64,000 nt of DNA from an uncultured Acidobacteriia bacterium (GTDB lineage: Bacteria > Acidobacteriota > Terriglobia > Bryobacterales > Bryobacteraceae). This document shows positions 1 through 64,000 of this stretch, piece after piece (the stretch's first letter is position 1; every line of letters starts with the position of its first letter). A program made the translations under genes and the position numbers. The notes beneath the pieces are model-generated. The model was not told where the DNA came from and did no database searches. It was given only the letters and a program-made list of their open reading frames with translations. The DNA lies in assembly GCA_903875575.1 (NCBI GenBank), contig CAIQWJ010000049.1, forward strand, positions 1 through 64,000, read 5' to 3'.

Positions 1-90
1 CCGTCGCCTCGGCTTTGGGCTTCCGTTCGGGAGCGACCCCGTTCGGACACGATCACATTAACACGACTTTCCGGCAACCCTCGTCAAAAC

Positions 91-140
91 CGGACATTTC
101 TATGTGGCAGAGAAGCGGACATTTCTATTTGGCGTTGACA
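91..140. repeat. Direct repeat pair, probable end of an insertion sequence
   Basis: An 18-base unit beginning cggacatttctat and ending tggc occurs at 91-108 and again at 116-133 with one mismatch, 25 bases apart. It is followed at 135-140 by TTGACA, a consensus -35 hexamer pointing towards the first esterase gene. Paired repeats of this sort beside an outward -35 box resemble insertion-sequence ends. No transposase can be recognised in the 90 bases before it, so the element, if present, lies to the left of the window. No good -10 box stands 16-18 bases after the TTGACA. Identification as an IS end is an inference. Confidence 0.4.
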
Positions 141-196
141 CGCCTATCGGCATCATCAACGTGGCGGGAGATATATGATGCTCAATGGTCTCTTAG

Positions 197-1430
<1,234 letters not shown>

Positions 1431-1432
<2 letters not shown>

Positions 1433-1465
1433 CCGTCAGCATTGAGTGTTTAGCGTTCAGCTTTC
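1431..1465. repeat. Degenerate heptamer repeat array (AGCNNTC type)
   Basis: Five seven-base units in phase: AGCCGTC, AGCATTG, AGTGTTT, AGCGTTC, AGCTTTC. The first unit overlaps the TAG stop of the esterase gene. A comparable array follows the next esterase stop codon at 2802. Confidence 0.65.
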
Positions 1466-1489
1466 AATCGTTTTTCAGGAGTGTCGTGC

Positions 1490-2803
1490 ATGTTTAAGAA
1501 GATTGTATTCGTTTTGACCCTTGCGGCTATGGCCGCGTTTGGACAGCCTCCGGCCGGTGGCCGAGGCGGATCGGGCGGTGGGCGTGGTGGCGGCTTCGGT
1601 GGTCCTGCCATCAAGTCGCCTGAGATTTCGGCGGACGGCAAGGTGACCGTTCGGCTGCGTGCACCGAATGCGAAGGAAGTGTTCGTGACCGGGCTTGGTG
1701 CGCGTCTGGCACTGGAGAAAAACGAACAGGGTGTCTGGACTGCCACTTCGGAAGTGCTGAAGCCCGAAGTCTACATGTACCAGTTCGCGGTGGACGGGAC
1801 CACGATGAACGATCCTTCCAATCCGAATCTGGGAACTTCGTATGGCAGCGGCGGGCGCAGTGTGCTGACCGTGCCGGGACCGGTTGCATGGGCTCCTGTT
1901 TCGAGCGTGGCGAAGGGCACCGTCTCGCGTCATTCGTATCACTCGGATGTGGTGGGCGATGACCGTGAGTTTTACGTCTACACGCCGGCTGGCTATGATC
2001 CGAAGCGGAAAGAAGCGTATCCGGTGTTCTACGTGCTGCACGGTCTGGGCGACGATGCGCAGTCCTGGCTCACGCAGGGCAATGCCAACGTCATCATGGA
2101 CAATCTGATCGCGCAGGGGAAGGCGAAACCGATGATCATGGTGAATCCGCTCGGCTACGGCACGGCGGGCGGCGGGCAGGGAACTACGGACATGATCGTT
2201 CACTTTGCCGATGCGCTGCTCAACGAAGTGATGCCGCGTGTGGAAAAGGAATACAACGTAGCGAAGGATCGCGAACATCGCGCGATCGGCGGCCTTTCGA
2301 TGGGCGGCGCGGAAGCCACGTTTACTGGCCTGAACCATCTGGATAAGTTTGCCTGGATCGGATCTTTCAGCGGCGCGTATGTGATGTGGCCGGGTGCGAA
2401 CGCGTCGCGTGGCGGCCCGGGCGGCCCTCCGCCGGCTGGTTTCTCGGGTGGCATGGGACGGGGTGCCGGTGCGGCCGCTGGAGCCGGACCGGGTGTTCCG
2501 GGTGCGGCTGGCGGTTCGGGTCGTGGTGGCGGGCGTGGTGCGGCACCGCAGCAGATGCTCGCGGCTGACATCATCGACAAGAACTTTGGCACGCTGACGG
2601 CGGCGAAGGTCAATCCGCAGGTCAAGATGCTGTGGATCGTCTGCGGCACGGCGGATTCTCTGATCGGCGTCAACCGCCAGTTCAAGGAATGGCTGAAAGG
2701 GAAGGGCATTAAATTCACCGAATCGGAAGTGCCGGATATGGCGCACGTGTGGCCGCTGTGGCGTCAGAATCTGACGGATATGGCGCAGCAGGTGTTTAAG
2801 TAG
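1490..2803 (+). CDS. Secreted esterase with N-terminal E-set domain, paralogue of the preceding gene
   Basis: A 437-residue exported esterase with the same architecture as its neighbour. Signal peptide MFKKIVFVLTLAAMAAFGQ, a Gly/Arg-rich linker, an E-set domain ([14 protein letters not shown]), then a hydrolase domain with YVLHGLGDD. GGLSMGG places the nucleophile at Ser270; His419 (MAHVW) is the likely catalytic histidine. It differs from its paralogue by a Gly/Ala/Pro-rich insertion of about 45 residues (around 305-350) inside the catalytic domain. ATG 1490 is chosen because AGGAG at 1477-1481 sits 8 bases upstream; a GTG at 1481 overlaps that site. A Rho-independent terminator follows at 2853. 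The substrate cannot be named from sequence. Confidence 0.9.
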   Translation: MFKKIVFVLTLAAMAAFGQPPAGGRGGSGGGRGGGFGGPAIKSPEISADGKVTVRLRAPNAKEVFVTGLGARLALEKNEQGVWTATSEVLKPEVYMYQFAVDGTTMNDPSNPNLGTSYGSGGRSVLTVPGPVAWAPVSSVAKGTVSRHSYHSDVVGDDREFYVYTPAGYDPKRKEAYPVFYVLHGLGDDAQSWLTQGNANVIMDNLIAQGKAKPMIMVNPLGYGTAGGGQGTTDMIVHFADALLNEVMPRVEKEYNVAKDREHRAIGGLSMGGAEATFTGLNHLDKFAWIGSFSGAYVMWPGANASRGGPGGPPPAGFSGGMGRGAGAAAGAGPGVPGAAGGSGRGGGRGAAPQQMLAADIIDKNFGTLTAAKVNPQVKMLWIVCGTADSLIGVNRQFKEWLKGKGIKFTESEVPDMAHVWPLWRQNLTDMAQQVFK

Positions 2804-2836
2804 CGTTCGGCTTTCAGCGCTGAGCGATCAGCTTTG
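2802..2836. repeat. Degenerate heptamer repeat array (AGCNNTC type)
   Basis: Five seven-base units in phase: AGCGTTC, GGCTTTC, AGCGCTG, AGCGATC, AGCTTTG, starting on the stop codon of the second esterase gene. It matches the array at 1431-1465 in unit length, consensus and position relative to the stop codon. Confidence 0.65.
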
Positions 2837-2852
2837 GATCGGCCAGCTTCGA

Positions 2853-2890
2853 AGGGGTTCCGGCTTTTTGCGGAACCCCTTTTTCTTTTC
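2853..2890 (+). terminator. Rho-independent terminator after the esterase pair
   Basis: Perfect 10-base stem AGGGGTTCCG (2853-2862) and CGGAACCCCT (2871-2880), an 8-base loop, then a T-rich tail (2880-2890). It closes the esterase transcription unit and rules out any start for the next gene inside it, such as TTG 2868. Confidence 0.9.
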
Positions 2891-2927
2891 GCGGAACTCG
2901 CACCGCAATTCTGACGGCCTTTCGCTG

Positions 2928-2933
2928 TATACT
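2928..2933 (+). promoter_or_regulatory. Candidate -10 box for the following secreted protein
   Basis: TATACT lies between the terminator and the next gene. No convincing -35 hexamer stands 16-18 bases upstream, so this is only a candidate. Confidence 0.35.
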
Positions 2934-2990
2934 TTCTTCATCCTGGGACGCTCCAATTTTACGAGTCTGAAATATCGAAGGTGGAATGGG

Positions 2991-4373
2991 CTGCCCGTCC
3001 TGCGATTGGCGATTGTTGCCGCTGCGCTCGGTGGTATTTGTGCCGCGCAACGCGCCACAGATGAACCCGCGCCATTACCTCCGGCCCGGTTTCAGGACTA
3101 CCCGTTTGAGAAATGGACTTCGGGTCCGGAGAGATCTCCCATTAAATGGGAAATCCACCTGCTCGCCGCCGAACTGACGGCGCACCAGCGTCTTCTGCAG
3201 CGCATTCAGGTGTTGGTGCCTGGCAGCGAACTGGAAAAGCGGCGCGGTCGCGGCGAACTGGTGCTGCTCGCGCGCTTTGAGGATTCCGACGGGCGGCAGT
3301 GGCGGTCAGGAAATCGCCTGAATCTGCAGAATGTTCCGCCTGGCGTAAAATCGCAGGAATTAACCTTCACACTGGGCGCGTTCATCCGGCCGGGAGAATA
3401 CAAGGTACTCATCGTCCTGGCCGATACGGGCTCCACGGAAAACAGCTTCAGCCGGCGAGCGCTGCATGTCGCAGAACTGAAGAACGACCCTTTGCCCGAT
3501 TCCTGGCAGGGATTGCCATCTGTGGAAGTCCTCTCGCCTGTGGATGTTCCCGAGGCGTGGTTCCTGCCTGAGGTGAAAGACCGCCTGCATCTGGTGACGA
3601 CGTCACGGGGTGCCAAACCGCCACAAATCGATTTGCTCGTGAATGTAACGCCGTCCGAAAAATCGCCGAACGCGGCCAGTTCTCAGCGTCGCAATATGTC
3701 GGCAGTCCTGCCTGCCGTGAAGGCACTGAGTGCGACAAACGTGCGACAGCGGCCTCCTTCCGCGGCGTTCATCGATCTCACTCACCAGCGGATCGGCTAC
3801 GAAACTCCAAGTGCCGCGGCGATGGACTGGCATGCGGTGGTGAAAGCGCTGGCCGACGATAATCCGGGCCTGATTGACGCAAAGTCGCTGGCCGCGCAGG
3901 CTTCCATGCGCGATTATTTCGCGCGCGAAGTGGCGCAACGCGCTGGTGCTGAAGGGCCTCCGCGATGGCTCATCGTCGTCAGCGGCTCCATGTTTTTCAG
4001 CCAGCAGGAAATCAGCGCGTTGCCGGACCTGCCGCCCGATCCGAACCGCCACATCGTCTATCTGCGTCTTTCCGGCTTCTTCGGAAGCCTGAGCGGAGGG
4101 CGCGGGCCAGGCGGACGTGGCAGAGGGGCATCGGGCTCTATTGTGCCGGATGTTTCCATCGGGCCCACGGCGCGAATACAGGGCCCGGTGCCGGGGCTTA
4201 CACTCCCCCCTGCCGCCATGGCGGGACGGGGCGGCGGTCGCGGCGATGCTACGGTGCCGGACGATCTGGAGCACGTGCTGCGGCCACTGGGCGCGCAAGT
4301 TGTCAGCGTCACGACTCCGGAAATCTTCCGCAAGACTCTTGCTGCGTTGTTGAGTGACATGTCCGCGAATTGA
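2991..4373 (+). CDS. Exported protein of unknown function, possible degenerate VWA fold
   Basis: I do not recognise a named family. No ATG or GTG starts the frame near a signal peptide. CTG 2991 has AAGGTGGA 5-6 bases upstream and gives a good signal peptide (PVLRLAIVAAALGGICAAQ); TTG 3006 is the alternative. The N-terminal half is beta-rich. The C-terminal half has strands that recall VWFA-related proteins (IDLLVNVTPSE, WLIVVSGSMFF, and a final LRPLGAQVVSVTTPE followed by a helix) but no DxSxS metal site, so a VWA-like fold is inferred. A Gly/Arg-rich insertion lies near residue 365-425. The next gene is a paralogue (shared FPFE/YPFE-W, LHVAEL-DPL-D-W-GLP-VE and VVTPE-FR signatures). About 460 residues. 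Confidence 0.8.
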   Translation: MPVLRLAIVAAALGGICAAQRATDEPAPLPPARFQDYPFEKWTSGPERSPIKWEIHLLAAELTAHQRLLQRIQVLVPGSELEKRRGRGELVLLARFEDSDGRQWRSGNRLNLQNVPPGVKSQELTFTLGAFIRPGEYKVLIVLADTGSTENSFSRRALHVAELKNDPLPDSWQGLPSVEVLSPVDVPEAWFLPEVKDRLHLVTTSRGAKPPQIDLLVNVTPSEKSPNAASSQRRNMSAVLPAVKALSATNVRQRPPSAAFIDLTHQRIGYETPSAAAMDWHAVVKALADDNPGLIDAKSLAAQASMRDYFAREVAQRAGAEGPPRWLIVVSGSMFFSQQEISALPDLPPDPNRHIVYLRLSGFFGSLSGGRGPGGRGRGASGSIVPDVSIGPTARIQGPVPGLTLPPAAMAGRGGGRGDATVPDDLEHVLRPLGAQVVSVTTPEIFRKTLAALLSDMSAN

Positions 4374-4380
4374 GCGTCTG

Positions 4381-5607
4381 ATGAACATGCTGACCAAGGC
4401 GCGGATTTCCTTCCTCGCGGCGATACTGGCGGGGCAACTCTATGGGCAGGCTGGGTCCGGCGACGCCCAGTTCCGCCGGTTCCCGTTTGAAACCTGGGCC
4501 ACAGAGAATGCAAAGCCCCAAATCGCGTGGGAGGTAGATGTTGCAGCGCCGTATCTGTTCCTGAATCAGAGACTGATGACGCGTGTCAACGTCGCGGTCG
4601 ACAACCGGGAGCTTGTAAAACACCGTGACCTGAGCAGGATGTTCGTGTTTGTCCGCATGGAAGACTCCGCCGGACACCGATATCAGGCCGGCAACGATAC
4701 GGCAGCGGTTCAGATTCAGGGAAACGACAGTTACCGCGAACTGCACTACGCGGTCTCGGCATTCGTGGTTCCCGGAGACTACACCATTTCCGTGGCCATA
4801 TGCGACGGCGAAACGATGGCGCACAGTTTTCTTCGGCAGCGGCTTCATGTTGCGGAACTCAGCCACGATCCGCTGGCCGATGCCTGGCACGGATTGCCTG
4901 CGGTGGAGTTTCTGCCGGAGGACGTTCGGGCCGTCGCTATGATGCCCTCGCGTGTTCGGTTGCCGATCCGAACTCAGGGACCCGCGCGGCTGGAATTGCT
5001 TGTGAACACGACACCGTCCGAACTCAACTCGGTGAACAGATTCCGTCTGAATATCGAACGAATCGAGCCTGCACTGAAAGTGCTGATGGGCATCGAGCCC
5101 ATCGGCGGTTCTGTTGGCCTCACCGTTGCGGATCTCAGCCGTCACCTGCTGACCTTCGAATGGCCGGATCTCAAAGACTTTGACTGGGTGCAGCATGACG
5201 GGGGCGTGCTGCACAGCGCTGTCAATAGATTCAGCACAGGGAGCGTCGATGCAAAGGCACTGTCGGTCCAGAGTCAGATGCTGCGCTTCTTTGCGGATGA
5301 AGCGACTCACCTGGCAGGCACTCCCGATCCGGCAGTCGCGCATGTCCTCATTGTGTTGAGCGGACCGGCTTTTTTCAAAGCGCAGGAACCGCCCCCATTC
5401 CAGTCTCTGCCGCGCGATCCGGCCCGCCGGGTTTTCTACATCCGTCTGGGGAACGATTCCCAGGTGCCAAACGCCCTCGCCGACAATCTGGAGCCGTTGC
5501 TCAAACCCATGGGCGCGAGGGTTTTCCGTGTCGTGACGCCGGAAGAATTCCGCAGAGCCCTCGGTACGATTCTCGACGAAATCGCGAAAATCCAGATCGC
5601 CCGATAG
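4381..5607 (+). CDS. Exported protein of unknown function, paralogue of the preceding gene
   Basis: A 408-residue secreted protein clearly related along its length to the gene before it: shared RFPFETW, RLHVAELSHDPLADAWHGLP, LLVNTTPSE, HVLIVLSGPAFF and a C-terminal MGARVFRVVTPEEFRRAL. It lacks the Gly/Arg-rich insertion of its neighbour. The signal peptide is LTKARISFLAAILAGQLYGQ. ATG 4381 or 4387 (7 and 13 bases after the upstream stop) fits the signal peptide best; ATG 4354 would overlap the upstream gene. The close spacing suggests co-transcription. Function unknown; the repeated LLVN-TPSE and V-SG-FF strands suggest a VWA-like beta sheet without metal-binding residues. Confidence 0.85.
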   Translation: MNMLTKARISFLAAILAGQLYGQAGSGDAQFRRFPFETWATENAKPQIAWEVDVAAPYLFLNQRLMTRVNVAVDNRELVKHRDLSRMFVFVRMEDSAGHRYQAGNDTAAVQIQGNDSYRELHYAVSAFVVPGDYTISVAICDGETMAHSFLRQRLHVAELSHDPLADAWHGLPAVEFLPEDVRAVAMMPSRVRLPIRTQGPARLELLVNTTPSELNSVNRFRLNIERIEPALKVLMGIEPIGGSVGLTVADLSRHLLTFEWPDLKDFDWVQHDGGVLHSAVNRFSTGSVDAKALSVQSQMLRFFADEATHLAGTPDPAVAHVLIVLSGPAFFKAQEPPPFQSLPRDPARRVFYIRLGNDSQVPNALADNLEPLLKPMGARVFRVVTPEEFRRALGTILDEIAKIQIAR

Positions 5608-5664
5608 AATAGCTGTTTCGCTTCCCCCAATCGGGTGCGTTTCCAGACAATTTACAGGAGAGCT

Positions 5665-7122
5665 ATGCCACAGGACACTTGTGATATCGGATTGATCGGA
5701 CTCGCCGTGATGGGCCAGAATCTGGTCCTCAATATGAACGATCACGGCTTCAAAGTTGCCGTTTATAACCGGACCACTTCCAAGGTGGACGAGTTCATTA
5801 ACCATGAGGCAAAAGGCACGAACGTGCTGGGCGCACACACGATGCCCGATTTCATCGCCAGCCTCAAACGACCAAGGCGCGTCATGCTGATGGTCAAAGC
5901 CGGCAGCGCGGTGGATCAGACAATCGATGAACTGCTGCCATTCCTCGAAGCGGGCGATATCGTGATCGACGGCGGCAATTCGCTGTTCACGGATTCCAAC
6001 CGCCGCGAAGCGTCGCTGGCGGCGAAGGGCATTCTCTTCATCGGCACCGGCGTTTCGGGCGGTGAAGAGGGCGCGCGCCTTGGGCCCTCCATCATGCCGG
6101 GAGGCAATGCCGCGGCGTGGGAGCATGTGAAGCCGATTTTCCAGTCCATCGCCGCGAAGGTGGAAGATGGTACGCCGTGCTGTGACTGGGTGGGTGAAGG
6201 TGGTTCGGGCCATTATGTGAAGATGATTCACAACGGCATTGAATACGGCGATATGCAGCTCATCTGCGAGGCCTATCAGTTGCTGAAAGACGGACTTGGG
6301 CTGACGCCTGACGAACTGGCCGGCGTTTTCACTGAATGGAACAAGGGCGAACTCGACAGTTATCTGATCGAGATCACTTCGGAGATCTTCGCGAAGAAAG
6401 ACGAAGACGGTTCGCCGCTGATCGATAAGATCCTGGATGCGGCAGGCCAGAAGGGTACCGGCAAGTGGACCTGCGAGAGCGCGCTCGACATGGGCATGCC
6501 GGTCACGCTGATTGGCGAGGCGGTGTTTGCTCGTTGCCTGTCTGCGATCAAAGACGCCCGCGTGGAAGCTTCAAAGGTGTTGACCGGCCCGGCAACGGCG
6601 AAGGCGGCCGATCGCGCGGAGTTCATCGAAGACGTGCGCCGCGCGCTGTATTGCTCGAAGATCATTTCGTATGCGCAGGGTTACATGCTGCTGAGCGCGG
6701 CGGCCCGCGAGTATAAATGGAATCTGAATCTGGGCGGCATTGCATTGATGTGGCGGGGCGGGTGCATCATCCGAAGCCGCTTCCTGGCGCGTATCAAAGA
6801 GGCGTTCGATAAGAACCCGACGCTCAGCAATCTGCTGCTCGACAGCTTCTTCAGTGACACCCTTGACAAGTACCAGGCGAGCTGGCGGAGCGGGTGTATT
6901 CGCGCGATTCAGCACGGCGTGCCGGTGCCGGCATTTTCCACCGCGATGTCGTTCTTCGATGGTTTCCGCACTGCCCGGCTGCCGGCGAATCTGCTTCAGG
7001 CGCAGCGCGATTTCTTTGGTGCGCATACGTATGAGCGGGTGGATCAGCCGCGTGGCCAGTTCTTCCATACGAACTGGACCGGCCGCGGAGGCAGAGTTTC
7101 GTCGACCACCTACACCGTATAG
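5665..7122 (+). CDS. gnd: 6-phosphogluconate dehydrogenase, decarboxylating
   Basis: A 485-residue cytoplasmic enzyme converting 6-phosphogluconate to ribulose 5-phosphate, CO2 and NAD(P)H in the oxidative pentose phosphate pathway. The N-terminal Rossmann domain has GLAVMGQNL and VAVYNRT; IDGGNS and the GTGVSGGEEGARLGPSIMPGG region form the substrate site; GGSGHYVKMIHNGIEY carries the catalytic Lys, Asn and Glu; the all-alpha C-terminal domain has KGTGKWT. Length fits the long Gnd family (about 470-485). ATG 5665 is preferred to the upstream start at 5635 because ACAGGAG stands 5 bases before it. VYNRTTSK after the second strand is of the NADP-dependent type. Confidence 0.97.
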   Translation: MPQDTCDIGLIGLAVMGQNLVLNMNDHGFKVAVYNRTTSKVDEFINHEAKGTNVLGAHTMPDFIASLKRPRRVMLMVKAGSAVDQTIDELLPFLEAGDIVIDGGNSLFTDSNRREASLAAKGILFIGTGVSGGEEGARLGPSIMPGGNAAAWEHVKPIFQSIAAKVEDGTPCCDWVGEGGSGHYVKMIHNGIEYGDMQLICEAYQLLKDGLGLTPDELAGVFTEWNKGELDSYLIEITSEIFAKKDEDGSPLIDKILDAAGQKGTGKWTCESALDMGMPVTLIGEAVFARCLSAIKDARVEASKVLTGPATAKAADRAEFIEDVRRALYCSKIISYAQGYMLLSAAAREYKWNLNLGGIALMWRGGCIIRSRFLARIKEAFDKNPTLSNLLLDSFFSDTLDKYQASWRSGCIRAIQHGVPVPAFSTAMSFFDGFRTARLPANLLQAQRDFFGAHTYERVDQPRGQFFHTNWTGRGGRVSSTTYTV

Positions 7123-7180
7123 GAATCAGGACGGGGCGCGTGCGGGGGGCGCTAAGCTGACCTCATCTGAGGTGTTGATC

Positions 7181-9337
7181 ATGCGCTCCGTTCATTTCTC
7201 TATCTGCGTGCCATCTGTCGCGCGGGTTTTTAGTCTCGGCATTGTTCTCGTTTCCGGCGCGGGTGCCCAAACGCCCGCGCCGGCCTTCGGCCCCACTAGT
7301 CCATTCTTCGCGCCGAGTACGCTGCCCTTTCAGGCTCCGCCGCTCGACAGAATCAAAGACTCGGATTACCTGCCTGCCTTCGAGGCGGGCATTGCGGAGC
7401 GCATGAAAGAGATTGACGCCATCGCGAACAATCCCGCGCCGCCCACTTTTGAAAACACGCTGATCGCGATGGAAAAGAGCGGGCAACTGCTGGGCCGCGT
7501 ACAGCGCGCATTCGGGGCGGTCACCAGTGCAAATATTAATCCGGAACTTCAGGAAACTCAAAGAACGCTGACGCCGAAACTCGCGGCACTGTCCGACGCC
7601 GTGTCGCTCAATCCGAAGCTTTTCGCCCGGATTGCGGCGATCTACAAACAGAGGGATTCGCTCAAGCCTGACGCCGAGGGCAGGCGATTGGTCGAGCGCA
7701 CCTACGCGCGCTTTGCCCACAACGGCGCGAACCTGTCGGAGGCCGATAAGACGCGCCTGAAGCAGATCAACGAACAGCTCTCCGTGCTCAGCAATACCTT
7801 CCGCCGGAAACTGCTGGCGGCTACTAAGGCAGGAGCCTTTGTCACGACGGACAAAGCCGCTCTTGCCGGCCTCAGCGATGCCCAGCTTGCCGCGGCGGAG
7901 CAGGCCGCGAAGGCCCGCGGCCTGCAGGGCTACGTTCTGCCGCTGCAGAACACGACACAGCAGCCTTTGCTTCAGGTGCTGAGCAATCGCGCCACCCGCC
8001 AGGCGATTTTCGATGCCGGCTGGAAACGCGCCGAGCAGGGCGGGGAAAACGACACACGGGAGACCATTGCGCAGATCGCAAAGCTACGCGCCGAAAAAGC
8101 AAAACTGCTGGGTTTCGCGGACTTCGCGGCCTGGGAACTGGAAGACACGATGGCGAAAACACCTGATGCCGTCATGCGTTTTCTGGACGCGCTGGTCACT
8201 CCCGCCGTTGCCAACGCAACCGCCGAAGCGAAAGACATTCAGGCCGTGATCGATGCGCAAAAGGGCGGTTTCCGGCTGGCTCCTTATGACTGGGATTTCT
8301 ACGCCGACCAGGTTCGTAAAGCGAAGTACGACGTGGATGAGGCCGCGGTACGGCCGTACTTTGAACTGAATCGCGTGTTGCAGGATGGCGTTTTCTACGC
8401 TGCCACTCAGCTTTATGGCATCACGTTCAAAGAGCGTACGGACATTCCGGTCTACCAGCCGGAAGTGCGCGTCTTCGAAGTTTTTGAGGCCGATGGCAAA
8501 CACCTTGCGCTGTTTTACACCGACTACTTCAAACGCGATAACAAACAGGGTGGCGCCTGGACCAGCAGCTTTGTCCCGGCGTCAAAGCTGCTGGGCACTT
8601 CGCCGGTCGTCTACAACGTCTGTAATTTCGCCAAACCGGCGCCCGGTGAGCCCGCACTGATCAGCTACAGCGACGTGCGGACTATGTTCCATGAGTTCGG
8701 GCACGCGCTGGCCGGCATGTTTTCGAATTATCAGTACCCCGGCCTCGGTGGTCTTCCCCGCGATTTCGGTGAGGTTCCGTCGGAGTTCAACGAACACTGG
8801 CGCGACGAGCCCACAGTCTTCGCACGTTACGCGCGGCACTACAAAACCGGCGAGCCCATGCCTGCGGCGTTGGTCGCGAAGCTGAGGGCGGCGGAGTCGT
8901 TTAACCAGGGCTATTCGTTCACGGAACTTCTGGCTGCGTCTGAACTCGACATGCAATGGCACCTGCTGACGGCGGACGCGCCGCAGCAGGATCCCGATGT
9001 CTTTGAAAAGTCGGCGCTCGATAAGAAGAAGCTGCTGGTGGATGCCGTACCCACGCGTTATCGTTCCTCGTACTTCGCCCACATCTGGGACGGCGGTTAC
9101 TCCGCCGGCTACTACGGTTATCTCTGGAGCGAGATGATTGAGGACGACGCCTACACGTGGTTTACCGAGCACGGCGGCATGACGCGCGCCAATGGCGAAC
9201 GTTTCCGGCAGATGATCCTCTCGAAGGGCAATTCGCAGGACCTCGAAACGCTTTATAAGGCCTGGCGCGGCGGACCGCCGTCGATTGACGGCCTGCTGCG
9301 GGACCGGGGTTTGGCGGCCGCAAAGCCTTCGAAGTAG
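7181..9337 (+). CDS. dcp: Exported M3-family zinc metallopeptidase (peptidyl-dipeptidase Dcp type)
   Basis: A 718-residue thermolysin-fold oligopeptidase that removes dipeptides from the C-terminus of short peptides. A signal peptide (hydrophobic VARVFSLGIVLVSGAGAQ) indicates periplasmic location. The mature N-terminus begins like Dcp (SPFFAPSTLPFQAPPLDRIKDSDY, with PAF soon after). The zinc site is MFHEFGHAL with His504 and His508; the third ligand Glu lies in EVPSEFNEHW. YAGYYGYLW-type residues near the C-terminus (SAGYYGYLW) are typical of the M3A subfamily substrate site. ATG 7181 is preceded by GAGGTG at the right spacing; the open frame extends further upstream into gnd but has no signal peptide there. 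Confidence 0.95.
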   Translation: MRSVHFSICVPSVARVFSLGIVLVSGAGAQTPAPAFGPTSPFFAPSTLPFQAPPLDRIKDSDYLPAFEAGIAERMKEIDAIANNPAPPTFENTLIAMEKSGQLLGRVQRAFGAVTSANINPELQETQRTLTPKLAALSDAVSLNPKLFARIAAIYKQRDSLKPDAEGRRLVERTYARFAHNGANLSEADKTRLKQINEQLSVLSNTFRRKLLAATKAGAFVTTDKAALAGLSDAQLAAAEQAAKARGLQGYVLPLQNTTQQPLLQVLSNRATRQAIFDAGWKRAEQGGENDTRETIAQIAKLRAEKAKLLGFADFAAWELEDTMAKTPDAVMRFLDALVTPAVANATAEAKDIQAVIDAQKGGFRLAPYDWDFYADQVRKAKYDVDEAAVRPYFELNRVLQDGVFYAATQLYGITFKERTDIPVYQPEVRVFEVFEADGKHLALFYTDYFKRDNKQGGAWTSSFVPASKLLGTSPVVYNVCNFAKPAPGEPALISYSDVRTMFHEFGHALAGMFSNYQYPGLGGLPRDFGEVPSEFNEHWRDEPTVFARYARHYKTGEPMPAALVAKLRAAESFNQGYSFTELLAASELDMQWHLLTADAPQQDPDVFEKSALDKKKLLVDAVPTRYRSSYFAHIWDGGYSAGYYGYLWSEMIEDDAYTWFTEHGGMTRANGERFRQMILSKGNSQDLETLYKAWRGGPPSIDGLLRDRGLAAAKPSK

Positions 9338-9451
9338 GTGGATTTCTCTCCATCGCGCATGGCCGTTGCAATGAGGGTTGCACAGTGACGTTCAGGAGCT
9401 CAAAAGCACCCCTTTGATATCCTGTTTCTTAACCCCACGCAACACGCGTAA

Positions 9452-10483
<1,032 letters not shown>

Positions 10484-10632
10484 ACGGTCGGCGGTTTTAC
10501 TGCCACCGGGTGATTTGCGAAGGAGGGAGTCTCTCTGGCGAGGGGCTCTCTCTTTTGTCGTTTTGTGCCGTCCGCGGGGTCCGTCACGGTTACACCTCGC
10601 ACAGGGGGATTCCATATGACACGCGGTTGTAG

Positions 10633-10638
10633 TATGAT
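10633..10638 (+). promoter_or_regulatory. Candidate -10 box, leaderless-type promoter
   Basis: TATGAT ends 7 bases before ATG 10646, and no Shine-Dalgarno sequence lies between them. If used, transcription would begin at or next to the start codon. The -35 region is weak. Confidence 0.45.
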
Positions 10639-10645
10639 CTAGCCT

Positions 10646-11101
10646 ATGAAGAAAACCCTCTTGGCCTTAGTGGCTATTCTCTGTTTGACATTCGCGGCAT
10701 CCGCAGCCGACTTCAGCGGTAAGTGGGTCCGAGACCCTGCAGCGGCTCCGGCTGGTGGACCTCCCGGCGGTGGCGCTCCTGGTGGCGGTGCTCCGGGCGG
10801 CGGTGGTGGTGGTCGTGGCATGGGCGGCGGTGGCGGCACCTATGAATTCAAGGTGGCCGGTGCCAAGCTCACTGGTTCGATCACGAATCCCGGTCGTGGC
10901 GGTGGCGATCCGACGGTACAGGAAATCACGGACGGAAAAGTCAGCGGCGACACGTTCTCGTTCAGCGTGATGCAGCCCGGCCGCGGCGGCGGCGATCCGA
11001 CCAAGGTTGACTACACGGGTAAGGTTGTTGGTGACAAGCTCGAAATCACCACTGATCGCGGCCGTGGACCTCAGACGACCACGCTCGTAAAAGCACCGTA
11101 G
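10646..11101 (+). CDS. Small secreted Gly-rich beta-strand protein
   Basis: A 151-residue protein with signal peptide KKTLLALVAILCLTFAASA. The mature chain starts DFSGKWV, has a Gly-rich segment (about residues 35-65), then a repeated pattern in which GRGGGDPT precedes short strands (KVSGDTFSFSV, GKVVGDKLEITT). The strand pattern closely resembles the proteins at 45450 and 45815, indicating one family of secreted beta-barrel-like proteins of unknown role (DFSGKW recalls acidobacterial lipocalin-like secreted proteins). It has no Shine-Dalgarno sequence; see the -10 box at 10633. A terminator follows at 11201. Confidence 0.85.
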   Translation: MKKTLLALVAILCLTFAASAADFSGKWVRDPAAAPAGGPPGGGAPGGGAPGGGGGGRGMGGGGGTYEFKVAGAKLTGSITNPGRGGGDPTVQEITDGKVSGDTFSFSVMQPGRGGGDPTKVDYTGKVVGDKLEITTDRGRGPQTTTLVKAP

Positions 11102-11200
11102 ATATTTGCAGCCTTACGATTGTCTGACATGGCAGAGGGTGGACTAACGGCAGCCTGAAAGCTGCCGGGTGTGCCTTTCGGACAACCTGATACAAGCAAG

Positions 11201-11257
11201 GACGCCGCTCGCGGTGTTGGGATCAAACGGATTCCGGCCCGCCAGCGGCGTCTTTTT
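11201..11257 (+). terminator. Rho-independent terminator
   Basis: A 9-base perfect stem GACGCCGCT (11201-11209) and AGCGGCGTC (11244-11252) closes a 34-base apical region and runs into TTTTT (11251-11257). It ends transcription of the small Gly-rich protein gene. Confidence 0.8.
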
Positions 11258-11361
11258 GCGCTTATAAGTATTTCATTTGCGCGCACAGGTGAAGCAGTGT
11301 AAAAGAGTGTAATCTGACTCCCCCCGGTAACCCTCCGCCCGATGAGATCATCATTCCACAT

Positions 11362-11505
11362 ATGAAAGCTACGCTTCTGGCCGTTATGGCCGTGCTGTGT
11401 TCGTCGGTCAGGCTGTCTGCGGCGTACCGGGCGACAGGCCTGCAGGTGTATTTCAACACAGGCGACCGCGGAGCGCGGACGGTGCCGCTGAATACGGTGA
11501 AGTAG
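11362..11505 (+). CDS. Possible 47-residue secreted peptide
   Basis: ATG 11362 to TAG 11505 encodes MKATLLAVMAVLCSSVRLSA followed by 27 residues ending in Lys. The first 20 residues look like a signal peptide with a cleavage site after LSA. The mature part (about 27 residues, including VYFNTGDRG) matches nothing I know. No clear Shine-Dalgarno sequence is present. It could be a genuine small secreted peptide or the remnant of a longer secreted protein; the signal-peptide-like start resembles that of the 10646 gene. The rest of the 11102-11635 gap holds only the terminator and upstream sequence of the next gene. Confidence 0.35.
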   Translation: MKATLLAVMAVLCSSVRLSAAYRATGLQVYFNTGDRGARTVPLNTVK

Positions 11506-11635
11506 TTGGCACTTTGCTTCATTGATGGGCAATGTATAGAGTGCGGTCGGACCTGGACCTTTGGACTCAACCGACGGCCCGGGTCTTCTGCTGTATGAGT
11601 TGTGGTTCCTGAACAATCGAAGAGGATAGAAATTC

Positions 11636-14600
11636 ATGTTGCGTTCCACCTGTCTGATTTTGCTGATTTTCACGGGAGTTGCATCCGCCGATACCCAAAC
11701 CGGCATTGTGCGTTCCGGTGGGCAGCCCATTCCTGGCGCCACGGTATCGGCCGAATGCGGTACCGAGAGCAAGATTACGACGACCACAGACGATGCCGGG
11801 CGTTATGAGATGGGTGGTCTGCCCTCCACGTCGTGCAAGTACACGGTGCTGATGTTCGGCTTTGAGGCGACGCAGAAGGACGCGGTGACGTCCACGACTC
11901 CGCTGATTTTTGATTTGAAGCAGCAGGCTCGCGCCACGCTTGGTGTGGCACCGAAGCCGGCTTCGGTGATCAGTGCGGCACCGGCACCGGTAGCGGTTCC
12001 CGCTCCGGCGCCCACGCCGGCAGCGCCCGCGCCAACGCCTGACGCTCCCCGGCCCAGCATGGCTGCGGCCCAGGCAGCTGCAAATGCACCGGCGGGCGGC
12101 CGCGGTGGACGGACCGGCGGCCGTGGGGCAACCGGCGGTACAGGTTCGGCAGCGGCGACGGCCGCAGGTGGACGCGGTGGCCGTGGCGGACAGACGCAGG
12201 CAGGCGGACGTGGCGCTGCAGCGGCCCCGCAGGCGGGCTTCACGAGTGTCAACCTGGTGCAGAACGGCGATGTGACAGTGTCGGATGCACCGGCGGCCAG
12301 CATGGCGAGTGCGGCAGAGGGTGGTGTGGCGGCAAGCGACGCCTTTACGGTGAGCGGCACGATTAGCCAAGGCGTGATGGCTCAGGCCGGCGACGGTCTG
12401 GGTATGGGTGGCGCGGGCGGTTTTGGCTTTGGCCAGAATGGGCTGGGTGGCGATCCCTTTGGCGGGGCAGGTGGTGATCCGACGGCGGCTGGCGGCGCGG
12501 GTGGCCGCGGCGGCGGGGCAGGTGGACGCGGCGGCGGTGCGCCGGGTGGCGGACGCGGCGGTGGCGGTGCCGGATTTGCCGGAGGTGGAGCGGGTGGGCG
12601 CGGCGGTGGCGGTGCTGGCGGCGGACGCGGCGGTGCCGGTGGCCGTGGCGGCGGTCGTGGCCCCAATGGTACGACGGCGTTTGGTAACCGTGCCGGTCGT
12701 GGCCGCGGTCCGCAGTGGCAGGCCAGTCTGAATTACACCTTCCAGAATTCCGCGTTGAATGCCCGGCCTTACTCGCTGGCCTCGGCTACGACGAGCGGTT
12801 TGGCTCCGTCAAAGCCGGCAACGGCGAATAACCAGGGTGGTTTCACTCTGGGCGGTCCCATCATGATTCCGAAGACAAAGATTAATCTGAAGAACTCACG
12901 CTGGAATCTGAATGTGACAGGGACGCGCAATCGAACCGGCATTACCAACGTTTCGAGCGTGCCCACAGGAGTCGCAGGCCCGAATGGTTCGGGTTTGCGC
13001 TTTGGAGATTTCTCCAGCCTTGCGGCAACGAACATCATTTACGATCCGCGTACGGGCAATACGGTTCCGTTTGCCAATAACATCATTCCCCAGAGCCTGA
13101 TCAGCAGCCAGGCCGTCGGGTTGCTGAATTACTACCCGACTGCCACTGGCGTCGGCCTTGTCAAGAATTACGAATTCGATGCCAGCAACCCAAGCAACAG
13201 CAATAACGTTTCGGCCACGGTTTCGGATCCGATCACGCCGAAGGATCGCATCAATGTCAATATTTCGGCACAAAGCAGGAATTCGGCCAGCATTCAAACC
13301 TTCGGGTTTAAGGACCCCACCAGCGGCGGCGGTAAGGCGCTGAGTATTTCCTACTCACGAACAATCCGGCCAACGCTGGTCAATAATTTCAGCGTGTCGG
13401 TGAATCGGAACAACACGAACAACTCTTCTTATTTTTCGACTCTTGGAATCAACGTCGCCGCGCAGGACGGGATTAACGGCGTGCTGGCGACGCCGGCGAC
13501 TTACGGACCGCCCTCGCTGAGCTTCCAGAATTTTGCCGGCCTTTCAGATGGCTATCCTTCCACGAACCATTCGGCGACGTTCTCGCTGACCGACTCCATT
13601 ACAAAATCGAAGGGCAAGCACAACATGTCGTTTGGCCTGACCGGCTCGAAGCGGGAATCGAATTCGCTCGTGGCGAACAACGCCCGCGGTTCCTTCAGCT
13701 TTACTGGTGTGAGTACGCAGCAGATCGTCAACGGCAGCCCGGTCCCGAAAGGAACAGGCTATGACATGGCCGACTTCCTGCTTGGCTTGCCGGCATCCAC
13801 TTCCATTGTTCATTATCTGAACGGAAACGACATGTTCTACTACCGGCAGAACACCGCCGCCGCCTACGCCAACGACGATTACCGTCTCAATACCCGAGTG
13901 ACCATCAACGCAGGCCTGCGCTGGGAATTCTACGCGCCGCAGACCGAAAAATACGGTCACATGGCCAATCTCGAATTCTCGCCGGACGGAACCGGAGTCA
14001 ACGTGGTAACGCCTGGCCAGACTTATAAGTACGGGGGCGGTACGGTACCGAACGGGCTTATCAGTCCGCAATATGGCATGTTTGAGCCGCAGTTTGGCTT
14101 TGCCGCAAAGCCCTGGACCAAACGCGCTATCGTATTCCGCGGCGGCTACGGCATTCGCTATGACGGCGGAGCGCTGGCACAGCAGGGGAACAAAATGACG
14201 ATTCAGCCGCCCTTCGTGCAGTCGGTGAGTCTCACTCCGGCCCAGGCCCTCAACTATACGGGGAACGTGCTGACCCTGCAGAATGGCTTTCCCACACTGC
14301 CGCTCTCGACGATTACCAACAGCTACGGCGTGAGTCCTAATTACAAAGCGGCCATGGCGCAACAATGGAACGCCATCATCCAGTACACGCTGGGCAGATC
14401 CTATGTGATTCAGGCTTCTTATTTCGGAACTAAAGGTACTAACCTGGATGTGCTGCTGGGACCGAACCGCGCTACCCCCGGTCCCGCCGCCACGCTCACC
14501 AGTCGCGTGCCGGTTCCCAACGCGCTCACCACTATCCAGTTCGATAAGCCAATCGGCGATTCCATCAACCACACAGGCCAGGCGCAGGTTACGCGACGTC

Positions 14601-15238
14601 TGGCGAAGGGGTTTGGCGCTGGTGTCACGTATACGCTTCAGAAAACGATTTCGGACTCTTCTATCCTGGGTACCGGCGTAGTCCAGATCGAAAACAACAT
14701 TCTCGCGGAGCGGGCCGTTACCACGGCTCCCCATCAGGATCTGGCCGTGACGTTTAACTACCAGTCGCTCGCCACCAACCAGAAGAGCCAGTTCTACTGG
14801 AACCTGATTCGCGGCTGGCAACTGCAAGGCAGCTATGACGTGAATTCCGGAAACCCCTCTACCGCGACCCTGGCGACCGATCCTTCCGGGACCGGTATTA
14901 TCGGCGCGGCGCGCGCCAACGCCACGGGATTATCCGTCACCGATGGCACCGGGTATTTCAATACCGCTGCCTTCGCGCTGGTACCTGCGGGAACTTACGG
15001 GACAGCCGGTCGCAACACGATTCCCGGCATCGTGAATTTCACGATCCGTGCTTCGGCGATGCGGTCGTTCCGTCTGGGCGAACGGCATCGGCTGGCGCTG
15101 ACCTTAAACACCACCAACCCGCTGAATCACGTTTCCATTACCGGCTTCGGGACGCAGTTTGGTTCCAATACCTTCGGAATCGCAACCAGAGCGGGTGCGA
15201 TGCGCAACGTTTCCGCGCAGGCGAGGTTTACATTCTGA
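11636..15238 (+). CDS. TonB-type outer-membrane barrel protein with CarboxypepD_reg domain and Gly/Arg-rich tract, copy 1
   Basis: A 1,200-residue outer-membrane protein of the acidobacterial Oar-like group. Signal peptide MLRSTCLILLIFTGVASA; then a carboxypeptidase-regulatory-like beta domain (GQPIPGATVSAECGT, ending near residue 100); an Ala/Pro-rich linker; a Gly/Arg-rich tract (about residues 150-345); then a barrel beginning with RGPQWQASLNYTFQNSALNARPYS and GGPIMIPKTKINLKN. The C-terminus NVSAQARFTF ends in Phe, the usual outer-membrane assembly signal. No recognisable plug domain lies between the regulatory domain and the barrel; the Gly/Arg tract occupies its place. GAGGATAG precedes ATG 11636. 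The stop overlaps the next frame (TGATG). A paralogue lies at 17830. Substrate unknown. Confidence 0.88.
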   Translation: MLRSTCLILLIFTGVASADTQTGIVRSGGQPIPGATVSAECGTESKITTTTDDAGRYEMGGLPSTSCKYTVLMFGFEATQKDAVTSTTPLIFDLKQQARATLGVAPKPASVISAAPAPVAVPAPAPTPAAPAPTPDAPRPSMAAAQAAANAPAGGRGGRTGGRGATGGTGSAAATAAGGRGGRGGQTQAGGRGAAAAPQAGFTSVNLVQNGDVTVSDAPAASMASAAEGGVAASDAFTVSGTISQGVMAQAGDGLGMGGAGGFGFGQNGLGGDPFGGAGGDPTAAGGAGGRGGGAGGRGGGAPGGGRGGGGAGFAGGGAGGRGGGGAGGGRGGAGGRGGGRGPNGTTAFGNRAGRGRGPQWQASLNYTFQNSALNARPYSLASATTSGLAPSKPATANNQGGFTLGGPIMIPKTKINLKNSRWNLNVTGTRNRTGITNVSSVPTGVAGPNGSGLRFGDFSSLAATNIIYDPRTGNTVPFANNIIPQSLISSQAVGLLNYYPTATGVGLVKNYEFDASNPSNSNNVSATVSDPITPKDRINVNISAQSRNSASIQTFGFKDPTSGGGKALSISYSRTIRPTLVNNFSVSVNRNNTNNSSYFSTLGINVAAQDGINGVLATPATYGPPSLSFQNFAGLSDGYPSTNHSATFSLTDSITKSKGKHNMSFGLTGSKRESNSLVANNARGSFSFTGVSTQQIVNGSPVPKGTGYDMADFLLGLPASTSIVHYLNGNDMFYYRQNTAAAYANDDYRLNTRVTINAGLRWEFYAPQTEKYGHMANLEFSPDGTGVNVVTPGQTYKYGGGTVPNGLISPQYGMFEPQFGFAAKPWTKRAIVFRGGYGIRYDGGALAQQGNKMTIQPPFVQSVSLTPAQALNYTGNVLTLQNGFPTLPLSTITNSYGVSPNYKAAMAQQWNAIIQYTLGRSYVIQASYFGTKGTNLDVLLGPNRATPGPAATLTSRVPVPNALTTIQFDKPIGDSINHTGQAQVTRRLAKGFGAGVTYTLQKTISDSSILGTGVVQIENNILAERAVTTAPHQDLAVTFNYQSLATNQKSQFYWNLIRGWQLQGSYDVNSGNPSTATLATDPSGTGIIGAARANATGLSVTDGTGYFNTAAFALVPAGTYGTAGRNTIPGIVNFTIRASAMRSFRLGERHRLALTLNTTNPLNHVSITGFGTQFGSNTFGIATRAGAMRNVSAQARFTF

Positions 15239-15285
15239 TGTTTCACCAGTTGACGTTCGACACAGTAAAAGGGCAGATCACCACC

Positions 15286-17520
15286 ATGAAGCGGACACTC
15301 ATCTTCGGCCTCACATTCATCCTGGCGCTCGGCAACCTTCCGGCGCAGGAACCGCTTACCATCCGGGTCAACACCACGCTCGTCATTATCGACGTGGCGG
15401 TGAAGGACAAATCCGGAAAGGTCGTTGAAGATCTCAAGAAGAATGACTTCACGCTGACCGAAGACGGCAAGGCGCAGCAGATCGCGGTCTTCGACTTCCA
15501 GAAACTGGATATGGAAACCGCTCCGCCCGTACCGGCCGTGAAAGCGGTCAATGCAACTCCCGCCACGCCTGCCGCACCGGCGAAACCCGCCTCTATCAGT
15601 GGGTCCATCGCTCAATCGTCCCAGCCGGCGGGTGCCGCCGCGGCCAAAACCACCGCTGCCGTGGCCGTCAAGCCTGGTACCGCGCAGCCCATCATCCGCT
15701 ATCAGGATCGCCGTCTGGTCGCCATGCTTTTCGACATGAGCACCATGGCCGTGGCGGAACAGATCCGCGTGCAGAAGACGGCCATCGACTTTATTCACAA
15801 AGATCTGAAGCCTGCCGATCTGGTCTGCGTGATGATCGCCACCAGCGGTCCGCTGGAAATCTCGCAGGACTTTACGGACGACAAAGACGCGCTGGAAGCG
15901 GCGGTCAAGAAGTTCCATATCGGCGAAGGTTCAGACCTGGCGGACAGCCTGGGTTCGGGCGACGCGACCGACGACAATACGTTCAGCGCGGACCAGTCGG
16001 AATTCGACATCTTCAACGTGGATAAGAAACTGACCACGATTGAAACGGCAGCCAAGCTCCTCGCCGGGTTCCCTGAAAAAAAGGCGCTGATGTATTTCTC
16101 CGGCGGCATCACGCAGTCGGGCAGTGACAATCAGGCCGAACTGATGAAGCTGATCAATACGGCGAAGAAGTCGAACGTTGCGATCTATCCGATCGACGCG
16201 CGCGGTATGACGGCTTCCGCCCCGGGTGGCGATGCTTCCACAAAGTCGGGCAGTGGTTCCAGTTTGTTCACCGGGAGTGCTACCGGCGGGCGTGGCGGTG
16301 GGCGCGGTGGCGCGGCGAACGACACCGCGCAGGAAACGCTTGCGACCATGGCGGCGGATACCGGCGGCAAACTGTTCGCCGAAGACAATGACCTCACGGT
16401 CGGTCTGGAACAGGCCCGCGACGACATTGGCAGCTACTACATCCTCGGCTACTACAGTACGAATAACAAGCAGGATGGCAAATACCGGACCGTCAGCGTG
16501 AAACTCGGCAGGGCGGATGTCGCTTCGGCCAAGCTCGATTACAAACACGGGTACTTCGCGGACAAGGAGTTCGGCAAGTTCACCTCGCAGGACAAGGAAG
16601 ACCAGTTACAGCAGGCGCTCATTCTGGGAGATCCCATTACGGATTTGACGCTCGCGGCGGAAGTGAACTACTTCCGACTGGCGCGCGACCGCTATTTTGT
16701 GCCCTTCAGCGTAAAGATTCCGGGTTCGGAAATCGCGCTCGCCAAGACGAAGGGTAACGCGAAGACGGATCTGGATTTCGTCGGACAATTGCTTGATAGT
16801 AAAGACAAGATGGCCGGGGTGGTTCGCGACGGAATCACGATTCCGCTGGCGCAATCCACGGTGGCCGAACTCAATAACAGGACGATCGCTTACGATACGG
16901 GCTTCACTGTGGCACCGGGGACCTATAAACTCAAATTCCTGACACGTGAAAATGAAACCGGCAAGATGGGAACCTACGAAACCAAAATCGTGATCCCGGA
17001 TCTGGCCGCCGATCAGCCGGCAAGAGTCAAGACCAGCACCATCGTGCTGAGCAGTCAGCGTCAGCCGCTGAAGGCTGCGCTGGCGAAGGCGGACCCCAAC
17101 AGTAAAGTGGCGGAGTCCAACCCGCTGGTGGAGCAAGGCCAGCAACTGGTTCCGAGCATCACCCGTGTATTCCGCAAGGACCAGAACCTGTTTGTCTATA
17201 TGGAAGTCTATGATCCGGTGCTGGATGCGGAGCAGAAGCCGAGCGTGGCGGCCACCCTCGCGTTCTACCGCGGCAAGACCAAGCTGTTTGAATCCGAACC
17301 GGTACATCTGGACGCATTCATCCCACAGCGTGGTCAAACGCTGCCGGTGAAGTTCCAGGTGCCGCTTTCGAAGCTGCCGACTGGCGTTTACACCTGCCAG
17401 ATCAGCCTGATGGATGAAAACGGCCAGAAGTTTGGCTTCCAGCGTGCTGAAATCAAGGTGCTCCCGGCGCAGAACGCAGCGGGTGCGGCACCAGCGGCAG
17501 CAAAACCGGCAGGCTTCTGA
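15286..17520 (+). CDS. Secreted VWFA-related protein (TIGR03436 type), copy 1
   Basis: A 744-residue exported protein. Signal peptide MKRTLIFGLTFILALGNLPAQ. A beta domain follows with the family signature VNTTLVIIDVAVKDKSGKVV and DFTLTEDGK; an Ala/Pro linker; then a von Willebrand A-like domain in which the metal site reads LFDMSTM (Asp150), so the second Ser of DxSxS is replaced by Met; a Gly/Arg tract near 330; and the family end YYILGYY-N-DGKYR. The last 300 residues form further beta domains (FRKDQNLFVYMEVYDP). ATG 15286 fits the signal peptide; an upstream ATG 15238 overlaps the receptor stop codon. It is directly downstream of the barrel gene and probably co-transcribed; a terminator follows. 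Protein binding at the cell surface is inferred. Confidence 0.9.
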   Translation: MKRTLIFGLTFILALGNLPAQEPLTIRVNTTLVIIDVAVKDKSGKVVEDLKKNDFTLTEDGKAQQIAVFDFQKLDMETAPPVPAVKAVNATPATPAAPAKPASISGSIAQSSQPAGAAAAKTTAAVAVKPGTAQPIIRYQDRRLVAMLFDMSTMAVAEQIRVQKTAIDFIHKDLKPADLVCVMIATSGPLEISQDFTDDKDALEAAVKKFHIGEGSDLADSLGSGDATDDNTFSADQSEFDIFNVDKKLTTIETAAKLLAGFPEKKALMYFSGGITQSGSDNQAELMKLINTAKKSNVAIYPIDARGMTASAPGGDASTKSGSGSSLFTGSATGGRGGGRGGAANDTAQETLATMAADTGGKLFAEDNDLTVGLEQARDDIGSYYILGYYSTNNKQDGKYRTVSVKLGRADVASAKLDYKHGYFADKEFGKFTSQDKEDQLQQALILGDPITDLTLAAEVNYFRLARDRYFVPFSVKIPGSEIALAKTKGNAKTDLDFVGQLLDSKDKMAGVVRDGITIPLAQSTVAELNNRTIAYDTGFTVAPGTYKLKFLTRENETGKMGTYETKIVIPDLAADQPARVKTSTIVLSSQRQPLKAALAKADPNSKVAESNPLVEQGQQLVPSITRVFRKDQNLFVYMEVYDPVLDAEQKPSVAATLAFYRGKTKLFESEPVHLDAFIPQRGQTLPVKFQVPLSKLPTGVYTCQISLMDENGQKFGFQRAEIKVLPAQNAAGAAPAAAKPAGF

Positions 17521-17577
17521 AGGCTGTAGCCCGAGGCCATAGCCCGGAACCGGGCGACGGATGTCATCTAACAAAGG

Positions 17578-17609
17578 CGAGGTCAGCAGGTCCCTGCCGA
17601 CCTCGTTTT
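17578..17609 (+). terminator. Rho-independent terminator after module copy 1
   Basis: CGAGGTC (17578-17584) pairs with GACCTCG (17599-17605), with GCAG/CTGC extending the stem inside, followed by TTTT. The rest of the 17521-17829 gap holds the promoter of module copy 2 and no gene. Confidence 0.75.
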
Positions 17610-17767
17610 GCGTGGCGGTGTCCTGCCCGCAGAGGTGAAGTTTCCGTCTTTTGGGGCGAACGCCCCTGAAAACGCTGTTTTTGCGATCAATCCGGCCCGT
17701 CCGTGGCTCCCCCATTGTAAACAAACGCAATGACTTAAGGGACTTTTGTAAAAGGTTGCAACGGATG

Positions 17768-17796
17768 TGCAGAACCGGCCCGGATGCCAATATAAT
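17768..17796 (+). promoter_or_regulatory. Sigma-70-type promoter of module copy 2
   Basis: A perfect -10 box TATAAT (17791-17796) and a -35 TGCAGA (17768-17773), 17 bases apart, upstream of the receptor start at 17830. The same TGCAGA-N17-TATA arrangement stands before the gene at 36531. Confidence 0.75.
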
Positions 17797-17829
17797 CGTA
17801 ACGTGTTCCAATTGAAGGGAAAATTTTCT

Positions 17830-20800
17830 ATGTTGCGATCCACATGCGTCGCTTTGTTCGTTTTTGCGGGAATAGCCGCTGCCGATGTCCAGAGCGGCGT
17901 GGTCCGTTCCGGCGGGCAGCCGATTCCCGGCGCCACGGTAACAGCCCAGTGCGGCACCGATAAGATTCCGACGGTCACCGATGATGCGGGCCGCTTTGAA
18001 ATCGGTGGCTTGCCCTCAACCTCCTGCAAGTATACGGTTTTGATTTTCGGTTTTGAACCGCTTCAGAAAGATGCGGCGGCTTCATCTACTCCACTCACTC
18101 TCGATCTGACTCTTCAGGGACATGCCAGCGTGCCGGTTGCTCCCGGCGCGGCCCCCGCTCCGGTTAAGGCCCCCGCGGCTCCGGTCGTAACGGCGGTTCC
18201 AGCGACTCCGGCTCCCGGTGCTCCGGCGGCCCCGGCGGCTCCGATGCCGACTATGGCGGGACGTGGCGCGGTGATGGCCAATAATGGTCGCGGTGCCCAG
18301 CCAGCAGCTGGTGGTCGCGGCGCGGCTGCGGCAGGCGGTCGTGGCGGACAGGGTGGAGGTCGCGGCGGCTTCCAGAGCCTCAGCCTGACAACGAACGGCG
18401 ACGTCCTCGCCTCTGATGCTCCCGCCTCGGTAGTCGGCGGTGACACCGGCGGCGGTGCTGGCGCGGGTGATGCCTTTACCATTAACGGCACCGTAAGCTC
18501 CGGCGTTCAGGCACAGCCCGGCGACGGCTTTGGTGGTGGTCCCGGCGGCTTTGGTTTTGGCGCAGGTGGCCCGGGTGGCATCGGTGGTGATTTTGGCGGT
18601 CAGGGTGGTCCTGGCGGACGCGGTGGCGATAACGGCGGCGGTGGTGGTCGCGGCGGCGGTCAGGGCGGTCCCGGCGGTGGTGGTGGCGGCTTTGGTGCCC
18701 CCGGCGGTGGCGGCGGTGGTCGCGGCGGTGGCGGCGGCTTCGGCGGCCCCGGCGGTGGTGGACGTGGCGGTCCTGGCGGTCCTGGTGGCGGTCGTGGTCC
18801 CAACGGCGTGACGGCGTTTGGCAATCGTGCCGGTCGCGGACGTGGCCCGCAATGGCAGGCCAGCGTCAACTATAACTTCGCCAATTCCGTACTGAATGCG
18901 CGCCCCTACTCGCTCCAGTCGGCATCGACGAACGGTGTGGTTCAGGCCAAGGCTCAAACGGCCAATAACAATTTCGGCCTAACGCTGGGCGGTCCCATCA
19001 TGATTCCGAAAACGAAGATCAATCTGAAGAATTCGCGCTGGAACCTGAACTACACGGGGTCGCGCAATACGGTCGGTGTGAATCCGCTCTCGAGCGTGCC
19101 CACGGCAGCCTTTAAGTCCGGAGACTTCTCCAGCCTGCTCGGAACAACCACAATTTACCAGCCGGGCGGCCTGATTCCGTTCCAGAACAATATCATTACT
19201 CCCAGTCTGATCAGCCCGGCGGCAACGGCGTTGCTCAAGTTCTATCCGGATCCCACGGGCACCGGTCTGAAGAACAACTACCAGCTGATCGGCAGCAATC
19301 CGAGTAACAGCAACAATATCAATTTCACCCTGAGCGATCCGCTCACGACGAAAGATCGTATTAACCTCAACCTCTCTTACCAGAGCCGCAGTTCGACCAG
19401 CGAGCAGGCCTTCGGTTACCTGGATCCTACCAACGGAAATGGTGGCAACCTTTCGCTCACCTATTCGAAGACGATTCGCCCCACCCTGGTGAACTCTCTC
19501 TCCGTTGGCATTAACCGCAACGTGACGAACGCCCTCTCGTTCTTCTCCAATGGAGTAAATGTGGCTGGCCAACTTGGTATCAACGGCGTGCTGGCGACGC
19601 CTGCGACCTACGGGCCGCCGTCGCTGAGTCTGACAAACTTCTCCGGCCTCAATGACGGCACACCGTCCCAAAGCCATGCGACGACCCTGAATTTCAGCGA
19701 TTCCGTTGTGAAATCTCTGGGCAAACATAACCTGACGTTTGGCGTCACAGGCAGTTCCCGCGCCACCAACTCGCTTACGGCCAGTAACGCCCGCGGCAGT
19801 TTTGGTTTCACCGGCATCAATACGGAACAGGTGGTCAATGGCGTTCCCACCAGTTCGCTGGCGAATCCCACCGGATACGATCTGGCCGACCTCCTGCTGG
19901 GGGTGCCAAACTCGGCTTCGGTGACACAGTACCTCAACGGGAATAATACTTTTTACTATCGGCAAAAGACGGGTGCCGCGTACGCGAGCGATGACTACCG
20001 CCTTACTACGGCACTGACTCTGAGTCTCGGACTGCGTTGGGAGTTCTTCGGTCCTCAAACCGAAAAGTACAACCACATGGCAAACCTGGAATTCGCGCCC
20101 GGTGGTGGCAACGTCAGTGTTGTTACTCCCGGCATGCTGGACGCACTCGGCAACGGCAGCGTACCGAACGGCCTCATCAGGCCCGACTTCAAAATGGTGG
20201 AGCCCCGTTTGGGCTTTGCCTGGAAGCCCTGGTCCAAGCGCGCGATCGTTTTCCGCGGCGGCTACGGTATTGCATACAACGGCGGCTCAATCGCGCAGAT
20301 CGGAAGCAAGCTGACGATTCAGCCTCCCTTCGTGCAGACTCTCAGTCTGAATACAACGACGACTCCCGGGCTGACCATCCTCAATGGACTGGTGGCACCG
20401 GCGGGAACGTCGGTCACGAACTCGTACGGCGTAGATCCGAATTACATCCCGGCCAGAGCGCAATCCTGGAACGCGAGCACGCAGTACACCTTTAAGACGT
20501 CTTACGTCTTCCAGTTGAGTTACTACGGCGCTAAGGGCGACAACCTCGATGTCCTCCAGGGGCCGAACCGGCGAGCCCTCGGCGGCACGGTGCTCCCCTA
20601 TCCCAAGGCGCTCTCCACGGTTCAGTTCAATCAATCCATCGGCAATTCGATCGGTCACAGCGGTACGGCTCAGCTGAACCGCCGCTTCGCTCGCGGCCTC
20701 TCCGGTCTTGCAACCTACACCCTCTCGAAGACTCTCTCTGATTCTTCGATCCTGGGTAGCGGTGTGGTGCAGATTCAGAATAATCTGCTGGCCGAACGCG

Positions 20801-21330
20801 CTATCACGAGCGATCCGCACCAGACCTTCAGTCTGAACTTCAACTATCAGACCCTGGTCGGCAATCAGAAGAGCGCGGTTTATCTCACGATTCTGCGCGG
20901 TTGGCAGGTAAACGGGGGTTACAGCGTGACATCGGGAACTCCCTTCACCGCCACCGTTTCCGGCGATCCCTCGGGTACCGGCATTATCGGCTCGGCCCGT
21001 GCGAATGCCACCGGCCTTCCGGTAACGAATGGTGTCGGTTACTTCAATCCGGCTGCGTTCACGACAGTGCCTGGCGGCACTTACGGTACTGCGGGACGCA
21101 ATACCATCCCCGGTATCGTGAACTTCAGCCTGAATGTCTCCGCCGCCCGCAGTTTCAGGATCGGCGAAAAGCACAGAATTCAGTTGACCTTCAACACGCA
21201 GAATCCTTTGAATCACCCGACGATTACCGGTATCAATACGGTGATCGATTCGAAAACTCTTACTCCGGGCACACCGACTCAGGCAGGCAGCATGCGCACG
21301 GTCAACGCCCAGGCGAGGTTCACATTCTGA
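17830..21330 (+). CDS. TonB-type outer-membrane barrel protein with CarboxypepD_reg domain and Gly/Arg-rich tract, copy 2
   Basis: A 1,166-residue paralogue of the 11636 protein. Signal peptide MLRSTCVALFVFAGIAAA; regulatory domain GQPIPGATVTAQCGT; Ala/Pro linker; a Gly-rich tract (about residues 150-330); then the same barrel start (RGPQWQASVNYNFANSVLNARPYS, GGPIMIPKTKINLKN) and the same C-terminus VNAQARFTF ending in Phe. As in copy 1, no plug domain is visible. Differences cluster in loops (for example the stretch from residue 985 to the C-terminal region), suggesting diverged ligand loops. GAAGGGAAA precedes ATG 17830; a strong promoter lies at 17768. The stop overlaps a following ATG (TGATG) and the VWFA partner begins 53 bases later. 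Confidence 0.88.
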   Translation: MLRSTCVALFVFAGIAAADVQSGVVRSGGQPIPGATVTAQCGTDKIPTVTDDAGRFEIGGLPSTSCKYTVLIFGFEPLQKDAAASSTPLTLDLTLQGHASVPVAPGAAPAPVKAPAAPVVTAVPATPAPGAPAAPAAPMPTMAGRGAVMANNGRGAQPAAGGRGAAAAGGRGGQGGGRGGFQSLSLTTNGDVLASDAPASVVGGDTGGGAGAGDAFTINGTVSSGVQAQPGDGFGGGPGGFGFGAGGPGGIGGDFGGQGGPGGRGGDNGGGGGRGGGQGGPGGGGGGFGAPGGGGGGRGGGGGFGGPGGGGRGGPGGPGGGRGPNGVTAFGNRAGRGRGPQWQASVNYNFANSVLNARPYSLQSASTNGVVQAKAQTANNNFGLTLGGPIMIPKTKINLKNSRWNLNYTGSRNTVGVNPLSSVPTAAFKSGDFSSLLGTTTIYQPGGLIPFQNNIITPSLISPAATALLKFYPDPTGTGLKNNYQLIGSNPSNSNNINFTLSDPLTTKDRINLNLSYQSRSSTSEQAFGYLDPTNGNGGNLSLTYSKTIRPTLVNSLSVGINRNVTNALSFFSNGVNVAGQLGINGVLATPATYGPPSLSLTNFSGLNDGTPSQSHATTLNFSDSVVKSLGKHNLTFGVTGSSRATNSLTASNARGSFGFTGINTEQVVNGVPTSSLANPTGYDLADLLLGVPNSASVTQYLNGNNTFYYRQKTGAAYASDDYRLTTALTLSLGLRWEFFGPQTEKYNHMANLEFAPGGGNVSVVTPGMLDALGNGSVPNGLIRPDFKMVEPRLGFAWKPWSKRAIVFRGGYGIAYNGGSIAQIGSKLTIQPPFVQTLSLNTTTTPGLTILNGLVAPAGTSVTNSYGVDPNYIPARAQSWNASTQYTFKTSYVFQLSYYGAKGDNLDVLQGPNRRALGGTVLPYPKALSTVQFNQSIGNSIGHSGTAQLNRRFARGLSGLATYTLSKTLSDSSILGSGVVQIQNNLLAERAITSDPHQTFSLNFNYQTLVGNQKSAVYLTILRGWQVNGGYSVTSGTPFTATVSGDPSGTGIIGSARANATGLPVTNGVGYFNPAAFTTVPGGTYGTAGRNTIPGIVNFSLNVSAARSFRIGEKHRIQLTFNTQNPLNHPTITGINTVIDSKTLTPGTPTQAGSMRTVNAQARFTF

Positions 21331-21383
21331 TGTCGAAGAATCTTAACAACGCCATGCTCCAGACAGATAATCAGGGGAACAGA

Positions 21384-23627
21384 ATGATGAAGAAAACAGT
21401 AGCAACCGGGCTCGCCTTCTTCCTGGCCATCGGGAACCTCCCGGCACAGCAGCAGCCGGTTACATTTACGGCCAACACGACTCTCGTTGTCATCGACGTC
21501 GCCGTGAAGGACAAGTCGGGCAAGGTCATCGAAGACCTCAAGAAGGGCGATTTTGTCGTGCAGGAAGACGGCAAGAATCAGCAGATCGCGGTCTTCGACT
21601 TCCAGAAGCTCGATATCGATACCGCCCCGGCGGTGCCGGCAGTCAAGGCGGATGCGAAACCGGCGACTCCGGCAAAACCAGCGGCAGGTCAGCCTGCCAG
21701 TGTCGGTGCCTCCATCGTACAAACGGCGCAACCCGCTCCGACCGCTCCAGCCAAAGCCCCTGCCCCGGCTGAAGTAGCTACCAAGCCCGGTACTGCGAAG
21801 CCGATTATCCGCTTTCAGGATCGCCGCCTCGTCGCTATGTTGTTCGACATGAGCACCATGGCGGTTGCCGAACAGATTCGCGTGCAGAAGACGGCGGTGG
21901 ATTTCATCCGCAAGTCGCTCAAGCCCGCCGATCTGGTTACCGTCATGATGGCGACTACCGGTCCACTGGAAGTGGTGCAGGATTTCACCGACGATAAGGA
22001 CGCGCTCGAAGCTGCCGTCAAGAAGTTCCGCATCGGTGAAGGCAGCGACCTTGCCGGCAGCGCCGGCGCGGGCGACACGTCGGACGACAATACGTTCAGC
22101 GCCGACCAGTCCGAATTCGACATCTTCAACGTCGATAAGAAACTGACCACCATCGAAACGTCGTGCAAGATGCTGGCAAGTTTCCCGGAAAAGAAAGCTC
22201 TGATGTATTTTTCGAGCGGTATTTCGCAGTCCGGTCAGGACAATCAGGCGGAATTGCTGAAGGCTGTGAACGTCTGCAAGAAGTCGAACGTGTCCATCGA
22301 TCCGATCGATGCCCGCGGCATGACTGCTTCGGCTCCGGGTGGCGATGCGACAGCAGCTTCCGGTCGCGGTACAAGCTTGTTCAGCGCTGGCGGCGGTTCG
22401 GGCGGCGGTGGTGGCGGTCGTGGCGGTGCGGCGAACGATACGGCTCAGCAGACCCTCTCTACGCTTGCCGCTGACACGGGTGGAAAGCTTTTCGCCGAAA
22501 GCAATGATCTCGCGGTTGGCCTGGAACAGGCGCGCGACGACATCGGCAGCTATTACATTGTTGGCTACTACAGCACCAACAGCAAATCGGACGGCAAGTA
22601 TCGCACTGTGGCAGTGAAACTGACCCGTGCCGATGCGGCCTCCGCCAAGATGGATTACCGGCACGGCTACTTCGCAGAAAAGGAATTCGGCAAGTTTACC
22701 GCAGCCGATAAGGACGATCAGTTGCAGCAGGCACTCATCCTGGGTGACCCGATTACGGATCTCTCCATCGCTGCCGAAGTGAATTACTTCCGGCTCGCAC
22801 GCGATCGCTATTTTGTGCCCCTCAACGTGAAGATTCCGGGTTCGGAAATCGCACTTGCCAAGACCAAGGGCAATGCCAAGACAGACCTCGACTTTATTGG
22901 CCAGTTGCGAAACAGCAAAGACCAGATGGTGGGCCAGGTGGCCGATACGATTACGATCCAGCTGGCGGCTTCCTCGCTGACGGAGCTGAACAACCGAACG
23001 ATCGCCTATGACACGGGCTTCGCGGTGCCGCCCGGTTCGTATAAGCTGAAGTTCCTCACCCGCGAGAACGAAACCGGCAAGATGGGAACCTACGAACGCA
23101 GCTTCGTCATTCCTGATCTGTCGGTGGATCAACCGAGCACCATCAAGACCAGCACCATCGTGCTCAGCAGCCAGCGTCAGTCCACTAAGGGCGCGCTCGC
23201 CAAGGCCGATCCCAACAGCAAACTGACTGACGCAAATCCGCTGGTGGAAGACGGACAGCAGTTGGTCCCGAGCATCACCCGCGTCTTCCGCAAGGACCAG
23301 AATCTGTACGTCTACATGGAAGTGTACGACCCGACTCTGGGCACCGATCAGAAGCCCAGCGTGGCCGCCATCCTGACCTTCTTCCGCGGGAAGAACAAGA
23401 TGTCCGAATCGCAGCCGGTGCATCTGGATACGTTCATTCCGCAGCGCGGCCAGACGTTGCCGGTACAGTTCCAGGTACCGCTGTCAACCCTGCCGACCGG
23501 TATCTACACCTGCCAGATCAATCTGATCGACGAAAACGGACACAAGTTCGGCTTCCAGAGAGCGGATATTAAGGTCCTGCCCGCCGCGAACGCGGCTGCA
23601 GCAGCCCCCAAACCGGCTGGCTTCTAG
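21384..23627 (+). CDS. Secreted VWFA-related protein (TIGR03436 type), copy 2
   Basis: A 747-residue paralogue of the 15286 protein with the same layout: signal peptide (MMKKTVATGLAFFLAIGNLPAQ), the VNTT-like strand (ANTTLVVIDVAVKDKSGKVI) and DFVVQEDGK, an Ala/Pro linker, a VWA-like domain with LFDMSTM (Asp155, degenerate metal site), a Gly/Arg tract, YYIVGYYSTNSKSDGKYR, and a beta-rich C-terminal 300 residues nearly identical in motif order to copy 1. Start ATG 21384 (or 21387) follows AGGGGAA; the frame stays open far upstream inside the receptor gene, but no signal peptide is found there. It completes the second copy of the receptor-VWFA pair and ends before a long hairpin. Confidence 0.9.
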   Translation: MMKKTVATGLAFFLAIGNLPAQQQPVTFTANTTLVVIDVAVKDKSGKVIEDLKKGDFVVQEDGKNQQIAVFDFQKLDIDTAPAVPAVKADAKPATPAKPAAGQPASVGASIVQTAQPAPTAPAKAPAPAEVATKPGTAKPIIRFQDRRLVAMLFDMSTMAVAEQIRVQKTAVDFIRKSLKPADLVTVMMATTGPLEVVQDFTDDKDALEAAVKKFRIGEGSDLAGSAGAGDTSDDNTFSADQSEFDIFNVDKKLTTIETSCKMLASFPEKKALMYFSSGISQSGQDNQAELLKAVNVCKKSNVSIDPIDARGMTASAPGGDATAASGRGTSLFSAGGGSGGGGGGRGGAANDTAQQTLSTLAADTGGKLFAESNDLAVGLEQARDDIGSYYIVGYYSTNSKSDGKYRTVAVKLTRADAASAKMDYRHGYFAEKEFGKFTAADKDDQLQQALILGDPITDLSIAAEVNYFRLARDRYFVPLNVKIPGSEIALAKTKGNAKTDLDFIGQLRNSKDQMVGQVADTITIQLAASSLTELNNRTIAYDTGFAVPPGSYKLKFLTRENETGKMGTYERSFVIPDLSVDQPSTIKTSTIVLSSQRQSTKGALAKADPNSKLTDANPLVEDGQQLVPSITRVFRKDQNLYVYMEVYDPTLGTDQKPSVAAILTFFRGKNKMSESQPVHLDTFIPQRGQTLPVQFQVPLSTLPTGIYTCQINLIDENGHKFGFQRADIKVLPAANAAAAAPKPAGF

Positions 23628-23647
23628 GGCCTGACGGAAGACAATTC

Positions 23648-23698
23648 AAACGCAGCAATGGCCGCCAATCCCTGTGATTGGCGGCCATTGCTGCGTTT
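23648..23698 (+). terminator. Perfect 23-base-pair hairpin, probable terminator
   Basis: Bases 23648-23670 pair perfectly with 23676-23698 around the 5-base loop CCTGT. The stem starts AAACGCAGCAATGG. Only three T follow, so it is not a classic U-tract terminator, but it lies just after the end of module copy 2 and could terminate transcription or protect the 3' end. Confidence 0.65.
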
Positions 23699-23787
23699 CG
23701 GCACGTGCCTCATTTCAAAACACTCACTTCCGTTAGCTGACCCGGTTATTACCCCGACGATACTATTCGTTCCATACGAAAGAGCAC

Positions 23788-23817
23788 TTGCAGTCCTGTA
23801 GGTACTGGAACCATACT
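23788..23817 (+). promoter_or_regulatory. Candidate promoter of the diguanylate cyclase gene
   Basis: TTGCAG (23788-23793) and CATACT (23812-23817) are 18 bases apart. The predicted start is only a few bases before GTG 23828, and there is no Shine-Dalgarno sequence, so the message may be nearly leaderless. Confidence 0.35.
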
Positions 23818-23827
23818 GTATGTTAGC

Positions 23828-25750
23828 GTGGAACAGTCCAACAAGATTCGGGCGGTTTTCGGTGCCGGCTTCGCCATTCTTCTCGGGGTCGGGATTGCCG
23901 CTGTCATCCAGACTTTCGTCTGGCAGGATGGCGGTGCGCTGGTGGCGCGAGCATATGAAGCCCTGAACCGCCTGGACTCGATTGCATACTCGTCGAAGGC
24001 CGCCGAGGAGGCCGGTCTTCGGTTTGCTTCGGCGTCAGATACCGCGGCTGCGGCCGAATGCCGAAAAGATCTGAGCGATATTCGGGAACTGGTCGCCGGT
24101 TTTGGTTCCGCGAGCCGGGACTCGTCTCAGGGTCCATTGCTGGCGGGCATCAAGCGGCGCTTGTCCGAATTGCTGGACGCTGAATATGTTGCTCTCCGTT
24201 CGGTGCTTGATGCCCCGGCACCGGAAAGAATGGCCCAGGTTCTTGCGGACCGTAACACGACCGGTGCCAGAGTTCAGTTGCACCAGACGCTTCTCGACAT
24301 GCGCACCGAGTTGCGGCGAATTCTGGATGAACGCCTGGCGAGTCAGGAAGAAACCGCGGTACGTGCGCGGCGTCTCTTTATGAGCTCCGGCCTCGTCTGC
24401 TGTCTATTGATCGTAATGGCGGGCTGGCGATTCTCGCTCGATCTCGGTCGCCGTGAGTTCTTCGGCAGGGTGCACGCGCGTCAGGGTGAGATTTACCGGC
24501 AGGCCGTGGAACTGGCAACTGACATGGTCTTCCGGCTGGATGCTGAAGGCCGCTTCGTATACTGCAATCCGGCGGCGCTTCAACTGCTTCATTACAGCGA
24601 ACAGGAAGCCATCGGGCGCTCCTACACCAAGCTCATCCGGATGGACATGCGGCGCGAGGTAGAGCATTTCTACCTGCGTCAGGCGGCACGCAACCGCAAG
24701 GGCAGTTACTCCGAGTTCCCAATCATCGATGGTCACGGGCGGGAGCGCTGGATCGGCGTCAACGTTCAGGTGCTTTCGGAAGGCTCCAGAATTACGGGTT
24801 TCCAGGCCGTGGCGCGGGATGTTTCGGAGCGCAAGCGGGCGGAGGCGGATCTGGCGAAGCGATTCAGTTTCGTCGAAGGTATTGCCGCCACAACGCCTGG
24901 CCTCCTCTACGTTTTCGATCTGGTGGACCGCAAGACGGTTTACTCGAATCGCGAACTGGTTGTCTCTCTGGGCTATAAGCAGGAAGAAGCCGGCGATTTC
25001 GACCAGGTCGCCATGCGCCTGTTCCATCCTGACGATCTTTCCGCCCTGCGCCTTCATCATGAATCGCTCCGGCGGGCGCGTGAAGGCGACGTGCATCGCA
25101 TTGAATACCGTGCGCGCCATGCCGATGGCAACTGGCTCTGGTTCTCCGCCTGGGAATCCCCTCTCGCGCGCGACGCCGATGGCAGAGTCAGGCAGATTGT
25201 CGGCATCGCTCAGGACGTCACGGCACACAACGCCGCGCGCGAGCGCCTGACCTGGCAGGCCAACTATGACACTCTGACCCGCCTCGCGAATCGCCACCAT
25301 TTCTGGACGCGGCTTCAGAATCTTCTGCGTCGTGCCAGCCTCGATCACACCAGAGTGACGCTTTGCCTGTTTGACGTCGACCAGTTCAAGGAGGTCAACG
25401 ACCAGTTTGGTCATGCGGCGGGCGACGAAGTTCTGGAAGCGATCGGAACCATTGTCCGCAGCGAGCTCCGCTCCGACGATTCCAGCGGCCGGCTTGGCGG
25501 CGACGAGTTCTGCTTCGTACTGCCGGACGCCGACAGCGACGAAGCCGTCCGTCTGGCGGAACGCATGCGCGAAAGGCTCAACACGATGGCCTTTGGCATG
25601 AACGGCGGTGCGCCGTTTACCGCCTCAGCAACTTTTGGTGTTGCAGCATGGCAGCCGCATATGGGTGCCCGCGAACTGGTGGAAGCGGCTGATCGAGCGC
25701 TGTACCGGGCTAAAGCCTCCGGCCGAAATCGCGTCTGTGTGGACGTATAA
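23828..25750 (+). CDS. Membrane diguanylate cyclase with two PAS domains and GGDEF
   Basis: A 640-residue inner-membrane signalling protein that should make cyclic di-GMP. A first membrane helix (about residues 10-30) and a second (about 185-205) flank a helical periplasmic sensor region. Two PAS/PAC units follow (about 220-340, with FRLDAEGRFVYCNPAAL, and 340-480, with GNWLWFSAWESPL). The GGDEF domain spans about 485-640 with NYDTLTRLANR, the intact active site GGDEF at 557-561, and the inhibitory I-site RSDD at 548-551, so product feedback is likely. GTG 23828 is the only start that precedes the first membrane helix. No EAL domain. The sensed ligand is unknown. Confidence 0.94.
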   Translation: MEQSNKIRAVFGAGFAILLGVGIAAVIQTFVWQDGGALVARAYEALNRLDSIAYSSKAAEEAGLRFASASDTAAAAECRKDLSDIRELVAGFGSASRDSSQGPLLAGIKRRLSELLDAEYVALRSVLDAPAPERMAQVLADRNTTGARVQLHQTLLDMRTELRRILDERLASQEETAVRARRLFMSSGLVCCLLIVMAGWRFSLDLGRREFFGRVHARQGEIYRQAVELATDMVFRLDAEGRFVYCNPAALQLLHYSEQEAIGRSYTKLIRMDMRREVEHFYLRQAARNRKGSYSEFPIIDGHGRERWIGVNVQVLSEGSRITGFQAVARDVSERKRAEADLAKRFSFVEGIAATTPGLLYVFDLVDRKTVYSNRELVVSLGYKQEEAGDFDQVAMRLFHPDDLSALRLHHESLRRAREGDVHRIEYRARHADGNWLWFSAWESPLARDADGRVRQIVGIAQDVTAHNAARERLTWQANYDTLTRLANRHHFWTRLQNLLRRASLDHTRVTLCLFDVDQFKEVNDQFGHAAGDEVLEAIGTIVRSELRSDDSSGRLGGDEFCFVLPDADSDEAVRLAERMRERLNTMAFGMNGGAPFTASATFGVAAWQPHMGARELVEAADRALYRAKASGRNRVCVDV

Positions 25751-25762
25751 CTCCCAGGGCGG

Positions 25763-26959
25763 TTACTGTTCCCAGCTGCGCAGTGCGGGCGAGAGCAGCG
25801 CGCAGAGCGCAACGACAACAATAGCGGCCGCGCCGCCGCCGGCCACGCTGAGCACCGGTCCGAACCACGCCGCGGTCCACCCCGATTCCACCGCACCCAG
25901 CGAATTCGAGCAGTTGATGAAGATGCTGTTCACGGCCATGACACGGCCGCGGACGAAGTCGGGAGTCTTCGTCTGCAGGACCGACTGGCGCAGCACCACG
26001 CTGATGTTGTCAAAGGCGCCAGTCAGCGCCAGCATCGCGCACGAAAGCCAGATGGAGCGCGATAGCCCGAAGCCGATTGTGGCCAACCCAAACCCGGCGA
26101 CGGCCCACAGCATGACGGGTCCGGCTTTGCGGATCTTCGGCGAATGTGCCATTGTGACCGCCATCAGGACCGCTCCCATTGACGGTGCGGCCCGCAGCCA
26201 GCCCAGCGCTCGTGGCCCCGCATGCAGAATGTCCACAGCGTAGATCGGCAGCAGCGCGGTGGCTCCGCCAAACAGGTAAGCGAACAGATCGAGCGACACA
26301 GCCGACAGAATCAGCTTGTTATCGCGAATAAAACGGATACCCTCCAGCGCCGAGCCGCTCTGCACCTCATGCTTCCGTCGCATATCGATACCGGCAAAGC
26401 AGAGCAGGACCACCAGTGCACAGATCGCCTGCACCATATACACGACCCGGCTGCCGGACATCGCGAGCAGGATCCCCGCCAGAGCCGGCCCTCCGATGTT
26501 TGCCGTCTCAAACACCGTGGCGTTCCAGGTGATTGCATTCGAAAGGGCCTCGGGCGGCACGATATCGGGCAGCGCAGCCCCGCGAATCGGCATCTGGAAC
26601 GTGCGTGTCACCGCATTGAGAAACAGACAGAAGTACATCCAGGCCACGCCACGAACTCCGCTGACCAGCAGCAGCGCGGCGGTTACGGTCAGACACTGCG
26701 CCAACACCATGATCAGGCGTCGGTTGTAACGGTCCGCCACGTGTCCCGCAAACAGGGCGAAAGCGAAGGAAGGGGCCACCTGGGCGAAGCCGACAGCGCC
26801 CAGCACCCGTGCGGAATGCGTCTGGTTGTAGAGATCCCAGCTGATTGCCACCGACAGCATTTGGATGCCGATGTTGGATAAACCCGTGGCGGTCAGCAGA
26901 AGTCGGAAGTCGCGTGAGCGGAAGGCGGCGTAGGCGTCCAAACTAACAGGATCGCGCAT
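25763..26959 (-). CDS. MFS transporter (MFS_3/enterobactin-exporter-like)
   Basis: A 398-residue inner-membrane protein with about 12 hydrophobic helices. The first helices read LLLTATGLSNIGIQMLSVAI; after helix 2 the loop GHVADRYNRR is a clear MFS signature, and the overall sequence resembles the PF05977 group that includes EntS-like exporters. The short C-terminus and absence of a long central loop fit this group. Its stop lies 13 bases after the diguanylate cyclase stop (convergent). It reads divergently from the TIGR03435 gene. Exported substrate unknown. Confidence 0.9.
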   Translation of the reverse strand: MRDPVSLDAYAAFRSRDFRLLLTATGLSNIGIQMLSVAISWDLYNQTHSARVLGAVGFAQVAPSFAFALFAGHVADRYNRRLIMVLAQCLTVTAALLLVSGVRGVAWMYFCLFLNAVTRTFQMPIRGAALPDIVPPEALSNAITWNATVFETANIGGPALAGILLAMSGSRVVYMVQAICALVVLLCFAGIDMRRKHEVQSGSALEGIRFIRDNKLILSAVSLDLFAYLFGGATALLPIYAVDILHAGPRALGWLRAAPSMGAVLMAVTMAHSPKIRKAGPVMLWAVAGFGLATIGFGLSRSIWLSCAMLALTGAFDNISVVLRQSVLQTKTPDFVRGRVMAVNSIFINCSNSLGAVESGWTAAWFGPVLSVAGGGAAAIVVVALCALLSPALRSWEQ

Positions 26960-27028
26960 CAGGTTTGCCCGGCCGTGGTTGATTCAAAACGTGGTAACGT
27001 AAATCTGCCTGGTGACGTAGATCCACCT

Positions 27029-28027
27029 ATGCATCGTCTCCTCCATTTCCTGGTCTTGCCCATCCTGGTCGGCATTTTCAGCGTGCCCATGATCCGGGCT
27101 CAGGTCCCGCCCGCTGCCGGAGCCGGAATGCAATTCGATAAGGTTTCCATAAAACCCTGCCTTCCTGCGGACGGGCCGGTCGCGGCAGGGAGACAAGGCA
27201 GCGAATTGATTTCGCCCGTGTCCCTGAGCCTGAAGTGCCGGACCGTGAAGTCGCTCATCCAGGAGGCGTTTATCAATGGCGGGGAATCTTCGGCGGAGTT
27301 CGGTCCGCGATCTGTGATTGTTCGGCAACGGGGCGGTGGCGGGTTGCTCTCATCTCAAACGGCACCGACAGGTCAAGCGAATCTGCGCCTCATTCGGGAA
27401 CCAGTCGTTGGTGGCCCGGACTGGCTCGGCTCCGATCTCTACACGATTGAAGCAAAATCTGAGACCCCAAAAGATCCTGGGCACATGACCAACGAAATGC
27501 TTCAGGCCATCCTGGAAGAACGATTTCATCTGAGTGTTCACCGCGACACTACAAATGTTTCGGCCTATGTATTGAGTGTGGACGAAAGCGGTCCCCGTCT
27601 CAGGACGGCGTCGGAAGGAAGCTGCGTCCCTTTCTCGTGGGCCCATTCGTCGGCGCTGGGGGCTCGTCCGAACCAGCCGGCATGCGGATCTTTCCGCAAT
27701 ACCGGACCGCACGCAATTGAGGCGTTCGCCACGATGGCAAACCTATGTGAGCAGTTTTCCGCCTGGCTCGGTCGCAATGTTGCCGACAAGACCGACCTGA
27801 TAGGAATGTTCCGCATCAAGCTGCCGTTTTCGGTGACCGATCTCAATCCCGGTTCACTGACTCACCCACTCAGCGGGGAAAGCGGCGGCGTGCCTTCTGT
27901 GGCGGGGGCCAATCCTGCCCGGTTGCTCTCCGATGCCGCGCAAGCGCTCGGTCTCAAACTCGAAATTGGCAGCAATTCGAGTGATGTTCTGGTAATCGAT
28001 CGCGTGACACGACCTGCGGAAGACTAG
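27029..28027 (+). CDS. TIGR03435-family exported protein
   Basis: A 332-residue protein of the family defined from Solibacter. Signal peptide MHRLLHFLVLPILVGIFSVPMIRAQ, then the family opening FDKVSIKPC, a conserved middle (GGPDWLGSDLYTIEAK, MLQAILEERFHLSVHRD), and a C-terminal half ending with DAAQALGLKLEIG and DVLVIDRV. In this family the latter half often resembles secretin-like beta domains, and the role is unknown. ATG 27029 is preferred to an upstream ATG 26975 because it begins the signal peptide. It reads divergently from the MFS gene. Confidence 0.9.
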   Translation: MHRLLHFLVLPILVGIFSVPMIRAQVPPAAGAGMQFDKVSIKPCLPADGPVAAGRQGSELISPVSLSLKCRTVKSLIQEAFINGGESSAEFGPRSVIVRQRGGGGLLSSQTAPTGQANLRLIREPVVGGPDWLGSDLYTIEAKSETPKDPGHMTNEMLQAILEERFHLSVHRDTTNVSAYVLSVDESGPRLRTASEGSCVPFSWAHSSALGARPNQPACGSFRNTGPHAIEAFATMANLCEQFSAWLGRNVADKTDLIGMFRIKLPFSVTDLNPGSLTHPLSGESGGVPSVAGANPARLLSDAAQALGLKLEIGSNSSDVLVIDRVTRPAED

Positions 28028-28090
28028 CTTGTCAGACAGGCGCGGGCTGCCCCAGTCCCGCCCCATCGCATGTTGGATCATAGAAATAAC

Positions 28091-28396
28091 ATGCTCATTG
28101 TTCACGTTCACGTTCAGGTCAAGCCCGGCTGTGAAGACGCCTTCCTCGAAGCCTCCCTCGCCAACGCCCGCAACAGCGTTCAGGAGCCTGGCGTGGCACG
28201 TTTCGACGTTCTCCGCGAAACCGCCGACCCCACCCGCTTCGTGCTGCTGGAAGTCTACCGTGATGCCGACGCCCCCGCCCGCCACAAAGAGACTGCCCAC
28301 TATGCCGCCTGGCGCGACGCCGTGGCCGATATGATGGCCGTCCCACGCGTTGGCGTGAAGTATCAGAATCTCTTTCCCGACGACAGGGGCTGGTAG
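28091..28396 (+). CDS. Antibiotic biosynthesis monooxygenase (ABM) domain protein
   Basis: A 101-residue ABM-fold protein (PF03992), like LsrG/YgiN. Sequence pattern: [58 protein letters not shown], which matches the ferredoxin-like fold with the His residues of the family. Start ATG 28091. It is one base from the next gene, an iron-containing alcohol dehydrogenase, with which it forms an operon; a paired ABM/alcohol dehydrogenase suggests oxidation of a small carbonyl compound, but the substrate is not known. Confidence 0.88.
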
Positions 28397-28397
28397 C

Positions 28398-29552
28398 TTG
28401 CGCTTCGAATTCGCCACCGCCGGCCGCATCATTTTTGGGCCCGGTACCATCGCCGAACTGGGGCCACTGGCGCGTTCCATCGGGAGACGTGCCTTCGTCG
28501 TCACCGGTAAGGACAAGATCCGCCATGCCACGGCGATTAACGATCTGGAAGGCGCGGGCCTCGGCTGCACACTTTTCGGCATTCCGGGTGAACCCACAGT
28601 CGAGCAGGCGCGCGAAGGTGCCGCGCTCTTCCGCGCCTCCGGTTGCGAACTGTTAATCGCCATCGGCGGGGGCAGCGCCATCGACGCGGGTAAAGCCATC
28701 GCCGCCCTCGCGGCAAACCCGGGCGATGTGACGGAATACCTGGAAGTCATTGGCCAGGGGCGGGCTCTCACAGCGGCTCCATATCCCATGATCGCCGTCC
28801 CCACCACGGCCGGGACCGGCGCGGAAGTGACCCGCAATGCGGTGCTGGACTCGAAGGTGCACGGTGTGAAGGTCAGTCTCCGCAGCCCTCTGATGCTGCC
28901 CCGCGTCGCGATTGTCGACCCCCAACTGACACTCGGCCTGCCGCCCGCCATCACGGCCAGCACCGGTCTGGATGCACTCACTCAACTGATTGAGCCTTAT
29001 GTGACGAAGCGAGCCAATCCGGTCACCGACGCTTTTTGTCTGGATGGGCTGCGCGCCGCCCGCAGTAGTCTGGAGCGGGTCTGTGACAACGGTAACGATG
29101 CCGCTGCGCGCGCACGGATGTCCTATGCCAGTTTGCTCGGCGGCCTGGCGCTGGCGAATGCCGGGTTGGGCGTGGTGCACGGCTTCGCCGCTCCCATTGG
29201 CGGCATGTTCCACGCGCCTCACGGTGCCGTTTGCGCAGCCCTTCTGCCTTGGGGGATGGCGGCCAACATCCGGGCGCTGCGGGAGCGTGATCCCGAAGGC
29301 GGCGTTGTGGAACGCTACACCGTCATCGCACGCCTGTTGACCGGTAACCCCGACGCTACGGCGGAGGCCGGGGCCGAGTGGGTAGCGTCTCTCGTCGGCA
29401 GACTGCGGATTCCACGGCTCTCCAGTTACGGCATGGACGCGGCACGCATTCCGGAGATCGTCCCGAAGGCTTCCCGCGCCAGCAGTATGAAAGCCAATCC
29501 GGTGGAATTAAGAGCAGAGGAGTTAACGTGGGTTCTGGAGCAAGCGATATGA
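28398..29552 (+). CDS. Iron-containing alcohol dehydrogenase
   Basis: A 384-residue group III (Fe-ADH) oxidoreductase. It has the family opening RFEFATAGRIIFGPGT, the nucleotide loop GGGSAIDAGKA, PTTAGTGAEVTRNAV, the metal Asp in STGLDALTQLIEPYV, and the metal histidines in HGFAAPIGGMFHAPHG. The start TTG 28398 lies one base after the ABM stop and has CAGGGG about 10 bases upstream; no ATG fits the N-terminus. The stop overlaps the next start (ATGA). Substrate unknown; relatives include maleylacetate reductases and simple alcohol dehydrogenases. Confidence 0.92.
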   Translation: MRFEFATAGRIIFGPGTIAELGPLARSIGRRAFVVTGKDKIRHATAINDLEGAGLGCTLFGIPGEPTVEQAREGAALFRASGCELLIAIGGGSAIDAGKAIAALAANPGDVTEYLEVIGQGRALTAAPYPMIAVPTTAGTGAEVTRNAVLDSKVHGVKVSLRSPLMLPRVAIVDPQLTLGLPPAITASTGLDALTQLIEPYVTKRANPVTDAFCLDGLRAARSSLERVCDNGNDAAARARMSYASLLGGLALANAGLGVVHGFAAPIGGMFHAPHGAVCAALLPWGMAANIRALRERDPEGGVVERYTVIARLLTGNPDATAEAGAEWVASLVGRLRIPRLSSYGMDAARIPEIVPKASRASSMKANPVELRAEELTWVLEQAI

Positions 29553-30049
29553 GGTTATTCACAGCGCGGATCGTTACCGCAACAGAGGCCGATGTCCCGG
29601 ATATTCTACAGTTAATCCGCGATCTTGGCGAGTATGAGAAGCTCTCCCATGAGGTGGTCGCCACCGAAGACAGCCTTAGGGCCACGCTCTTTGGGGATCG
29701 CCCCGCCGCCGATGTTCTGCTGGCCTACGCGGGCGCTGAGAGCGAAGTCTGTGTCGGCTTCGCCCTGTTCTTCCCGAATTACTCCACTTTTCTGGCGAAG
29801 TCCGGCATTCATCTGGAAGATATTTACGTCAAGCCCGAATGGCGGGGGAAGGGAATCGGAAAATCTCTCCTGGTCCGCGTGGCGCAAATTGCGCGCGATC
29901 GCGGCTGCGGACGCCTCGAATGGGAAGTCCTCGACTGGAACCAGCCTTCCATCGGGTTCTACAAGAGCCTCGGCGCCGTCCCGATGGATGAATGGACAAA
30001 ATACCGCGTAACCGGCGATGTTCTGAATCGCCTGGCCTCAACGGCTTAA
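29549..30049 (+). CDS. GNAT-family N-acetyltransferase
   Basis: A 166-residue acetyl-CoA-dependent acetyltransferase. Motif pattern: LEDIYVKPEWRGKGIGKSLL (beta4 and the acetyl-CoA pyrophosphate loop) and LEWEVLDWNQPSIGFYKSLGA (the C-terminal strand and helix), resembling diamine/thialysine acetyltransferases. ATG 29549 overlaps the alcohol dehydrogenase stop by four bases, so it is translationally coupled as the third gene of the ABM-ADH-GNAT operon. Acceptor unknown. Confidence 0.93.
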   Translation: MRLFTARIVTATEADVPDILQLIRDLGEYEKLSHEVVATEDSLRATLFGDRPAADVLLAYAGAESEVCVGFALFFPNYSTFLAKSGIHLEDIYVKPEWRGKGIGKSLLVRVAQIARDRGCGRLEWEVLDWNQPSIGFYKSLGAVPMDEWTKYRVTGDVLNRLASTA

Positions 30050-30152
30050 CTCCGGCTAATAACCCCGCATATAACTCTTGACAACCTAGCCAACGGACAA
30101 CGTTCATGGCACCATGGAATCGAACCAATCGTTGGCTTGAGGTGAATCAAAC

Positions 30153-30374
30153 ATGTCTATTCCCATAGCGCTTCCGGTCGTCAGGGAGTGTCCGTCCTGT
30201 GGTTCCGCAAAAACCGCGATCGTTCGGCGCTCCGGTCTGGAATTACTAGCTGCCGCAGTGACTGATTTGCGCAAGTACCGCTGTTCGGATTGCGGACGTG
30301 CGTTCCGAGCGGGCGACCGCCGCCAACGCCGTCGCGTTGGCGGAACGGCGCAGCCCGTCGTTCACAGGGGTTAA
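30153..30374 (+). CDS. Small zinc-ribbon protein
   Basis: A 73-residue protein with two CxxC knuckles, CPSCGS near residue 13 and CSDCGRAF near residue 44, which would bind one zinc. The tail is rich in Arg (GDRRQRRRVGG). GAGGTGAATC precedes ATG 30153. A TTGACA box lies at 30078-30083, without a good -10 partner. It stands alone between the GNAT gene and a convergent TIM-barrel gene. Nucleic-acid or protein binding is likely but not specified. Confidence 0.75.
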   Translation: MSIPIALPVVRECPSCGSAKTAIVRRSGLELLAAAVTDLRKYRCSDCGRAFRAGDRRQRRRVGGTAQPVVHRG

Positions 30375-30398
30375 CCGCAGTTCGGGTAGTTCGAAGCG

Positions 30399-31247
30399 CT
30401 AAACGGTGCAGATCGTGTAGGCGTCTTCGAGACCCTTGATCGGCGGTGTGCCCACCGGGATGAACTCGTGTGACACGAAGCCTGTATACCCGGAATCCGC
30501 AATCGCCTTCGCGATCGCGGTCCAGTTCAGTTCCTGTGTGCCGCCGATTTCATGCCGCCCCGGAACTCCACCGGTGTGGAAGTGGCCAATGGCTCCGATG
30601 TTCGCCTGAATCGTGCGAATCACGTCGCCCTCCATGATCTGCATGTGATAGATGTCGAACAGCAGCTTTACGCGAGGTGAAGCCACGCGTTTCACCAGTT
30701 CAAAGCCCCATGCCGAGTGATCGGCCTGATAGTCCTTGTGGTCCACTTTGCTGTTGAGCAGTTCAAGGCACACCGTCACACCGTGTTCTTCGGCGAATGC
30801 CTTGATCTTGTTCAGGCCGGTTACGCAGTTATCGAGGCCTTCCGTATCAGCCTGCCCCTTGCGATTGCCTGAAAACGTGATCACGTTGGGAACCTTCGCG
30901 GCTGCAGCGGCGACAATGTCCTTCTGAATGGAAGCCAGCACGCGGTCATGATTCTCCAGTCGGTTCAGCCCCACTCCGATATCGTTAGGCGTGGTGGACG
31001 CCGTGATTGCGGGCGTCAGGCCGTACTTCTGTACCGTGGCGTACTGCGCCGGCGTGACCAGATCGATGCCCTTCAGCCCGATGCGGGCAGCTTCCACGCA
31101 GAGCGCGTCCAGTGTGAACCATTTCTGGTAGGTCCAGTAGCAGACAGACTGATTGAGACGCCCGGCGGTGGCGGCCAGCGCGGGGCGTGTGAGCGCGGCT
31201 GCGGCGGCCAGGCCGGCGGCGGATTGGACAAAACTGCGACGGTTCAT
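30399..31247 (-). CDS. Tat-exported hydroxypyruvate isomerase-like TIM-barrel protein
   Basis: A 282-residue member of the AP endonuclease 2/sugar-phosphate isomerase superfamily. The start NRRSFVQSAAGLAAAAA is a twin-arginine (Tat) signal, so the protein is folded before export to the periplasm. Barrel motifs: SVCYWTYQKW, ITFSGNRKG, VCLELLNSKVDH, LLFDIYHMQI, GHFHTGGVPGRHE, in which Glu, Asp, His and Glu/Asp metal ligands can be seen. Family members isomerise hydroxypyruvate or keto-sugars. Convergent with the zinc-ribbon gene; a related Tat-exported protein starts at 63186. Confidence 0.9.
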   Translation of the reverse strand: MNRRSFVQSAAGLAAAAALTRPALAATAGRLNQSVCYWTYQKWFTLDALCVEAARIGLKGIDLVTPAQYATVQKYGLTPAITASTTPNDIGVGLNRLENHDRVLASIQKDIVAAAAAKVPNVITFSGNRKGQADTEGLDNCVTGLNKIKAFAEEHGVTVCLELLNSKVDHKDYQADHSAWGFELVKRVASPRVKLLFDIYHMQIMEGDVIRTIQANIGAIGHFHTGGVPGRHEIGGTQELNWTAIAKAIADSGYTGFVSHEFIPVGTPPIKGLEDAYTICTV

Positions 31248-31277
31248 GCTGAAAATAGTATCAGAAAGGCCACGGGG

Positions 31278-33677
31278 TCAGCGGCGGTTTCGTTTCTGTT
31301 TGCCCGGCCGGAACTTCTTGCCCTTCTTTTCTTTGCCTTTTCTCAGCGGTGCCTTCGCCTGCCGCGCCGCCGGCAGTTCTTTCGCGGGTGACGCCTTGCG
31401 CACAGGCTTCTGTCCCTTCGGCTTTTCCTGCTCCACCAGCGAGAACTGCAGTTTCCGCTCCAGCGGATCCACCCGGTCCAGCAGCACCCGCACCGGGTCG
31501 CCGATGTTCAGCGTCCGCCGCGTCCGCTGGCCAATAATCTGGCGTGTATTTTCGTGATACAGGAAGCGGTCGCCCGGCAAGGTTTCAATCGGCACCAGAC
31601 CTTCCACAAACCACTCGGCCAGTTCCACGAACGCGCCGTATTTCGCCGTGCTGATGATCAGCCCGTCGAACTCCTCGCCCACGCGTTCTTCCATGAACTT
31701 CGCCTTCTTCCACTCCACGAGCTCCCGCTCGGCCTCGGCGGCTCGGCGCTCTGTAAACGAGCAGTCCTCGGCAATGGACTTCAGCTCCGGCTCACTCGAG
31801 TACGTGGTGCCATCGAGGGACGCCTTCAATAACCGGTGAATAATAAGATCCGGATACCTCCGGATGGGCGACGTGAAATGCGTGTAGTGCGAGGCGGCCA
31901 GCGCGAAGTGACCCGTATTCTCCGCGCTGTATCGCGCCTGCTTCAGGCTCCGCAGCATCAGGTAACTCAGAATGCGCTCTTCCGGCGTGCCCTCGATCTT
32001 CGCCACCAGCCGCTGGTACGCCTGTGACGGGACCTTGATCTCCTGCGGCAGCGATACGTCCTTATACGCCGTCCGCCCGTGCGCCTTCTTTTCGTGATAC
32101 CGATGCTTCGCCACCGGCACCGAGCCAACGCCCAACGAATAACCGAACTGCGCCGCAATGTCTTCAAACTCCATCACGCGCTTTGGGTCGGGCGTGTCGT
32201 GACAACGATAGATCGAAGGCAGTCCGGTGGCCTCCAGATGCGCCGCTACGGCCTCATTTGCCGCCAGCATGAACTCTTCAATAATTCGGTTCGCAATATT
32301 TCGCGGACTGCGCGTGACGCCCGTCATCTCGCCTTCCGCGCCGAATTCGATCAGCGGCTCCGGCAGATCGAAATCAATGGACCCCCGCTTGTAGCGCTTG
32401 CGCATCAGCAGTTCCGCCAGTTCCCGCATAGTGGCGAACCGCTCCACCAGAGGCGCGTACCGCACCCGCAGTTCGGCGTCGCCCTCCAGCAGCTTGTGCA
32501 CATTCGTATAAGTCATGCGTTCGGCGCTGCGAATCACGCCACGACAGAATTCGAAGGAAACCGGGTCGCCCTGGTGATCGATCTCCATCAGCGCCGAAAG
32601 CACCAACCGATCTACCTGCGGCTTCAGCGAACAGATATTTGTGGAAAGTTCGAATGGCAGCATCGGCACCGCTCGATCCGGGAAGTAAACGCTCGTGCCC
32701 CGCATCTGCGCTTCCACATCGATCGCCGTCCCCGGCCTCACGTAGTGGCTCACGTCGGCAATGTGAACCTGCAGTGCGTAATGCCCGTTCGGGAGCTTAT
32801 CCACCAAGACCGCATCGTCGAAATCACGCGCCGTCTCGCCATCGATCGTCACGATCGGCAAATCGCGAAAGTCTCTTCGCCCGCGGATCTCATCCTCCGA
32901 AATCGCCTCCGGCACCGCCGCTGCGTCTTCCACAACTTCTCCCGGAAACCGGTTCGGCAGATGGTGCTTGCGGATGATGATTTCCACGTCGATGCCGAAA
33001 TCGCCGGGGTGTCCCAGAATCTCGATCACGCGCCCCGCCGGGCGACCGCCATCTTCGCCGTAGTCCACCACTTCGGCGTTGACCACCATTCCATCCAGAT
33101 CGGCAACGTTGGAAATCTCGAATGTCTTCGCGCCGATTCTGTCGATCTGCCCCGAAGCAGGCGGAATCTCCATGCCTTGGGGAATCTCAATCCATTCCCG
33201 CAGACGTTGATCGAACGGTGCCACGAACGAGCCGCGCCGGGTGATGCGGAACTCGCCCACCACGGTGGGATGCGCTCGCTTGATGACCTTGAGAACTACG
33301 CCTTCGGCCCGTCCGTCGCGGCCCATGTGCGAGATCCGGACAATTGCCCGGTCGCCCTGCATCGCGCCTCGGAGCGTGTCCGGACTCAGGTAGATATCGC
33401 CCGCCAGACCGGGAATCGGCACATCCGGCACCAGAAAGCCGAAACCGTCGCGATGCACGCTGAGCCTGCCTGCCACGTGGTCTTTACTGGTACCCGCCAC
33501 TTCATAGTGTCCCGGTCGGATTTCCAGCAAATCACCTTTGGCCACCAGTTTGTCGAGCGCGGTTTCCACCGCGATGCGTTCTGCGCCCCGAATGCGCAGA
33601 TCGCGAAACAGGGTTTTCAGGCTGGCGCGGCCGTGGGGCTGTTTTTGTATGTGACTAAGCAACTCGGCGGACGTCAT
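31278..33677 (-). CDS. rnr: Ribonuclease R
   Basis: A 799-residue 3'-to-5' exoribonuclease of the RNB family. Two cold-shock-like domains come first (VHRDGFGFLV and IYLSPDTLRGAMQGDRAIVRI), then the RNB domain with the acidic active site DFDDAVLV and HIADVSHYVRPGTAID, followed by an S1 domain (DGLIISTAKYGAFVEL). The last 50 residues are a Lys/Arg-rich tail (KGKEKKGKKFRPGKQKRNRR) like those that help RNase R bind structured RNA. Start ATG 33677. It reads divergently from the DsbA-like gene. Confidence 0.96.
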   Translation of the reverse strand: MTSAELLSHIQKQPHGRASLKTLFRDLRIRGAERIAVETALDKLVAKGDLLEIRPGHYEVAGTSKDHVAGRLSVHRDGFGFLVPDVPIPGLAGDIYLSPDTLRGAMQGDRAIVRISHMGRDGRAEGVVLKVIKRAHPTVVGEFRITRRGSFVAPFDQRLREWIEIPQGMEIPPASGQIDRIGAKTFEISNVADLDGMVVNAEVVDYGEDGGRPAGRVIEILGHPGDFGIDVEIIIRKHHLPNRFPGEVVEDAAAVPEAISEDEIRGRRDFRDLPIVTIDGETARDFDDAVLVDKLPNGHYALQVHIADVSHYVRPGTAIDVEAQMRGTSVYFPDRAVPMLPFELSTNICSLKPQVDRLVLSALMEIDHQGDPVSFEFCRGVIRSAERMTYTNVHKLLEGDAELRVRYAPLVERFATMRELAELLMRKRYKRGSIDFDLPEPLIEFGAEGEMTGVTRSPRNIANRIIEEFMLAANEAVAAHLEATGLPSIYRCHDTPDPKRVMEFEDIAAQFGYSLGVGSVPVAKHRYHEKKAHGRTAYKDVSLPQEIKVPSQAYQRLVAKIEGTPEERILSYLMLRSLKQARYSAENTGHFALAASHYTHFTSPIRRYPDLIIHRLLKASLDGTTYSSEPELKSIAEDCSFTERRAAEAERELVEWKKAKFMEERVGEEFDGLIISTAKYGAFVELAEWFVEGLVPIETLPGDRFLYHENTRQIIGQRTRRTLNIGDPVRVLLDRVDPLERKLQFSLVEQEKPKGQKPVRKASPAKELPAARQAKAPLRKGKEKKGKKFRPGKQKRNRR

Positions 33678-33767
33678 ATAAGGTATTCACATGATAGCGG
33701 TCCCGCGCCCGGATGGGTACGGTGCCGTCGCAACACACACCAGTAAAGGTGGTGTAATAAGAAAAGA

Positions 33768-34427
33768 ATGCGCATCTCACTTCTGTTCCTCCCGGCCTGC
33801 CTGATTTCAGGCCTCGTACTTTTCGCTCAGACACCTGCCGCGCCGAAGGCCGCCACGGTGAAACCCGTGTCCACCAAGGCTGCCGCGCCTGTCAATTACA
33901 AGGAAATGGGAAACCCGTCTGCCAGGGTGACCTTTGAAGCCTACACGGACTACGAATGCCCCCATTGCGCGATTTTCTTCCGCGACGTCATGCCGCAAAT
34001 CATGGCACAGTACGTTGAGACGGGCAAGGTAAAATTCGTCCATCGCGATTTCCCGCTCAACCAGATCCACCAATGGGCGCAGTTGGCAGCTCGCTACGCC
34101 AACGCTGCCGGTGAGATCGGTCAGTATGATCTCGCGGTGAACCAGATTTTCAAGACTCAGGACTCGTGGTCCCGGACCGGAAATATTGAGGCCGAATTGG
34201 TAAAGGTCCTGCCTCCCGGTGCCATGCAGAAGGTGCGCGAACTCGTCAAGAGCGACCCGAATCTCGATGCCAGCATCAAGAAGGACGTCGACATGGCCAT
34301 GAACGTAGATCACGTACCGAGCACGCCGACAGTTGTTATTGTGTCGAAAGGCAAGCGCGAAGTCATTTCCTCCGCCCTTCCCTTCAGCGTCTGGAAAAGC
34401 TATCTCGATAAGAAACTTGCCGAGTAG
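33768..34427 (+). CDS. Periplasmic DsbA/Thioredoxin_4-like protein
   Basis: A 219-residue exported thioredoxin-fold protein. Signal peptide MRISLLFLPACLISGLVLFAQ, a short Ala/Lys/Thr linker, then YTDYECPHCAIFFRDVMP with the CPHC active site at Cys64 and Cys67 and a helical insertion typical of PF13462 proteins. The cis-Pro loop is PSTPTVVIV. ATG 33768 follows weak GAAAAGA. It heads a three-gene thiol-redox cluster with the MauE-like and TlpA-like genes. A role in oxidising or isomerising envelope disulphides is inferred. Confidence 0.93.
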   Translation: MRISLLFLPACLISGLVLFAQTPAAPKAATVKPVSTKAAAPVNYKEMGNPSARVTFEAYTDYECPHCAIFFRDVMPQIMAQYVETGKVKFVHRDFPLNQIHQWAQLAARYANAAGEIGQYDLAVNQIFKTQDSWSRTGNIEAELVKVLPPGAMQKVRELVKSDPNLDASIKKDVDMAMNVDHVPSTPTVVIVSKGKREVISSALPFSVWKSYLDKKLAE

Positions 34428-34430
34428 TAA

Positions 34431-34880
34431 ATGAAGACCAAATTCCTGATTGCCGGTCGCCTGGCCCTCGGCCTGATCTTCGTGGTGGCGGCCTATGCCA
34501 AACTGAAAGCGCCCTGGCTGGTTTTTGCCGGCTCTTTGAATGATTTCGGCATTCTGCCGGAATCGTGGCTGGAACCTGTGGCCAGGACGCTGCCCTGGGC
34601 TGAACTTGCCCTGGGCCTTGCCCTCATCTCCGGTATCTGGCAGCGCTGGTTCGCCCTGATAGCCGCTCTGATTCTCGGACTCTTCTTCTCGGTTATGGTG
34701 CGCTCCTACGCCATGGGTTTGAAGATCGACTGTGGCTGTTTCGGGCCCGGGGAGCAGTTGGGTCCGATCACGCTTTTGCGGGATTTCTCTATGCTGGCAC
34801 TGGCCATCGCGGTCACGATCTTCTCGTTCCGGAAGCCACAAATTCCGGCCGATGCCGAAGCGGAAATCGCCGTCGCGTAA
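34431..34880 (+). CDS. MauE/DoxX-family membrane protein
   Basis: A 149-residue inner-membrane protein with four hydrophobic segments. It opens LIAGRLALGLIFVVAAYAKL and has the MauE motif IDCGCFGPG (Cys101 and Cys103). MauE proteins pair with thioredoxin-like MauD proteins in supplying or passing reducing equivalents in the periplasm. Here it stands 3 bases after the DsbA-like gene and 15 bases before the TlpA-like gene, so electrons may be moved between these two partners. Start ATG 34431. Confidence 0.9.
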   Translation: MKTKFLIAGRLALGLIFVVAAYAKLKAPWLVFAGSLNDFGILPESWLEPVARTLPWAELALGLALISGIWQRWFALIAALILGLFFSVMVRSYAMGLKIDCGCFGPGEQLGPITLLRDFSMLALAIAVTIFSFRKPQIPADAEAEIAVA

Positions 34881-34895
34881 AATAACCAAAGGACC

Positions 34896-35549
34896 ATGCG
34901 TACATTCCCTTTATTGATCTCCGCGGCGGTTATTGCGGTTTCGCTCTTTGCCCAGGCTCCGGTAGCGACCAAAACTACCGCACCAAAAGCGGCTCCGAAA
35001 GCGGCAGCCCCGAAAGCTGCCACCAAGGCGACCACCGCCTCCAAACTGACGCCTCCCCCCGCCGGTGAGTTCGTCATCAACATGCCCAACGGCCACGGCA
35101 AGCCCGACGGCCCCGCAAAATTGCTTTCGTCGTATCGTGGACAGGTTGTGGTGTTGGCATTCATGTACACCACCTGCCCGCACTGCCAGAACATGGCCCG
35201 CGAACTGGCTAAAGTCCAGACGGAGTACCAGGGGAAGGGTGTTCAGGTCCTTGGGGTTGTGTTCGACGATAACGCGAAAGACGGCGCGGATGGCTTTGTC
35301 AAAATTACAGGGGCCAATTTCCCCGTTGGGTATTCCAGCAAGGCTCTAGTGGAAAAATACCTTCACATCGATGATTACTACGTCCCGATGCTGGTCTTCA
35401 TCGACCGCGCCGGAACCATTCGTACCCAGATCGTTCAGGTAGACGAAACCCCCGACAGCATCGCGGGTAAGTTCCTCTCCAACAAAGAAAAGGCGATTCG
35501 CACCGAAGTTGACAAGCTGCTGAAGCTTCCGGCCGCCTCCGCAAAATAG
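34896..35549 (+). CDS. Exported TlpA/AhpC-like thiol-disulphide oxidoreductase
   Basis: A 217-residue periplasmic redoxin. Signal peptide MRTFPLLISAAVIAVSLFAQ, an Ala/Lys/Pro linker (with repeated KAAPKAA), then the thioredoxin-like domain with FMYTTCPHCQNM (CPHC at Cys94 and Cys97), VQVLGVVFDDN, and the cis-Pro loop DYYVPMLVFIDR. A linker of this sort also follows the signal peptide of the DsbA-like protein. It is the third gene of the redox cluster. Predicted to reduce or oxidise envelope thiols. Confidence 0.93.
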   Translation: MRTFPLLISAAVIAVSLFAQAPVATKTTAPKAAPKAAAPKAATKATTASKLTPPPAGEFVINMPNGHGKPDGPAKLLSSYRGQVVVLAFMYTTCPHCQNMARELAKVQTEYQGKGVQVLGVVFDDNAKDGADGFVKITGANFPVGYSSKALVEKYLHIDDYYVPMLVFIDRAGTIRTQIVQVDETPDSIAGKFLSNKEKAIRTEVDKLLKLPAASAK

Positions 35550-35581
35550 TTCCGTCCGGCCAAACCGGGCCAGACGACTCC

Positions 35582-36487
35582 ATGCAGACCACCTTACTCG
35601 GAATCCGCTTCCGTAACCCCGTGCTCGCGGCTTCGGGCACGTTCGGTTACGGTATCGAATTCGAGAAGCAGGTCGATCTCAACCAACTCGGCGGCATCGT
35701 CGTCAAAGGCCTTTCCCGCGCACCGATCGATGGCAACCCCGCACCGCGTCTATGGGAAGCCCGCGCCGGCATGATCAACTCCGTCGGACTCCAGAACATT
35801 GGAGCCCGCGCCTTCGTTACGGAAAAGCTCCCGCAACTGCGGAAATTCTCCACTCCGATCATTGCCAATGTTTTCGGCTACGCGGCGGAGGACTACCTGG
35901 AAGTCGTCCGCATCCTGAACGACGCCGAGGGTCTGGCCGCCTACGAACTCAACGTGTCGTGCCCCAACACGAAGCACGGCGGCCTGGCATTCGGTGCTGA
36001 TGAAGCCGCGCTGTCCGAACTCGTGGCCGGCGTGAAAGCGATCTCCACCCGGCCCGTCATCGTAAAGCTCTCTCCCAATGTGGCGGCCATCGAACCCTTC
36101 GCCCTTGCCTCCGAACGCAACGGTGCCGACGCCATTTCGCTCGTGAATACTTTCATCTCACTCGCGATTGACGTAGTCACCAGGAAGCCGCGGATTGGTG
36201 CCGGCTACGGCGGTCTTTCCGGCCCCGCCATCAAACCCATAGCCCTTCGCATGGTGCACCAGGCAGCGCGCGCCGTGAAGATACCCGTCATCGGGCTCGG
36301 CGGAATCGCCACAGGTGAAGACGCCGCCGAATTCATGCTGGCTGGTGCCAGCATGGTGGAAGCAGGCACCGCAACGTTCTGGGACCCCTCCGCACCGGTG
36401 CGCGTCGCGAAAGAACTGGAATCCCTGCTCCCCAAACTTGGCGTGCGCCACGCGAGCGAGCTGACCGGCAAATTAGCCTGGGGCTGA
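35582..36487 (+). CDS. pyrD: Dihydroorotate dehydrogenase, class 1B catalytic subunit
   Basis: A 301-residue TIM-barrel flavoenzyme of pyrimidine synthesis, oxidising dihydroorotate to orotate. Motifs: LAASGTFGYG (FMN-binding start), ELNVSCPNTKHGG with the active-site Cys127 that marks class 1, KLSPNV, and the phosphate site GLGGIATGEDAAEF. Class 1B enzymes normally work with PyrK, but no pyrK gene is adjacent. Start ATG 35582. It lies 32 bases after the redox cluster. Confidence 0.96.
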   Translation: MQTTLLGIRFRNPVLAASGTFGYGIEFEKQVDLNQLGGIVVKGLSRAPIDGNPAPRLWEARAGMINSVGLQNIGARAFVTEKLPQLRKFSTPIIANVFGYAAEDYLEVVRILNDAEGLAAYELNVSCPNTKHGGLAFGADEAALSELVAGVKAISTRPVIVKLSPNVAAIEPFALASERNGADAISLVNTFISLAIDVVTRKPRIGAGYGGLSGPAIKPIALRMVHQAARAVKIPVIGLGGIATGEDAAEFMLAGASMVEAGTATFWDPSAPVRVAKELESLLPKLGVRHASELTGKLAWG

Positions 36488-36495
36488 TTCCGCTC

Positions 36496-36524
36496 TGCAG
36501 AATGGTGCGGGGATTCTTTATACT
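36496..36524 (+). promoter_or_regulatory. Leaderless-type promoter of the cytochrome c/PHM-like gene
   Basis: TGCAGA (36496-36501) and TATACT (36519-36524) are 17 bases apart. The -10 box ends 6 bases before ATG 36531 and no ribosome site intervenes, so transcription probably starts at the initiation codon. Confidence 0.6.
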
Positions 36525-36530
36525 AACTAA

Positions 36531-38591
36531 ATGACCGTCGCACCCCGCCTTTGCCTGCCTGTCGCCCTGCTCGCAGCCTGCCTACTGGGCCCTATCGCGA
36601 ACGCCCAGACCCCCACCTGGTCTGAAAACATCGCTCCCATCCTCTACGCCAACTGCACCACCTGCCATCGTCCGGGACAGGTCGCCCCGTTTTCCCTGCT
36701 GACCTACACCGATGCCTTCCAGCATGGCCGCACCATGGCGGCGCAAACGCAGTCCCGCACTATGCCGCCGTGGAAGCCCGAAACCGGCTGGACCTCCTTC
36801 CGCGACCAGCGGGGCCTAAGCTCGGACCAGATCTCGCTCATCCAGCAATGGGTCGCCGCCGGCATGCCGCAGGGTGACACAGCCAAAGCGCCAGCGCCAC
36901 CCACCTACGTGGATGGCTGGCAACTTGGCACACCTGACCTGATCCTCCAGATGCCCAAAGGCTACTCCGTCCCCGCCGATGGCCCGGATATTTACCGCAA
37001 CTTCGTGTTCCCCACCGGCACCACAACCGACCACTGGGTACGCGCCATTGAGCTCAAACCCTCCGCCCGAGCCCTGGTCCACCACGTCCTGCTGTTTACA
37101 GACACTACCGGCACTGCGCGAGGGATGGACAGCCAGGACGGTTCGCCAGGCTTCCCCGGTTTCAATTCCATTCCCAATATTCTGCTGAAGGACCCTCTAA
37201 ACGCTCTCAGCGGCGGTCTGGGTGGTTGGGTGCCCGGCACTACGCCGGCGTTTCTTCCCTCCGGCATCGCGTATTCGCTGCCCGCTGGCTCGGACGTCAT
37301 GATCCAGACGCACTTCCACCCTAATGGAAAGGCCGACGTAGAGCAAACCACCATCGGAATCTACTACACTTCCAAACCGCCTCGCTCGATTACCCAGCTA
37401 CAGGCTCCCGCCATTTTCGGTAGACAGGCGAATATTGATATCCCGGCTGGCCAGAGCGACTACACGGTCCGCAGTTCCTTCACTTTTCCTGTTGACGTGG
37501 ACGCCTTCAGCGTCTCCGCCCACGTCCATTACCTGGGGCGGGGAACGCGCCTCACCGCGACCCTGCCCACAGGTGAGGTCAAGATCCTGCTATGGATTAA
37601 AGACTGGAATTTCAACTGGCAGGATACCTACATCTACAAAGACCTCATCGCACTGCCCAAGGGCACGCGGATCGATGGGGAACTCGTTTACGACAACTCC
37701 TCAGGCAACCCATATAATCCGAACTCACCCCCGAAACGCGTGCAGTGGGGCGAACAGTCCACCGATGAAATGGGCAGCCTGATTCTCAATGTGGTGCCTC
37801 ACGTGGCCTCGGATCTCACGACGCTCCAACTCGCCGTGGCCGTCTATTCCGGTACCACCGCGCCTGCGGTGGGCACCAAGCCGCTTTTGATCAGCGCTGG
37901 TGTGGTCGACGGTGCCAGCGCGCTCTCTGGTGCTGTCTCTCCGGGCAAAGTTGTCGTGCTCTATGGTCAACGCATGGGTCCGGCGAACCTGGCCGTCTCC
38001 CAGCCGAGCGGCGGCAAGTACCCCTCCAGCCTCGGCGGCACGCAGGTGTTTTTCGACAACGTCCCTGCGCCGCTGCTTTACAGTTCCACCGGACAGGTTT
38101 CCGCCATCGTCCCCTATGCGGTGGATGGCAAACCTGGCACCCAGATGAAGGTACAGGTGGGCTCGCTGGTTTCCGACCCCATTGCTCTACCCGTAACGCC
38201 TGTCGGACCCAGCATCTTTTCCGCGAACACTTCCGGCACCGGGCAGGGCGCCATCCTGAACAGCGACCTCTCCGTCAACACCAGCGCAAATCCCGCCCCG
38301 AAAAATTCCATCATCGTGATTTACGCCACGGGCGAAGGCCAAACCAGTCCCGATGGCGTCGATGGTCAGCAGGCGCTCACCACGTTCCCGAAGCCGCTCC
38401 AGCCTGTCACGGTGAACATAGGCGGTCTGCCCGCGCAGGTGCTCTACGCGGGTGCCGCACCCAGCCTGGTGGCCGGCGTGATCCAGATCAACGCGCAGCT
38501 TCCTCCCGGCGTGCCTTCAGGCGACGTGCCGGTACAAGTCGTGGTCGGCACCACCAGCAGTCAGCAGGGCATCACGGTGGCGGTGAAGTAG
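36531..38591 (+). CDS. Secreted c-type cytochrome/PHM-like copper oxygenase with TIGR03437 C-terminal domain
   Basis: A 686-residue exported multi-domain protein. Signal peptide ending IANAQ; a mono-haem c-type motif CTTCH (Cys42, Cys45, His46) within the PSCY-like domain; a copper type II ascorbate-dependent monooxygenase-like domain with LVHHVLLF (His184, His185) and QTHFHP (His261, His263), which match the two histidine groups of peptidylglycine hydroxylase relatives; and a C-terminal TIGR03437 domain (about residues 450-686) with LLISAGVVDGAS, YSSTGQVSAIVPYAV and the INAQLPPGVPSGDVPV end. The redoxin gene begins 2 bases after its stop. A role in copper- and haem-dependent oxidation at the cell surface is inferred. 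Confidence 0.88.
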   Translation: MTVAPRLCLPVALLAACLLGPIANAQTPTWSENIAPILYANCTTCHRPGQVAPFSLLTYTDAFQHGRTMAAQTQSRTMPPWKPETGWTSFRDQRGLSSDQISLIQQWVAAGMPQGDTAKAPAPPTYVDGWQLGTPDLILQMPKGYSVPADGPDIYRNFVFPTGTTTDHWVRAIELKPSARALVHHVLLFTDTTGTARGMDSQDGSPGFPGFNSIPNILLKDPLNALSGGLGGWVPGTTPAFLPSGIAYSLPAGSDVMIQTHFHPNGKADVEQTTIGIYYTSKPPRSITQLQAPAIFGRQANIDIPAGQSDYTVRSSFTFPVDVDAFSVSAHVHYLGRGTRLTATLPTGEVKILLWIKDWNFNWQDTYIYKDLIALPKGTRIDGELVYDNSSGNPYNPNSPPKRVQWGEQSTDEMGSLILNVVPHVASDLTTLQLAVAVYSGTTAPAVGTKPLLISAGVVDGASALSGAVSPGKVVVLYGQRMGPANLAVSQPSGGKYPSSLGGTQVFFDNVPAPLLYSSTGQVSAIVPYAVDGKPGTQMKVQVGSLVSDPIALPVTPVGPSIFSANTSGTGQGAILNSDLSVNTSANPAPKNSIIVIYATGEGQTSPDGVDGQQALTTFPKPLQPVTVNIGGLPAQVLYAGAAPSLVAGVIQINAQLPPGVPSGDVPVQVVVGTTSSQQGITVAVK

Positions 38592-38592
38592 C

Positions 38593-39141
38593 ATGTGGCG
38601 GCTGTTATGGCTTCTGGCCGCGACGTTCTCGCCGCTGCCGGATATGACGGATACGCAGGGACACCGTCAGAAACTCACCCAGCCGGACGGCAAGGCCGCC
38701 GTTATCTTCTTCGTTACCAGCGATTGCCCTATAGCGAACTACAGTGCGCGTGAGATCAACCGCATCTGCGCCGCGTACGGTAGCCATGCCCGCTGCTATC
38801 TCGATTACGTTGAACCGGACCTCACCCCGAAGCAGGTATCCACTCACATGACCGACTACGGCCATGGCGATTACCCTGCTTTCATCGATGGGAAGCAGTT
38901 GCTGGTGAAGGCGCTCGGTGCCACCGTGACACCGGAGGCTGCGCTGGTGCTGCCGGATGGCACTCTGGCTTATCGCGGCAAGATCGACAACCAGTACGCA
39001 TCCCCCGGCGTTCGGCGCACGCAGGTCACCGAAAAATATCTGCGCGATGCACTGGACGCGGTCGTTGCCGGCAAGCCAGTCGCCGTACCGCGAACCAATC
39101 CGATCGGATGCTTTATCCCGCCAGTCCGGGCAGGGAAGTAG
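38593..39141 (+). CDS. Exported redoxin-like protein with a single active-site Cys
   Basis: A 182-residue thioredoxin-fold protein with signal peptide MWRLLWLLAATFSPLP. The active-site strand reads FFVTSDCPIANYS with only one Cys (Cys45), unlike the CxxC of normal thioredoxins; a conserved Cys173 lies in the C-terminal GCFIP. It is encoded 2 bases after the cytochrome c/PHM-like gene, a pair seen elsewhere in Acidobacteria and Planctomycetes (from memory). Its 3' end overlaps, tail to tail, the candidate 56-residue ORF at 39113-39283. A role in partner metallation or disulphide handling is possible. Confidence 0.88.
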   Translation: MWRLLWLLAATFSPLPDMTDTQGHRQKLTQPDGKAAVIFFVTSDCPIANYSAREINRICAAYGSHARCYLDYVEPDLTPKQVSTHMTDYGHGDYPAFIDGKQLLVKALGATVTPEAALVLPDGTLAYRGKIDNQYASPGVRRTQVTEKYLRDALDAVVAGKPVAVPRTNPIGCFIPPVRAGK

Positions 39142-39283
39142 ACACCCGGTCCGATATCGCGTTCAGACACTCGATCCAGGCCGCTTCCAGTTCGACATCG
39201 ATATCGAACTCAGAACCAGCCATCTCCGCGGCATAATTCGCAATCGCCGCATGTCTCGCTTTCTTTTCCGCCGCTGATCGCAC
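39113..39283 (-). CDS. Candidate 56-residue protein translationally coupled to the ABC transporter
   Basis: GTG 39283 starts 5 bases after the ABC transporter stop codon and GGAGGAG-type sequence precedes it (reading GGAGGAGTAGGAGT). The product begins RSAAEKKARHAAIANYAAEM and continues with an acidic FDIDVELEAAWIE stretch, giving a helical, mixed-charge protein. No family is recognised; some antitoxins have comparable short charged helices, but this is weak. The 3' end overlaps the redoxin gene by 29 bases. A small conserved envelope-operon protein is plausible. Confidence 0.5.
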   Translation of the reverse strand: MRSAAEKKARHAAIANYAAEMAGSEFDIDVELEAAWIECLNAISDRVSTSLPGLAG

Positions 39284-39287
39284 ACTC

Positions 39288-41105
39288 CTACTCCTCCGTC
39301 CAGTCCACATTCTGCAACTCATGCAGCCGGTGATAAATCCCGCCCTGCGTCATCAGTTCGTCATGCGTTCCCGTCTCCGCAATCCGACCCTGATCCATCA
39401 CCACAATCTTGTCCGCCCGCCGGATCGTCGAAATCCGATGTGCAATCACCACCACCGTCCGCCCCGTCATCAGATTCCCCAGCGCCTTCTGCACCAGCAT
39501 TTCCGATTCCGTATCCAGATGCGAGGTCGCCTCGTCCAGAATCAAAATCGGCGTATTCCGATACAGCGCCCGCGCAATCGCCAGCCTCTGCCGCTGTCCG
39601 CCGGAAAGCTTCACGCCGCGGTCGCCGATCACCGTGGCATACCCCTCCGGCATCTCCGCAATGAACTCGTGTGCATGCGCCGCCCGGGCCGCTTCTTCAA
39701 CCCGCGCTGGATCCGGCTTTCCATTTCCGTATGCGATGTTGTTCGTCACCGAATCGTTGAACAGGAATGTCTCCTGCGCCACGAGGCTAATCTGCCTGCG
39801 CAGCGATTCCAGTGTCAACTCACGAACATCCCTGCCGTCTACCTTTACCGCCCCGTTTCCTGCCTCCAGAAAACGCGGCAGCATCCCGGCGAGCGTGGTT
39901 TTCCCCGCACCGCTTGATCCCACCAGCGCCACAATCTCGCCCGCGCGAATCTCCAGCGAGACGTCGTCCAGTTGCAGTCCCGTCGCCGTGGGGTACCGGA
40001 AGCTCACATGATCAAACACAACGCTCTCATGGAACGGTGCCATCTCGCGCGCGCCCGGCCTCGTCAATATCTCTTCCGGCTGATCCAGATAAGCAAACAC
40101 TTTTTCCGAGGCACCCATTGCCTGCTGGAAAATGCTGTACAGATTCGTGAGCCGCTTCACAGGCTCGAACAGGAATAGCAAGGCCAGAAGAAAACTCATG
40201 AAATCGTTCGAGTCCAGGACACCTGCCTTGATTTCCTCACGCCCGAACCACAACAGCCCGACAAACGTCACCGCGCCCATCATCTCGATCAGCGGCGACG
40301 GAATCCCCTGTAGCAGCACTTTCCGCAGATTCGTCTTGAGCAGTCGCGATGCGGCGGCGCGAAACCGCTTGCCCTCGTACTTCTCCGCGCCAAACGCCTT
40401 CACCACCTGCTGCCCGGAGATCGCCTCCTGCAGAATCTGATTCAGATCGCCCACCGCATCCTGCGTCCTGCGGCTCGATTTTCGAATCCGGCTGCCCAGC
40501 TTCGCCGTGGGCACCAGCACGAACGGAAACAGCGCCATGCTGAAAAGCGCCAGCTTCCAGTCCGTCCCCACCACCACAATCAGCAGCCCGAGCGCGGAAA
40601 ACGATTGCCGCAGAATGTCCGCCAGCATATCGGAACACGCCGTCTGTACGCGCTCAATGTCGCTCATGACGGACGACATCACTTGTCCTGTCGAAGTTGC
40701 GGCAAAGAAACCCGCGCCGTGGCGCAGCAGCTTGTCAAAGACCTGATTCCGCAGATCGGTCACGGCGGAAAAGCCTACGTAGTTCGTCAGGTAGTCGCCC
40801 AGATAGTCGCACAGGCCGCGAATCAGGAACACCGCAAGCATCGAGATCGCGAAGATCGTGAAGATGTTATGAATCGAAGGCGGAAAAAACTGTTCCAGGA
40901 AGATATCGCGGTGTAAAACCGGAATGGTGAAAAGTTTCTGCGGTGTATCGTCGCCCGAAGGCTGCAGTACGCGGTTGAGTACCGGCTTGATCAGCAGCGT
41001 ACGCGCCGCTGTCATGGCCCCCATGATGGCCATCAGCACCACCGACAGAGCCATGAGATGCCAGTAGCGGCGCGAATACTTAGCCAGACGCAAAACGTCT
41101 TTCAC
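39288..41105 (-). CDS. ABC transporter, MsbA-like fused permease/ATPase
   Basis: A 605-residue half-transporter: six membrane helices (about residues 20-320) followed by an ATPase domain. Walker A GSSGAGKT lies at residues 396-403, the signature LSGGQRQRLAIARAL and Walker B ILILDEATSHLD follow. The sequence resembles lipid A flippase MsbA. Start GTG 41105 overlaps the stop of the glycosyltransferase (GTGA). As the gene is in an operon with a family 9 glycosyltransferase, a lipopolysaccharide precursor is a likely substrate, although other lipids cannot be excluded. Confidence 0.93.
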   Translation of the reverse strand: MKDVLRLAKYSRRYWHLMALSVVLMAIMGAMTAARTLLIKPVLNRVLQPSGDDTPQKLFTIPVLHRDIFLEQFFPPSIHNIFTIFAISMLAVFLIRGLCDYLGDYLTNYVGFSAVTDLRNQVFDKLLRHGAGFFAATSTGQVMSSVMSDIERVQTACSDMLADILRQSFSALGLLIVVVGTDWKLALFSMALFPFVLVPTAKLGSRIRKSSRRTQDAVGDLNQILQEAISGQQVVKAFGAEKYEGKRFRAAASRLLKTNLRKVLLQGIPSPLIEMMGAVTFVGLLWFGREEIKAGVLDSNDFMSFLLALLFLFEPVKRLTNLYSIFQQAMGASEKVFAYLDQPEEILTRPGAREMAPFHESVVFDHVSFRYPTATGLQLDDVSLEIRAGEIVALVGSSGAGKTTLAGMLPRFLEAGNGAVKVDGRDVRELTLESLRRQISLVAQETFLFNDSVTNNIAYGNGKPDPARVEEAARAAHAHEFIAEMPEGYATVIGDRGVKLSGGQRQRLAIARALYRNTPILILDEATSHLDTESEMLVQKALGNLMTGRTVVVIAHRISTIRRADKIVVMDQGRIAETGTHDELMTQGGIYHRLHELQNVDWTEE

Positions 41106-42058
41106 TTATGAGCCTCGTGGACGGAGTATACACGCTCCACCGCCCGCACTACATCCGCTACCGGAATGTTCGCGATCGGACCCTCCGCCCGAATCACCTT
41201 GCCCACCGTTCTCCACGGCGCCCATATCTCCGCGTCGGAAGGTCCGAACAGCGCCACCAGCGGTAACCCGAACGCCGCAGCCACATGCGCCGGTCCCGAA
41301 TCGTTCCCCACGAACACCGAAGCATCGCGCATCAATTGGGCAACCTGCGCCAGCGGCGCACCCGTCACGGAGCGCCATTTCTGAAATGCCGTCAAATCGT
41401 CTCCCTGTCCGCCGATGAAAACGGGTTCCAGCTTCATGGCATCCTGCACGAACCCCGCCACCTCATTGAACGATGCGGCCGGCCAGGTCTTCTCCGGTGT
41501 CGCCGCCAACGCGTGGATCACAGCGTACCTGCCCTCCGGCGCATGAGGCGAACGCCCCTCCGGCGCAGGCACCCGTGCGCGCGTCACCCACGTTCGCGGC
41601 ACCCCCAGAAAGAACATAGCCGCCGCCATATGCTCCACGGTGTGAACCCGCCGGGTGATATCCAGAATCTCCTGAGCGGTGGGAATCGGCACGTTATAGG
41701 CGAACGCCGGTTTGAAAATATCAAAACCCGCGCGGAACTTCGCGCCCGAAAGCAGCGTGAGCCGCGCGCTGCGAGTCCCGCCATGGAAGTTCACGCAAAG
41801 ATCCGGCGCGAAACTCCGAAGCTCCCGAATCGTCGGCGAAAGCACCTGCGCCACCGCCGGGTTCCCCCGGAAAACATCGGCAAAGCGATCTTCCACCACC
41901 ACAGCAATTTCCAGGTCCGGCCGCGCGTGGTTCAGCAGATCAATGGCGGGAGTCGAGAGGACACAGTCCCCCAGGGACCGCAGCCGGATAATGGCCACGC
42001 GGCTCTTCGGAGGAAGTTGTTGCAGTATTTCGGTCTGAGCCGGCACGCGGACCCGCAA
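41102..42058 (-). CDS. Glycosyltransferase family 9 (heptosyltransferase-like)
   Basis: A 318-residue GT-B enzyme of the ADP-heptose:LPS heptosyltransferase family. The N-terminal motif VAIIRLRSLGDCVLSTPAIDLL and C-terminal VFVGNDSGPAHVAAAFGLPLVALFGPSD are both typical of the family. Predicted to add a heptose or similar sugar to the LPS core in the cytoplasm. Start TTG 42058 directly follows the stop of the Trm112-like gene; GTG 42046 is a possible alternative. The stop overlaps the ABC transporter start by 4 bases. Confidence 0.93.
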   Translation of the reverse strand: MRVRVPAQTEILQQLPPKSRVAIIRLRSLGDCVLSTPAIDLLNHARPDLEIAVVVEDRFADVFRGNPAVAQVLSPTIRELRSFAPDLCVNFHGGTRSARLTLLSGAKFRAGFDIFKPAFAYNVPIPTAQEILDITRRVHTVEHMAAAMFFLGVPRTWVTRARVPAPEGRSPHAPEGRYAVIHALAATPEKTWPAASFNEVAGFVQDAMKLEPVFIGGQGDDLTAFQKWRSVTGAPLAQVAQLMRDASVFVGNDSGPAHVAAAFGLPLVALFGPSDAEIWAPWRTVGKVIRAEGPIANIPVADVVRAVERVYSVHEAHK

Positions 42059-42229
42059 TTAACCGTCGATGGTTGCTTCGTCGATCAGCATCACAGGAAT
42101 CTCGTCCCGCACCGGATAGACGCGATGGCAAGCGACGCAGCGCAGCCCGCTGCCATCGGCCTTGAGTTCGACTTTGGCCCGGCAAGCCGGGCAGATGAGA
42201 ATTTCGAGCAGATCAGCGCTGATGGCCAT
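42059..42229 (-). CDS. Trm112-family zinc protein
   Basis: A 56-residue protein not otherwise annotated because of its length. It reads MAISADLLEILICPACRAKV with Cys13 and Cys16, then CVACHRVYPV with Cys31 and Cys34, then EIPVMLIDEA, the Trm112-like pattern of a small zinc-ribbon with a hydrophobic end. Trm112 proteins activate methyltransferases in eukaryotes; bacterial members commonly lie beside LPS-biosynthesis genes, as here. TAA at 42059-42061 directly abuts the glycosyltransferase TTG, so the two are co-translated. Confidence 0.9.
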   Translation of the reverse strand: MAISADLLEILICPACRAKVELKADGSGLRCVACHRVYPVRDEIPVMLIDEATIDG

Positions 42230-42249
42230 GTTTCAACCAGTCTATCGTG

Positions 42250-44322
42250 CTACTTCTGCGCCTTCGTGCCGGACTTCGTTCGGGCTTCTTCCAGCCGCGC
42301 GGTAATCCGCTTCAGTTCCACCGCGTCCGAATCCGCCGGCGACGCCGTCTTCATTTCCGAAACAGCAAGTTCCCACTCCGCAGCGGCTTCTTTGAACTTG
42401 CCTTCTTTGAAATAGACCTCAGCCAGATGATCGTGTACCGTCGGATCTTTTTTGATGCGCGGATCCTCCTTCGAATCGAGTGCCTGCCGTAGTTCCAGTT
42501 CCGCCTGATCCAGACGGTTCAGCCGGTAATGTACCCAGCCCAGACTGTCGAGATAGGCACCGCTTTCCGGTTCCAGATCCACCGCCCGTGCGATCAGTTG
42601 CTGCGCTTCTTCCAGCCGCACGTTACGGTCCGCCAGCATGTACCCAAGGTAATTCATCGCGCCCGCGTTGTCCGGGTCTGTCTTCAGCACCGTGCGGAAC
42701 TCCTTCTCCGCTTCGGCATAAAGCTTCTCATGCTCGAACATCGCCCCGCGCATGAATACGATAGCCTGCGTCTGCTGTGCCGTCTTCGCCAGCTTTTCCG
42801 CTGCGTCAAGCGTCGCCCGCGCATCCTTGTAGCGCTTCGCCTTCTCCTGCACCTGCGCGATGGCGATCACCACCTGCTGGTCCTGATCCGCGTCCGGCAT
42901 AGCCTTCAGTTCGGCAATAGCCTTGTCGAATTCACCCAGCGTCGAAAGCATGGACGCGTGTTCCATCGCAATCACTTTATCGCCCGCGAACTTCTTCAGC
43001 GCCGCATCCGATGCCGCGCGGGCACCCTTGAAGTCCTTCGCCTCCGCCAGCATCTCGATGATTTCCACTTCCACCACAGGTGCCGCCTGCGGGTTCAGGT
43101 CCGCAATCTGCCGGAAAGTCGCGGTCGCTTCAGCTGTCTTGTCCGCGTTGCGCTGCATGCTGGCCAGTGAACGGAGCATGTTGATGCGTTCCACGCGCTC
43201 GGCATCGGCATAAACTGTCTTCTTCGTCTCCCGCAGCATCGCCTCCACTGCGGCCGTGCCTTCGGCGGTCTTGCCTTCCGCCACCATCAGTTCGGCTTCG
43301 GACATGCGCACAGATATGGTGTTCTCGATGGCTTTCGCTTTATTCAGCGCTTCGTGCGCCTTCGCGTAGTTGCGCTTCTGTCCCCACAAATCCGAGAGTT
43401 CAATCAGGTTGTCGACGTTCTTCGGTTCGGCGTCCACCAGTTCCTGCCAGGCATTAATAGCCTCATCGGTGCGGTTCGCCTTGACCAGCGCTTCACAATA
43501 CTTCCTGCGGATCTGAATGTTCTGCGCATAAGGAATCAGGCGCTTCCACGTATCGGCCGCCTTGCCAAAATCGCGACTGTCTTCGTAGAGTTCGGCCAGA
43601 ATCTGAACCGTGTTCGGATCGGCTTCCTCTCCCGCCACCGGTTCCAGGAGCCGGATCGCCGAAGCAAAGTCGCCACGCCCCGCATACAACTCCGCCAGCC
43701 CGGTCAGCGATTCTTCGTCCGACGAATCCAGCGCAATCACAGCCTTATATGCCTTCTCGGCCGCTGCATCGTTCTTTGCCACGCGATACAGATGCGCCAG
43801 CGACGAAAGGCTCTCCGCGTCCTTCGGGTTAATATCGGCGGCGCGCTGGTAGTGCCGAATCGCATTGTTGAGCGCCTGCGGGTCGATCTTGCCCTGCTCG
43901 GGTTCCAGTTGCGCGGCGTACATTCTCGCCAGAATCTTTTCCGCGTTGGAGTCGTTCGGGTTCTTCGCGATGATCTGGTTCGCCAGATCCACGGCCTTTT
44001 CGGCCTGCCCGGCGCGCATGTAAAACTCAGCCAACTCCACCGCAATCACCCCGGAGTTCGGGTCCAGCGCCATGGCCTTCTTATAGAAGTCGGTCGCCTT
44101 ATTGACGTACTCCACCCGTCCGCCGAACTTGGCGGCCTGTTCGGCATAGAGGTGTGCCATTGCATAGTTGTAGTAGGCGTCCGCCTTGCTGGCCGAAGCT
44201 CCGACCGCGGTTGCGGACGGGCTCGCCGGTGCCTGGGCGGATGCGGGAGTCGCCGCAGCGAAACACGCCAGTCCAATCATTACGGACGGAATCACCAACG
44301 TATTTTGTGCGCGGCCAATCAT
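42250..44322 (-). CDS. Exported TPR-repeat protein
   Basis: A 690-residue protein made almost wholly of tetratricopeptide-type helical repeats (for example VKAIRHYQRAADINPKDAESL-like units, many A-x-x-Y-x-x-A-L patterns). A signal peptide (VIPSVMIGLACFAAATPASAQ) precedes the repeats, so it is periplasmic or surface-bound. Start ATG 44322 has AAAGGCG 12 bases upstream. The TPR array would act as a scaffold; in this context it may serve envelope assembly, but no partner is visible. Divergent from miaA. Confidence 0.9.
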   Translation of the reverse strand: MIGRAQNTLVIPSVMIGLACFAAATPASAQAPASPSATAVGASASKADAYYNYAMAHLYAEQAAKFGGRVEYVNKATDFYKKAMALDPNSGVIAVELAEFYMRAGQAEKAVDLANQIIAKNPNDSNAEKILARMYAAQLEPEQGKIDPQALNNAIRHYQRAADINPKDAESLSSLAHLYRVAKNDAAAEKAYKAVIALDSSDEESLTGLAELYAGRGDFASAIRLLEPVAGEEADPNTVQILAELYEDSRDFGKAADTWKRLIPYAQNIQIRRKYCEALVKANRTDEAINAWQELVDAEPKNVDNLIELSDLWGQKRNYAKAHEALNKAKAIENTISVRMSEAELMVAEGKTAEGTAAVEAMLRETKKTVYADAERVERINMLRSLASMQRNADKTAEATATFRQIADLNPQAAPVVEVEIIEMLAEAKDFKGARAASDAALKKFAGDKVIAMEHASMLSTLGEFDKAIAELKAMPDADQDQQVVIAIAQVQEKAKRYKDARATLDAAEKLAKTAQQTQAIVFMRGAMFEHEKLYAEAEKEFRTVLKTDPDNAGAMNYLGYMLADRNVRLEEAQQLIARAVDLEPESGAYLDSLGWVHYRLNRLDQAELELRQALDSKEDPRIKKDPTVHDHLAEVYFKEGKFKEAAAEWELAVSEMKTASPADSDAVELKRITARLEEARTKSGTKAQK

Positions 44323-44446
44323 TTCGAGATATCGCCTTTCTGAACCCGTTTGTGCGCTTCGCGCCAAACCCTGCCTGGCCCGGCTGGCGCGCTCATTGGC
44401 GCGGCACCGGACGTATTGTCATCATTGTATAACGCCGAACCGAAAA

Positions 44447-45412
44447 ATGTTGCATTCTGACCAGTCCAAATCACCTGACGCCCCCCTTCTGGCCGTGGCC
44501 GGACCCACCGGCTCCGGCAAGAGCGAACTCGCCCTCTGTCTCGCCGCCCGTTTCAACGGGGAAATCGTCAACTGCGACTCTGTGCAGGTCTTTAAATACT
44601 TCAACATCGGCACTGCCAAGCTGCCGGCGGACGAATGGCGTGGTATCCCTCATCATCTGATTGACGCACTGGAACCCAATCAGGTATTCACTGCCGGCGA
44701 TTTTGCCAGAATGGCCCGTCCGGTTTTACGTGAAATTACAGGGCGAGGCCATCTCCCCATCGTCGTGGGCGGCACCGGGTTTTACCTCCGTGCGCTCGTG
44801 GAAGGTCTGGCACCTGGCCCGGCCCGGGACGAAACCCTGCGAATCCGTTTCGCCGCGAAGGAAGCCCGTCGCGTCGGCACCCTCCACCGCCTGCTCCGCC
44901 GCCTGGACCCGACCACCGCCGCCCGTCTGCACCCGAATGATGTCCCCAAAACCATGAGGGCGCTCGAAATCTGCCTTCAGGCCCGCCGCCCCGCCGCCGC
45001 AGTCTTCGCCGGCGGGCGCGACGCACTCACTGGCTATCGCGTCCTCAAACTGGGCATCTTCCCGGATCGCGACAAACTGGTCACCCGGCTCGAAGCCCGC
45101 GTGGAGAAGATGTTTGCCGGCGGTCTGATAGCCGAGACGGAATCGATTCTCTCCCGCGGGGTCCTCCCGACGGTAAAGCCGTTCGAATCGATCGGCTACA
45201 AACAGGCGCTTCAGGTGACTCGCGGCGAACTGTCGCCCAGAGATGCGATATTCTACACAAAGCGCGATACACGCCAATACGCGAAGCGCCAGATGACCTG
45301 GTTCCGTCAGGAACCCGGCCTTGAAGTGGTGCGCGGGTTTGGCGACGCGGAAGATTTGGTGGCGCGGGCGATCGCGAGAGTACAGGAGTTCCTTTCCTGC
45401 GCCAAAGTGTGA
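44447..45412 (+). CDS. miaA: tRNA dimethylallyltransferase
   Basis: A 321-residue enzyme that transfers a dimethylallyl group to N6 of adenosine 37 in tRNAs that read UNN codons. The P-loop GPTGSGKS lies at residues 19-26; NCDSVQVFKYFNIGTAKLP, PHHLIDALEPNQVFTAGDF and PIVVGGTGFYLRALVEGL are family motifs; the C-terminal TKRDTRQYAKRQMTWFR completes the enzyme. Start ATG 44447 is chosen because it begins the conserved region; an open frame runs further upstream without matching residues. Confidence 0.96.
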   Translation: MLHSDQSKSPDAPLLAVAGPTGSGKSELALCLAARFNGEIVNCDSVQVFKYFNIGTAKLPADEWRGIPHHLIDALEPNQVFTAGDFARMARPVLREITGRGHLPIVVGGTGFYLRALVEGLAPGPARDETLRIRFAAKEARRVGTLHRLLRRLDPTTAARLHPNDVPKTMRALEICLQARRPAAAVFAGGRDALTGYRVLKLGIFPDRDKLVTRLEARVEKMFAGGLIAETESILSRGVLPTVKPFESIGYKQALQVTRGELSPRDAIFYTKRDTRQYAKRQMTWFRQEPGLEVVRGFGDAEDLVARAIARVQEFLSCAKV

Positions 45413-45413
45413 T

Positions 45414-45441
45414 TTGATAGACAGAACAGAATAAGAATTAT
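45414..45441 (+). promoter_or_regulatory. Candidate leaderless-type promoter
   Basis: TTGATA (45414-45419) and AATTAT (45436-45441) are 16 bases apart, 8 bases before ATG 45450. No Shine-Dalgarno is present (the preceding bases are tcccaaccc). Confidence 0.4.
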
Positions 45442-45449
45442 CCCAACCC

Positions 45450-45812
45450 ATGAAGAAACTAATCGTGCTCCTGACAGCCATCCTCGCCTTCAGCCTGATG
45501 GCCTTTGCGGCGGAAGACGCCAACGGCAACTGGAAGACAACCATCGAAACCCCGAACGGCTCGCAGACCCAGACCTTCGCCCTGAAAGTGGACGCCGGCA
45601 AGGTGACTGGAACCATCGGCAGCGAAATGATGGGCAACCTCCAGATCGCCGACGGTAAGATCGAAGGCGACAAGATCTCCTTCTCCGTCAGTACAAACTT
45701 CGGAGCCATCCGCTACGCGGGCACCATCAGCGGCGACACCATGAAACTCACGCTCACCGTCGGCGATGGACAGTTCACCCTCGATATCGCAGCAACGCGA
45801 GTGAAAGCGTAA
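45450..45812 (+). CDS. Small secreted beta-strand protein
   Basis: A 120-residue protein with signal peptide MKKLIVLLTAILAFSLMAFA. The mature chain has alternating strands (NGNWKTTIETPNGSQTQTFA, GKVTGTIGSE, GKIEGDKISFSV, GTISGDTMKLTL), the same strand grammar as the proteins at 10646 and 45815. This indicates a family of secreted beta-barrel proteins of unknown role. It begins a four-gene run with 45815, the bicupin and DUF1080 protein. Confidence 0.88.
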   Translation: MKKLIVLLTAILAFSLMAFAAEDANGNWKTTIETPNGSQTQTFALKVDAGKVTGTIGSEMMGNLQIADGKIEGDKISFSVSTNFGAIRYAGTISGDTMKLTLTVGDGQFTLDIAATRVKA

Positions 45813-45814
45813 TC

Positions 45815-46225
45815 ATGATCCGAACTCTTGCCTTACTCTCCCTCGTCCTCGTCGGCCTGGTTGCCACCACGTCCTCCGCGTCCGCCCAGGCACCGGTCCC
45901 CGCGACGCCTGAAACCGCCGCCGCCTTCATTGGCGATTGGACTCTCTCCGCGCAGGGCGATCAGGGCCCCGCGCAATTTCAGTTGTCCCTGAAAACCGAA
46001 GCCGGCAAGGTCGTCGCGTCCGTTTCCATGGGCCAGGGAGGCCTGCCGATTACCGACATTGCACTCAACGGCAAGGCCCTTCTTCTCAGTTTCAACGTCG
46101 ACTATCAGGGTTCGCCGATCCCCACCGTTGCCACTCTCACACCAACAGGAGATAAATTTGCTGTGACGATCAGCTTTGCCGGTGGTGCGTATACGATGTC
46201 CGGCACCGCGGAAAAGAAGAAGTGA
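45815..46225 (+). CDS. Small secreted beta-strand protein
   Basis: A 136-residue protein with signal peptide ending SSASAQ. The mature part (FIGDWTLSAQGDQGPAQFQL, GKVVASVSMGQ, GDKFAVTISF) follows the strand grammar of the 45450 and 10646 proteins, although with low identity. ATG 45815 lies 2 bases after the preceding stop. Function unknown. Its stop overlaps the bicupin start (GTGA), so it is translationally coupled. Confidence 0.88.
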   Translation: MIRTLALLSLVLVGLVATTSSASAQAPVPATPETAAAFIGDWTLSAQGDQGPAQFQLSLKTEAGKVVASVSMGQGGLPITDIALNGKALLLSFNVDYQGSPIPTVATLTPTGDKFAVTISFAGGAYTMSGTAEKKK

Positions 46226-46869
46226 CCAGGCGCGACGGTTTGCTGCCTCTCATCGCTGCCGCGGTCATCGCGGCAGCGTTTGCAGTTGCCCAAACCGCCG
46301 TGCCGGTCGAACAGGAACCTCACCATCGCCTGACCTTCGAAAATCCATACGTCCGCGTGCTCAACGTCGACTTTCCCCCGGGTTACGTCAGCCTCTTCCA
46401 TACGCATTCTCTCGATAACGTCGGCGTCCGGCTCACGGAAAGCGTCACGCGGACGGACACGCTCGCCGCTCAGGGCGAATCGCAAACCTTCCCTGTCGGT
46501 CGCATCGCTTTCAACTCAGCGACTCCGCCCTACACTCATCGGGTTGTGAATACCGGCTCCAACGCAGTGCGAATTCTGGACGTCGAAATCGTCGGCGGTA
46601 TTGCAGTTCCAGGCGGTTCCGCTCGCGACGACGTGGCCGGCCACGAAGTCGTCATCGACAATGCCCACGTCCGCGTCACCCGCATCAGGCTTTCCGCCGG
46701 GCAATCGTTGCCTGCCCACACTCACCCTCATGGCTGGCTCACCATTGACGTCGTCGGGCCAAATGCAGGACACCTGGAGTGGCACGCACCCGCTGCCATC
46801 ACGCCGGTTGCCGGGAACCTGACGACATCGACAGAAATCGTCGAAGTCGAGCCAAAACCGCGTCTATGA
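46222..46869 (+). CDS. Exported bicupin protein
   Basis: A 215-residue protein with signal peptide LLPLIAAAVIAAAFAVAQ and two cupin units. The first has FHTHSLDNVGVRL and the second has PAHTHPHGWLTIDVVG, each with metal-binding histidines. Start GTG 46222 overlaps the previous stop; the stop overlaps the next start (ATGA). The double cupin fold binds a metal or small ligand; the specific role is unknown. Confidence 0.88.
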   Translation: MTRRDGLLPLIAAAVIAAAFAVAQTAVPVEQEPHHRLTFENPYVRVLNVDFPPGYVSLFHTHSLDNVGVRLTESVTRTDTLAAQGESQTFPVGRIAFNSATPPYTHRVVNTGSNAVRILDVEIVGGIAVPGGSARDDVAGHEVVIDNAHVRVTRIRLSAGQSLPAHTHPHGWLTIDVVGPNAGHLEWHAPAAITPVAGNLTTSTEIVEVEPKPRL

Positions 46870-47585
46870 CCCGAAGACGCTTCACCGCCGCCTGGGCTGC
46901 GCTCGCCGCCTTCCCTGCGGCGGCCCAAACCCACAACCGCCTCACCGAAGCCGAAACCCGCGAGGGCTGGCAATTACTCTTCGACGGCTCCACCACAAAC
47001 GGCTGGCTCGAAATTACAGGCAAACCCTTCCCCACCCATTCCTGGACTCTCGACGATGGCTGTCTCAAAGCCCTCGTCCGCCTTGACGGTTTTCAGGACA
47101 TCCGCACCGTCGATACCTTTCGCAATTTCGATCTTCGCTTCGACTGGAAGCTTCTCGAAGCGGGCAACTCCGGCGTGAAATACAAAATCCAGAAGGTGGA
47201 CGAGTTCATCAACGCCCAGGGCCGTCAGGCCCGCGCGCGCGGTCTGGAATATCAACTGGCGGACGACAAAGATCCCGATGCTGCCTCCGATCCCCGCCGT
47301 GTGGCAGGTTCTCTCTATTCCGTCATCGCCCCCTCGCCCCGCACCCCGCCCCGCATCGGCGAATTCAATCAGTCGCGCATCCTCGTCTCCGGCAAAAGCG
47401 TGGAACACTGGCTCAATGGCGTGAAAGTGGTCTCATTTGAAATCGACGCGCCTGAAGTAGAAAAACAACTCCGCTCCAATATGTCCGCCGACGATCTCGG
47501 CCCCGTCCACGAAGAAAGCCCCATCAGCTTCCAGAACCACTCCTCGGAGACCTGGTTCCGCAACGTCAAAATCCGTCGCCTGTAA
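46866..47585 (+). CDS. DUF1080 (3-keto-disaccharide hydrolase) domain protein
   Basis: A 239-residue exported protein. MTRRRFTAAWAALAAFPAAA looks like a Tat or Sec signal. The DUF1080 domain (laminin G-like beta sandwich) begins GWQLLFDGSTTNGWLEITG and ends with VKIRRL; NFDLRFDWKLLEAGNSGVKYK is the family core. Members act on or bind glycans; recent naming links them to 3-keto-disaccharide cleavage. ATG 46866 overlaps the bicupin stop by four bases, completing a four-gene operon. It is convergent with the next minus-strand gene. Confidence 0.92.
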   Translation: MTRRRFTAAWAALAAFPAAAQTHNRLTEAETREGWQLLFDGSTTNGWLEITGKPFPTHSWTLDDGCLKALVRLDGFQDIRTVDTFRNFDLRFDWKLLEAGNSGVKYKIQKVDEFINAQGRQARARGLEYQLADDKDPDAASDPRRVAGSLYSVIAPSPRTPPRIGEFNQSRILVSGKSVEHWLNGVKVVSFEIDAPEVEKQLRSNMSADDLGPVHEESPISFQNHSSETWFRNVKIRRL

Positions 47586-47591
47586 ACACCT

Positions 47592-49067
47592 TCAGCGCTG
47601 CAACGCCAGTTCCCGCCGCTCCTGGCATCCAAATAAATGCCGTCGCCGGATCACCTCCGCAATCTCACCCGGCACCATGGCATCCCACGAATCGTCTCCA
47701 TCCTGTATGCGTTTCAGTATGTCGCGCGAGAAGATATGAAGCACGCTGGCGTCGTAGTGCTCCACTTGCCGTATGCTGCCGCCTTTGACGATGTGCCGGT
47801 AAAGTGCCTCTACATTGTCCGGCATCGTTACATTCCCGGCCGTCGTCAATTCCCCGGTCGCCATATCGCGCAGCGGATACACATAAATCCGCAGATCCCG
47901 CGTAAACAGCTTCCCGAAGGCCTCCAGAATCCCGCCCTCCAGCCCATCGTAGAATCTGTCCCTGAATAGATCCTGCAGGCTTGAAACCCCCATGGTCAGC
48001 GCAATCGGCTCCGTCGTATACCGCGTCAGCCACGCCGCCAGCCGGTAGTACTCGAAGTAATCCGAAATCAACACCGTCTTGCCCGCTGCCGCCAGCATGT
48101 CCACGCGCGCCAGAAAATCGCTGAGGTCGATCTTCCCCGTCACCAGCAGATTCCGCATCGTGATTTCCATCAGATCCACAATCTGTACCGGCGATGCCCC
48201 CGGCTCCGGCGGCCGCTCCTTCGTCAACTCCGCGGCAAACTGCTGGTGTGCGCACTCCAGCATGTCGATATTGACCCGCGTCACCGGCCGGAAACTCCCG
48301 CGCTCCACCAGTACCGGCCGCTTCCTTAACACCTCCGAGGGCTGCAGCACCGTGCCTGAAGGTCCGAACATCGCCGCGCTGCTCAGCCCCAGTTGCACCA
48401 GACGCAGGCTCATCACGCGGTTATCCACGTGGCGGAATTCGATCCCCGAAAACTCCACCATGTCGATCTCAATCCGGTCCGTGGTCAGATTATCCAGCAG
48501 CGATTCCAGCATCTGCTCCGGTTTGTGGTGCAGAAAGCATGCCGCATAAAGCAAATTGACACCGACAATCCCGAGCGCCTCCTGCTGCAGACTGTTCTCG
48601 TGATCCAACATACGGACGTGGATCAGTATCTGACTGTCCTCATCCCGCGGGTGCGCCTGATACTTGACTCCCATCCAGCCATGGCATTCGTTCGTCCCGT
48701 GAAAATTCCGCGCCGAAACCGTATCCGCGAATACAAAAAACGCCGTCGTATCGCCGCGCATCGGCCTCAGGCGTTCCAGATTCAGCTTGTGCTCCAGGTC
48801 CAGCATGCTCTGCAGCCGCTCGCGCGAAACATACCGCTTACAGCGCCCATAAATCGCGTCGCTGACCGCCATGTCATACGCTGAAATCGACTTCGAGATC
48901 GACCCCGCCGCCGCGCCCACGCGGAAAAACCAGCGTGCCACTTCCTGCCCGGCCCCGATCTCCGCAAACGTGCCATAACGTGCCGAATCCAGATTGATTC
49001 GCAGCGCCTTCTCGCGCGTGCTGAGCTCCACTGCTTTGTCTGTGCTGATCGTGGTTGACGAATTCAC
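47592..49067 (-). CDS. Conserved protein of unknown function (TonB-unrelated, sometimes annotated as a nicotinate-nucleotide adenylyltransferase)
   Basis: A 491-residue soluble protein with a strongly conserved N-terminal core (LRINLDSARYGTFAEIGAGQ, RWFFRVGAAAGSISKSISAYD, RVSRERLQSML-like). I recognise the family, found in many bacteria, but no reaction can be read from sequence; databases variously label it as a nicotinate-nucleotide adenylyltransferase. A catalytic His/Asp-type site is not obvious. Start GTG 49067; its upstream sequence lacks a clear Shine-Dalgarno. The stop lies 6 bases from the DUF1080 stop. Confidence 0.8.
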   Translation of the reverse strand: MNSSTTISTDKAVELSTREKALRINLDSARYGTFAEIGAGQEVARWFFRVGAAAGSISKSISAYDMAVSDAIYGRCKRYVSRERLQSMLDLEHKLNLERLRPMRGDTTAFFVFADTVSARNFHGTNECHGWMGVKYQAHPRDEDSQILIHVRMLDHENSLQQEALGIVGVNLLYAACFLHHKPEQMLESLLDNLTTDRIEIDMVEFSGIEFRHVDNRVMSLRLVQLGLSSAAMFGPSGTVLQPSEVLRKRPVLVERGSFRPVTRVNIDMLECAHQQFAAELTKERPPEPGASPVQIVDLMEITMRNLLVTGKIDLSDFLARVDMLAAAGKTVLISDYFEYYRLAAWLTRYTTEPIALTMGVSSLQDLFRDRFYDGLEGGILEAFGKLFTRDLRIYVYPLRDMATGELTTAGNVTMPDNVEALYRHIVKGGSIRQVEHYDASVLHIFSRDILKRIQDGDDSWDAMVPGEIAEVIRRRHLFGCQERRELALQR

Positions 49068-49185
49068 TTATTGCTTATCGGCTGCCGCGGCGGAAATTTC
49101 AGGCCATCCGGAAAAACGTCCTGCCAGGCATCCGTCGGGCAATACCCCCCGACGTCTCCGGTACCCCCTCAGTAGAAGACCAAAT

Positions 49186-49713
49186 CTACCCCCGCCCGAT
49201 CTCCGTCGAATCACCCGTCCCGTGATCCTGAATCTGGAATCGCAGGAATTCGTGTATCGCCCGCAACGCTGCGGGATTCTTCGTGAAAATCCGCACTCGG
49301 CCGCCGCGCGTCGTGTTTTCGAACCGGTAGCCAATCTGACTGCTCTTTTGCTTCATGACAGCGACGCCCGGCGGCACCTGCTCGTGAATCAACATCGGCG
49401 CGTCGAAATTTCCGACAGCAAACATCTTCGCGATGTGCCCCAGATGCATGCGAATCTGATCCCGGCTTTCAATGTCTCCGGCATCTTTGGCCTCTACCTG
49501 AATACTGCCGCCGTCTTTTGCCAGCAGGAAGTGATGCGTAGTCTTCTTATGCGAAAAGCCCATCGCTTCGTCGCCCCGCTGATTGACGCCCACCCGGTGG
49601 CCCGTTCCAGCCATCGCTCCCATGTGCTGTTCGGCCATAGAGCCCGGCACGTTCTGTTGCGCTGTCAGAATTCCGGCCACACCAACGACCAGCAATGCGG
49701 ATTTTAGTCTCAT
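49186..49713 (-). CDS. Exported conserved protein, function unknown
   Basis: A 175-residue protein with signal peptide LKSALLVVGVAGILTAQ. The mature part includes MAEQHMGAMAGTGHR, GFSHKKTTHHFLLAKDGGSIQV, IRMHLGHIAKMFAVGNFDAPM and a C-terminal FENTTRGGRVRIFT. Many Met and His residues near the N-terminus suggest metal binding, but this is conjecture. Start ATG 49713 has AAGG upstream. The 118-base gap to the next gene (49068-49185) holds no gene. Confidence 0.8.
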   Translation of the reverse strand: MRLKSALLVVGVAGILTAQQNVPGSMAEQHMGAMAGTGHRVGVNQRGDEAMGFSHKKTTHHFLLAKDGGSIQVEAKDAGDIESRDQIRMHLGHIAKMFAVGNFDAPMLIHEQVPPGVAVMKQKSSQIGYRFENTTRGGRVRIFTKNPAALRAIHEFLRFQIQDHGTGDSTEIGRG

Positions 49714-49741
49714 AGCCTTATGATGTTCACACGCAGCCACG

Positions 49742-50134
49742 TCAGGCGACTGGGAAAAATTTCCGCAGCGCCTCCGCGAATTCACCGCCGTCCGCCGTCG
49801 CGCCGCCGAATAACTCCATGCACGACCGGAACTTTACATTGTCCGGTGTACCAAAAATCTCGTCCACTGTCCGCCCCTTAATCGCATTCACCAGCTGTGT
49901 GCACTCCCGTAATCTCGGCCCCAGCACCGGGTGCAGCAAATACGCCTCGGCCTCCGCCTGCGATGCAATCCCATACCGCGTCGCCATCGCACTCTGCCCC
50001 AGCCCGCGCATCTGCGGAAACACGAACCACATCCAGTGCGTCTCCTTCCGCCCGCCCCGCAGTTCCCCGCACACTCGCGCATAAACCGGGTCCTGCGCCT
50101 CTACAAAACGCCCCAAGTCGAAAGGATCCTGCAT
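49742..50134 (-). CDS. DUF1810-family protein
   Basis: A 130-residue cytoplasmic protein: DPFDLGRFVEAQDPVYARV, THWMWFVFPQMRGLG, YGIASQAEAEAYLLHPVLG and FFPVA mark DUF1810, a small all-alpha family of unknown function. Start ATG 50134 lies one base after the MFS stop, making it the last gene of the operon that also codes for the split PEP-synthase-like pair and exporter. Confidence 0.92.
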   Translation of the reverse strand: MQDPFDLGRFVEAQDPVYARVCGELRGGRKETHWMWFVFPQMRGLGQSAMATRYGIASQAEAEAYLLHPVLGPRLRECTQLVNAIKGRTVDEIFGTPDNVKFRSCMELFGGATADGGEFAEALRKFFPVA

Positions 50135-50135
50135 G

Positions 50136-51512
50136 TCAGTCTTTCTTCAACGCCCGCGCCGGCAACAACACCGAAAGCGCCGCCGCCACCACCAAGGCCC
50201 CGGCATAAACGAACACCGGCCGCTGGTGCGATGCCACACTCGTCGGTTGCACCAGCAGCACCCCCAACGTAGTTGTCCCCGCCACCCCACCGACATACCG
50301 CATCGTCGAAAGCATCCCGCCCGCCATCCCGGATTGCTCACGCCCCACCGTGCTCATGGAAGCCGCCTGCGCCGGTGGCGACGTTATTCCAACTCCCAGC
50401 CCGATCAGCAACAGCCCAGGCATCACTTCCACCGGCAGGTGGACCGCCTGCAAATCCCGGAACCACCACAACCCCGCCAGCCCGAACAGTGAACCGCAGA
50501 GCGTCTGCACCCTTGGCCCCACCTTCGCCGTCAGTCGACCCGCCACAACTGACCCGACCACCATCGCCAGCGTCAGCGCCAGCAACGCCTGGCCCGTAGC
50601 CCGTGCCCCGGTGTGCCGTACTTTATCGAAGAACACCGGCATCTGAAACAGCAGCGGATACATCGCCATGTTTTGCAGCGCAATGATCGTGCCCCCGCCG
50701 AAAAACGCCCCATGCCGCAGCAACGAAAAATCCACCACCGGCGATGCCGCTATTCGCTCCCGAAACGGAAACACAGCCAGCAGCACCGCGCCTCCACCGC
50801 CCAGCCACCACGCCGTCTCACCGGTGAGCCGTAGCGCCACAATCACCAGCGTCAGTCCTCCGGCCAGCAGCACGCTGCCAGGCCAGTCGAACGGCTGCCG
50901 CTTCTCCGCTGCCTGCGCCTTCGTGAACATCCCGCGCGACCGCATCACCAGCAGCAACGATACCGCTACCACCGGCAGGTTCGCGCCGAACACGGCCCGC
51001 CATCCGAAACGCTCCGTCAGTTCTCCGCCCAGCAGCGGACCGATCGCCGCCGCCATGCCGAGGCATGCCCCCAATAATCCGAACACCTGCGTGCGCTTCT
51101 CCGCCGGAGTCTGATTCCGCAGAATAGCCATCGTTGCCGGCACCGTGCACGCGCCGCCCGAAGCCATCAGCACCCGAGCCATCGCCAGCAAATGCACCTC
51201 GCCCGCCACCACCCCAAAAATTGACCCCGTCAGCACCAGCGACAGCCCCACCATCAGCGCCCGCCCGTGGCCGATCAGATCGCCCAGCTTCCCGCCAGGG
51301 CTCTGCAACGCTATGCTTGCGATCAGATAACTCGAAACCAGCCACGGCGTCAGTTCCGAAATGCTCGCACCAAGGTCATGCCCGATCCGCGGCAGCGCCA
51401 CCGCGATCATCGTGCTTCCCAGCGGTGCCAGCGCGGCCGCCAGCAGCATCCCCGTCAACGCGGCCGGAGGCAACCCCGCTTGCCTGTCTGTTGAACCCTC
51501 GGCAACGTTCAT
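50136..51512 (-). CDS. MFS drug exporter, DHA2/EmrB-QacA type
   Basis: A 458-residue membrane protein with about 14 helices. It begins LTGMLLAAALAPLGSTMIAVALPRIGHDLGA and has LLGACLGMAAAIGPLLGGEL (motif C of drug:H+ antiporters). Start ATG 51512 overlaps the stop of the ATP-grasp gene (TGATG), so the two are translationally coupled; an upstream start at 51566 would lie inside that gene. Export of a drug or drug-like product is inferred from family and context. Confidence 0.92.
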   Translation of the reverse strand: MNVAEGSTDRQAGLPPAALTGMLLAAALAPLGSTMIAVALPRIGHDLGASISELTPWLVSSYLIASIALQSPGGKLGDLIGHGRALMVGLSLVLTGSIFGVVAGEVHLLAMARVLMASGGACTVPATMAILRNQTPAEKRTQVFGLLGACLGMAAAIGPLLGGELTERFGWRAVFGANLPVVAVSLLLVMRSRGMFTKAQAAEKRQPFDWPGSVLLAGGLTLVIVALRLTGETAWWLGGGGAVLLAVFPFRERIAASPVVDFSLLRHGAFFGGGTIIALQNMAMYPLLFQMPVFFDKVRHTGARATGQALLALTLAMVVGSVVAGRLTAKVGPRVQTLCGSLFGLAGLWWFRDLQAVHLPVEVMPGLLLIGLGVGITSPPAQAASMSTVGREQSGMAGGMLSTMRYVGGVAGTTTLGVLLVQPTSVASHQRPVFVYAGALVVAAALSVLLPARALKKD

Positions 51513-52351
51513 CAGGACGCCAACGCCTTCTCTTCCATGTGGCGGTTTCGCGTCATCGCCCGGCATTGCAATAGATACAACCTGCCCCGCGCAAACGCGA
51601 ACTCAATGTCGACCCCTTCGCCAAAGCGTGCCTCACACCGTGTCGCCAGACCATGCAGTTCCGCCAGCATTGCATCGTTCAGGCACAGCGCGTTCACCAG
51701 TTCCGGTGCCACCGCCTCCTCTCGAACGCCGCCTTCCGGGCTCCCGCACAGCGCGATGTCCTTCTCTCCCGCCGTGCACCGCAGTACGCGACCCTGCCCA
51801 TCCAGCGCGTAGTTATCCGGCACCACAAGGCCGCCCACCACCGCTTCACCCAAGCCCCATGCCGCTTCAATCACGCGCTCATCGGCGCCAGAAATCGGAT
51901 TCCTCGTAAACATCACGCCCGCGCAATCCGGCTCAATCATGCGTTGTACTACCACGCCGATCTGCGGCTTCTCATCCATCCCCATCTTCCGCCGATAAGC
52001 CCGTGCCGATTCCGTATATGCCGATTCCCGTACGCTCAGCACGGCCTCCGCCACCTGATCCTCATAGCGAACGTTCAGCAGCGTAATGTGCTGCCCCGCA
52101 AAGCTGGCATCTTCGGAATCTTCGCCGATTGCCGAAGACCGCACCGCGCAAGGTCCGCCCAACCCGGCGAATACGCTCCTGAGATCTCGCACCGCCCCCG
52201 CGTTGCCGTCAAAAACCGCCTCCACATATTCCGCCGAAAGCGCAAACCCAGGCGGCACCGGCAGCCCCGCACCAAGCGACCTCGCCAGAGACGATGCCTT
52301 GCCCCCAAACTCCCCTTCGTCAAACGCTTCCTCCAGCGGAACAGGCCTCAA
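51512..52351 (-). CDS. PEP/pyruvate-binding ATP-grasp domain protein (PEP synthase/rifampin phosphotransferase N-terminal part)
   Basis: A 279-residue PPDK_N-type ATP-grasp domain. It begins LEEAFDEGEFGGKASSLARS with GLPVPPGFALS; ATP-grasp motifs include CAVRSSAIGEDSEDASFAGQ, VVVQRMIEPDCAGVMFTRNP and EAAWGLGEAVVGG; it ends FAFARGRLYLLQCR. In PEP synthase, PPDK and rifampin phosphotransferase this domain is fused to a swivelling His domain; here the His domain is in the previous gene. Start TTG 52351 overlaps that gene's stop (TTGA). Together the pair has 848 residues, near a full-length rifampin phosphotransferase. Confidence 0.9.
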   Translation of the reverse strand: MRPVPLEEAFDEGEFGGKASSLARSLGAGLPVPPGFALSAEYVEAVFDGNAGAVRDLRSVFAGLGGPCAVRSSAIGEDSEDASFAGQHITLLNVRYEDQVAEAVLSVRESAYTESARAYRRKMGMDEKPQIGVVVQRMIEPDCAGVMFTRNPISGADERVIEAAWGLGEAVVGGLVVPDNYALDGQGRVLRCTAGEKDIALCGSPEGGVREEAVAPELVNALCLNDAMLAELHGLATRCEARFGEGVDIEFAFARGRLYLLQCRAMTRNRHMEEKALAS

Positions 52352-54057
52352 AGAACAGCCTCCAGCAACTCCACCTCGCCCTTATCGCCATTTACCCGCA
52401 CCCGCGCGCCATCCGGAAACATCACCGTCGCCTCGCGCGTCGCCACCACTGCCGGTATCCCGTATTCGCGCGCCACAATTGCGGCATGCGAAAGCTGCCC
52501 GCCGCGATCCGTCACAATCGCCCCCAGCAGCGGCAGCACCACATTAAACGACGGACTCGTATTCCGCGTCACCAGCACATCTCCCTGCTGGAGTCGGTTG
52601 AAATCCTCCGGCCCGTTCACGATTCGTGCCGTGCCTTCATAGATCCCCGGGTGCACAGGCAGGCCTGTTACAATTTTTCGCGCCGACTCCTCCGCCGATG
52701 GTGCCACCGTCGGCGGTTCCGGCACGTGAAAGATGTTAAACAGGATCGCGTCAATGGCCCGCGCATTCGCCCTGCCCTTCATCGGCAGCCATTCCACCGG
52801 AGGCGGCCCGCCTGGCGGCATACCCAGCCACTTCGGCGCGTCCGCCACCGTCTTCGTCGTGCGCCACGTCTGCCGGCGACGCAGTTCGGTTACGACGGGT
52901 CCTTTACCGCCCTGCAGCATTTCTACAATTTCATCGTGACTCGCGTCAATTGCCAGTTCCGCATCCGGCAGGACGCCGTGCGCCGCCAGGCGACGCCCCG
53001 CTCCCAGAATCGCGCGCCGCGCCAGCCCCATTCCCCAGGTGTCGTTGTAAATGCCGCGCTCATCCCGCAGGCGGTTGATGAAGCGCGCTTCCTCCAGCAA
53101 GTCGTCGAACTGCGCCCGCTTATCCGCGGGTACCTTTGTCCTTAGCGCGTCCCGCCGTTTTGCAAAATCCGCATCCCGATCCACCTTGCCCGACGATCCG
53201 AACATCGTGCCCAGCAGCATCTCCGGCATCTCCAGCGCGCATTTGTCGCCCACGTCGTAACCCGTCACCACCCGGTAGCCGACCTCATCCAGAAACTCCT
53301 GCAGCGGTTCCGCAATCCCTCCCTTCTGCTTCAATTCTTCAAGGACATCTTTTGCCGCGCGCCCTCGGACGCTAGCCACTGTAATCCCCTTTTCCTGAAG
53401 CGCCGTCTGCAATCGAGCCAGTGGCTCCGTCCCCACGCCTCGTGACACCGGAGCCGACCCCTTCAGGACTCCGAGCACCTCCCCTGCCGACAGGCCTGTC
53501 CAGCGCTGCACTTCTGCCAGGAAATGCCCCACAGGAAAACAGCAGGGCACCGTGAAAATATGGTGCCGATAAACCATCTCACCCGCGTTCTCCCGGACCT
53601 TTCCCAGATAGGCGACGTATTCCGCGTTGTTCAGCGTGGCGAGGTGTGTGTTCTGCAGCTTTCGATTGCGTGCGATCGAATCCGGCTTGACCTCTTCGTC
53701 CCACCGACGCAGATCGTCCCGCCAAAGCTTTTTCTCGAAAACCCCGGGCCCCGCCGCAATCCGCCGACGGATTTCGGGATTGACCCGCGCGAACAACTGG
53801 AACAGGAGCTTCGGTGGCGGCCCCGACGCGTTCTCTGGCGCGCCCACCGCCATGGCCTTCATGTAACAGAAGTCGTTGACAATCGCAGCCCGAAAACAGT
53901 CCAGCAACAGGCCATACCGTTTGGTGCCTTCGCTGAAGCCCTTCGAAAACTGCCCCGGAAAAATCGCGCTCACGTATCGTGTGAGGGGCCTCGCAAAGTG
54001 TGTCTCTTCCAGTTCCCAGGACCCAGGCCCTGGAGTCTTGAATTCAATGTTGGCCAT
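52348..54057 (-). CDS. PEP-utilising enzyme with swivelling His domain (PEP synthase/rifampin phosphotransferase C-terminal part)
   Basis: A 569-residue protein that starts WELEETHFARPLTRYVSAIF, like the drug-binding/central domain of PEP-utilising enzymes, and ends with the phosphohistidine domain DRGGQLSHAAIVAREYGIPA, with His524 as the phosphoryl carrier. Residues 40-440 are mainly helical. Start ATG 54057 follows GGGGAGGG. With the ATP-grasp partner (next gene) it would form a complete phosphotransferase acting on an unknown acceptor, possibly an antibiotic or a natural product. Confidence 0.88.
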   Translation of the reverse strand: MANIEFKTPGPGSWELEETHFARPLTRYVSAIFPGQFSKGFSEGTKRYGLLLDCFRAAIVNDFCYMKAMAVGAPENASGPPPKLLFQLFARVNPEIRRRIAAGPGVFEKKLWRDDLRRWDEEVKPDSIARNRKLQNTHLATLNNAEYVAYLGKVRENAGEMVYRHHIFTVPCCFPVGHFLAEVQRWTGLSAGEVLGVLKGSAPVSRGVGTEPLARLQTALQEKGITVASVRGRAAKDVLEELKQKGGIAEPLQEFLDEVGYRVVTGYDVGDKCALEMPEMLLGTMFGSSGKVDRDADFAKRRDALRTKVPADKRAQFDDLLEEARFINRLRDERGIYNDTWGMGLARRAILGAGRRLAAHGVLPDAELAIDASHDEIVEMLQGGKGPVVTELRRRQTWRTTKTVADAPKWLGMPPGGPPPVEWLPMKGRANARAIDAILFNIFHVPEPPTVAPSAEESARKIVTGLPVHPGIYEGTARIVNGPEDFNRLQQGDVLVTRNTSPSFNVVLPLLGAIVTDRGGQLSHAAIVAREYGIPAVVATREATVMFPDGARVRVNGDKGEVELLEAVL

Positions 54058-54290
54058 GCACCCTCCCCTCGCGTTTCATCCCGGACCAGAACAGTAACGC
54101 GATTGTCACATCAGGATATCAGGGTGCGGTACAGATTCGTCGCAGTTCTTGCAGTTCCGGGGTGGCGTAGCCTGAGCCTGCGGGGTCGAGCGCAACTCGA
54201 CGGCCGGTTGCACGCCAGCCTTTTTTGTTTCGGTCCCACGCACAGATACCGCCCTGCGGAAGCCAGACTCGCTCTCTGACAAACACACGT
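54058..54290. other. Intergenic region with structured element and T-run
   Basis: A 233-base gap between the pseudogene and the PEP-utilising gene, with no ORF of its own. On the + strand TGGCGT (54163-54168) pairs with ACGCCA (54212-54217) around an internal hairpin TCGAG/CTCGA (54186-54190 and 54196-54200), followed by T6 at 54221-54226. The T-run is on the strand that has no upstream gene, so it may end a short non-coding transcript; the minus-strand genes would not use it. Confidence 0.35.
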
Positions 54291-54937
54291 TTAATACAGC
54301 GTGGCAGGCACCCGTGTCACGGCCTCTTCATCCACCTGTTGTGCCTTCACCCATACCGCAGGTGTGCGCCTCCAGCATTGCGCCAAAAGTTGGAACCGCG
54401 CATGGCCCAGCGTACCTGGCGGGGTTCCACAAGTCGGCCCGAACCAATGCGCGGCGCAGTGGGCTTCAGTTACCTTGACAGCAATGACGGTATTTGGCAG
54501 CTTGCCCTGCACGCTGAACCGTACCGTGAGCGCGGGGTCGCGTGAAAGCACCGCCTCGCCGTTCACCGGAAACGTCTCCCGCACTCCAGGGACGAAGAAA
54601 GAATCCCGACGCGCTGGTTCCGCACAATGTGGCGAAGACTATCCAGCCGGTTATTTCCACGACGGTTCGGGATCAGCAGCGTACGGTCATCGGCCACCTG
54701 CACGAAACCCGGCGCATCGCCGCGTGGCGAAGCATCGAAAGAGGTGCCGTCGGATGTCGCAAGTACCAGTAATGGCGATGCCGCAATGAAAGCGCGGGAA
54801 ATCTCGTCGATGTGGTCCATCTGCTTGCGAACCGAACGTTCGAGTGGCGGCCCGTACTGTGCCGCAAACTCGTCTGTATCGGTAATGAGATGAGCGGGAT
54901 TCAGATCCACAAGATCAGGGTAATGGATGAAATCCAT
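54291..54937 (-). pseudogene. PPOX-class flavoprotein (pyridoxamine-phosphate-oxidase-like) with a one-base frameshift
   Basis: Two minus-strand frames together make a single FMN-dependent PPOX protein. The first, 54937 to 54563, gives DFIHYPDLVDLNPAHLIT, RAFIAASPLLVLATSDG and RHIVRNQRVGIL, then shifts to SSSLECGRR and stops. The second frame, 54584 to 54291, gives RETFPVNGEAVLSRDPALTVRF and the rest. Adding one T in the run at about 54598-54601 (on the minus strand, cttt to ctttt) restores GILFFVPGVRETFPVNG, exactly what the family has. The gene is therefore broken by loss of one base, or carries a sequencing error. About 214 residues if restored. Confidence 0.85.
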
Positions 54938-54955
54938 CTGCGGTAAAATCTACCC

Positions 54956-55468
54956 ATGATCCGACGTCCACTGGAGGGCGAAGCCCCCTCCGGTTTTTTT
55001 ACGTACATCAATCAGGTGATCGGCAATGACCCGCTTGCCGTCATGGACACCCAACTCTCAGAATCAATCGCTCTGTTATCCGGGATCACCGAACAGGCGT
55101 CGCTGCACCGCTACGCAGCCGGCAAATGGAGTATTCGCGAACTCCTCAACCATGTCACCGATACGGAACGCGCTTTTGCCTTTCGTGTTCTCTGGTTCAG
55201 CCGAGGTTTCGAAACGCCCCTTCCAGGTTACGATCAGGACGTCGCAGCCACCGGCGCAAAGGCCGACAAAGTCTCCTGGGCCGCGCACATCGAAGAGTTC
55301 CGCCTCGTGCGTCTGGCAACCCTCGCGCTTTTCCGAAATATGCCGCAGGATGGCTGGAAGCGCAGTGGCACCGCCAGCGGCAACTTCGTCACGGTACCCG
55401 CCATGGCCTACGTCATCCCCGGCCACGTCGAACACCACCTCTGCATCCTCCGCGAACGCTACCTGTAA
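54956..55468 (+). CDS. DinB-family protein
   Basis: A 170-residue four-helix bundle of the DinB superfamily. The metal-binding His pattern is visible: LLNHVTDTE in the first part and GHVEHHLCIL near the C-terminus. Members are thiol-dependent enzymes or of unknown function. Start ATG 54956 is 18 bases from the divergent pseudogene. A strong bidirectional terminator follows. Confidence 0.93.
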   Translation: MIRRPLEGEAPSGFFTYINQVIGNDPLAVMDTQLSESIALLSGITEQASLHRYAAGKWSIRELLNHVTDTERAFAFRVLWFSRGFETPLPGYDQDVAATGAKADKVSWAAHIEEFRLVRLATLALFRNMPQDGWKRSGTASGNFVTVPAMAYVIPGHVEHHLCILRERYL

Positions 55469-55472
55469 AAGC

Positions 55473-55500
55473 AAAGCGCCGGGCTTTCGCCCGGCGCTTT
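55473..55500. terminator. Bidirectional terminator between dinB-like gene and moeZ
   Basis: A perfect 12-base stem AAAGCGCCGGGC (55473-55484) and GCCCGGCGCTTT (55489-55500) with a 4-base TTTC loop. A and T runs on both sides suit termination of both convergent genes. Confidence 0.85.
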
Positions 55501-55528
55501 CCCAACTAAAATAGTCGCCCGCAGCAAG

Positions 55529-56683
55529 CTAATACTTCGGCACGCTCGGATCCACCGTATCGCTCCAGGCCGTGATCCCGCCCGCCATATTAATCACGTT
55601 CTTAAACCCAGACTGCTTCAGCAGATCCACGGCCTTCGCGCTGCGCCCACCCATCTTGCAATGCATCACATACGCAGCCGAAGGGTCCAGTTCGCCCAAC
55701 CGGTTCGGCAGTTCGCCCAGCGGAATCAGCGTCGACCCCGGAATCCGGCAAATCTGAAACTCATGCGGCTCACGCACGTCGATCAGCGTAAACTTATCGC
55801 CCCGATCCAGCTTCGCTTTCAACTCCACAGCGCTAATCTCGTTCACAGGCGCAGCCTCCTCATGTTTTTGCGGAATCCCGCAGAACTGCTGATAATCGAT
55901 CAGCTTCGTAATCGTCGGATGATCGCCGCACATCGGGCACTCCGGATCGCGCCGCAGTTTCAACTCGCGGAACTTCATCCCCAGAGCGTCATACAGCATC
56001 AAACGACCCACCAGCGGCTGTCCAATCCCCAGGATCAGCTTCACAGTCTCCGTCGCCTGAACCAGGCCGATAATGCCAGGCAGAATCCCCAGCACCCCGC
56101 CCTCGGCACAGCTCGGCACCAGCCCCGGAGGTGGCGGTTCCGGATACAGGCAGCGATAACACGGCCCGCCCGGATAAGCAAAAATGGTCGACTGCCCTTC
56201 AAACCGGAAGATCGACCCGTACACGTTCGGTTTGCCCAGCAGCACGCACGCGTCGTTCACCAGATAGCGCGTCGGAAAATTGTCCGTGCCATCCACCACG
56301 TAGTCGTAGTCGTTCAGAATCTCCAGTGCATTCTCGCTCGAAAGCGCCGTCTCATGCCGGTCAATCTTCACGAACGGATTGATGTCCTGCATGCTCTCGA
56401 TCGCGGAATCAATCTTCGGCTTGCCCACGTCCTTCGTCCCGTGAATCACCTGCCGCTGCAGATTCGTATAATCCACCACGTCGAAATCCACCAGGCCGAT
56501 GCGCCCAATGCCCGCAGCGGTGAGATACAGCGCCAGCGGCGCGCCCAACCCGCCCGTACCCACGAGCAGCACACTTGCCTTCTTCAGCTTCAACTGCCCT
56601 TCCATACCCACTTCGGGCATGATCAGATGGCGGCTGTAGCGCAGGATTTCGTCTTTAGATAAGGTGACTTCGTTAGAGGACAT
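55529..56683 (-). CDS. moeZ: MoeZ-type adenylyltransferase with rhodanese domain
   Basis: A 384-residue E1-like enzyme that adenylates the C-terminal Gly of a ubiquitin-like sulphur carrier and then sulphurates it. The MoeB/ThiF domain has GTGGLG at 42-47, DNFPTRY, the active-site Cys192 in PSCAEGGVLG, and zinc cysteines 175, 178, 249 and 252. The C-terminal rhodanese domain has HCKMGGRS with Cys342 as the persulphide carrier. Predicted to turn the CysO C-terminus into a thiocarboxylate. Start ATG 56683; the gene is the last of the cysM-mec-cysO-moeZ operon. Confidence 0.93.
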   Translation of the reverse strand: MSSNEVTLSKDEILRYSRHLIMPEVGMEGQLKLKKASVLLVGTGGLGAPLALYLTAAGIGRIGLVDFDVVDYTNLQRQVIHGTKDVGKPKIDSAIESMQDINPFVKIDRHETALSSENALEILNDYDYVVDGTDNFPTRYLVNDACVLLGKPNVYGSIFRFEGQSTIFAYPGGPCYRCLYPEPPPPGLVPSCAEGGVLGILPGIIGLVQATETVKLILGIGQPLVGRLMLYDALGMKFRELKLRRDPECPMCGDHPTITKLIDYQQFCGIPQKHEEAAPVNEISAVELKAKLDRGDKFTLIDVREPHEFQICRIPGSTLIPLGELPNRLGELDPSAAYVMHCKMGGRSAKAVDLLKQSGFKNVINMAGGITAWSDTVDPSVPKY

Positions 56684-56702
56684 GGGCTCTCAATACCAAA
56701 AC

Positions 56703-56981
56703 TTAAATCAAACCGCCGGCAATACTCGGCACAATCGACAACGTATCCGTCGCAGCCACAGACGTTGCGTCTTTCTGCAGGTACCGGATATCGTCGTCGT
56801 TCAGATAAACGTTGACGAAGCTCCGCAGCTTGCCTTCGTCGTTATACAGCTGCTTCTTCAGGTTCGGAAAGCGCGTGGTGAGCGCGGCGAGCACTTCGCC
56901 AACGGTCGCTCCATCGGCTTCAACGGTGTCTAGCTTCTCCACAAACTGGCGGAGGGGGGTCGGGATTAAGATTCGGGCCAT
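56703..56981 (-). CDS. cysO: CysO-like ubiquitin-fold sulphur carrier ending in Gly-Gly-Leu-Ile
   Basis: A 92-residue MoaD/ThiS-family beta-grasp protein: MARILIPTPLRQFVEKLDTV, GEVLAALTTRFPNLKKQL, FVNVYLNDDDIRYLQ, LSIVPSIAGGLI. The Gly89-Gly90 pair is followed by two extra residues, Leu91 and Ile92, which would have to be removed before thiocarboxylate formation. Such capping is known for QbsE (Gly-Gly-Cys-Phe), where a JAMM protease removes two residues. Start ATG 56981 follows AGAGGAA and overlaps the Mec gene by 16 bases. Confidence 0.92.
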   Translation of the reverse strand: MARILIPTPLRQFVEKLDTVEADGATVGEVLAALTTRFPNLKKQLYNDEGKLRSFVNVYLNDDDIRYLQKDATSVAATDTLSIVPSIAGGLI

Positions 56982-57403
56982 TGTAGTTCCTCTTTTTCTG
57001 CGTGTGTTTGTTCTGCGTTCGGCAGCCAGCTGTTCGCATGGTGATATTGACCCTTCTGGATCGACAGCACGATAAACGAATACCACGGGCAGGAATTCTT
57101 CAGATCGGTCTCGGAAAAATAAGCGTCGCAATCCGGGTGCGAATGGTAAATGCCGATCAGGTCCATTTTAAGCTCGCGCGCCTGCCGGTCCGCGCGCAGC
57201 AGATCCTCAGGGCGCAGTTCGTAACGCGCCGCCTGCGGCCCGGCCGAAGCATTGTCCAACGCGAGCGCATGAATCACGGTCTTCACGTCGCCGTCAGGTC
57301 CGGAAACAATGGTCCCAATCATGGCTCCGCAGCATTCGTTCGGATAAGTCGCCTGCGCGTGGTTCACCATCTCGCGCCAGGGTTTTCTTTCAACGGTAAT
57401 CAT
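56966..57403 (-). CDS. mec: JAMM/Mec-type zinc metallopeptidase (M67 family)
   Basis: A 145-residue protease with a complete JAMM site: Glu23 (PNECCG) and HSHPDCDAYFSETD with His87, His89, Ser97 and Asp100. Mec proteases hydrolyse the CysO-cysteine adduct to release cysteine; the same site could remove the Leu-Ile cap from CysO. Start ATG 57403 stands one base after the cysM stop. Confidence 0.93.
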   Translation of the reverse strand: MITVERKPWREMVNHAQATYPNECCGAMIGTIVSGPDGDVKTVIHALALDNASAGPQAARYELRPEDLLRADRQARELKMDLIGIYHSHPDCDAYFSETDLKNSCPWYSFIVLSIQKGQYHHANSWLPNAEQTHAEKEELQWPES

Positions 57404-57404
57404 C

Positions 57405-58346
57405 TTATTCTTCGTCCCAGAAATGCTCGCTCAGATACTTGTCGGCACCGTCGCAGAGCACCGTCACAATTACGCCGCTCTTGCCTTCTGCATGAAGCTG
57501 CCGCGCCAGTTGCACGGCGGCCTGCACGTTGCCGCCCGCCGAAATCCCCACCAATATACCTTCCGTTTTGGCGAGATGCCGCACCATGCGGTATGCATGT
57601 TCGGTCTCAATTTCAATTTCACGATCCGCCAGCGCCGGATCGTAGATGCGCGGCACAATCGCCGTCGCCATATGCTTTGTGCCTTCAATCCCGTGGAAGC
57701 CCGTGGAAGGCTGCGCCGAAATACACTGCACGCCAGGCACGTCCTGCTTCAGGCGCCGGCTGGTTCCCATAAACGTGCCGCTCGTGCCTAACAGTGCCAC
57801 GAAATGCGTCACGCGGCCTTCCGTCTGCGCGATGATCTCCGGCCCGGTCGAATTGAAATGCGCCTGCCAGTTTGCATCGTTCCCATACTGATCCGGATAG
57901 AAGAAACTGCCCGGGTTCATCGCGTACAACTCGCGCACCCGCCGGATCGCGCCATCCGAACCCTCGCCCGGATCCGTCAAAATCAATTCCGCGCCATAAG
58001 CCTTCAGAATGCGCTTTCGCTCCGGCGACGCATTCTGCGGCAAACACAGCTTCACCTTATAGCCGCGCACCGCGCCAATCATGGCATACGCAATGCCCGT
58101 ATTCCCGCTTGTGGAATCGATCAGGATCTTATCGCGCGTCAGTTTCCCGGAGCGCTCGCCCTCCCGAATCATATTCAGCGCCGCGCGGTCCTTAACTGAC
58201 CCGCCCGGATTGAAATACTCGGCCTTCCCATAGATCTCAACGCCCGGAAACGCACTGTCCACCTTGGCCAGCCGAAGCAGCGGAGTGTTGCCAATCTGGC
58301 TGATAACGTCATGCGCCATGGGAAGCGCGTGTGCAGCGGTGCTCAT
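57405..58346 (-). CDS. cysM: CysM-type O-phosphoserine/O-acetylserine sulfhydrylase
   Basis: A 313-residue PLP enzyme: IGNTPLLRL, FNPGGSVKDRAALN with Lys52 as the PLP Schiff base, STSGNTG, LGTSGTFMGTSRRLK and GISAGGNVQAAV. In actinobacteria CysM uses CysO thiocarboxylate with O-phosphoserine to make CysO-cysteine. Its position with mec, cysO and moeZ supports this role rather than sulphide-dependent synthesis. Start ATG 58346; divergent from the glycosyltransferase gene at 58433. Confidence 0.94.
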   Translation of the reverse strand: MSTAAHALPMAHDVISQIGNTPLLRLAKVDSAFPGVEIYGKAEYFNPGGSVKDRAALNMIREGERSGKLTRDKILIDSTSGNTGIAYAMIGAVRGYKVKLCLPQNASPERKRILKAYGAELILTDPGEGSDGAIRRVRELYAMNPGSFFYPDQYGNDANWQAHFNSTGPEIIAQTEGRVTHFVALLGTSGTFMGTSRRLKQDVPGVQCISAQPSTGFHGIEGTKHMATAIVPRIYDPALADREIEIETEHAYRMVRHLAKTEGILVGISAGGNVQAAVQLARQLHAEGKSGVIVTVLCDGADKYLSEHFWDEE

Positions 58347-58432
58347 TGTGGCCGGGAGTTCCTGAAGTGAATCTGGACTATGTCCATCTTACAATAGGTG
58401 ATTCATTACGGCCGCGTTTAGATTCATCATTT

Positions 58433-59197
58433 ATGGCGAAGCGCTTACTCATCCGGCCGGGCGCGATTGGCGACTTCATCGTCAGCCTCCCGGCCCTCGA
58501 ATCTCTCCGGTCTGACGACACCGAAGTCTGGTGCGCCAGCCCCAACGTGCCACTCGCCCGCTTTGCCGACCGAGCCCTCTCCCTTGCCAACTCCGGCCTC
58601 GACCGCCTCGGCATCACCCACGCCGACGACGTCATCGAACGCCTCCGCGCCTTTGACGACATCATCTCCTGGTACGGCACCAACCGCCCAGAATTCCGTC
58701 AGTTCGTCGCGGATCTGAACCTTCCGTTCCGATTCCTGCCTGCGCTACCCGACAACTCTCGCCACGCCGTCGACTTCTACAACCACCAGGCCCGCGAACT
58801 CGGAGCCAACCCGCACCTCACCCCAGCCATCGATTGTCCGGAAGTACCCAGAACCTTCGCGGCAATCCATCCCTTCGCCAGTTCTCCAGCGAAACGAGCC
58901 CCCATGGAAGTTTTCGAAGCGGCAGCAAAGAAGCTATCCGAAACCATGCCGGTACACTGGCTCTGCGGCCCGGAAGAAGACCTCCCAGGCGCAGTCCGCT
59001 TCCCGGATCTCTACGCACTTGCCTGCTGGCTGCGTGGTGCCCGCATCTTCGTAGGCAATGACTCCGGCATTTCCCACCTCGCCGCAGCAGTCCGAACTCC
59101 GGTACTGGCCCTTTTCACCACCACCAACCCCAAAATCTGGTCTCCGAGGGGCATCGCTGTGGACACAGTCCGAAGCGCCGCAAAAGCAGACCGCTGA
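58433..59197 (+). CDS. Glycosyltransferase family 9-like protein
   Basis: A 254-residue GT9-type protein with the family opening LLIRPGAIGDFIVSLPAL and FVGNDSGISHLAAAVRTPVLALF. It is shorter than the 41102 protein and lacks some central segments, so it may have a different acceptor. Start ATG 58433 is preferred because it begins the conserved Lys-Arg-Leu-Leu-Ile-Arg strand. Convergent with the TonB receptor gene. Confidence 0.9.
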   Translation: MAKRLLIRPGAIGDFIVSLPALESLRSDDTEVWCASPNVPLARFADRALSLANSGLDRLGITHADDVIERLRAFDDIISWYGTNRPEFRQFVADLNLPFRFLPALPDNSRHAVDFYNHQARELGANPHLTPAIDCPEVPRTFAAIHPFASSPAKRAPMEVFEAAAKKLSETMPVHWLCGPEEDLPGAVRFPDLYALACWLRGARIFVGNDSGISHLAAAVRTPVLALFTTTNPKIWSPRGIAVDTVRSAAKADR

Positions 59198-59212
59198 TGG
59201 CTGACCGCTCCC

Positions 59213-61747
59213 TCAGAACAACACTTCAAAATCAAACCGGTACCGCCGATGATAATTCCCGAAGAACACCCCATACTGCGGATCCGCCACATTACTGTGC
59301 AGTGCCAGAGCGTTGAAGTGATTCGTGATGTTGTAGCCAGTCACCGACAGCCGCACCGTGTACTTCGTCGAAACCTTGAAATCCCGCATCAGCCGCGCAT
59401 CTGCGGAAAAAAACTTCGGAAACCGCGACGAATTCGGTATCCCCACGTAGTTCTGCAAAACATCCATCGACGTGTAGGGAAACCCATTGCGATACTCCAC
59501 CGTCGGATAAATTTCGAACCGCTGAAACGGTATCTTCAAATGCCCCCACATCAAAAACCGATTCGGCAGATCGCCTTCCAGATTTGAGTAAACGCTCGGC
59601 CGGACGAACGGCACCGCATAATTTCCCACATACGCGTCGAAAACATTCTGGTCGCCTTCCGCCCGGCTATGGACGTAGGAAAACACCAACTGCTGTTCTT
59701 TCTCCAGCGTCAGCTTCGCCGTAATCTCCGCCTGTCGGTATCTCGAATTGCCGGTACCGTCCAGCACGATCTCGTTCGTCGTTCCCAATAAGTCCGGATG
59801 CAGTACGATCAGCCCAACCGATCGGTTATCGGTATACACAGCACGCATCCGAAAACGTTTCGAAAAACTGTGCTCCAGTTGCCCGTTCCACGTCACCCCG
59901 CGCGGCGAAAAGTCTCCCGCCACGCGCTCCCCCTTGACCAAAAACGATTTCGGTCCCGTGGCGCTGCCAATCACATTGTCATAGGTCTTCGGTACTCCAA
60001 TTAAGCTTCCATCCGGGGCGTACTTCCTGATCGTCCGGATCGGATACCGGCTGAAGGCGTAAACGTCCAGCGGAATATGGTCGTAAAACTGCCCGTACCC
60101 GGCGCGGAATACCGTCCGCTGATTTGCAAACGGACTCCATGAAATCCCCGCCCGCGGGGCAATCCTCAGGCTCTCCGCCAGCCTCTGATGCTCTATACGC
60201 AACCCCAGATCCGCCGATACTTTCGAATTGAAGGTCCAATGATCCTGCACATACGCGGTAAACTCAAGATCGTTGCGCTTGTACGGACCCTGGTTGGTGA
60301 AGTCGATTCGCTCCAGCAGCAACCCGGCGGCGTTCCGGACTTCTACCGGCTGATAGCTGAACACCCCATGATCCGTCGAGACCGTCAGTGACGTCCCCGC
60401 CTTGATCTGATGCGCCCCCCGCCACCGCACCGGCTTCGGCGACCACACCTCGAGCCATTCCCTTCGAAACGCATCCCGCGACTGCACACCAAAATAGTTG
60501 CCGCGATTCCCCTGCGGCATCATGATTTCATCGCCCGGCCCCTGCGCCCCAATCCAGGTATGGAAACGCTGGTATGCCAGTGACGTATCGAGCGTCCCGC
60601 CCCATAGCCCCAGATGATGCGCCATGGTTCCCGCATACGCCGCCTGCGCGTAACTTGGCGAGACACTCTCCGGATTGAAAAAATCCGGGTTGACGAAATT
60701 CGTGTGTTCCGGGTTGAAGTGAAAAGTCGCGTTGATGATCTGCCGCGGCGAAAGCAGATAGTCAATCTGGGTGAAAGAATTCACCCGCTCGTGTTTTGAA
60801 ATGTTGTGCGGAAATGGCAGCGTCCGGTTCGGCGTCTTGTCCAGAAAATACTGCAATGCCGAAATCACAAAGAGCTTATTCGCTATCACGGGCCCGCCTG
60901 CAACCACATGCGGCGTCCAGTTGGATATTCCACGCATGTGGTAACTGCGAATCCGGAAGTCCGGAAACGGATCGTTCAGATCGTAATGCCACTTATCGCC
61001 GCCCCGCCGCGTTTCCACTGCGATCACGCTCTGCGTGAACCGCCCGTACTGTGCCAGAAACGGCGTGTTCAGAACGTTCAGCGATTCAATCGAATCCACC
61101 GGCACGGTCTGTCCGAACTTCCCCGTGGCCGGATCCGTCACGTCGCTCTCATTCACCACGAGCGAACTCCGCTGCTCGCCCGATCCATCCAGCTTCAACT
61201 CCCCGTTCGGCGACCGCACCACCCCAGGCACCAGCGGCAGCGCGTCCGCCACCGTCGCCGGATTCGACGGCAGATTCTTCACGTCCGATGGATGCAGTTC
61301 GTAGTTCTGTGACGAACTCTGGTCCACCGGCGCGTCCAGCGTGCCTTTGACATCAACGCTCGAACGGCTCGTCTGAGGATTCATCGTTACCGTGATTTCG
61401 CCGGACGCGTCACCCTTAACTTCGATGGTGACCAGACTGTCTTCAAAGCCTTCCTTCGTGGCCTTGACCGTCCATGTTCCGCAGGGAATCTTCTCGAATT
61501 CCGCCAGCCCCGAAGCCTGCGATTGCTGCGAATCCACCTGAACCGCGTCGCTGCCGATCCGCACCTTCGCATCGAAAATCGCCGCTTCCTGCGAATCTTT
61601 GACCAATACCCGAAGATCGCCCGGCAGGCAGACTTGCGCACTGGCCGACGCGCAGCAACCCAGCACCAGCAAGACCCCCAGCGCCCGGCCGGGGATTGCT
61701 ATCGAGGGAAGCGTCACTTTTTGCAGTCGATTCGTCACCCAGGGCAT
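59213..61747 (-). CDS. TonB-dependent receptor with CarboxypepD_reg and plug domains
   Basis: An 844-residue outer-membrane receptor. Signal peptide region LGVLLVLGCCASASAQ; carboxypeptidase-regulatory-like domain (LRVLVKDSQEAAIFDAKVRIG, GTWTVKATKEGFED); plug domain with TVADALPLVPGVVRSPNG and ESLNVLNTPFLAQYGRFTQ; then the barrel ending FDFEVLF (terminal Phe). In contrast to the 11636 and 17830 proteins, a plug domain is clearly present. Ligand unknown. Start ATG 61747; it is divergent from the prepilin peptidase gene. Confidence 0.92.
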   Translation of the reverse strand: MPWVTNRLQKVTLPSIAIPGRALGVLLVLGCCASASAQVCLPGDLRVLVKDSQEAAIFDAKVRIGSDAVQVDSQQSQASGLAEFEKIPCGTWTVKATKEGFEDSLVTIEVKGDASGEITVTMNPQTSRSSVDVKGTLDAPVDQSSSQNYELHPSDVKNLPSNPATVADALPLVPGVVRSPNGELKLDGSGEQRSSLVVNESDVTDPATGKFGQTVPVDSIESLNVLNTPFLAQYGRFTQSVIAVETRRGGDKWHYDLNDPFPDFRIRSYHMRGISNWTPHVVAGGPVIANKLFVISALQYFLDKTPNRTLPFPHNISKHERVNSFTQIDYLLSPRQIINATFHFNPEHTNFVNPDFFNPESVSPSYAQAAYAGTMAHHLGLWGGTLDTSLAYQRFHTWIGAQGPGDEIMMPQGNRGNYFGVQSRDAFRREWLEVWSPKPVRWRGAHQIKAGTSLTVSTDHGVFSYQPVEVRNAAGLLLERIDFTNQGPYKRNDLEFTAYVQDHWTFNSKVSADLGLRIEHQRLAESLRIAPRAGISWSPFANQRTVFRAGYGQFYDHIPLDVYAFSRYPIRTIRKYAPDGSLIGVPKTYDNVIGSATGPKSFLVKGERVAGDFSPRGVTWNGQLEHSFSKRFRMRAVYTDNRSVGLIVLHPDLLGTTNEIVLDGTGNSRYRQAEITAKLTLEKEQQLVFSYVHSRAEGDQNVFDAYVGNYAVPFVRPSVYSNLEGDLPNRFLMWGHLKIPFQRFEIYPTVEYRNGFPYTSMDVLQNYVGIPNSSRFPKFFSADARLMRDFKVSTKYTVRLSVTGYNITNHFNALALHSNVADPQYGVFFGNYHRRYRFDFEVLF

Positions 61748-61888
61748 TCCCTATTATTGACTGGCCCCGGTACTGCCACGTTACATATCTTGACAATTGT
61801 GTTTCAGGCCATTGAAAAGACAGGCCCAATCAGCCGCCGCCCGACACCGAAGGTACTCCCCTGAACAGTCAACGTTCTGTGTTCTAAC

Positions 61889-61906
61889 TTTTGTTAACTA
61901 ACAAAA
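61889..61906. promoter_or_regulatory. Perfect inverted repeat, candidate operator
   Basis: TTTTGTTA (61889-61896) and TAACAAAA (61899-61906) flank a 2-base centre, in the divergent region between the TonB receptor and prepilin peptidase genes and just upstream of the candidate promoter at 61915-61942. A dimeric regulator site is likely. Confidence 0.5.
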
Positions 61907-61914
61907 TACAGGAG

Positions 61915-61942
61915 TTCGGAAACTTGCAAACCGGGCTATACT
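61915..61942 (+). promoter_or_regulatory. Candidate promoter of the prepilin peptidase pair
   Basis: TTCGGA (61915-61920) and TATACT (61937-61942) are 16 bases apart. The predicted start is about 6 bases before ATG 61955, and no Shine-Dalgarno is visible, so the leader would be very short. Confidence 0.45.
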
Positions 61943-61954
61943 CATTTTGCAACG

Positions 61955-62518
61955 ATGCTTACACAGCCCACGCTCGCGGGAGCCACACAGGTCCTGCTTA
62001 CATTACTGACCCTGGTGGCTGCGGGTTTTGATATCCGCTACCGCCGCATACCCAACTGGCTGGTGCTGGTGGGCATCTTGACAGGTTTCCTCTGGAACCT
62101 CTATTCCTCCGGCTGGTCCGGACTCGGCCATGCGGCTGCCGGGTTCGGACTTGGCTTCGCCCTCTACTTCCCGCTCTACCTTCTGCGGGCCCGCGGCGCC
62201 GGAGACGTCAAGCTTCTCGCTGCCGCCGGTGCCATTGTCGGCCCCGGCAACTGCTTCTGGGTCTTCCTGCTCACGGCAGTCCTTGGCGGCGCGATCGCCA
62301 TGGTCTGGCTGATGGTTCGCGGACGGGTTCGCCACACCTTCTTCAATCTGTCCTGGATTATCAGTGATCTGACGAAACTGCGCGCCCCCTACCAGAACAA
62401 CGCCGAACTCGACGTCACCACCAACAAAGGAATGCGGCTGCCTCACGGAGCCATGATCGCAGTCGGAGCCGCTGCTCTGATTCTAATGGTTCACTTCAGA
62501 ATCAGGGTCGGTGCCTGA
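61955..62518 (+). CDS. A24-family prepilin peptidase (TadV/CpaA-like)
   Basis: A 187-residue inner-membrane aspartyl peptidase that cleaves prepilin-like leaders. The two catalytic aspartates are Asp26 (GFDIRYRRIPNW) and Asp84 (RGAGDVKLLAA), with about five membrane segments. It lacks the N-methyltransferase domain of PilD, so it is of the small TadV/CpaA form. Start ATG 61955. Its stop overlaps the next start (TGATG). No pilin gene lies in the window. Confidence 0.93.
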   Translation: MLTQPTLAGATQVLLTLLTLVAAGFDIRYRRIPNWLVLVGILTGFLWNLYSSGWSGLGHAAAGFGLGFALYFPLYLLRARGAGDVKLLAAAGAIVGPGNCFWVFLLTAVLGGAIAMVWLMVRGRVRHTFFNLSWIISDLTKLRAPYQNNAELDVTTNKGMRLPHGAMIAVGAAALILMVHFRIRVGA

Positions 62519-62811
62519 TGCTGATCATGCAGGTGTTCGTCTACTTGCAGCTGCTGGATTTTCTGACAACCATGGTAGGCTTCCGGCTCGGGGCCAGCGA
62601 GGAAAGTCCATTCATCGCCCATCTCATCCACTCCACGTCGCCTGCCATCGGAGTCGGAGTCTCCAAACTCGTCGGCCTCGGCATCGGTGCCATCTGCATT
62701 ATGACGAACCGCATTCGCATTCTCTCGGTAGCGAATTACTGGTATGCCGGCCTTGTCGTTTGGAACCTCGCCATGATTCTCGTCTCTGGCAGAACCCACA
62801 TGCACCCGTAA
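62518..62811 (+). CDS. DUF5658-like small membrane protein
   Basis: A 97-residue protein with three hydrophobic segments. Its opening, MQVFVYLQLLDFLTTMVGFR, followed by SEESPFIAHL, matches DUF5658. ATG 62518 overlaps the prepilin peptidase stop, so the two are co-translated; a role as a partner of that peptidase is inferred. Function unknown. Confidence 0.85.
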   Translation: MLIMQVFVYLQLLDFLTTMVGFRLGASEESPFIAHLIHSTSPAIGVGVSKLVGLGIGAICIMTNRIRILSVANYWYAGLVVWNLAMILVSGRTHMHP

Positions 62812-63185
62812 TCTGAGCCGCTCGTGCCTGCCAGCCATGCCGGTCAGGACCCGGGCACTACACCCTTCAGTCACCACACTGCCCGTCTTCTCTGACGCAC
62901 TTGCCTCCTTCCTTGGGCGAACGACCGGCACGCCGGTCTCGACGTGCGGAAGCTTGCCCTGGGCTTTTCGCGCGCAGAACCGCGCCAGCAGACTTGATCG
63001 GGCGCTTACCGAAAACTGCAGCCTGAACCGAGTCTGATGCTCGTGCAGCGGACGCCGCAATCGAGATGTCCGGCCCGTCAAATTGTCTCTTAGTCGGTGC
63101 ATTGGGGTCTGTGCATTGGGTTGATTCCATCGAATGCTCCGGGCCCTGCGCCGGGACGCAGAAACGGCGTATATTGGGATTCATC
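62812..63185. other. 374-base gap with a short direct repeat
   Basis: No convincing gene. Frames of 60-100 residues exist on both strands (62837-63037 on +, 62867 onwards on -), but none has a ribosome site or matches a family I know. GTGCATTGGG occurs at 63097-63106 and 63111-63120, a direct repeat with a period of 14 bases. Confidence 0.5.
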
Positions 63186-64000
63186 ATGATGACTCGCAGA
63201 TCGATTCTTGGCGCAGCCGTGGCGGCCGGTCTTCTTCGCGCTGGCAACGAACGGCTTCGCATTGGTATTACGGACTGGAATCTCAGGTTGACCGCGAATC
63301 CGGAGGCCGTCCGCCTTGCCGCGCGGCTTGGTTTCGATGGGATACAGATGTCTTTCGGCCAGAAACTGATTGACGGACGACTACCCACCGACGATCCCGC
63401 CATCATTGCCAGTTACCTGAAGCTCTCCGCCGAAGCGGGCATTCCCATCGACGGCACCTGCGTCGACATGCTGCATGTGAACGGTCTGAAGAGCGACAAA
63501 CTCGCGGTTCGATGGGTGGCCGATTCCATCCGCCTGACCGCAGCACTCAGGACCCAGGTGCTGCTGCTGCCGTTCTTCAGCAGGAACGCCCTCAAGACGG
63601 AGGAAGAACGGAACTACGTCGGCGACGTGCTTCGCGAACTGGCGGTGGAAGCGAAGAAGGTCGGAGTGGTGCTGGGGCTGGAAGATGAAAACTCCGCTGA
63701 GGAAAACGTTCGCATTATGGATCGCGCGAGGGCGGACAACGTTCTGGTCTATTACGACGTGGGGAACTCCACGAATATCGGCGGTTACGACGTGGTGAAG
63801 GAGCTTCGCTGGCTGGGCAAAGACCGCATTTGCCAGCTCCATCTGAAGGACAAGCCGGTGTTTCTGGGGGAGGGGAAGATTCAGTTCGCACTGATTCTAC
63901 AGGCAATCCGGGATATTGGATTCGCCGGCTTTGCGAATCTGGAAACGGATTCGCGGCCTGGTTTTCTGGAAGACGATATGCGGCGGAATCTGGCTTACAT
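63186..64000 (+). CDS. Tat-exported sugar phosphate isomerase/epimerase-like TIM-barrel protein (partial)
   Basis: The open frame starts at ATG 63186 (or 63189) and runs off the window after 271 residues. TRRSILGAAVAAGLL is a twin-arginine-type signal. Barrel motifs: LRIGITDWNL, ARLGFDGIQMSFG, VVLGLEDENSAEEN (metal Glu), VYYDVGNSTNIGGYD (metal Asp), QLHLKDKP (metal His) and FANLETD (metal Glu). The four ligand positions fit the AP endonuclease 2-like superfamily. It is related in family to the 30399 protein. Substrate unknown. Confidence 0.9.
   Translation, partial: MMTRRSILGAAVAAGLLRAGNERLRIGITDWNLRLTANPEAVRLAARLGFDGIQMSFGQKLIDGRLPTDDPAIIASYLKLSAEAGIPIDGTCVDMLHVNGLKSDKLAVRWVADSIRLTAALRTQVLLLPFFSRNALKTEEERNYVGDVLRELAVEAKKVGVVLGLEDENSAEENVRIMDRARADNVLVYYDVGNSTNIGGYDVVKELRWLGKDRICQLHLKDKPVFLGEGKIQFALILQAIRDIGFAGFANLETDSRPGFLEDDMRRNLAY

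Follow-up and report, generated by a model that had tools for sequence, protein, structure and literature searches.

The paired loci

The window, the whole stretch of 64,000 nucleotides analysed here from an uncultured Acidobacteriia bacterium, carries two consecutive gene pairs on the forward strand. In each pair a gene for a plugless Oar-like outer-membrane barrel protein (A) precedes a gene for a TIGR03436 VWFA protein (B), namely A1 (11636..15238, 1200 aa) with B1 (15286..17520, 744 aa) and A2 (17830..21330, 1166 aa) with B2 (21384..23627, 747 aa). All four reading frames are open at the coordinates of the first-pass annotation, and the genes, families and order that it had described as a repeated two-gene arrangement were confirmed, together with the TGATG that it had placed at each receptor stop codon (15236..15240 and 21328..21332, read from the sequence). 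Within this overlap the barrel stop shares bases with an in-frame ATG of the VWFA gene. Since that ATG lies upstream of the ATGs at 15286 and 21384, B1 and B2 may begin at 15238 and 21330. The ATGs at 15286 and 21384 are internal to these longer frames and lie upstream of a signal-peptide-like stretch; signal peptides were assessed by eye.

A1 matches PF25183 (OMP_b-brl_4) at aa 369-1192 (E 8.6e-139) and A2 matches the same family with an E of 1.7e-141. Both also contain a CarboxypepD_reg sandwich, which in A1 occupies aa 23-85 (11702..11890; PF13620, 38.8 bits), and A1 gives no Plug match. A pattern search, with a pattern drawn from the alignment, placed a TonB-box-like motif at aa 235-241 of A1 (12338..12358) and aa 214-220 of A2 (18469..18489). 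In A2, characterized by AlphaFold and Pfam, this motif falls within a glycine-rich linker (aa 100-342, 18127..18855) at the position that the plug takes in the other barrels of the genome. B1 (254.4 bits) and B2 (230.5 bits) both exceed the curated NCBIfam cut-off for TIGR03436 of 81.25, the TIGR03436/VWA profile match of B1 covering aa 25-426 (15358..16563). Terminator-like hairpins follow pair 1 (17578..17605, 12-pair stem) and pair 2 (23651..23695, 20-pair stem), both from a consensus scan that gave 16 sites in the region against 13.5 expected.

Duplication and divergence of the pair

In relatives a single pair occupies this GAPDH-linked position, and one of them shares the tandem, so the two-gene unit was duplicated as a whole, which bears out the proposal that both members were co-duplicated. 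The tandem in the window goes back to a duplication, within one lineage, of an ancestral single pair at the GAPDH-linked locus. The barrels of A1 and A2 are 63% identical, and B1 and B2 79%.

A further suggestion, that the copies had diverged mainly in loops and linkers while widening their ligand range, fared less well. Between A1 and A2, barrel loops (0.63) are as similar as barrel strands (0.61), with values of 0.58 for the linker and 0.71 for the signal peptide and N-terminal domain. For B1 and B2 the folded domains have identities of 0.80-0.82, the signal peptide, linker and tail 0.62-0.65. By these regional values the barrel loops show no surplus of divergence and neither does the VWA domain, and because divergence is not concentrated in loops, a widening of ligand range is not supported.

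Trees of the two members largely agree, and neither of the outcomes that the first-pass annotation had named as refuting its proposal (trees that do not match, receptors mostly without a VWFA neighbour) was seen. For 104 pairs (5 duplicates removed), 47 of 101 splits are common to the A and B trees, whereas permuted labels gave 3 at most; among 67 A splits with good support, 11 conflict with a well-supported split of the B tree. Pairwise distances of A and B correlate at 0.887 across 41 pairs (permuted maximum 0.262). Part of this agreement is owed to common species history. B was the more conserved member in 569 of 820 comparisons, which are not independent of each other.

Pairing within the genome and across the phylum

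Profile searches of the source genome returned 46 TIGR03436 and 54 PF25183 matches. At the ORF level 39 and 41 rows were retained; those excluded were extra pieces of retained ORFs, TIGR03436 matches of low score and a distinct barrel ORF at 59213-61747 of the window. By coordinates, a barrel gene is directly followed by a VWFA gene on the same strand four times, twice in the window and once each on contigs C25 and C106, and TGATG is present at all four junctions. These four loci are not due to chance. In BLAST comparisons for three of the four pairs, the paired barrels score 356-1019 bits against each other and at most 188 against any other barrel among the matches listed (A2 is absent among those listed for the C25 pair), and their VWFA partners score at least 506 bits mutually and at most 132 against other VWFA proteins. 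The paired B subfamily comprises 5 of the 39 retained TIGR03436 ORFs; four of the five directly follow a barrel, and by coordinates no other retained ORF is placed in this way. The idea that TIGR03436 proteins and Oar-like barrels pair in general was rejected, as pairing concerns one subfamily of each.

A survey of 150 genomes of the family (Bryobacteraceae) used an A profile built from the four A proteins of the source genome (cut-off E 1e-110, set by us) and counted genes as paired when they lay on the same strand with ends within 600-800 bases. A was followed by B in 141 of 142 testable cases (among the 150 of 236 matches listed; 3 further A lay at contig ends and 5 were left out), one A being unpaired. 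Conversely, B came directly after a barrel in 142 of 145 testable cases and did not in three (among the 150 of 230 matches listed; 4 at contig ends, 1 left out). The strict pairing claimed for the two families thus holds in near-strict form for this subfamily, where a VWFA gene does neighbour the receptor, but it is not general to either family. At the cut-offs used, 118 genomes contained both members, 3 only A, none only B and 29 neither, and copy numbers of A and B were equal in 124 of the 150 genomes (Spearman 0.96). Two of the three A-only genomes, G005 and G042, were rejected as such because their only barrels are near the cut-off and bear a plug; the A of the third is cut off by the edge of its contig. 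Outside the family, 27 of 28 loci from elsewhere in the phylum were paired. Between the barrel stop and the first in-frame start of B the median distance is 3 nt, with 35 of 42 cases within 20 nt.

There are exceptions. An orphan B without a barrel occurs on contig C108 of the source genome and is also kept in a relative (L242), G141 has one B without a barrel, and G037 has one A-B-B locus (L126, L128). In G061 the B follows a plug-bearing barrel at ~135 nt (L238). Because of these cases B is not absolutely tied to a plugless neighbour. G061 also speaks for the pair, however, since its single A and single B are both retained although they lie on different contigs. A further locus set of 82 B, which overlaps the other genome sets and is not independent of them, contained 74 paired genes, 5 at contig ends and 3 unpaired (L242, and L307 and L314, already counted under G037 and G141). 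Of its 74 partner barrels one is plug-bearing (L316, which is the L238 locus again). Judged from gene order and homology, A-B is a conserved, near-obligate two-gene unit in Acidobacteriota.

A barrel without a detectable plug

In a tree with 36 further barrels of this genome and 4 plug-bearing ones of other origin, the A barrels (n=42) form one clade, set apart by a branch with a support of 1.0. All 42 match PF25183 and 14 match PF00593. The AlphaFold model of A2 is folded at aa 19-92, falls below a pLDDT of 50 at aa 100-338 (mostly 23-37) and has 22 long strands from aa 343 onwards, by our own count of the strand list with shorter strands omitted. The Foldseek matches listed for A2 are TonB-dependent transporters (TBDTs; best E 9.1e-21), and the fold comparison with VIA gave a best Z of 20.9 with an rmsd of 3.2 over 431 residues.

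Absence of the plug was examined in the 42 A proteins and in the 74 partner barrels, some of them incomplete at the N-terminus. A custom plug profile, trained on 14 of the genome's other barrels, reached 20 bits in none of the 42 A (all below 10 bits, including the 39 with an N-terminus). Of the genome's 37 other barrels 33 reached this score, and the remaining four had 10-19 bits. Likewise, Pfam Plug at E <= 0.01 matched none of the 42 A and 5 of 8 ordinary barrels, one of these above Pfam's own cut-off. A separate plug gene beside the pair was sought at 80 loci in flanks of up to 6 kb, and was rejected as an explanation; only four plug-bearing ORFs above 30 bits were found, of which three lie away from the pair and the fourth is the barrel that precedes B in L316. 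The missing plug had escaped the first-pass annotation, which took strict pairing to be the unusual feature of the locus; of the two, it is the more unusual.

The N-terminal sandwich is widespread, CarboxypepD_reg being matched at E <= 0.01 in 35 of 42 A, as it is in A1 and A2; three distant members (L216-L218) have another N-terminal region instead. The TonB-box-like pattern, which is short and was written after inspection of the alignment, is present in 32 of the 39 A with an N-terminus, compared with a mean of 5.4 and a maximum of 13 in shuffled sequences; in one of the 32 (L226) it occurs only elsewhere in the linker. Among the other barrels of the genome 18 of 37 have the pattern, only a modest enrichment over shuffled sequences (mean 8.3, maximum 15). 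G220 of A2, within the motif, is nearly invariant (at least 90% of 42 rows). Taken together, the profile and model evidence describes A as a TBDT-type barrel with an N-terminal sandwich and a TonB-box-like motif and with no detectable plug.

Perhaps the linker itself is a disordered plug that fills the lumen, B then being an assembly factor or periplasmic scaffold. The linker stands at the plug position, is predicted to be disordered in the window and reaches about 40% glycine there (40% at aa 100-345 of A2), and 48 of 50 rows of the fold comparison begin at residues 158-178, placing this low-confidence part of it against the plug side of known structures. Given a pLDDT of 23-37, these alignments neither show nor exclude a position in the lumen. 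The smallest A proteins, however, have a total of 173 aa upstream of the barrel and only ~70-80 residues (by eye) between sandwich and barrel, which are not glycine-rich, so a glycine-rich linker plug is not general, and this is the most improbable of the readings discussed here.

The VWFA partner

B consists of a VWA domain and two Ig-like sandwiches behind an N-terminus that resembles a signal peptide by eye. As the VWA domain (model residues 46-386) occupied the VIA table for B, the sandwiches were assigned by Foldseek alone, whose best matches were to the biofilm scaffold RbmA. The DxSxS metal motif (MIDAS) is found in none of the 44 B proteins of the subfamily; among the genome's 34 remaining TIGR03436 ORFs, 11 have it by eye. 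Its loss was nevertheless rejected as a hallmark of paired B, other long TIGR03436 proteins also being without it. A lipobox pattern occurs in one of 44 B (L208) and in neither B of the window, and a SusD-like lipoprotein identity was rejected on this count and on the fold. B has no similarity to the plug (best 4.0 bits, E 0.34). From these searches and the pairing survey, B can be described as a near-obligate, co-inherited partner of A that as a rule is without a lipobox.

VWA domains with tandem Ig- or FnIII-like sandwiches are common in adhesins. A could thus hold B at the cell surface, where B would bind ligands or surfaces as a SusC-SusD-like lid or a barrel-held VWA adhesin, the unit importing what is caught. 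The domain composition of B and its RbmA matches would suit such a role; SusCD pairs are known two-gene transporter units in the excerpted text of PMC11658791, and CglB, a VWA surface adhesin of Myxococcus, appears as a title in the reference list of PMC12204202. On the other hand, B differs from SusD in the near absence of a lipobox, the metal motif is missing throughout, neither the barrel loops nor the VWA domain diverged in excess, and the missing plug would be left unexplained. We consider a surface role of this kind unlikely.

Alternatively, A might serve solely to export B, much as secretion of the protease PopC in Myxococcus depends on Oar, with the plugless barrel as a wide exit. By architecture Oar is a near studied relative of A, and PopC secretion requires Oar (PMC6434023, in part); moreover, there is mostly one barrel per B and the genes are coupled. 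In Oar, however, the plug seems to be required. The same excerpts report that an Oar variant without its plug did not secrete PopC, although this variant accumulated less and was degraded, and that TonB-box mutants of Oar secreted much less PopC. An orphan B gene is kept without a barrel, and conservation of B above that of the barrel (in the non-independent comparisons given above) would be unusual for free cargo. Export of B by A thus appears less likely still than a surface role for B.

A possible split transporter

We prefer to read each A-B pair as a single, translationally coupled unit that would encode an outer-membrane transporter of two components, an assignment we make tentatively, at somewhat below even odds. 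Its parts differ in strength. A and B probably form a complex, and it is somewhat more likely than not that A still couples to TonB by way of its motif and the flexible linker. More doubtful, at less than even odds, is that B supplies in trans the gating otherwise done by the plug. On this view B, lacking a lipid anchor when exported and conserved a little better than the barrel, would stand in for the missing plug, and the A-B assembly would open when TonB pulls on the linker. A laboratory precedent is FpvA, whose plugless barrel is reported to be partly restored by a soluble plug (PMC10994204, citing earlier work). In its full form, a phylum-wide clade of TonB-type barrels would have given up its plug, and the VWA-Ig-Ig protein of the next cistron would gate the pore, driven by TonB via the flexible linker; to this natural split transporter we assign a probability of roughly one in three.

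The plug counts as a defining feature of TBDTs, and the way in which TonB force opens these transporters has long been a question. With a natural clade that retains the barrel, the N-terminal extension and a TonB-box-like motif without the plug, and that has a near-obligate partner, one can ask directly what the plug is for and whether a second protein can replace it. The clade also offers a testable role for one subfamily of the acidobacterial VWFA family. Acidobacteriota are abundant in soil and, to our knowledge, their outer membrane is little studied.

Comparison with known systems

No description of the A-B pair was found in the open-access literature, a weak absence given that only such papers were covered, and no open-access paper was found on TIGR03436/VWFA-related proteins, on acidobacterial Oar-like TonB-dependent barrels or on TonB-dependent and VWA-domain proteins together at the acidobacterial outer membrane. 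In the excerpts of the Solibacter genome paper (PMC3174227), TonB-receptor and VWA paralog groups are given separately with no pairing noted. B1 and B2 are clear members of TIGR03436, a family in which only one subfamily is associated with a barrel. Plugless TBDTs appear in open-access papers as an engineered case, next to one paper on the Ton motor, with no natural plugless clade found. In the engineered case a second protein partly makes up for the plug that the FpvA barrel lacks (PMC10994204, in part), a likeness to A-B; FpvA is a laboratory construct, however, whereas A-B is a natural state and B is not a detectable plug homologue.

SusC-SusD of Bacteroidota is likewise a two-gene outer-membrane unit of a TonB-type barrel and an exported partner. 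SusC bears a plug, and SusD forms a lipoprotein lid on the cell surface; such units are treated in PMC11658791 and, for the related RagAB, in PMC11817032. By contrast, A is without a plug and B is a VWA and Ig-like protein that as a rule has no lipobox. Near to A in architecture is Oar of Myxococcus xanthus, an Oar-subclass TBDT, which shares with A the CarboxypepD_reg extension, a TonB-box-like motif and a 22-strand barrel of the TonB-dependent superfamily (PMC6434023, in part). By definition TBDTs combine a barrel and a plug, according to the same excerpts; A differs from Oar in that no plug is detected in any of the 39 proteins with an N-terminus, and in its near-obligate downstream VWA partner.

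Gene pairing in the window and across genomes

A tandem duplication of a module of barrel and VWFA protein, strictly paired as a unit, had been proposed by the first-pass annotation, and all four genes are present as it described them. A1 (11636-15238) and A2 (17830-21330) are Oar-like PF25183 outer-membrane barrels, each with a CarboxypepD_reg domain, and both B1 (15286-17520) and B2 (21384-23627) belong to TIGR03436. The whole pair occurs twice, the two barrels sharing 63% identity and the two VWFA proteins 79%, and at both junctions (A1/B1 and A2/B2) the barrel stop overlaps an in-frame ATG as TGATG. A hairpin follows each B gene (17578-17605 3' of B1 and 23651-23695 3' of B2), so the two pairs may be transcribed separately, although terminator-like sites in the scan were about as many as expected (16 found, 13.5 expected). 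Between GAPDH and pair 1 lies a small glycine-rich ORF (10646-11101, 151 aa) whose start looks by eye like a signal peptide and which matches nothing in Pfam at E 0.01 or in NCBIfam at E 0.1. The tandem is directly followed by a PAS-PAS-GGDEF diguanylate cyclase (23828-25750), a relative of which also follows the pair at loci L252 and L298.

In 150 genomes of the family, evenly drawn from a larger group and searched with profiles at E <= 1e-70 for B and E <= 1e-110 for A, B occurred in 118 and A in 121, with A present in all 118 genomes with B and copy numbers equal in 124 of the 150. Of the three A-only genomes, two have plug-bearing barrels close to the cut-off, and the third has A at a contig end. 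Pairing proved near-strict: among 150 B genes listed, 142 were paired (102 by coordinates, 5 by loci in hand, 35 of 40 by fetched DNA), the count leaving out four at contig ends and one further, and three were unpaired (C108 of this genome, the second B of an A-B-B array in G037, and one in G141). Likewise, 141 of 150 listed A genes were paired (102 by coordinates, 38 of 40 fetched, one in L097), three at contig ends and five further being left out. The one unpaired A (G061:C61) belongs to a genome that keeps its single A and single B on separate contigs, so the link between A and B may not rest on operon structure alone. There, on C69 (L316/L238, Candidatus Sulfopaludibacter), B follows a plug-bearing barrel, the only such case seen and one counted among the 142. 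In a phylum-wide draw of 297 genomes, 50 carried B; these come from eleven families, that of the window among them, and 28 of 29 new loci were paired (27 of 28 when the locus from the window's family is set aside). At the sole unpaired locus, L108, the match covers only the final three fifths of B. TGATG is not universal: stop and start overlap at 9 of 42 junctions, and the first in-frame B start lies within 20 nt of the barrel stop at 35 of 42.

This genome contains 46 TIGR03436 and 54 PF25183 matches, and by the coordinates of all of them a VWFA gene directly follows a same-strand barrel in four cases (two in the window, one each on C25 and C106), all four with TGATG. The barrels of these pairs form a separate group by BLAST score, as do their VWFA proteins (three queries each). 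A fifth VWFA protein of the B group is encoded on C108 with no barrel in the 8 kb upstream of it, and the B nearest to it (81.5%), in a relative (L242), likewise lacks one. A divergent OMP_b-brl_4-like ORF on the reverse strand (59213-61747, 844 aa, 50.8 bits), excluded from the barrel counts, has none of the genome's TIGR03436 matches nearby. TIGR03436 genes of other subfamilies stand three in a row on C10 (L010), C30 (L014) and C65 (L012).

Duplication and co-inheritance

Another Bryobacteraceae genome (L241) carries the order GAPDH-A-B-A-B. The first A there shares 73% identity with A1 and 61% with A2, the second 69% with A2 and 62% with A1; the second B is closer to B2 (83%) than to B1 (76%), and the first B nearly ties (80% to B1, 79% to B2). 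Within the fetched stretches of three other genus members (L222, L246, L252), GAPDH is followed by one pair, and the genome of L252 (G142) has one A and one B in total at the cut-offs used. Based on these single pairs and the L241 tandem, the ancestral arrangement was likely one pair after GAPDH, and the proposed co-duplication of the unit as a whole is borne out. Of this genome's four pairs, the two in the window are each other's closest on both the A and the B side.

Distance matrices of A and B from 41 pairs correlate at 0.887 (maximum of 5000 permutations, 0.262), and the nearest relative is identical for A and B in 23 of the 41. The trees largely match, sharing 47 of 101 splits over 104 pairs (at most 3 after permutation). 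Of 67 well-supported A splits, the B tree contains 42 and contradicts 11 with a well-supported split of its own. Shared species history explains part of this agreement. Together, the near-strict pairing, coupled genes and joint duplication point to a likely physical or functional unit of A and B.

A barrel predicted to lack its plug

Ordinary Oar-like barrels of this genome carry a plug of about 135 residues between the CarboxypepD_reg domain and the barrel. The A proteins run from sandwich through linker to barrel, the shortest with 173 residues in all before the barrel. A plug profile built from 14 ordinary barrels scored at least 20 bits in 33 of 37 such barrels (the 14 included) and 10-19 bits in the other four; no A protein reached 10 bits (42 scored, 39 of them with the N-terminal region included). 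At E <= 0.01, Pfam Plug hit 5 of 8 ordinary barrels, one of which passed Pfam's own cut-off, and 0 of 42 A proteins. Judged from sequence, the plugless state is the mark of one clade, distant families included, because FastTree places the 42 A barrels on one side of a branch (support 1.0) opposite 36 other barrels of this genome and four plug-bearing ones from elsewhere. Loci L216-L218 from distant families fall in this clade with a different N-terminal region instead of CarboxypepD_reg, without a Pfam match at E <= 1.

In the AlphaFold model of A2 (from 42 sequences; mean pLDDT 72.7, pTM 0.64), residues 19-92 fold as a sandwich, pLDDT stays below 50 over 100-338, and by our count 22 long strands follow from residue 343 on. 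The structures that the model matches best are TonB-dependent transporters. A natural barrel without a plug would need other means of closure. That the linker plugs the barrel itself is the least probable of the readings weighed here.

The linker holds a motif (acidic-x-hydrophobic-x-V/I/L-x-G/A) with a nearly invariant glycine, which we take to resemble TonB boxes. The pattern, written after the alignment was seen, matches 32 of 39 A proteins, against a mean of 5.4 and a maximum of 13 in 500 shuffles; in one of the 32 (L226) the match sits elsewhere. It also matches 18 of 37 other barrels from this genome, where shuffling gives a mean of 8.3 and a maximum of 15. Its spacing resembles that of Oar residues E118 and I122 (PMC6434023). 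This is suggestive, not proof, of a TonB-box-like element.

The VWFA partner and possible gating

The B1 model (44 sequences, mean pLDDT 76.5) shows a VWA domain at about 143-407, followed by two beta-sandwiches at about 457-570 and 587-726. With VIA, matches to the VWA fold reached Z 17.0 (rmsd 2.9, 172 residues), and the top Foldseek rank was RbmA, a tandem-sandwich protein; B as a surface lid or adhesin is possible, if less probable than gating. The DxSxS metal motif is found in 0 of 44 B proteins. A GGRGG-type loop in the VWA domain of B1 (aa 310-341, window about 16213-16308, pLDDT <50) resembles the A linker. The start of B looks by eye like a signal peptide, and a lipobox pattern occurs in 1 of 44. 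B as exported cargo, in the manner of Oar and PopC, seems unlikely, ranking just behind the lid or adhesin.

Produced together with A, B would gate the plugless barrel in trans. We rate such putative gating the most likely single mechanism, at roughly 40% and ahead of the three others. The reasons are that A appears plugless, that B is made alongside it, generally lacks a lipid anchor and tends to be conserved a little better than the barrel (in 569 of 820 comparisons, which are not independent), and that a plug can work as a separate chain, as described for engineered plugless FpvA (PMC10994204).

The component parts belong to known families, and no description of a plugless clade with a near-obligate VWA partner was found in the open-access library searched. 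A can be taken as a variant of the TonB-dependent transporters that falls outside their strict definition through its apparent lack of a plug.
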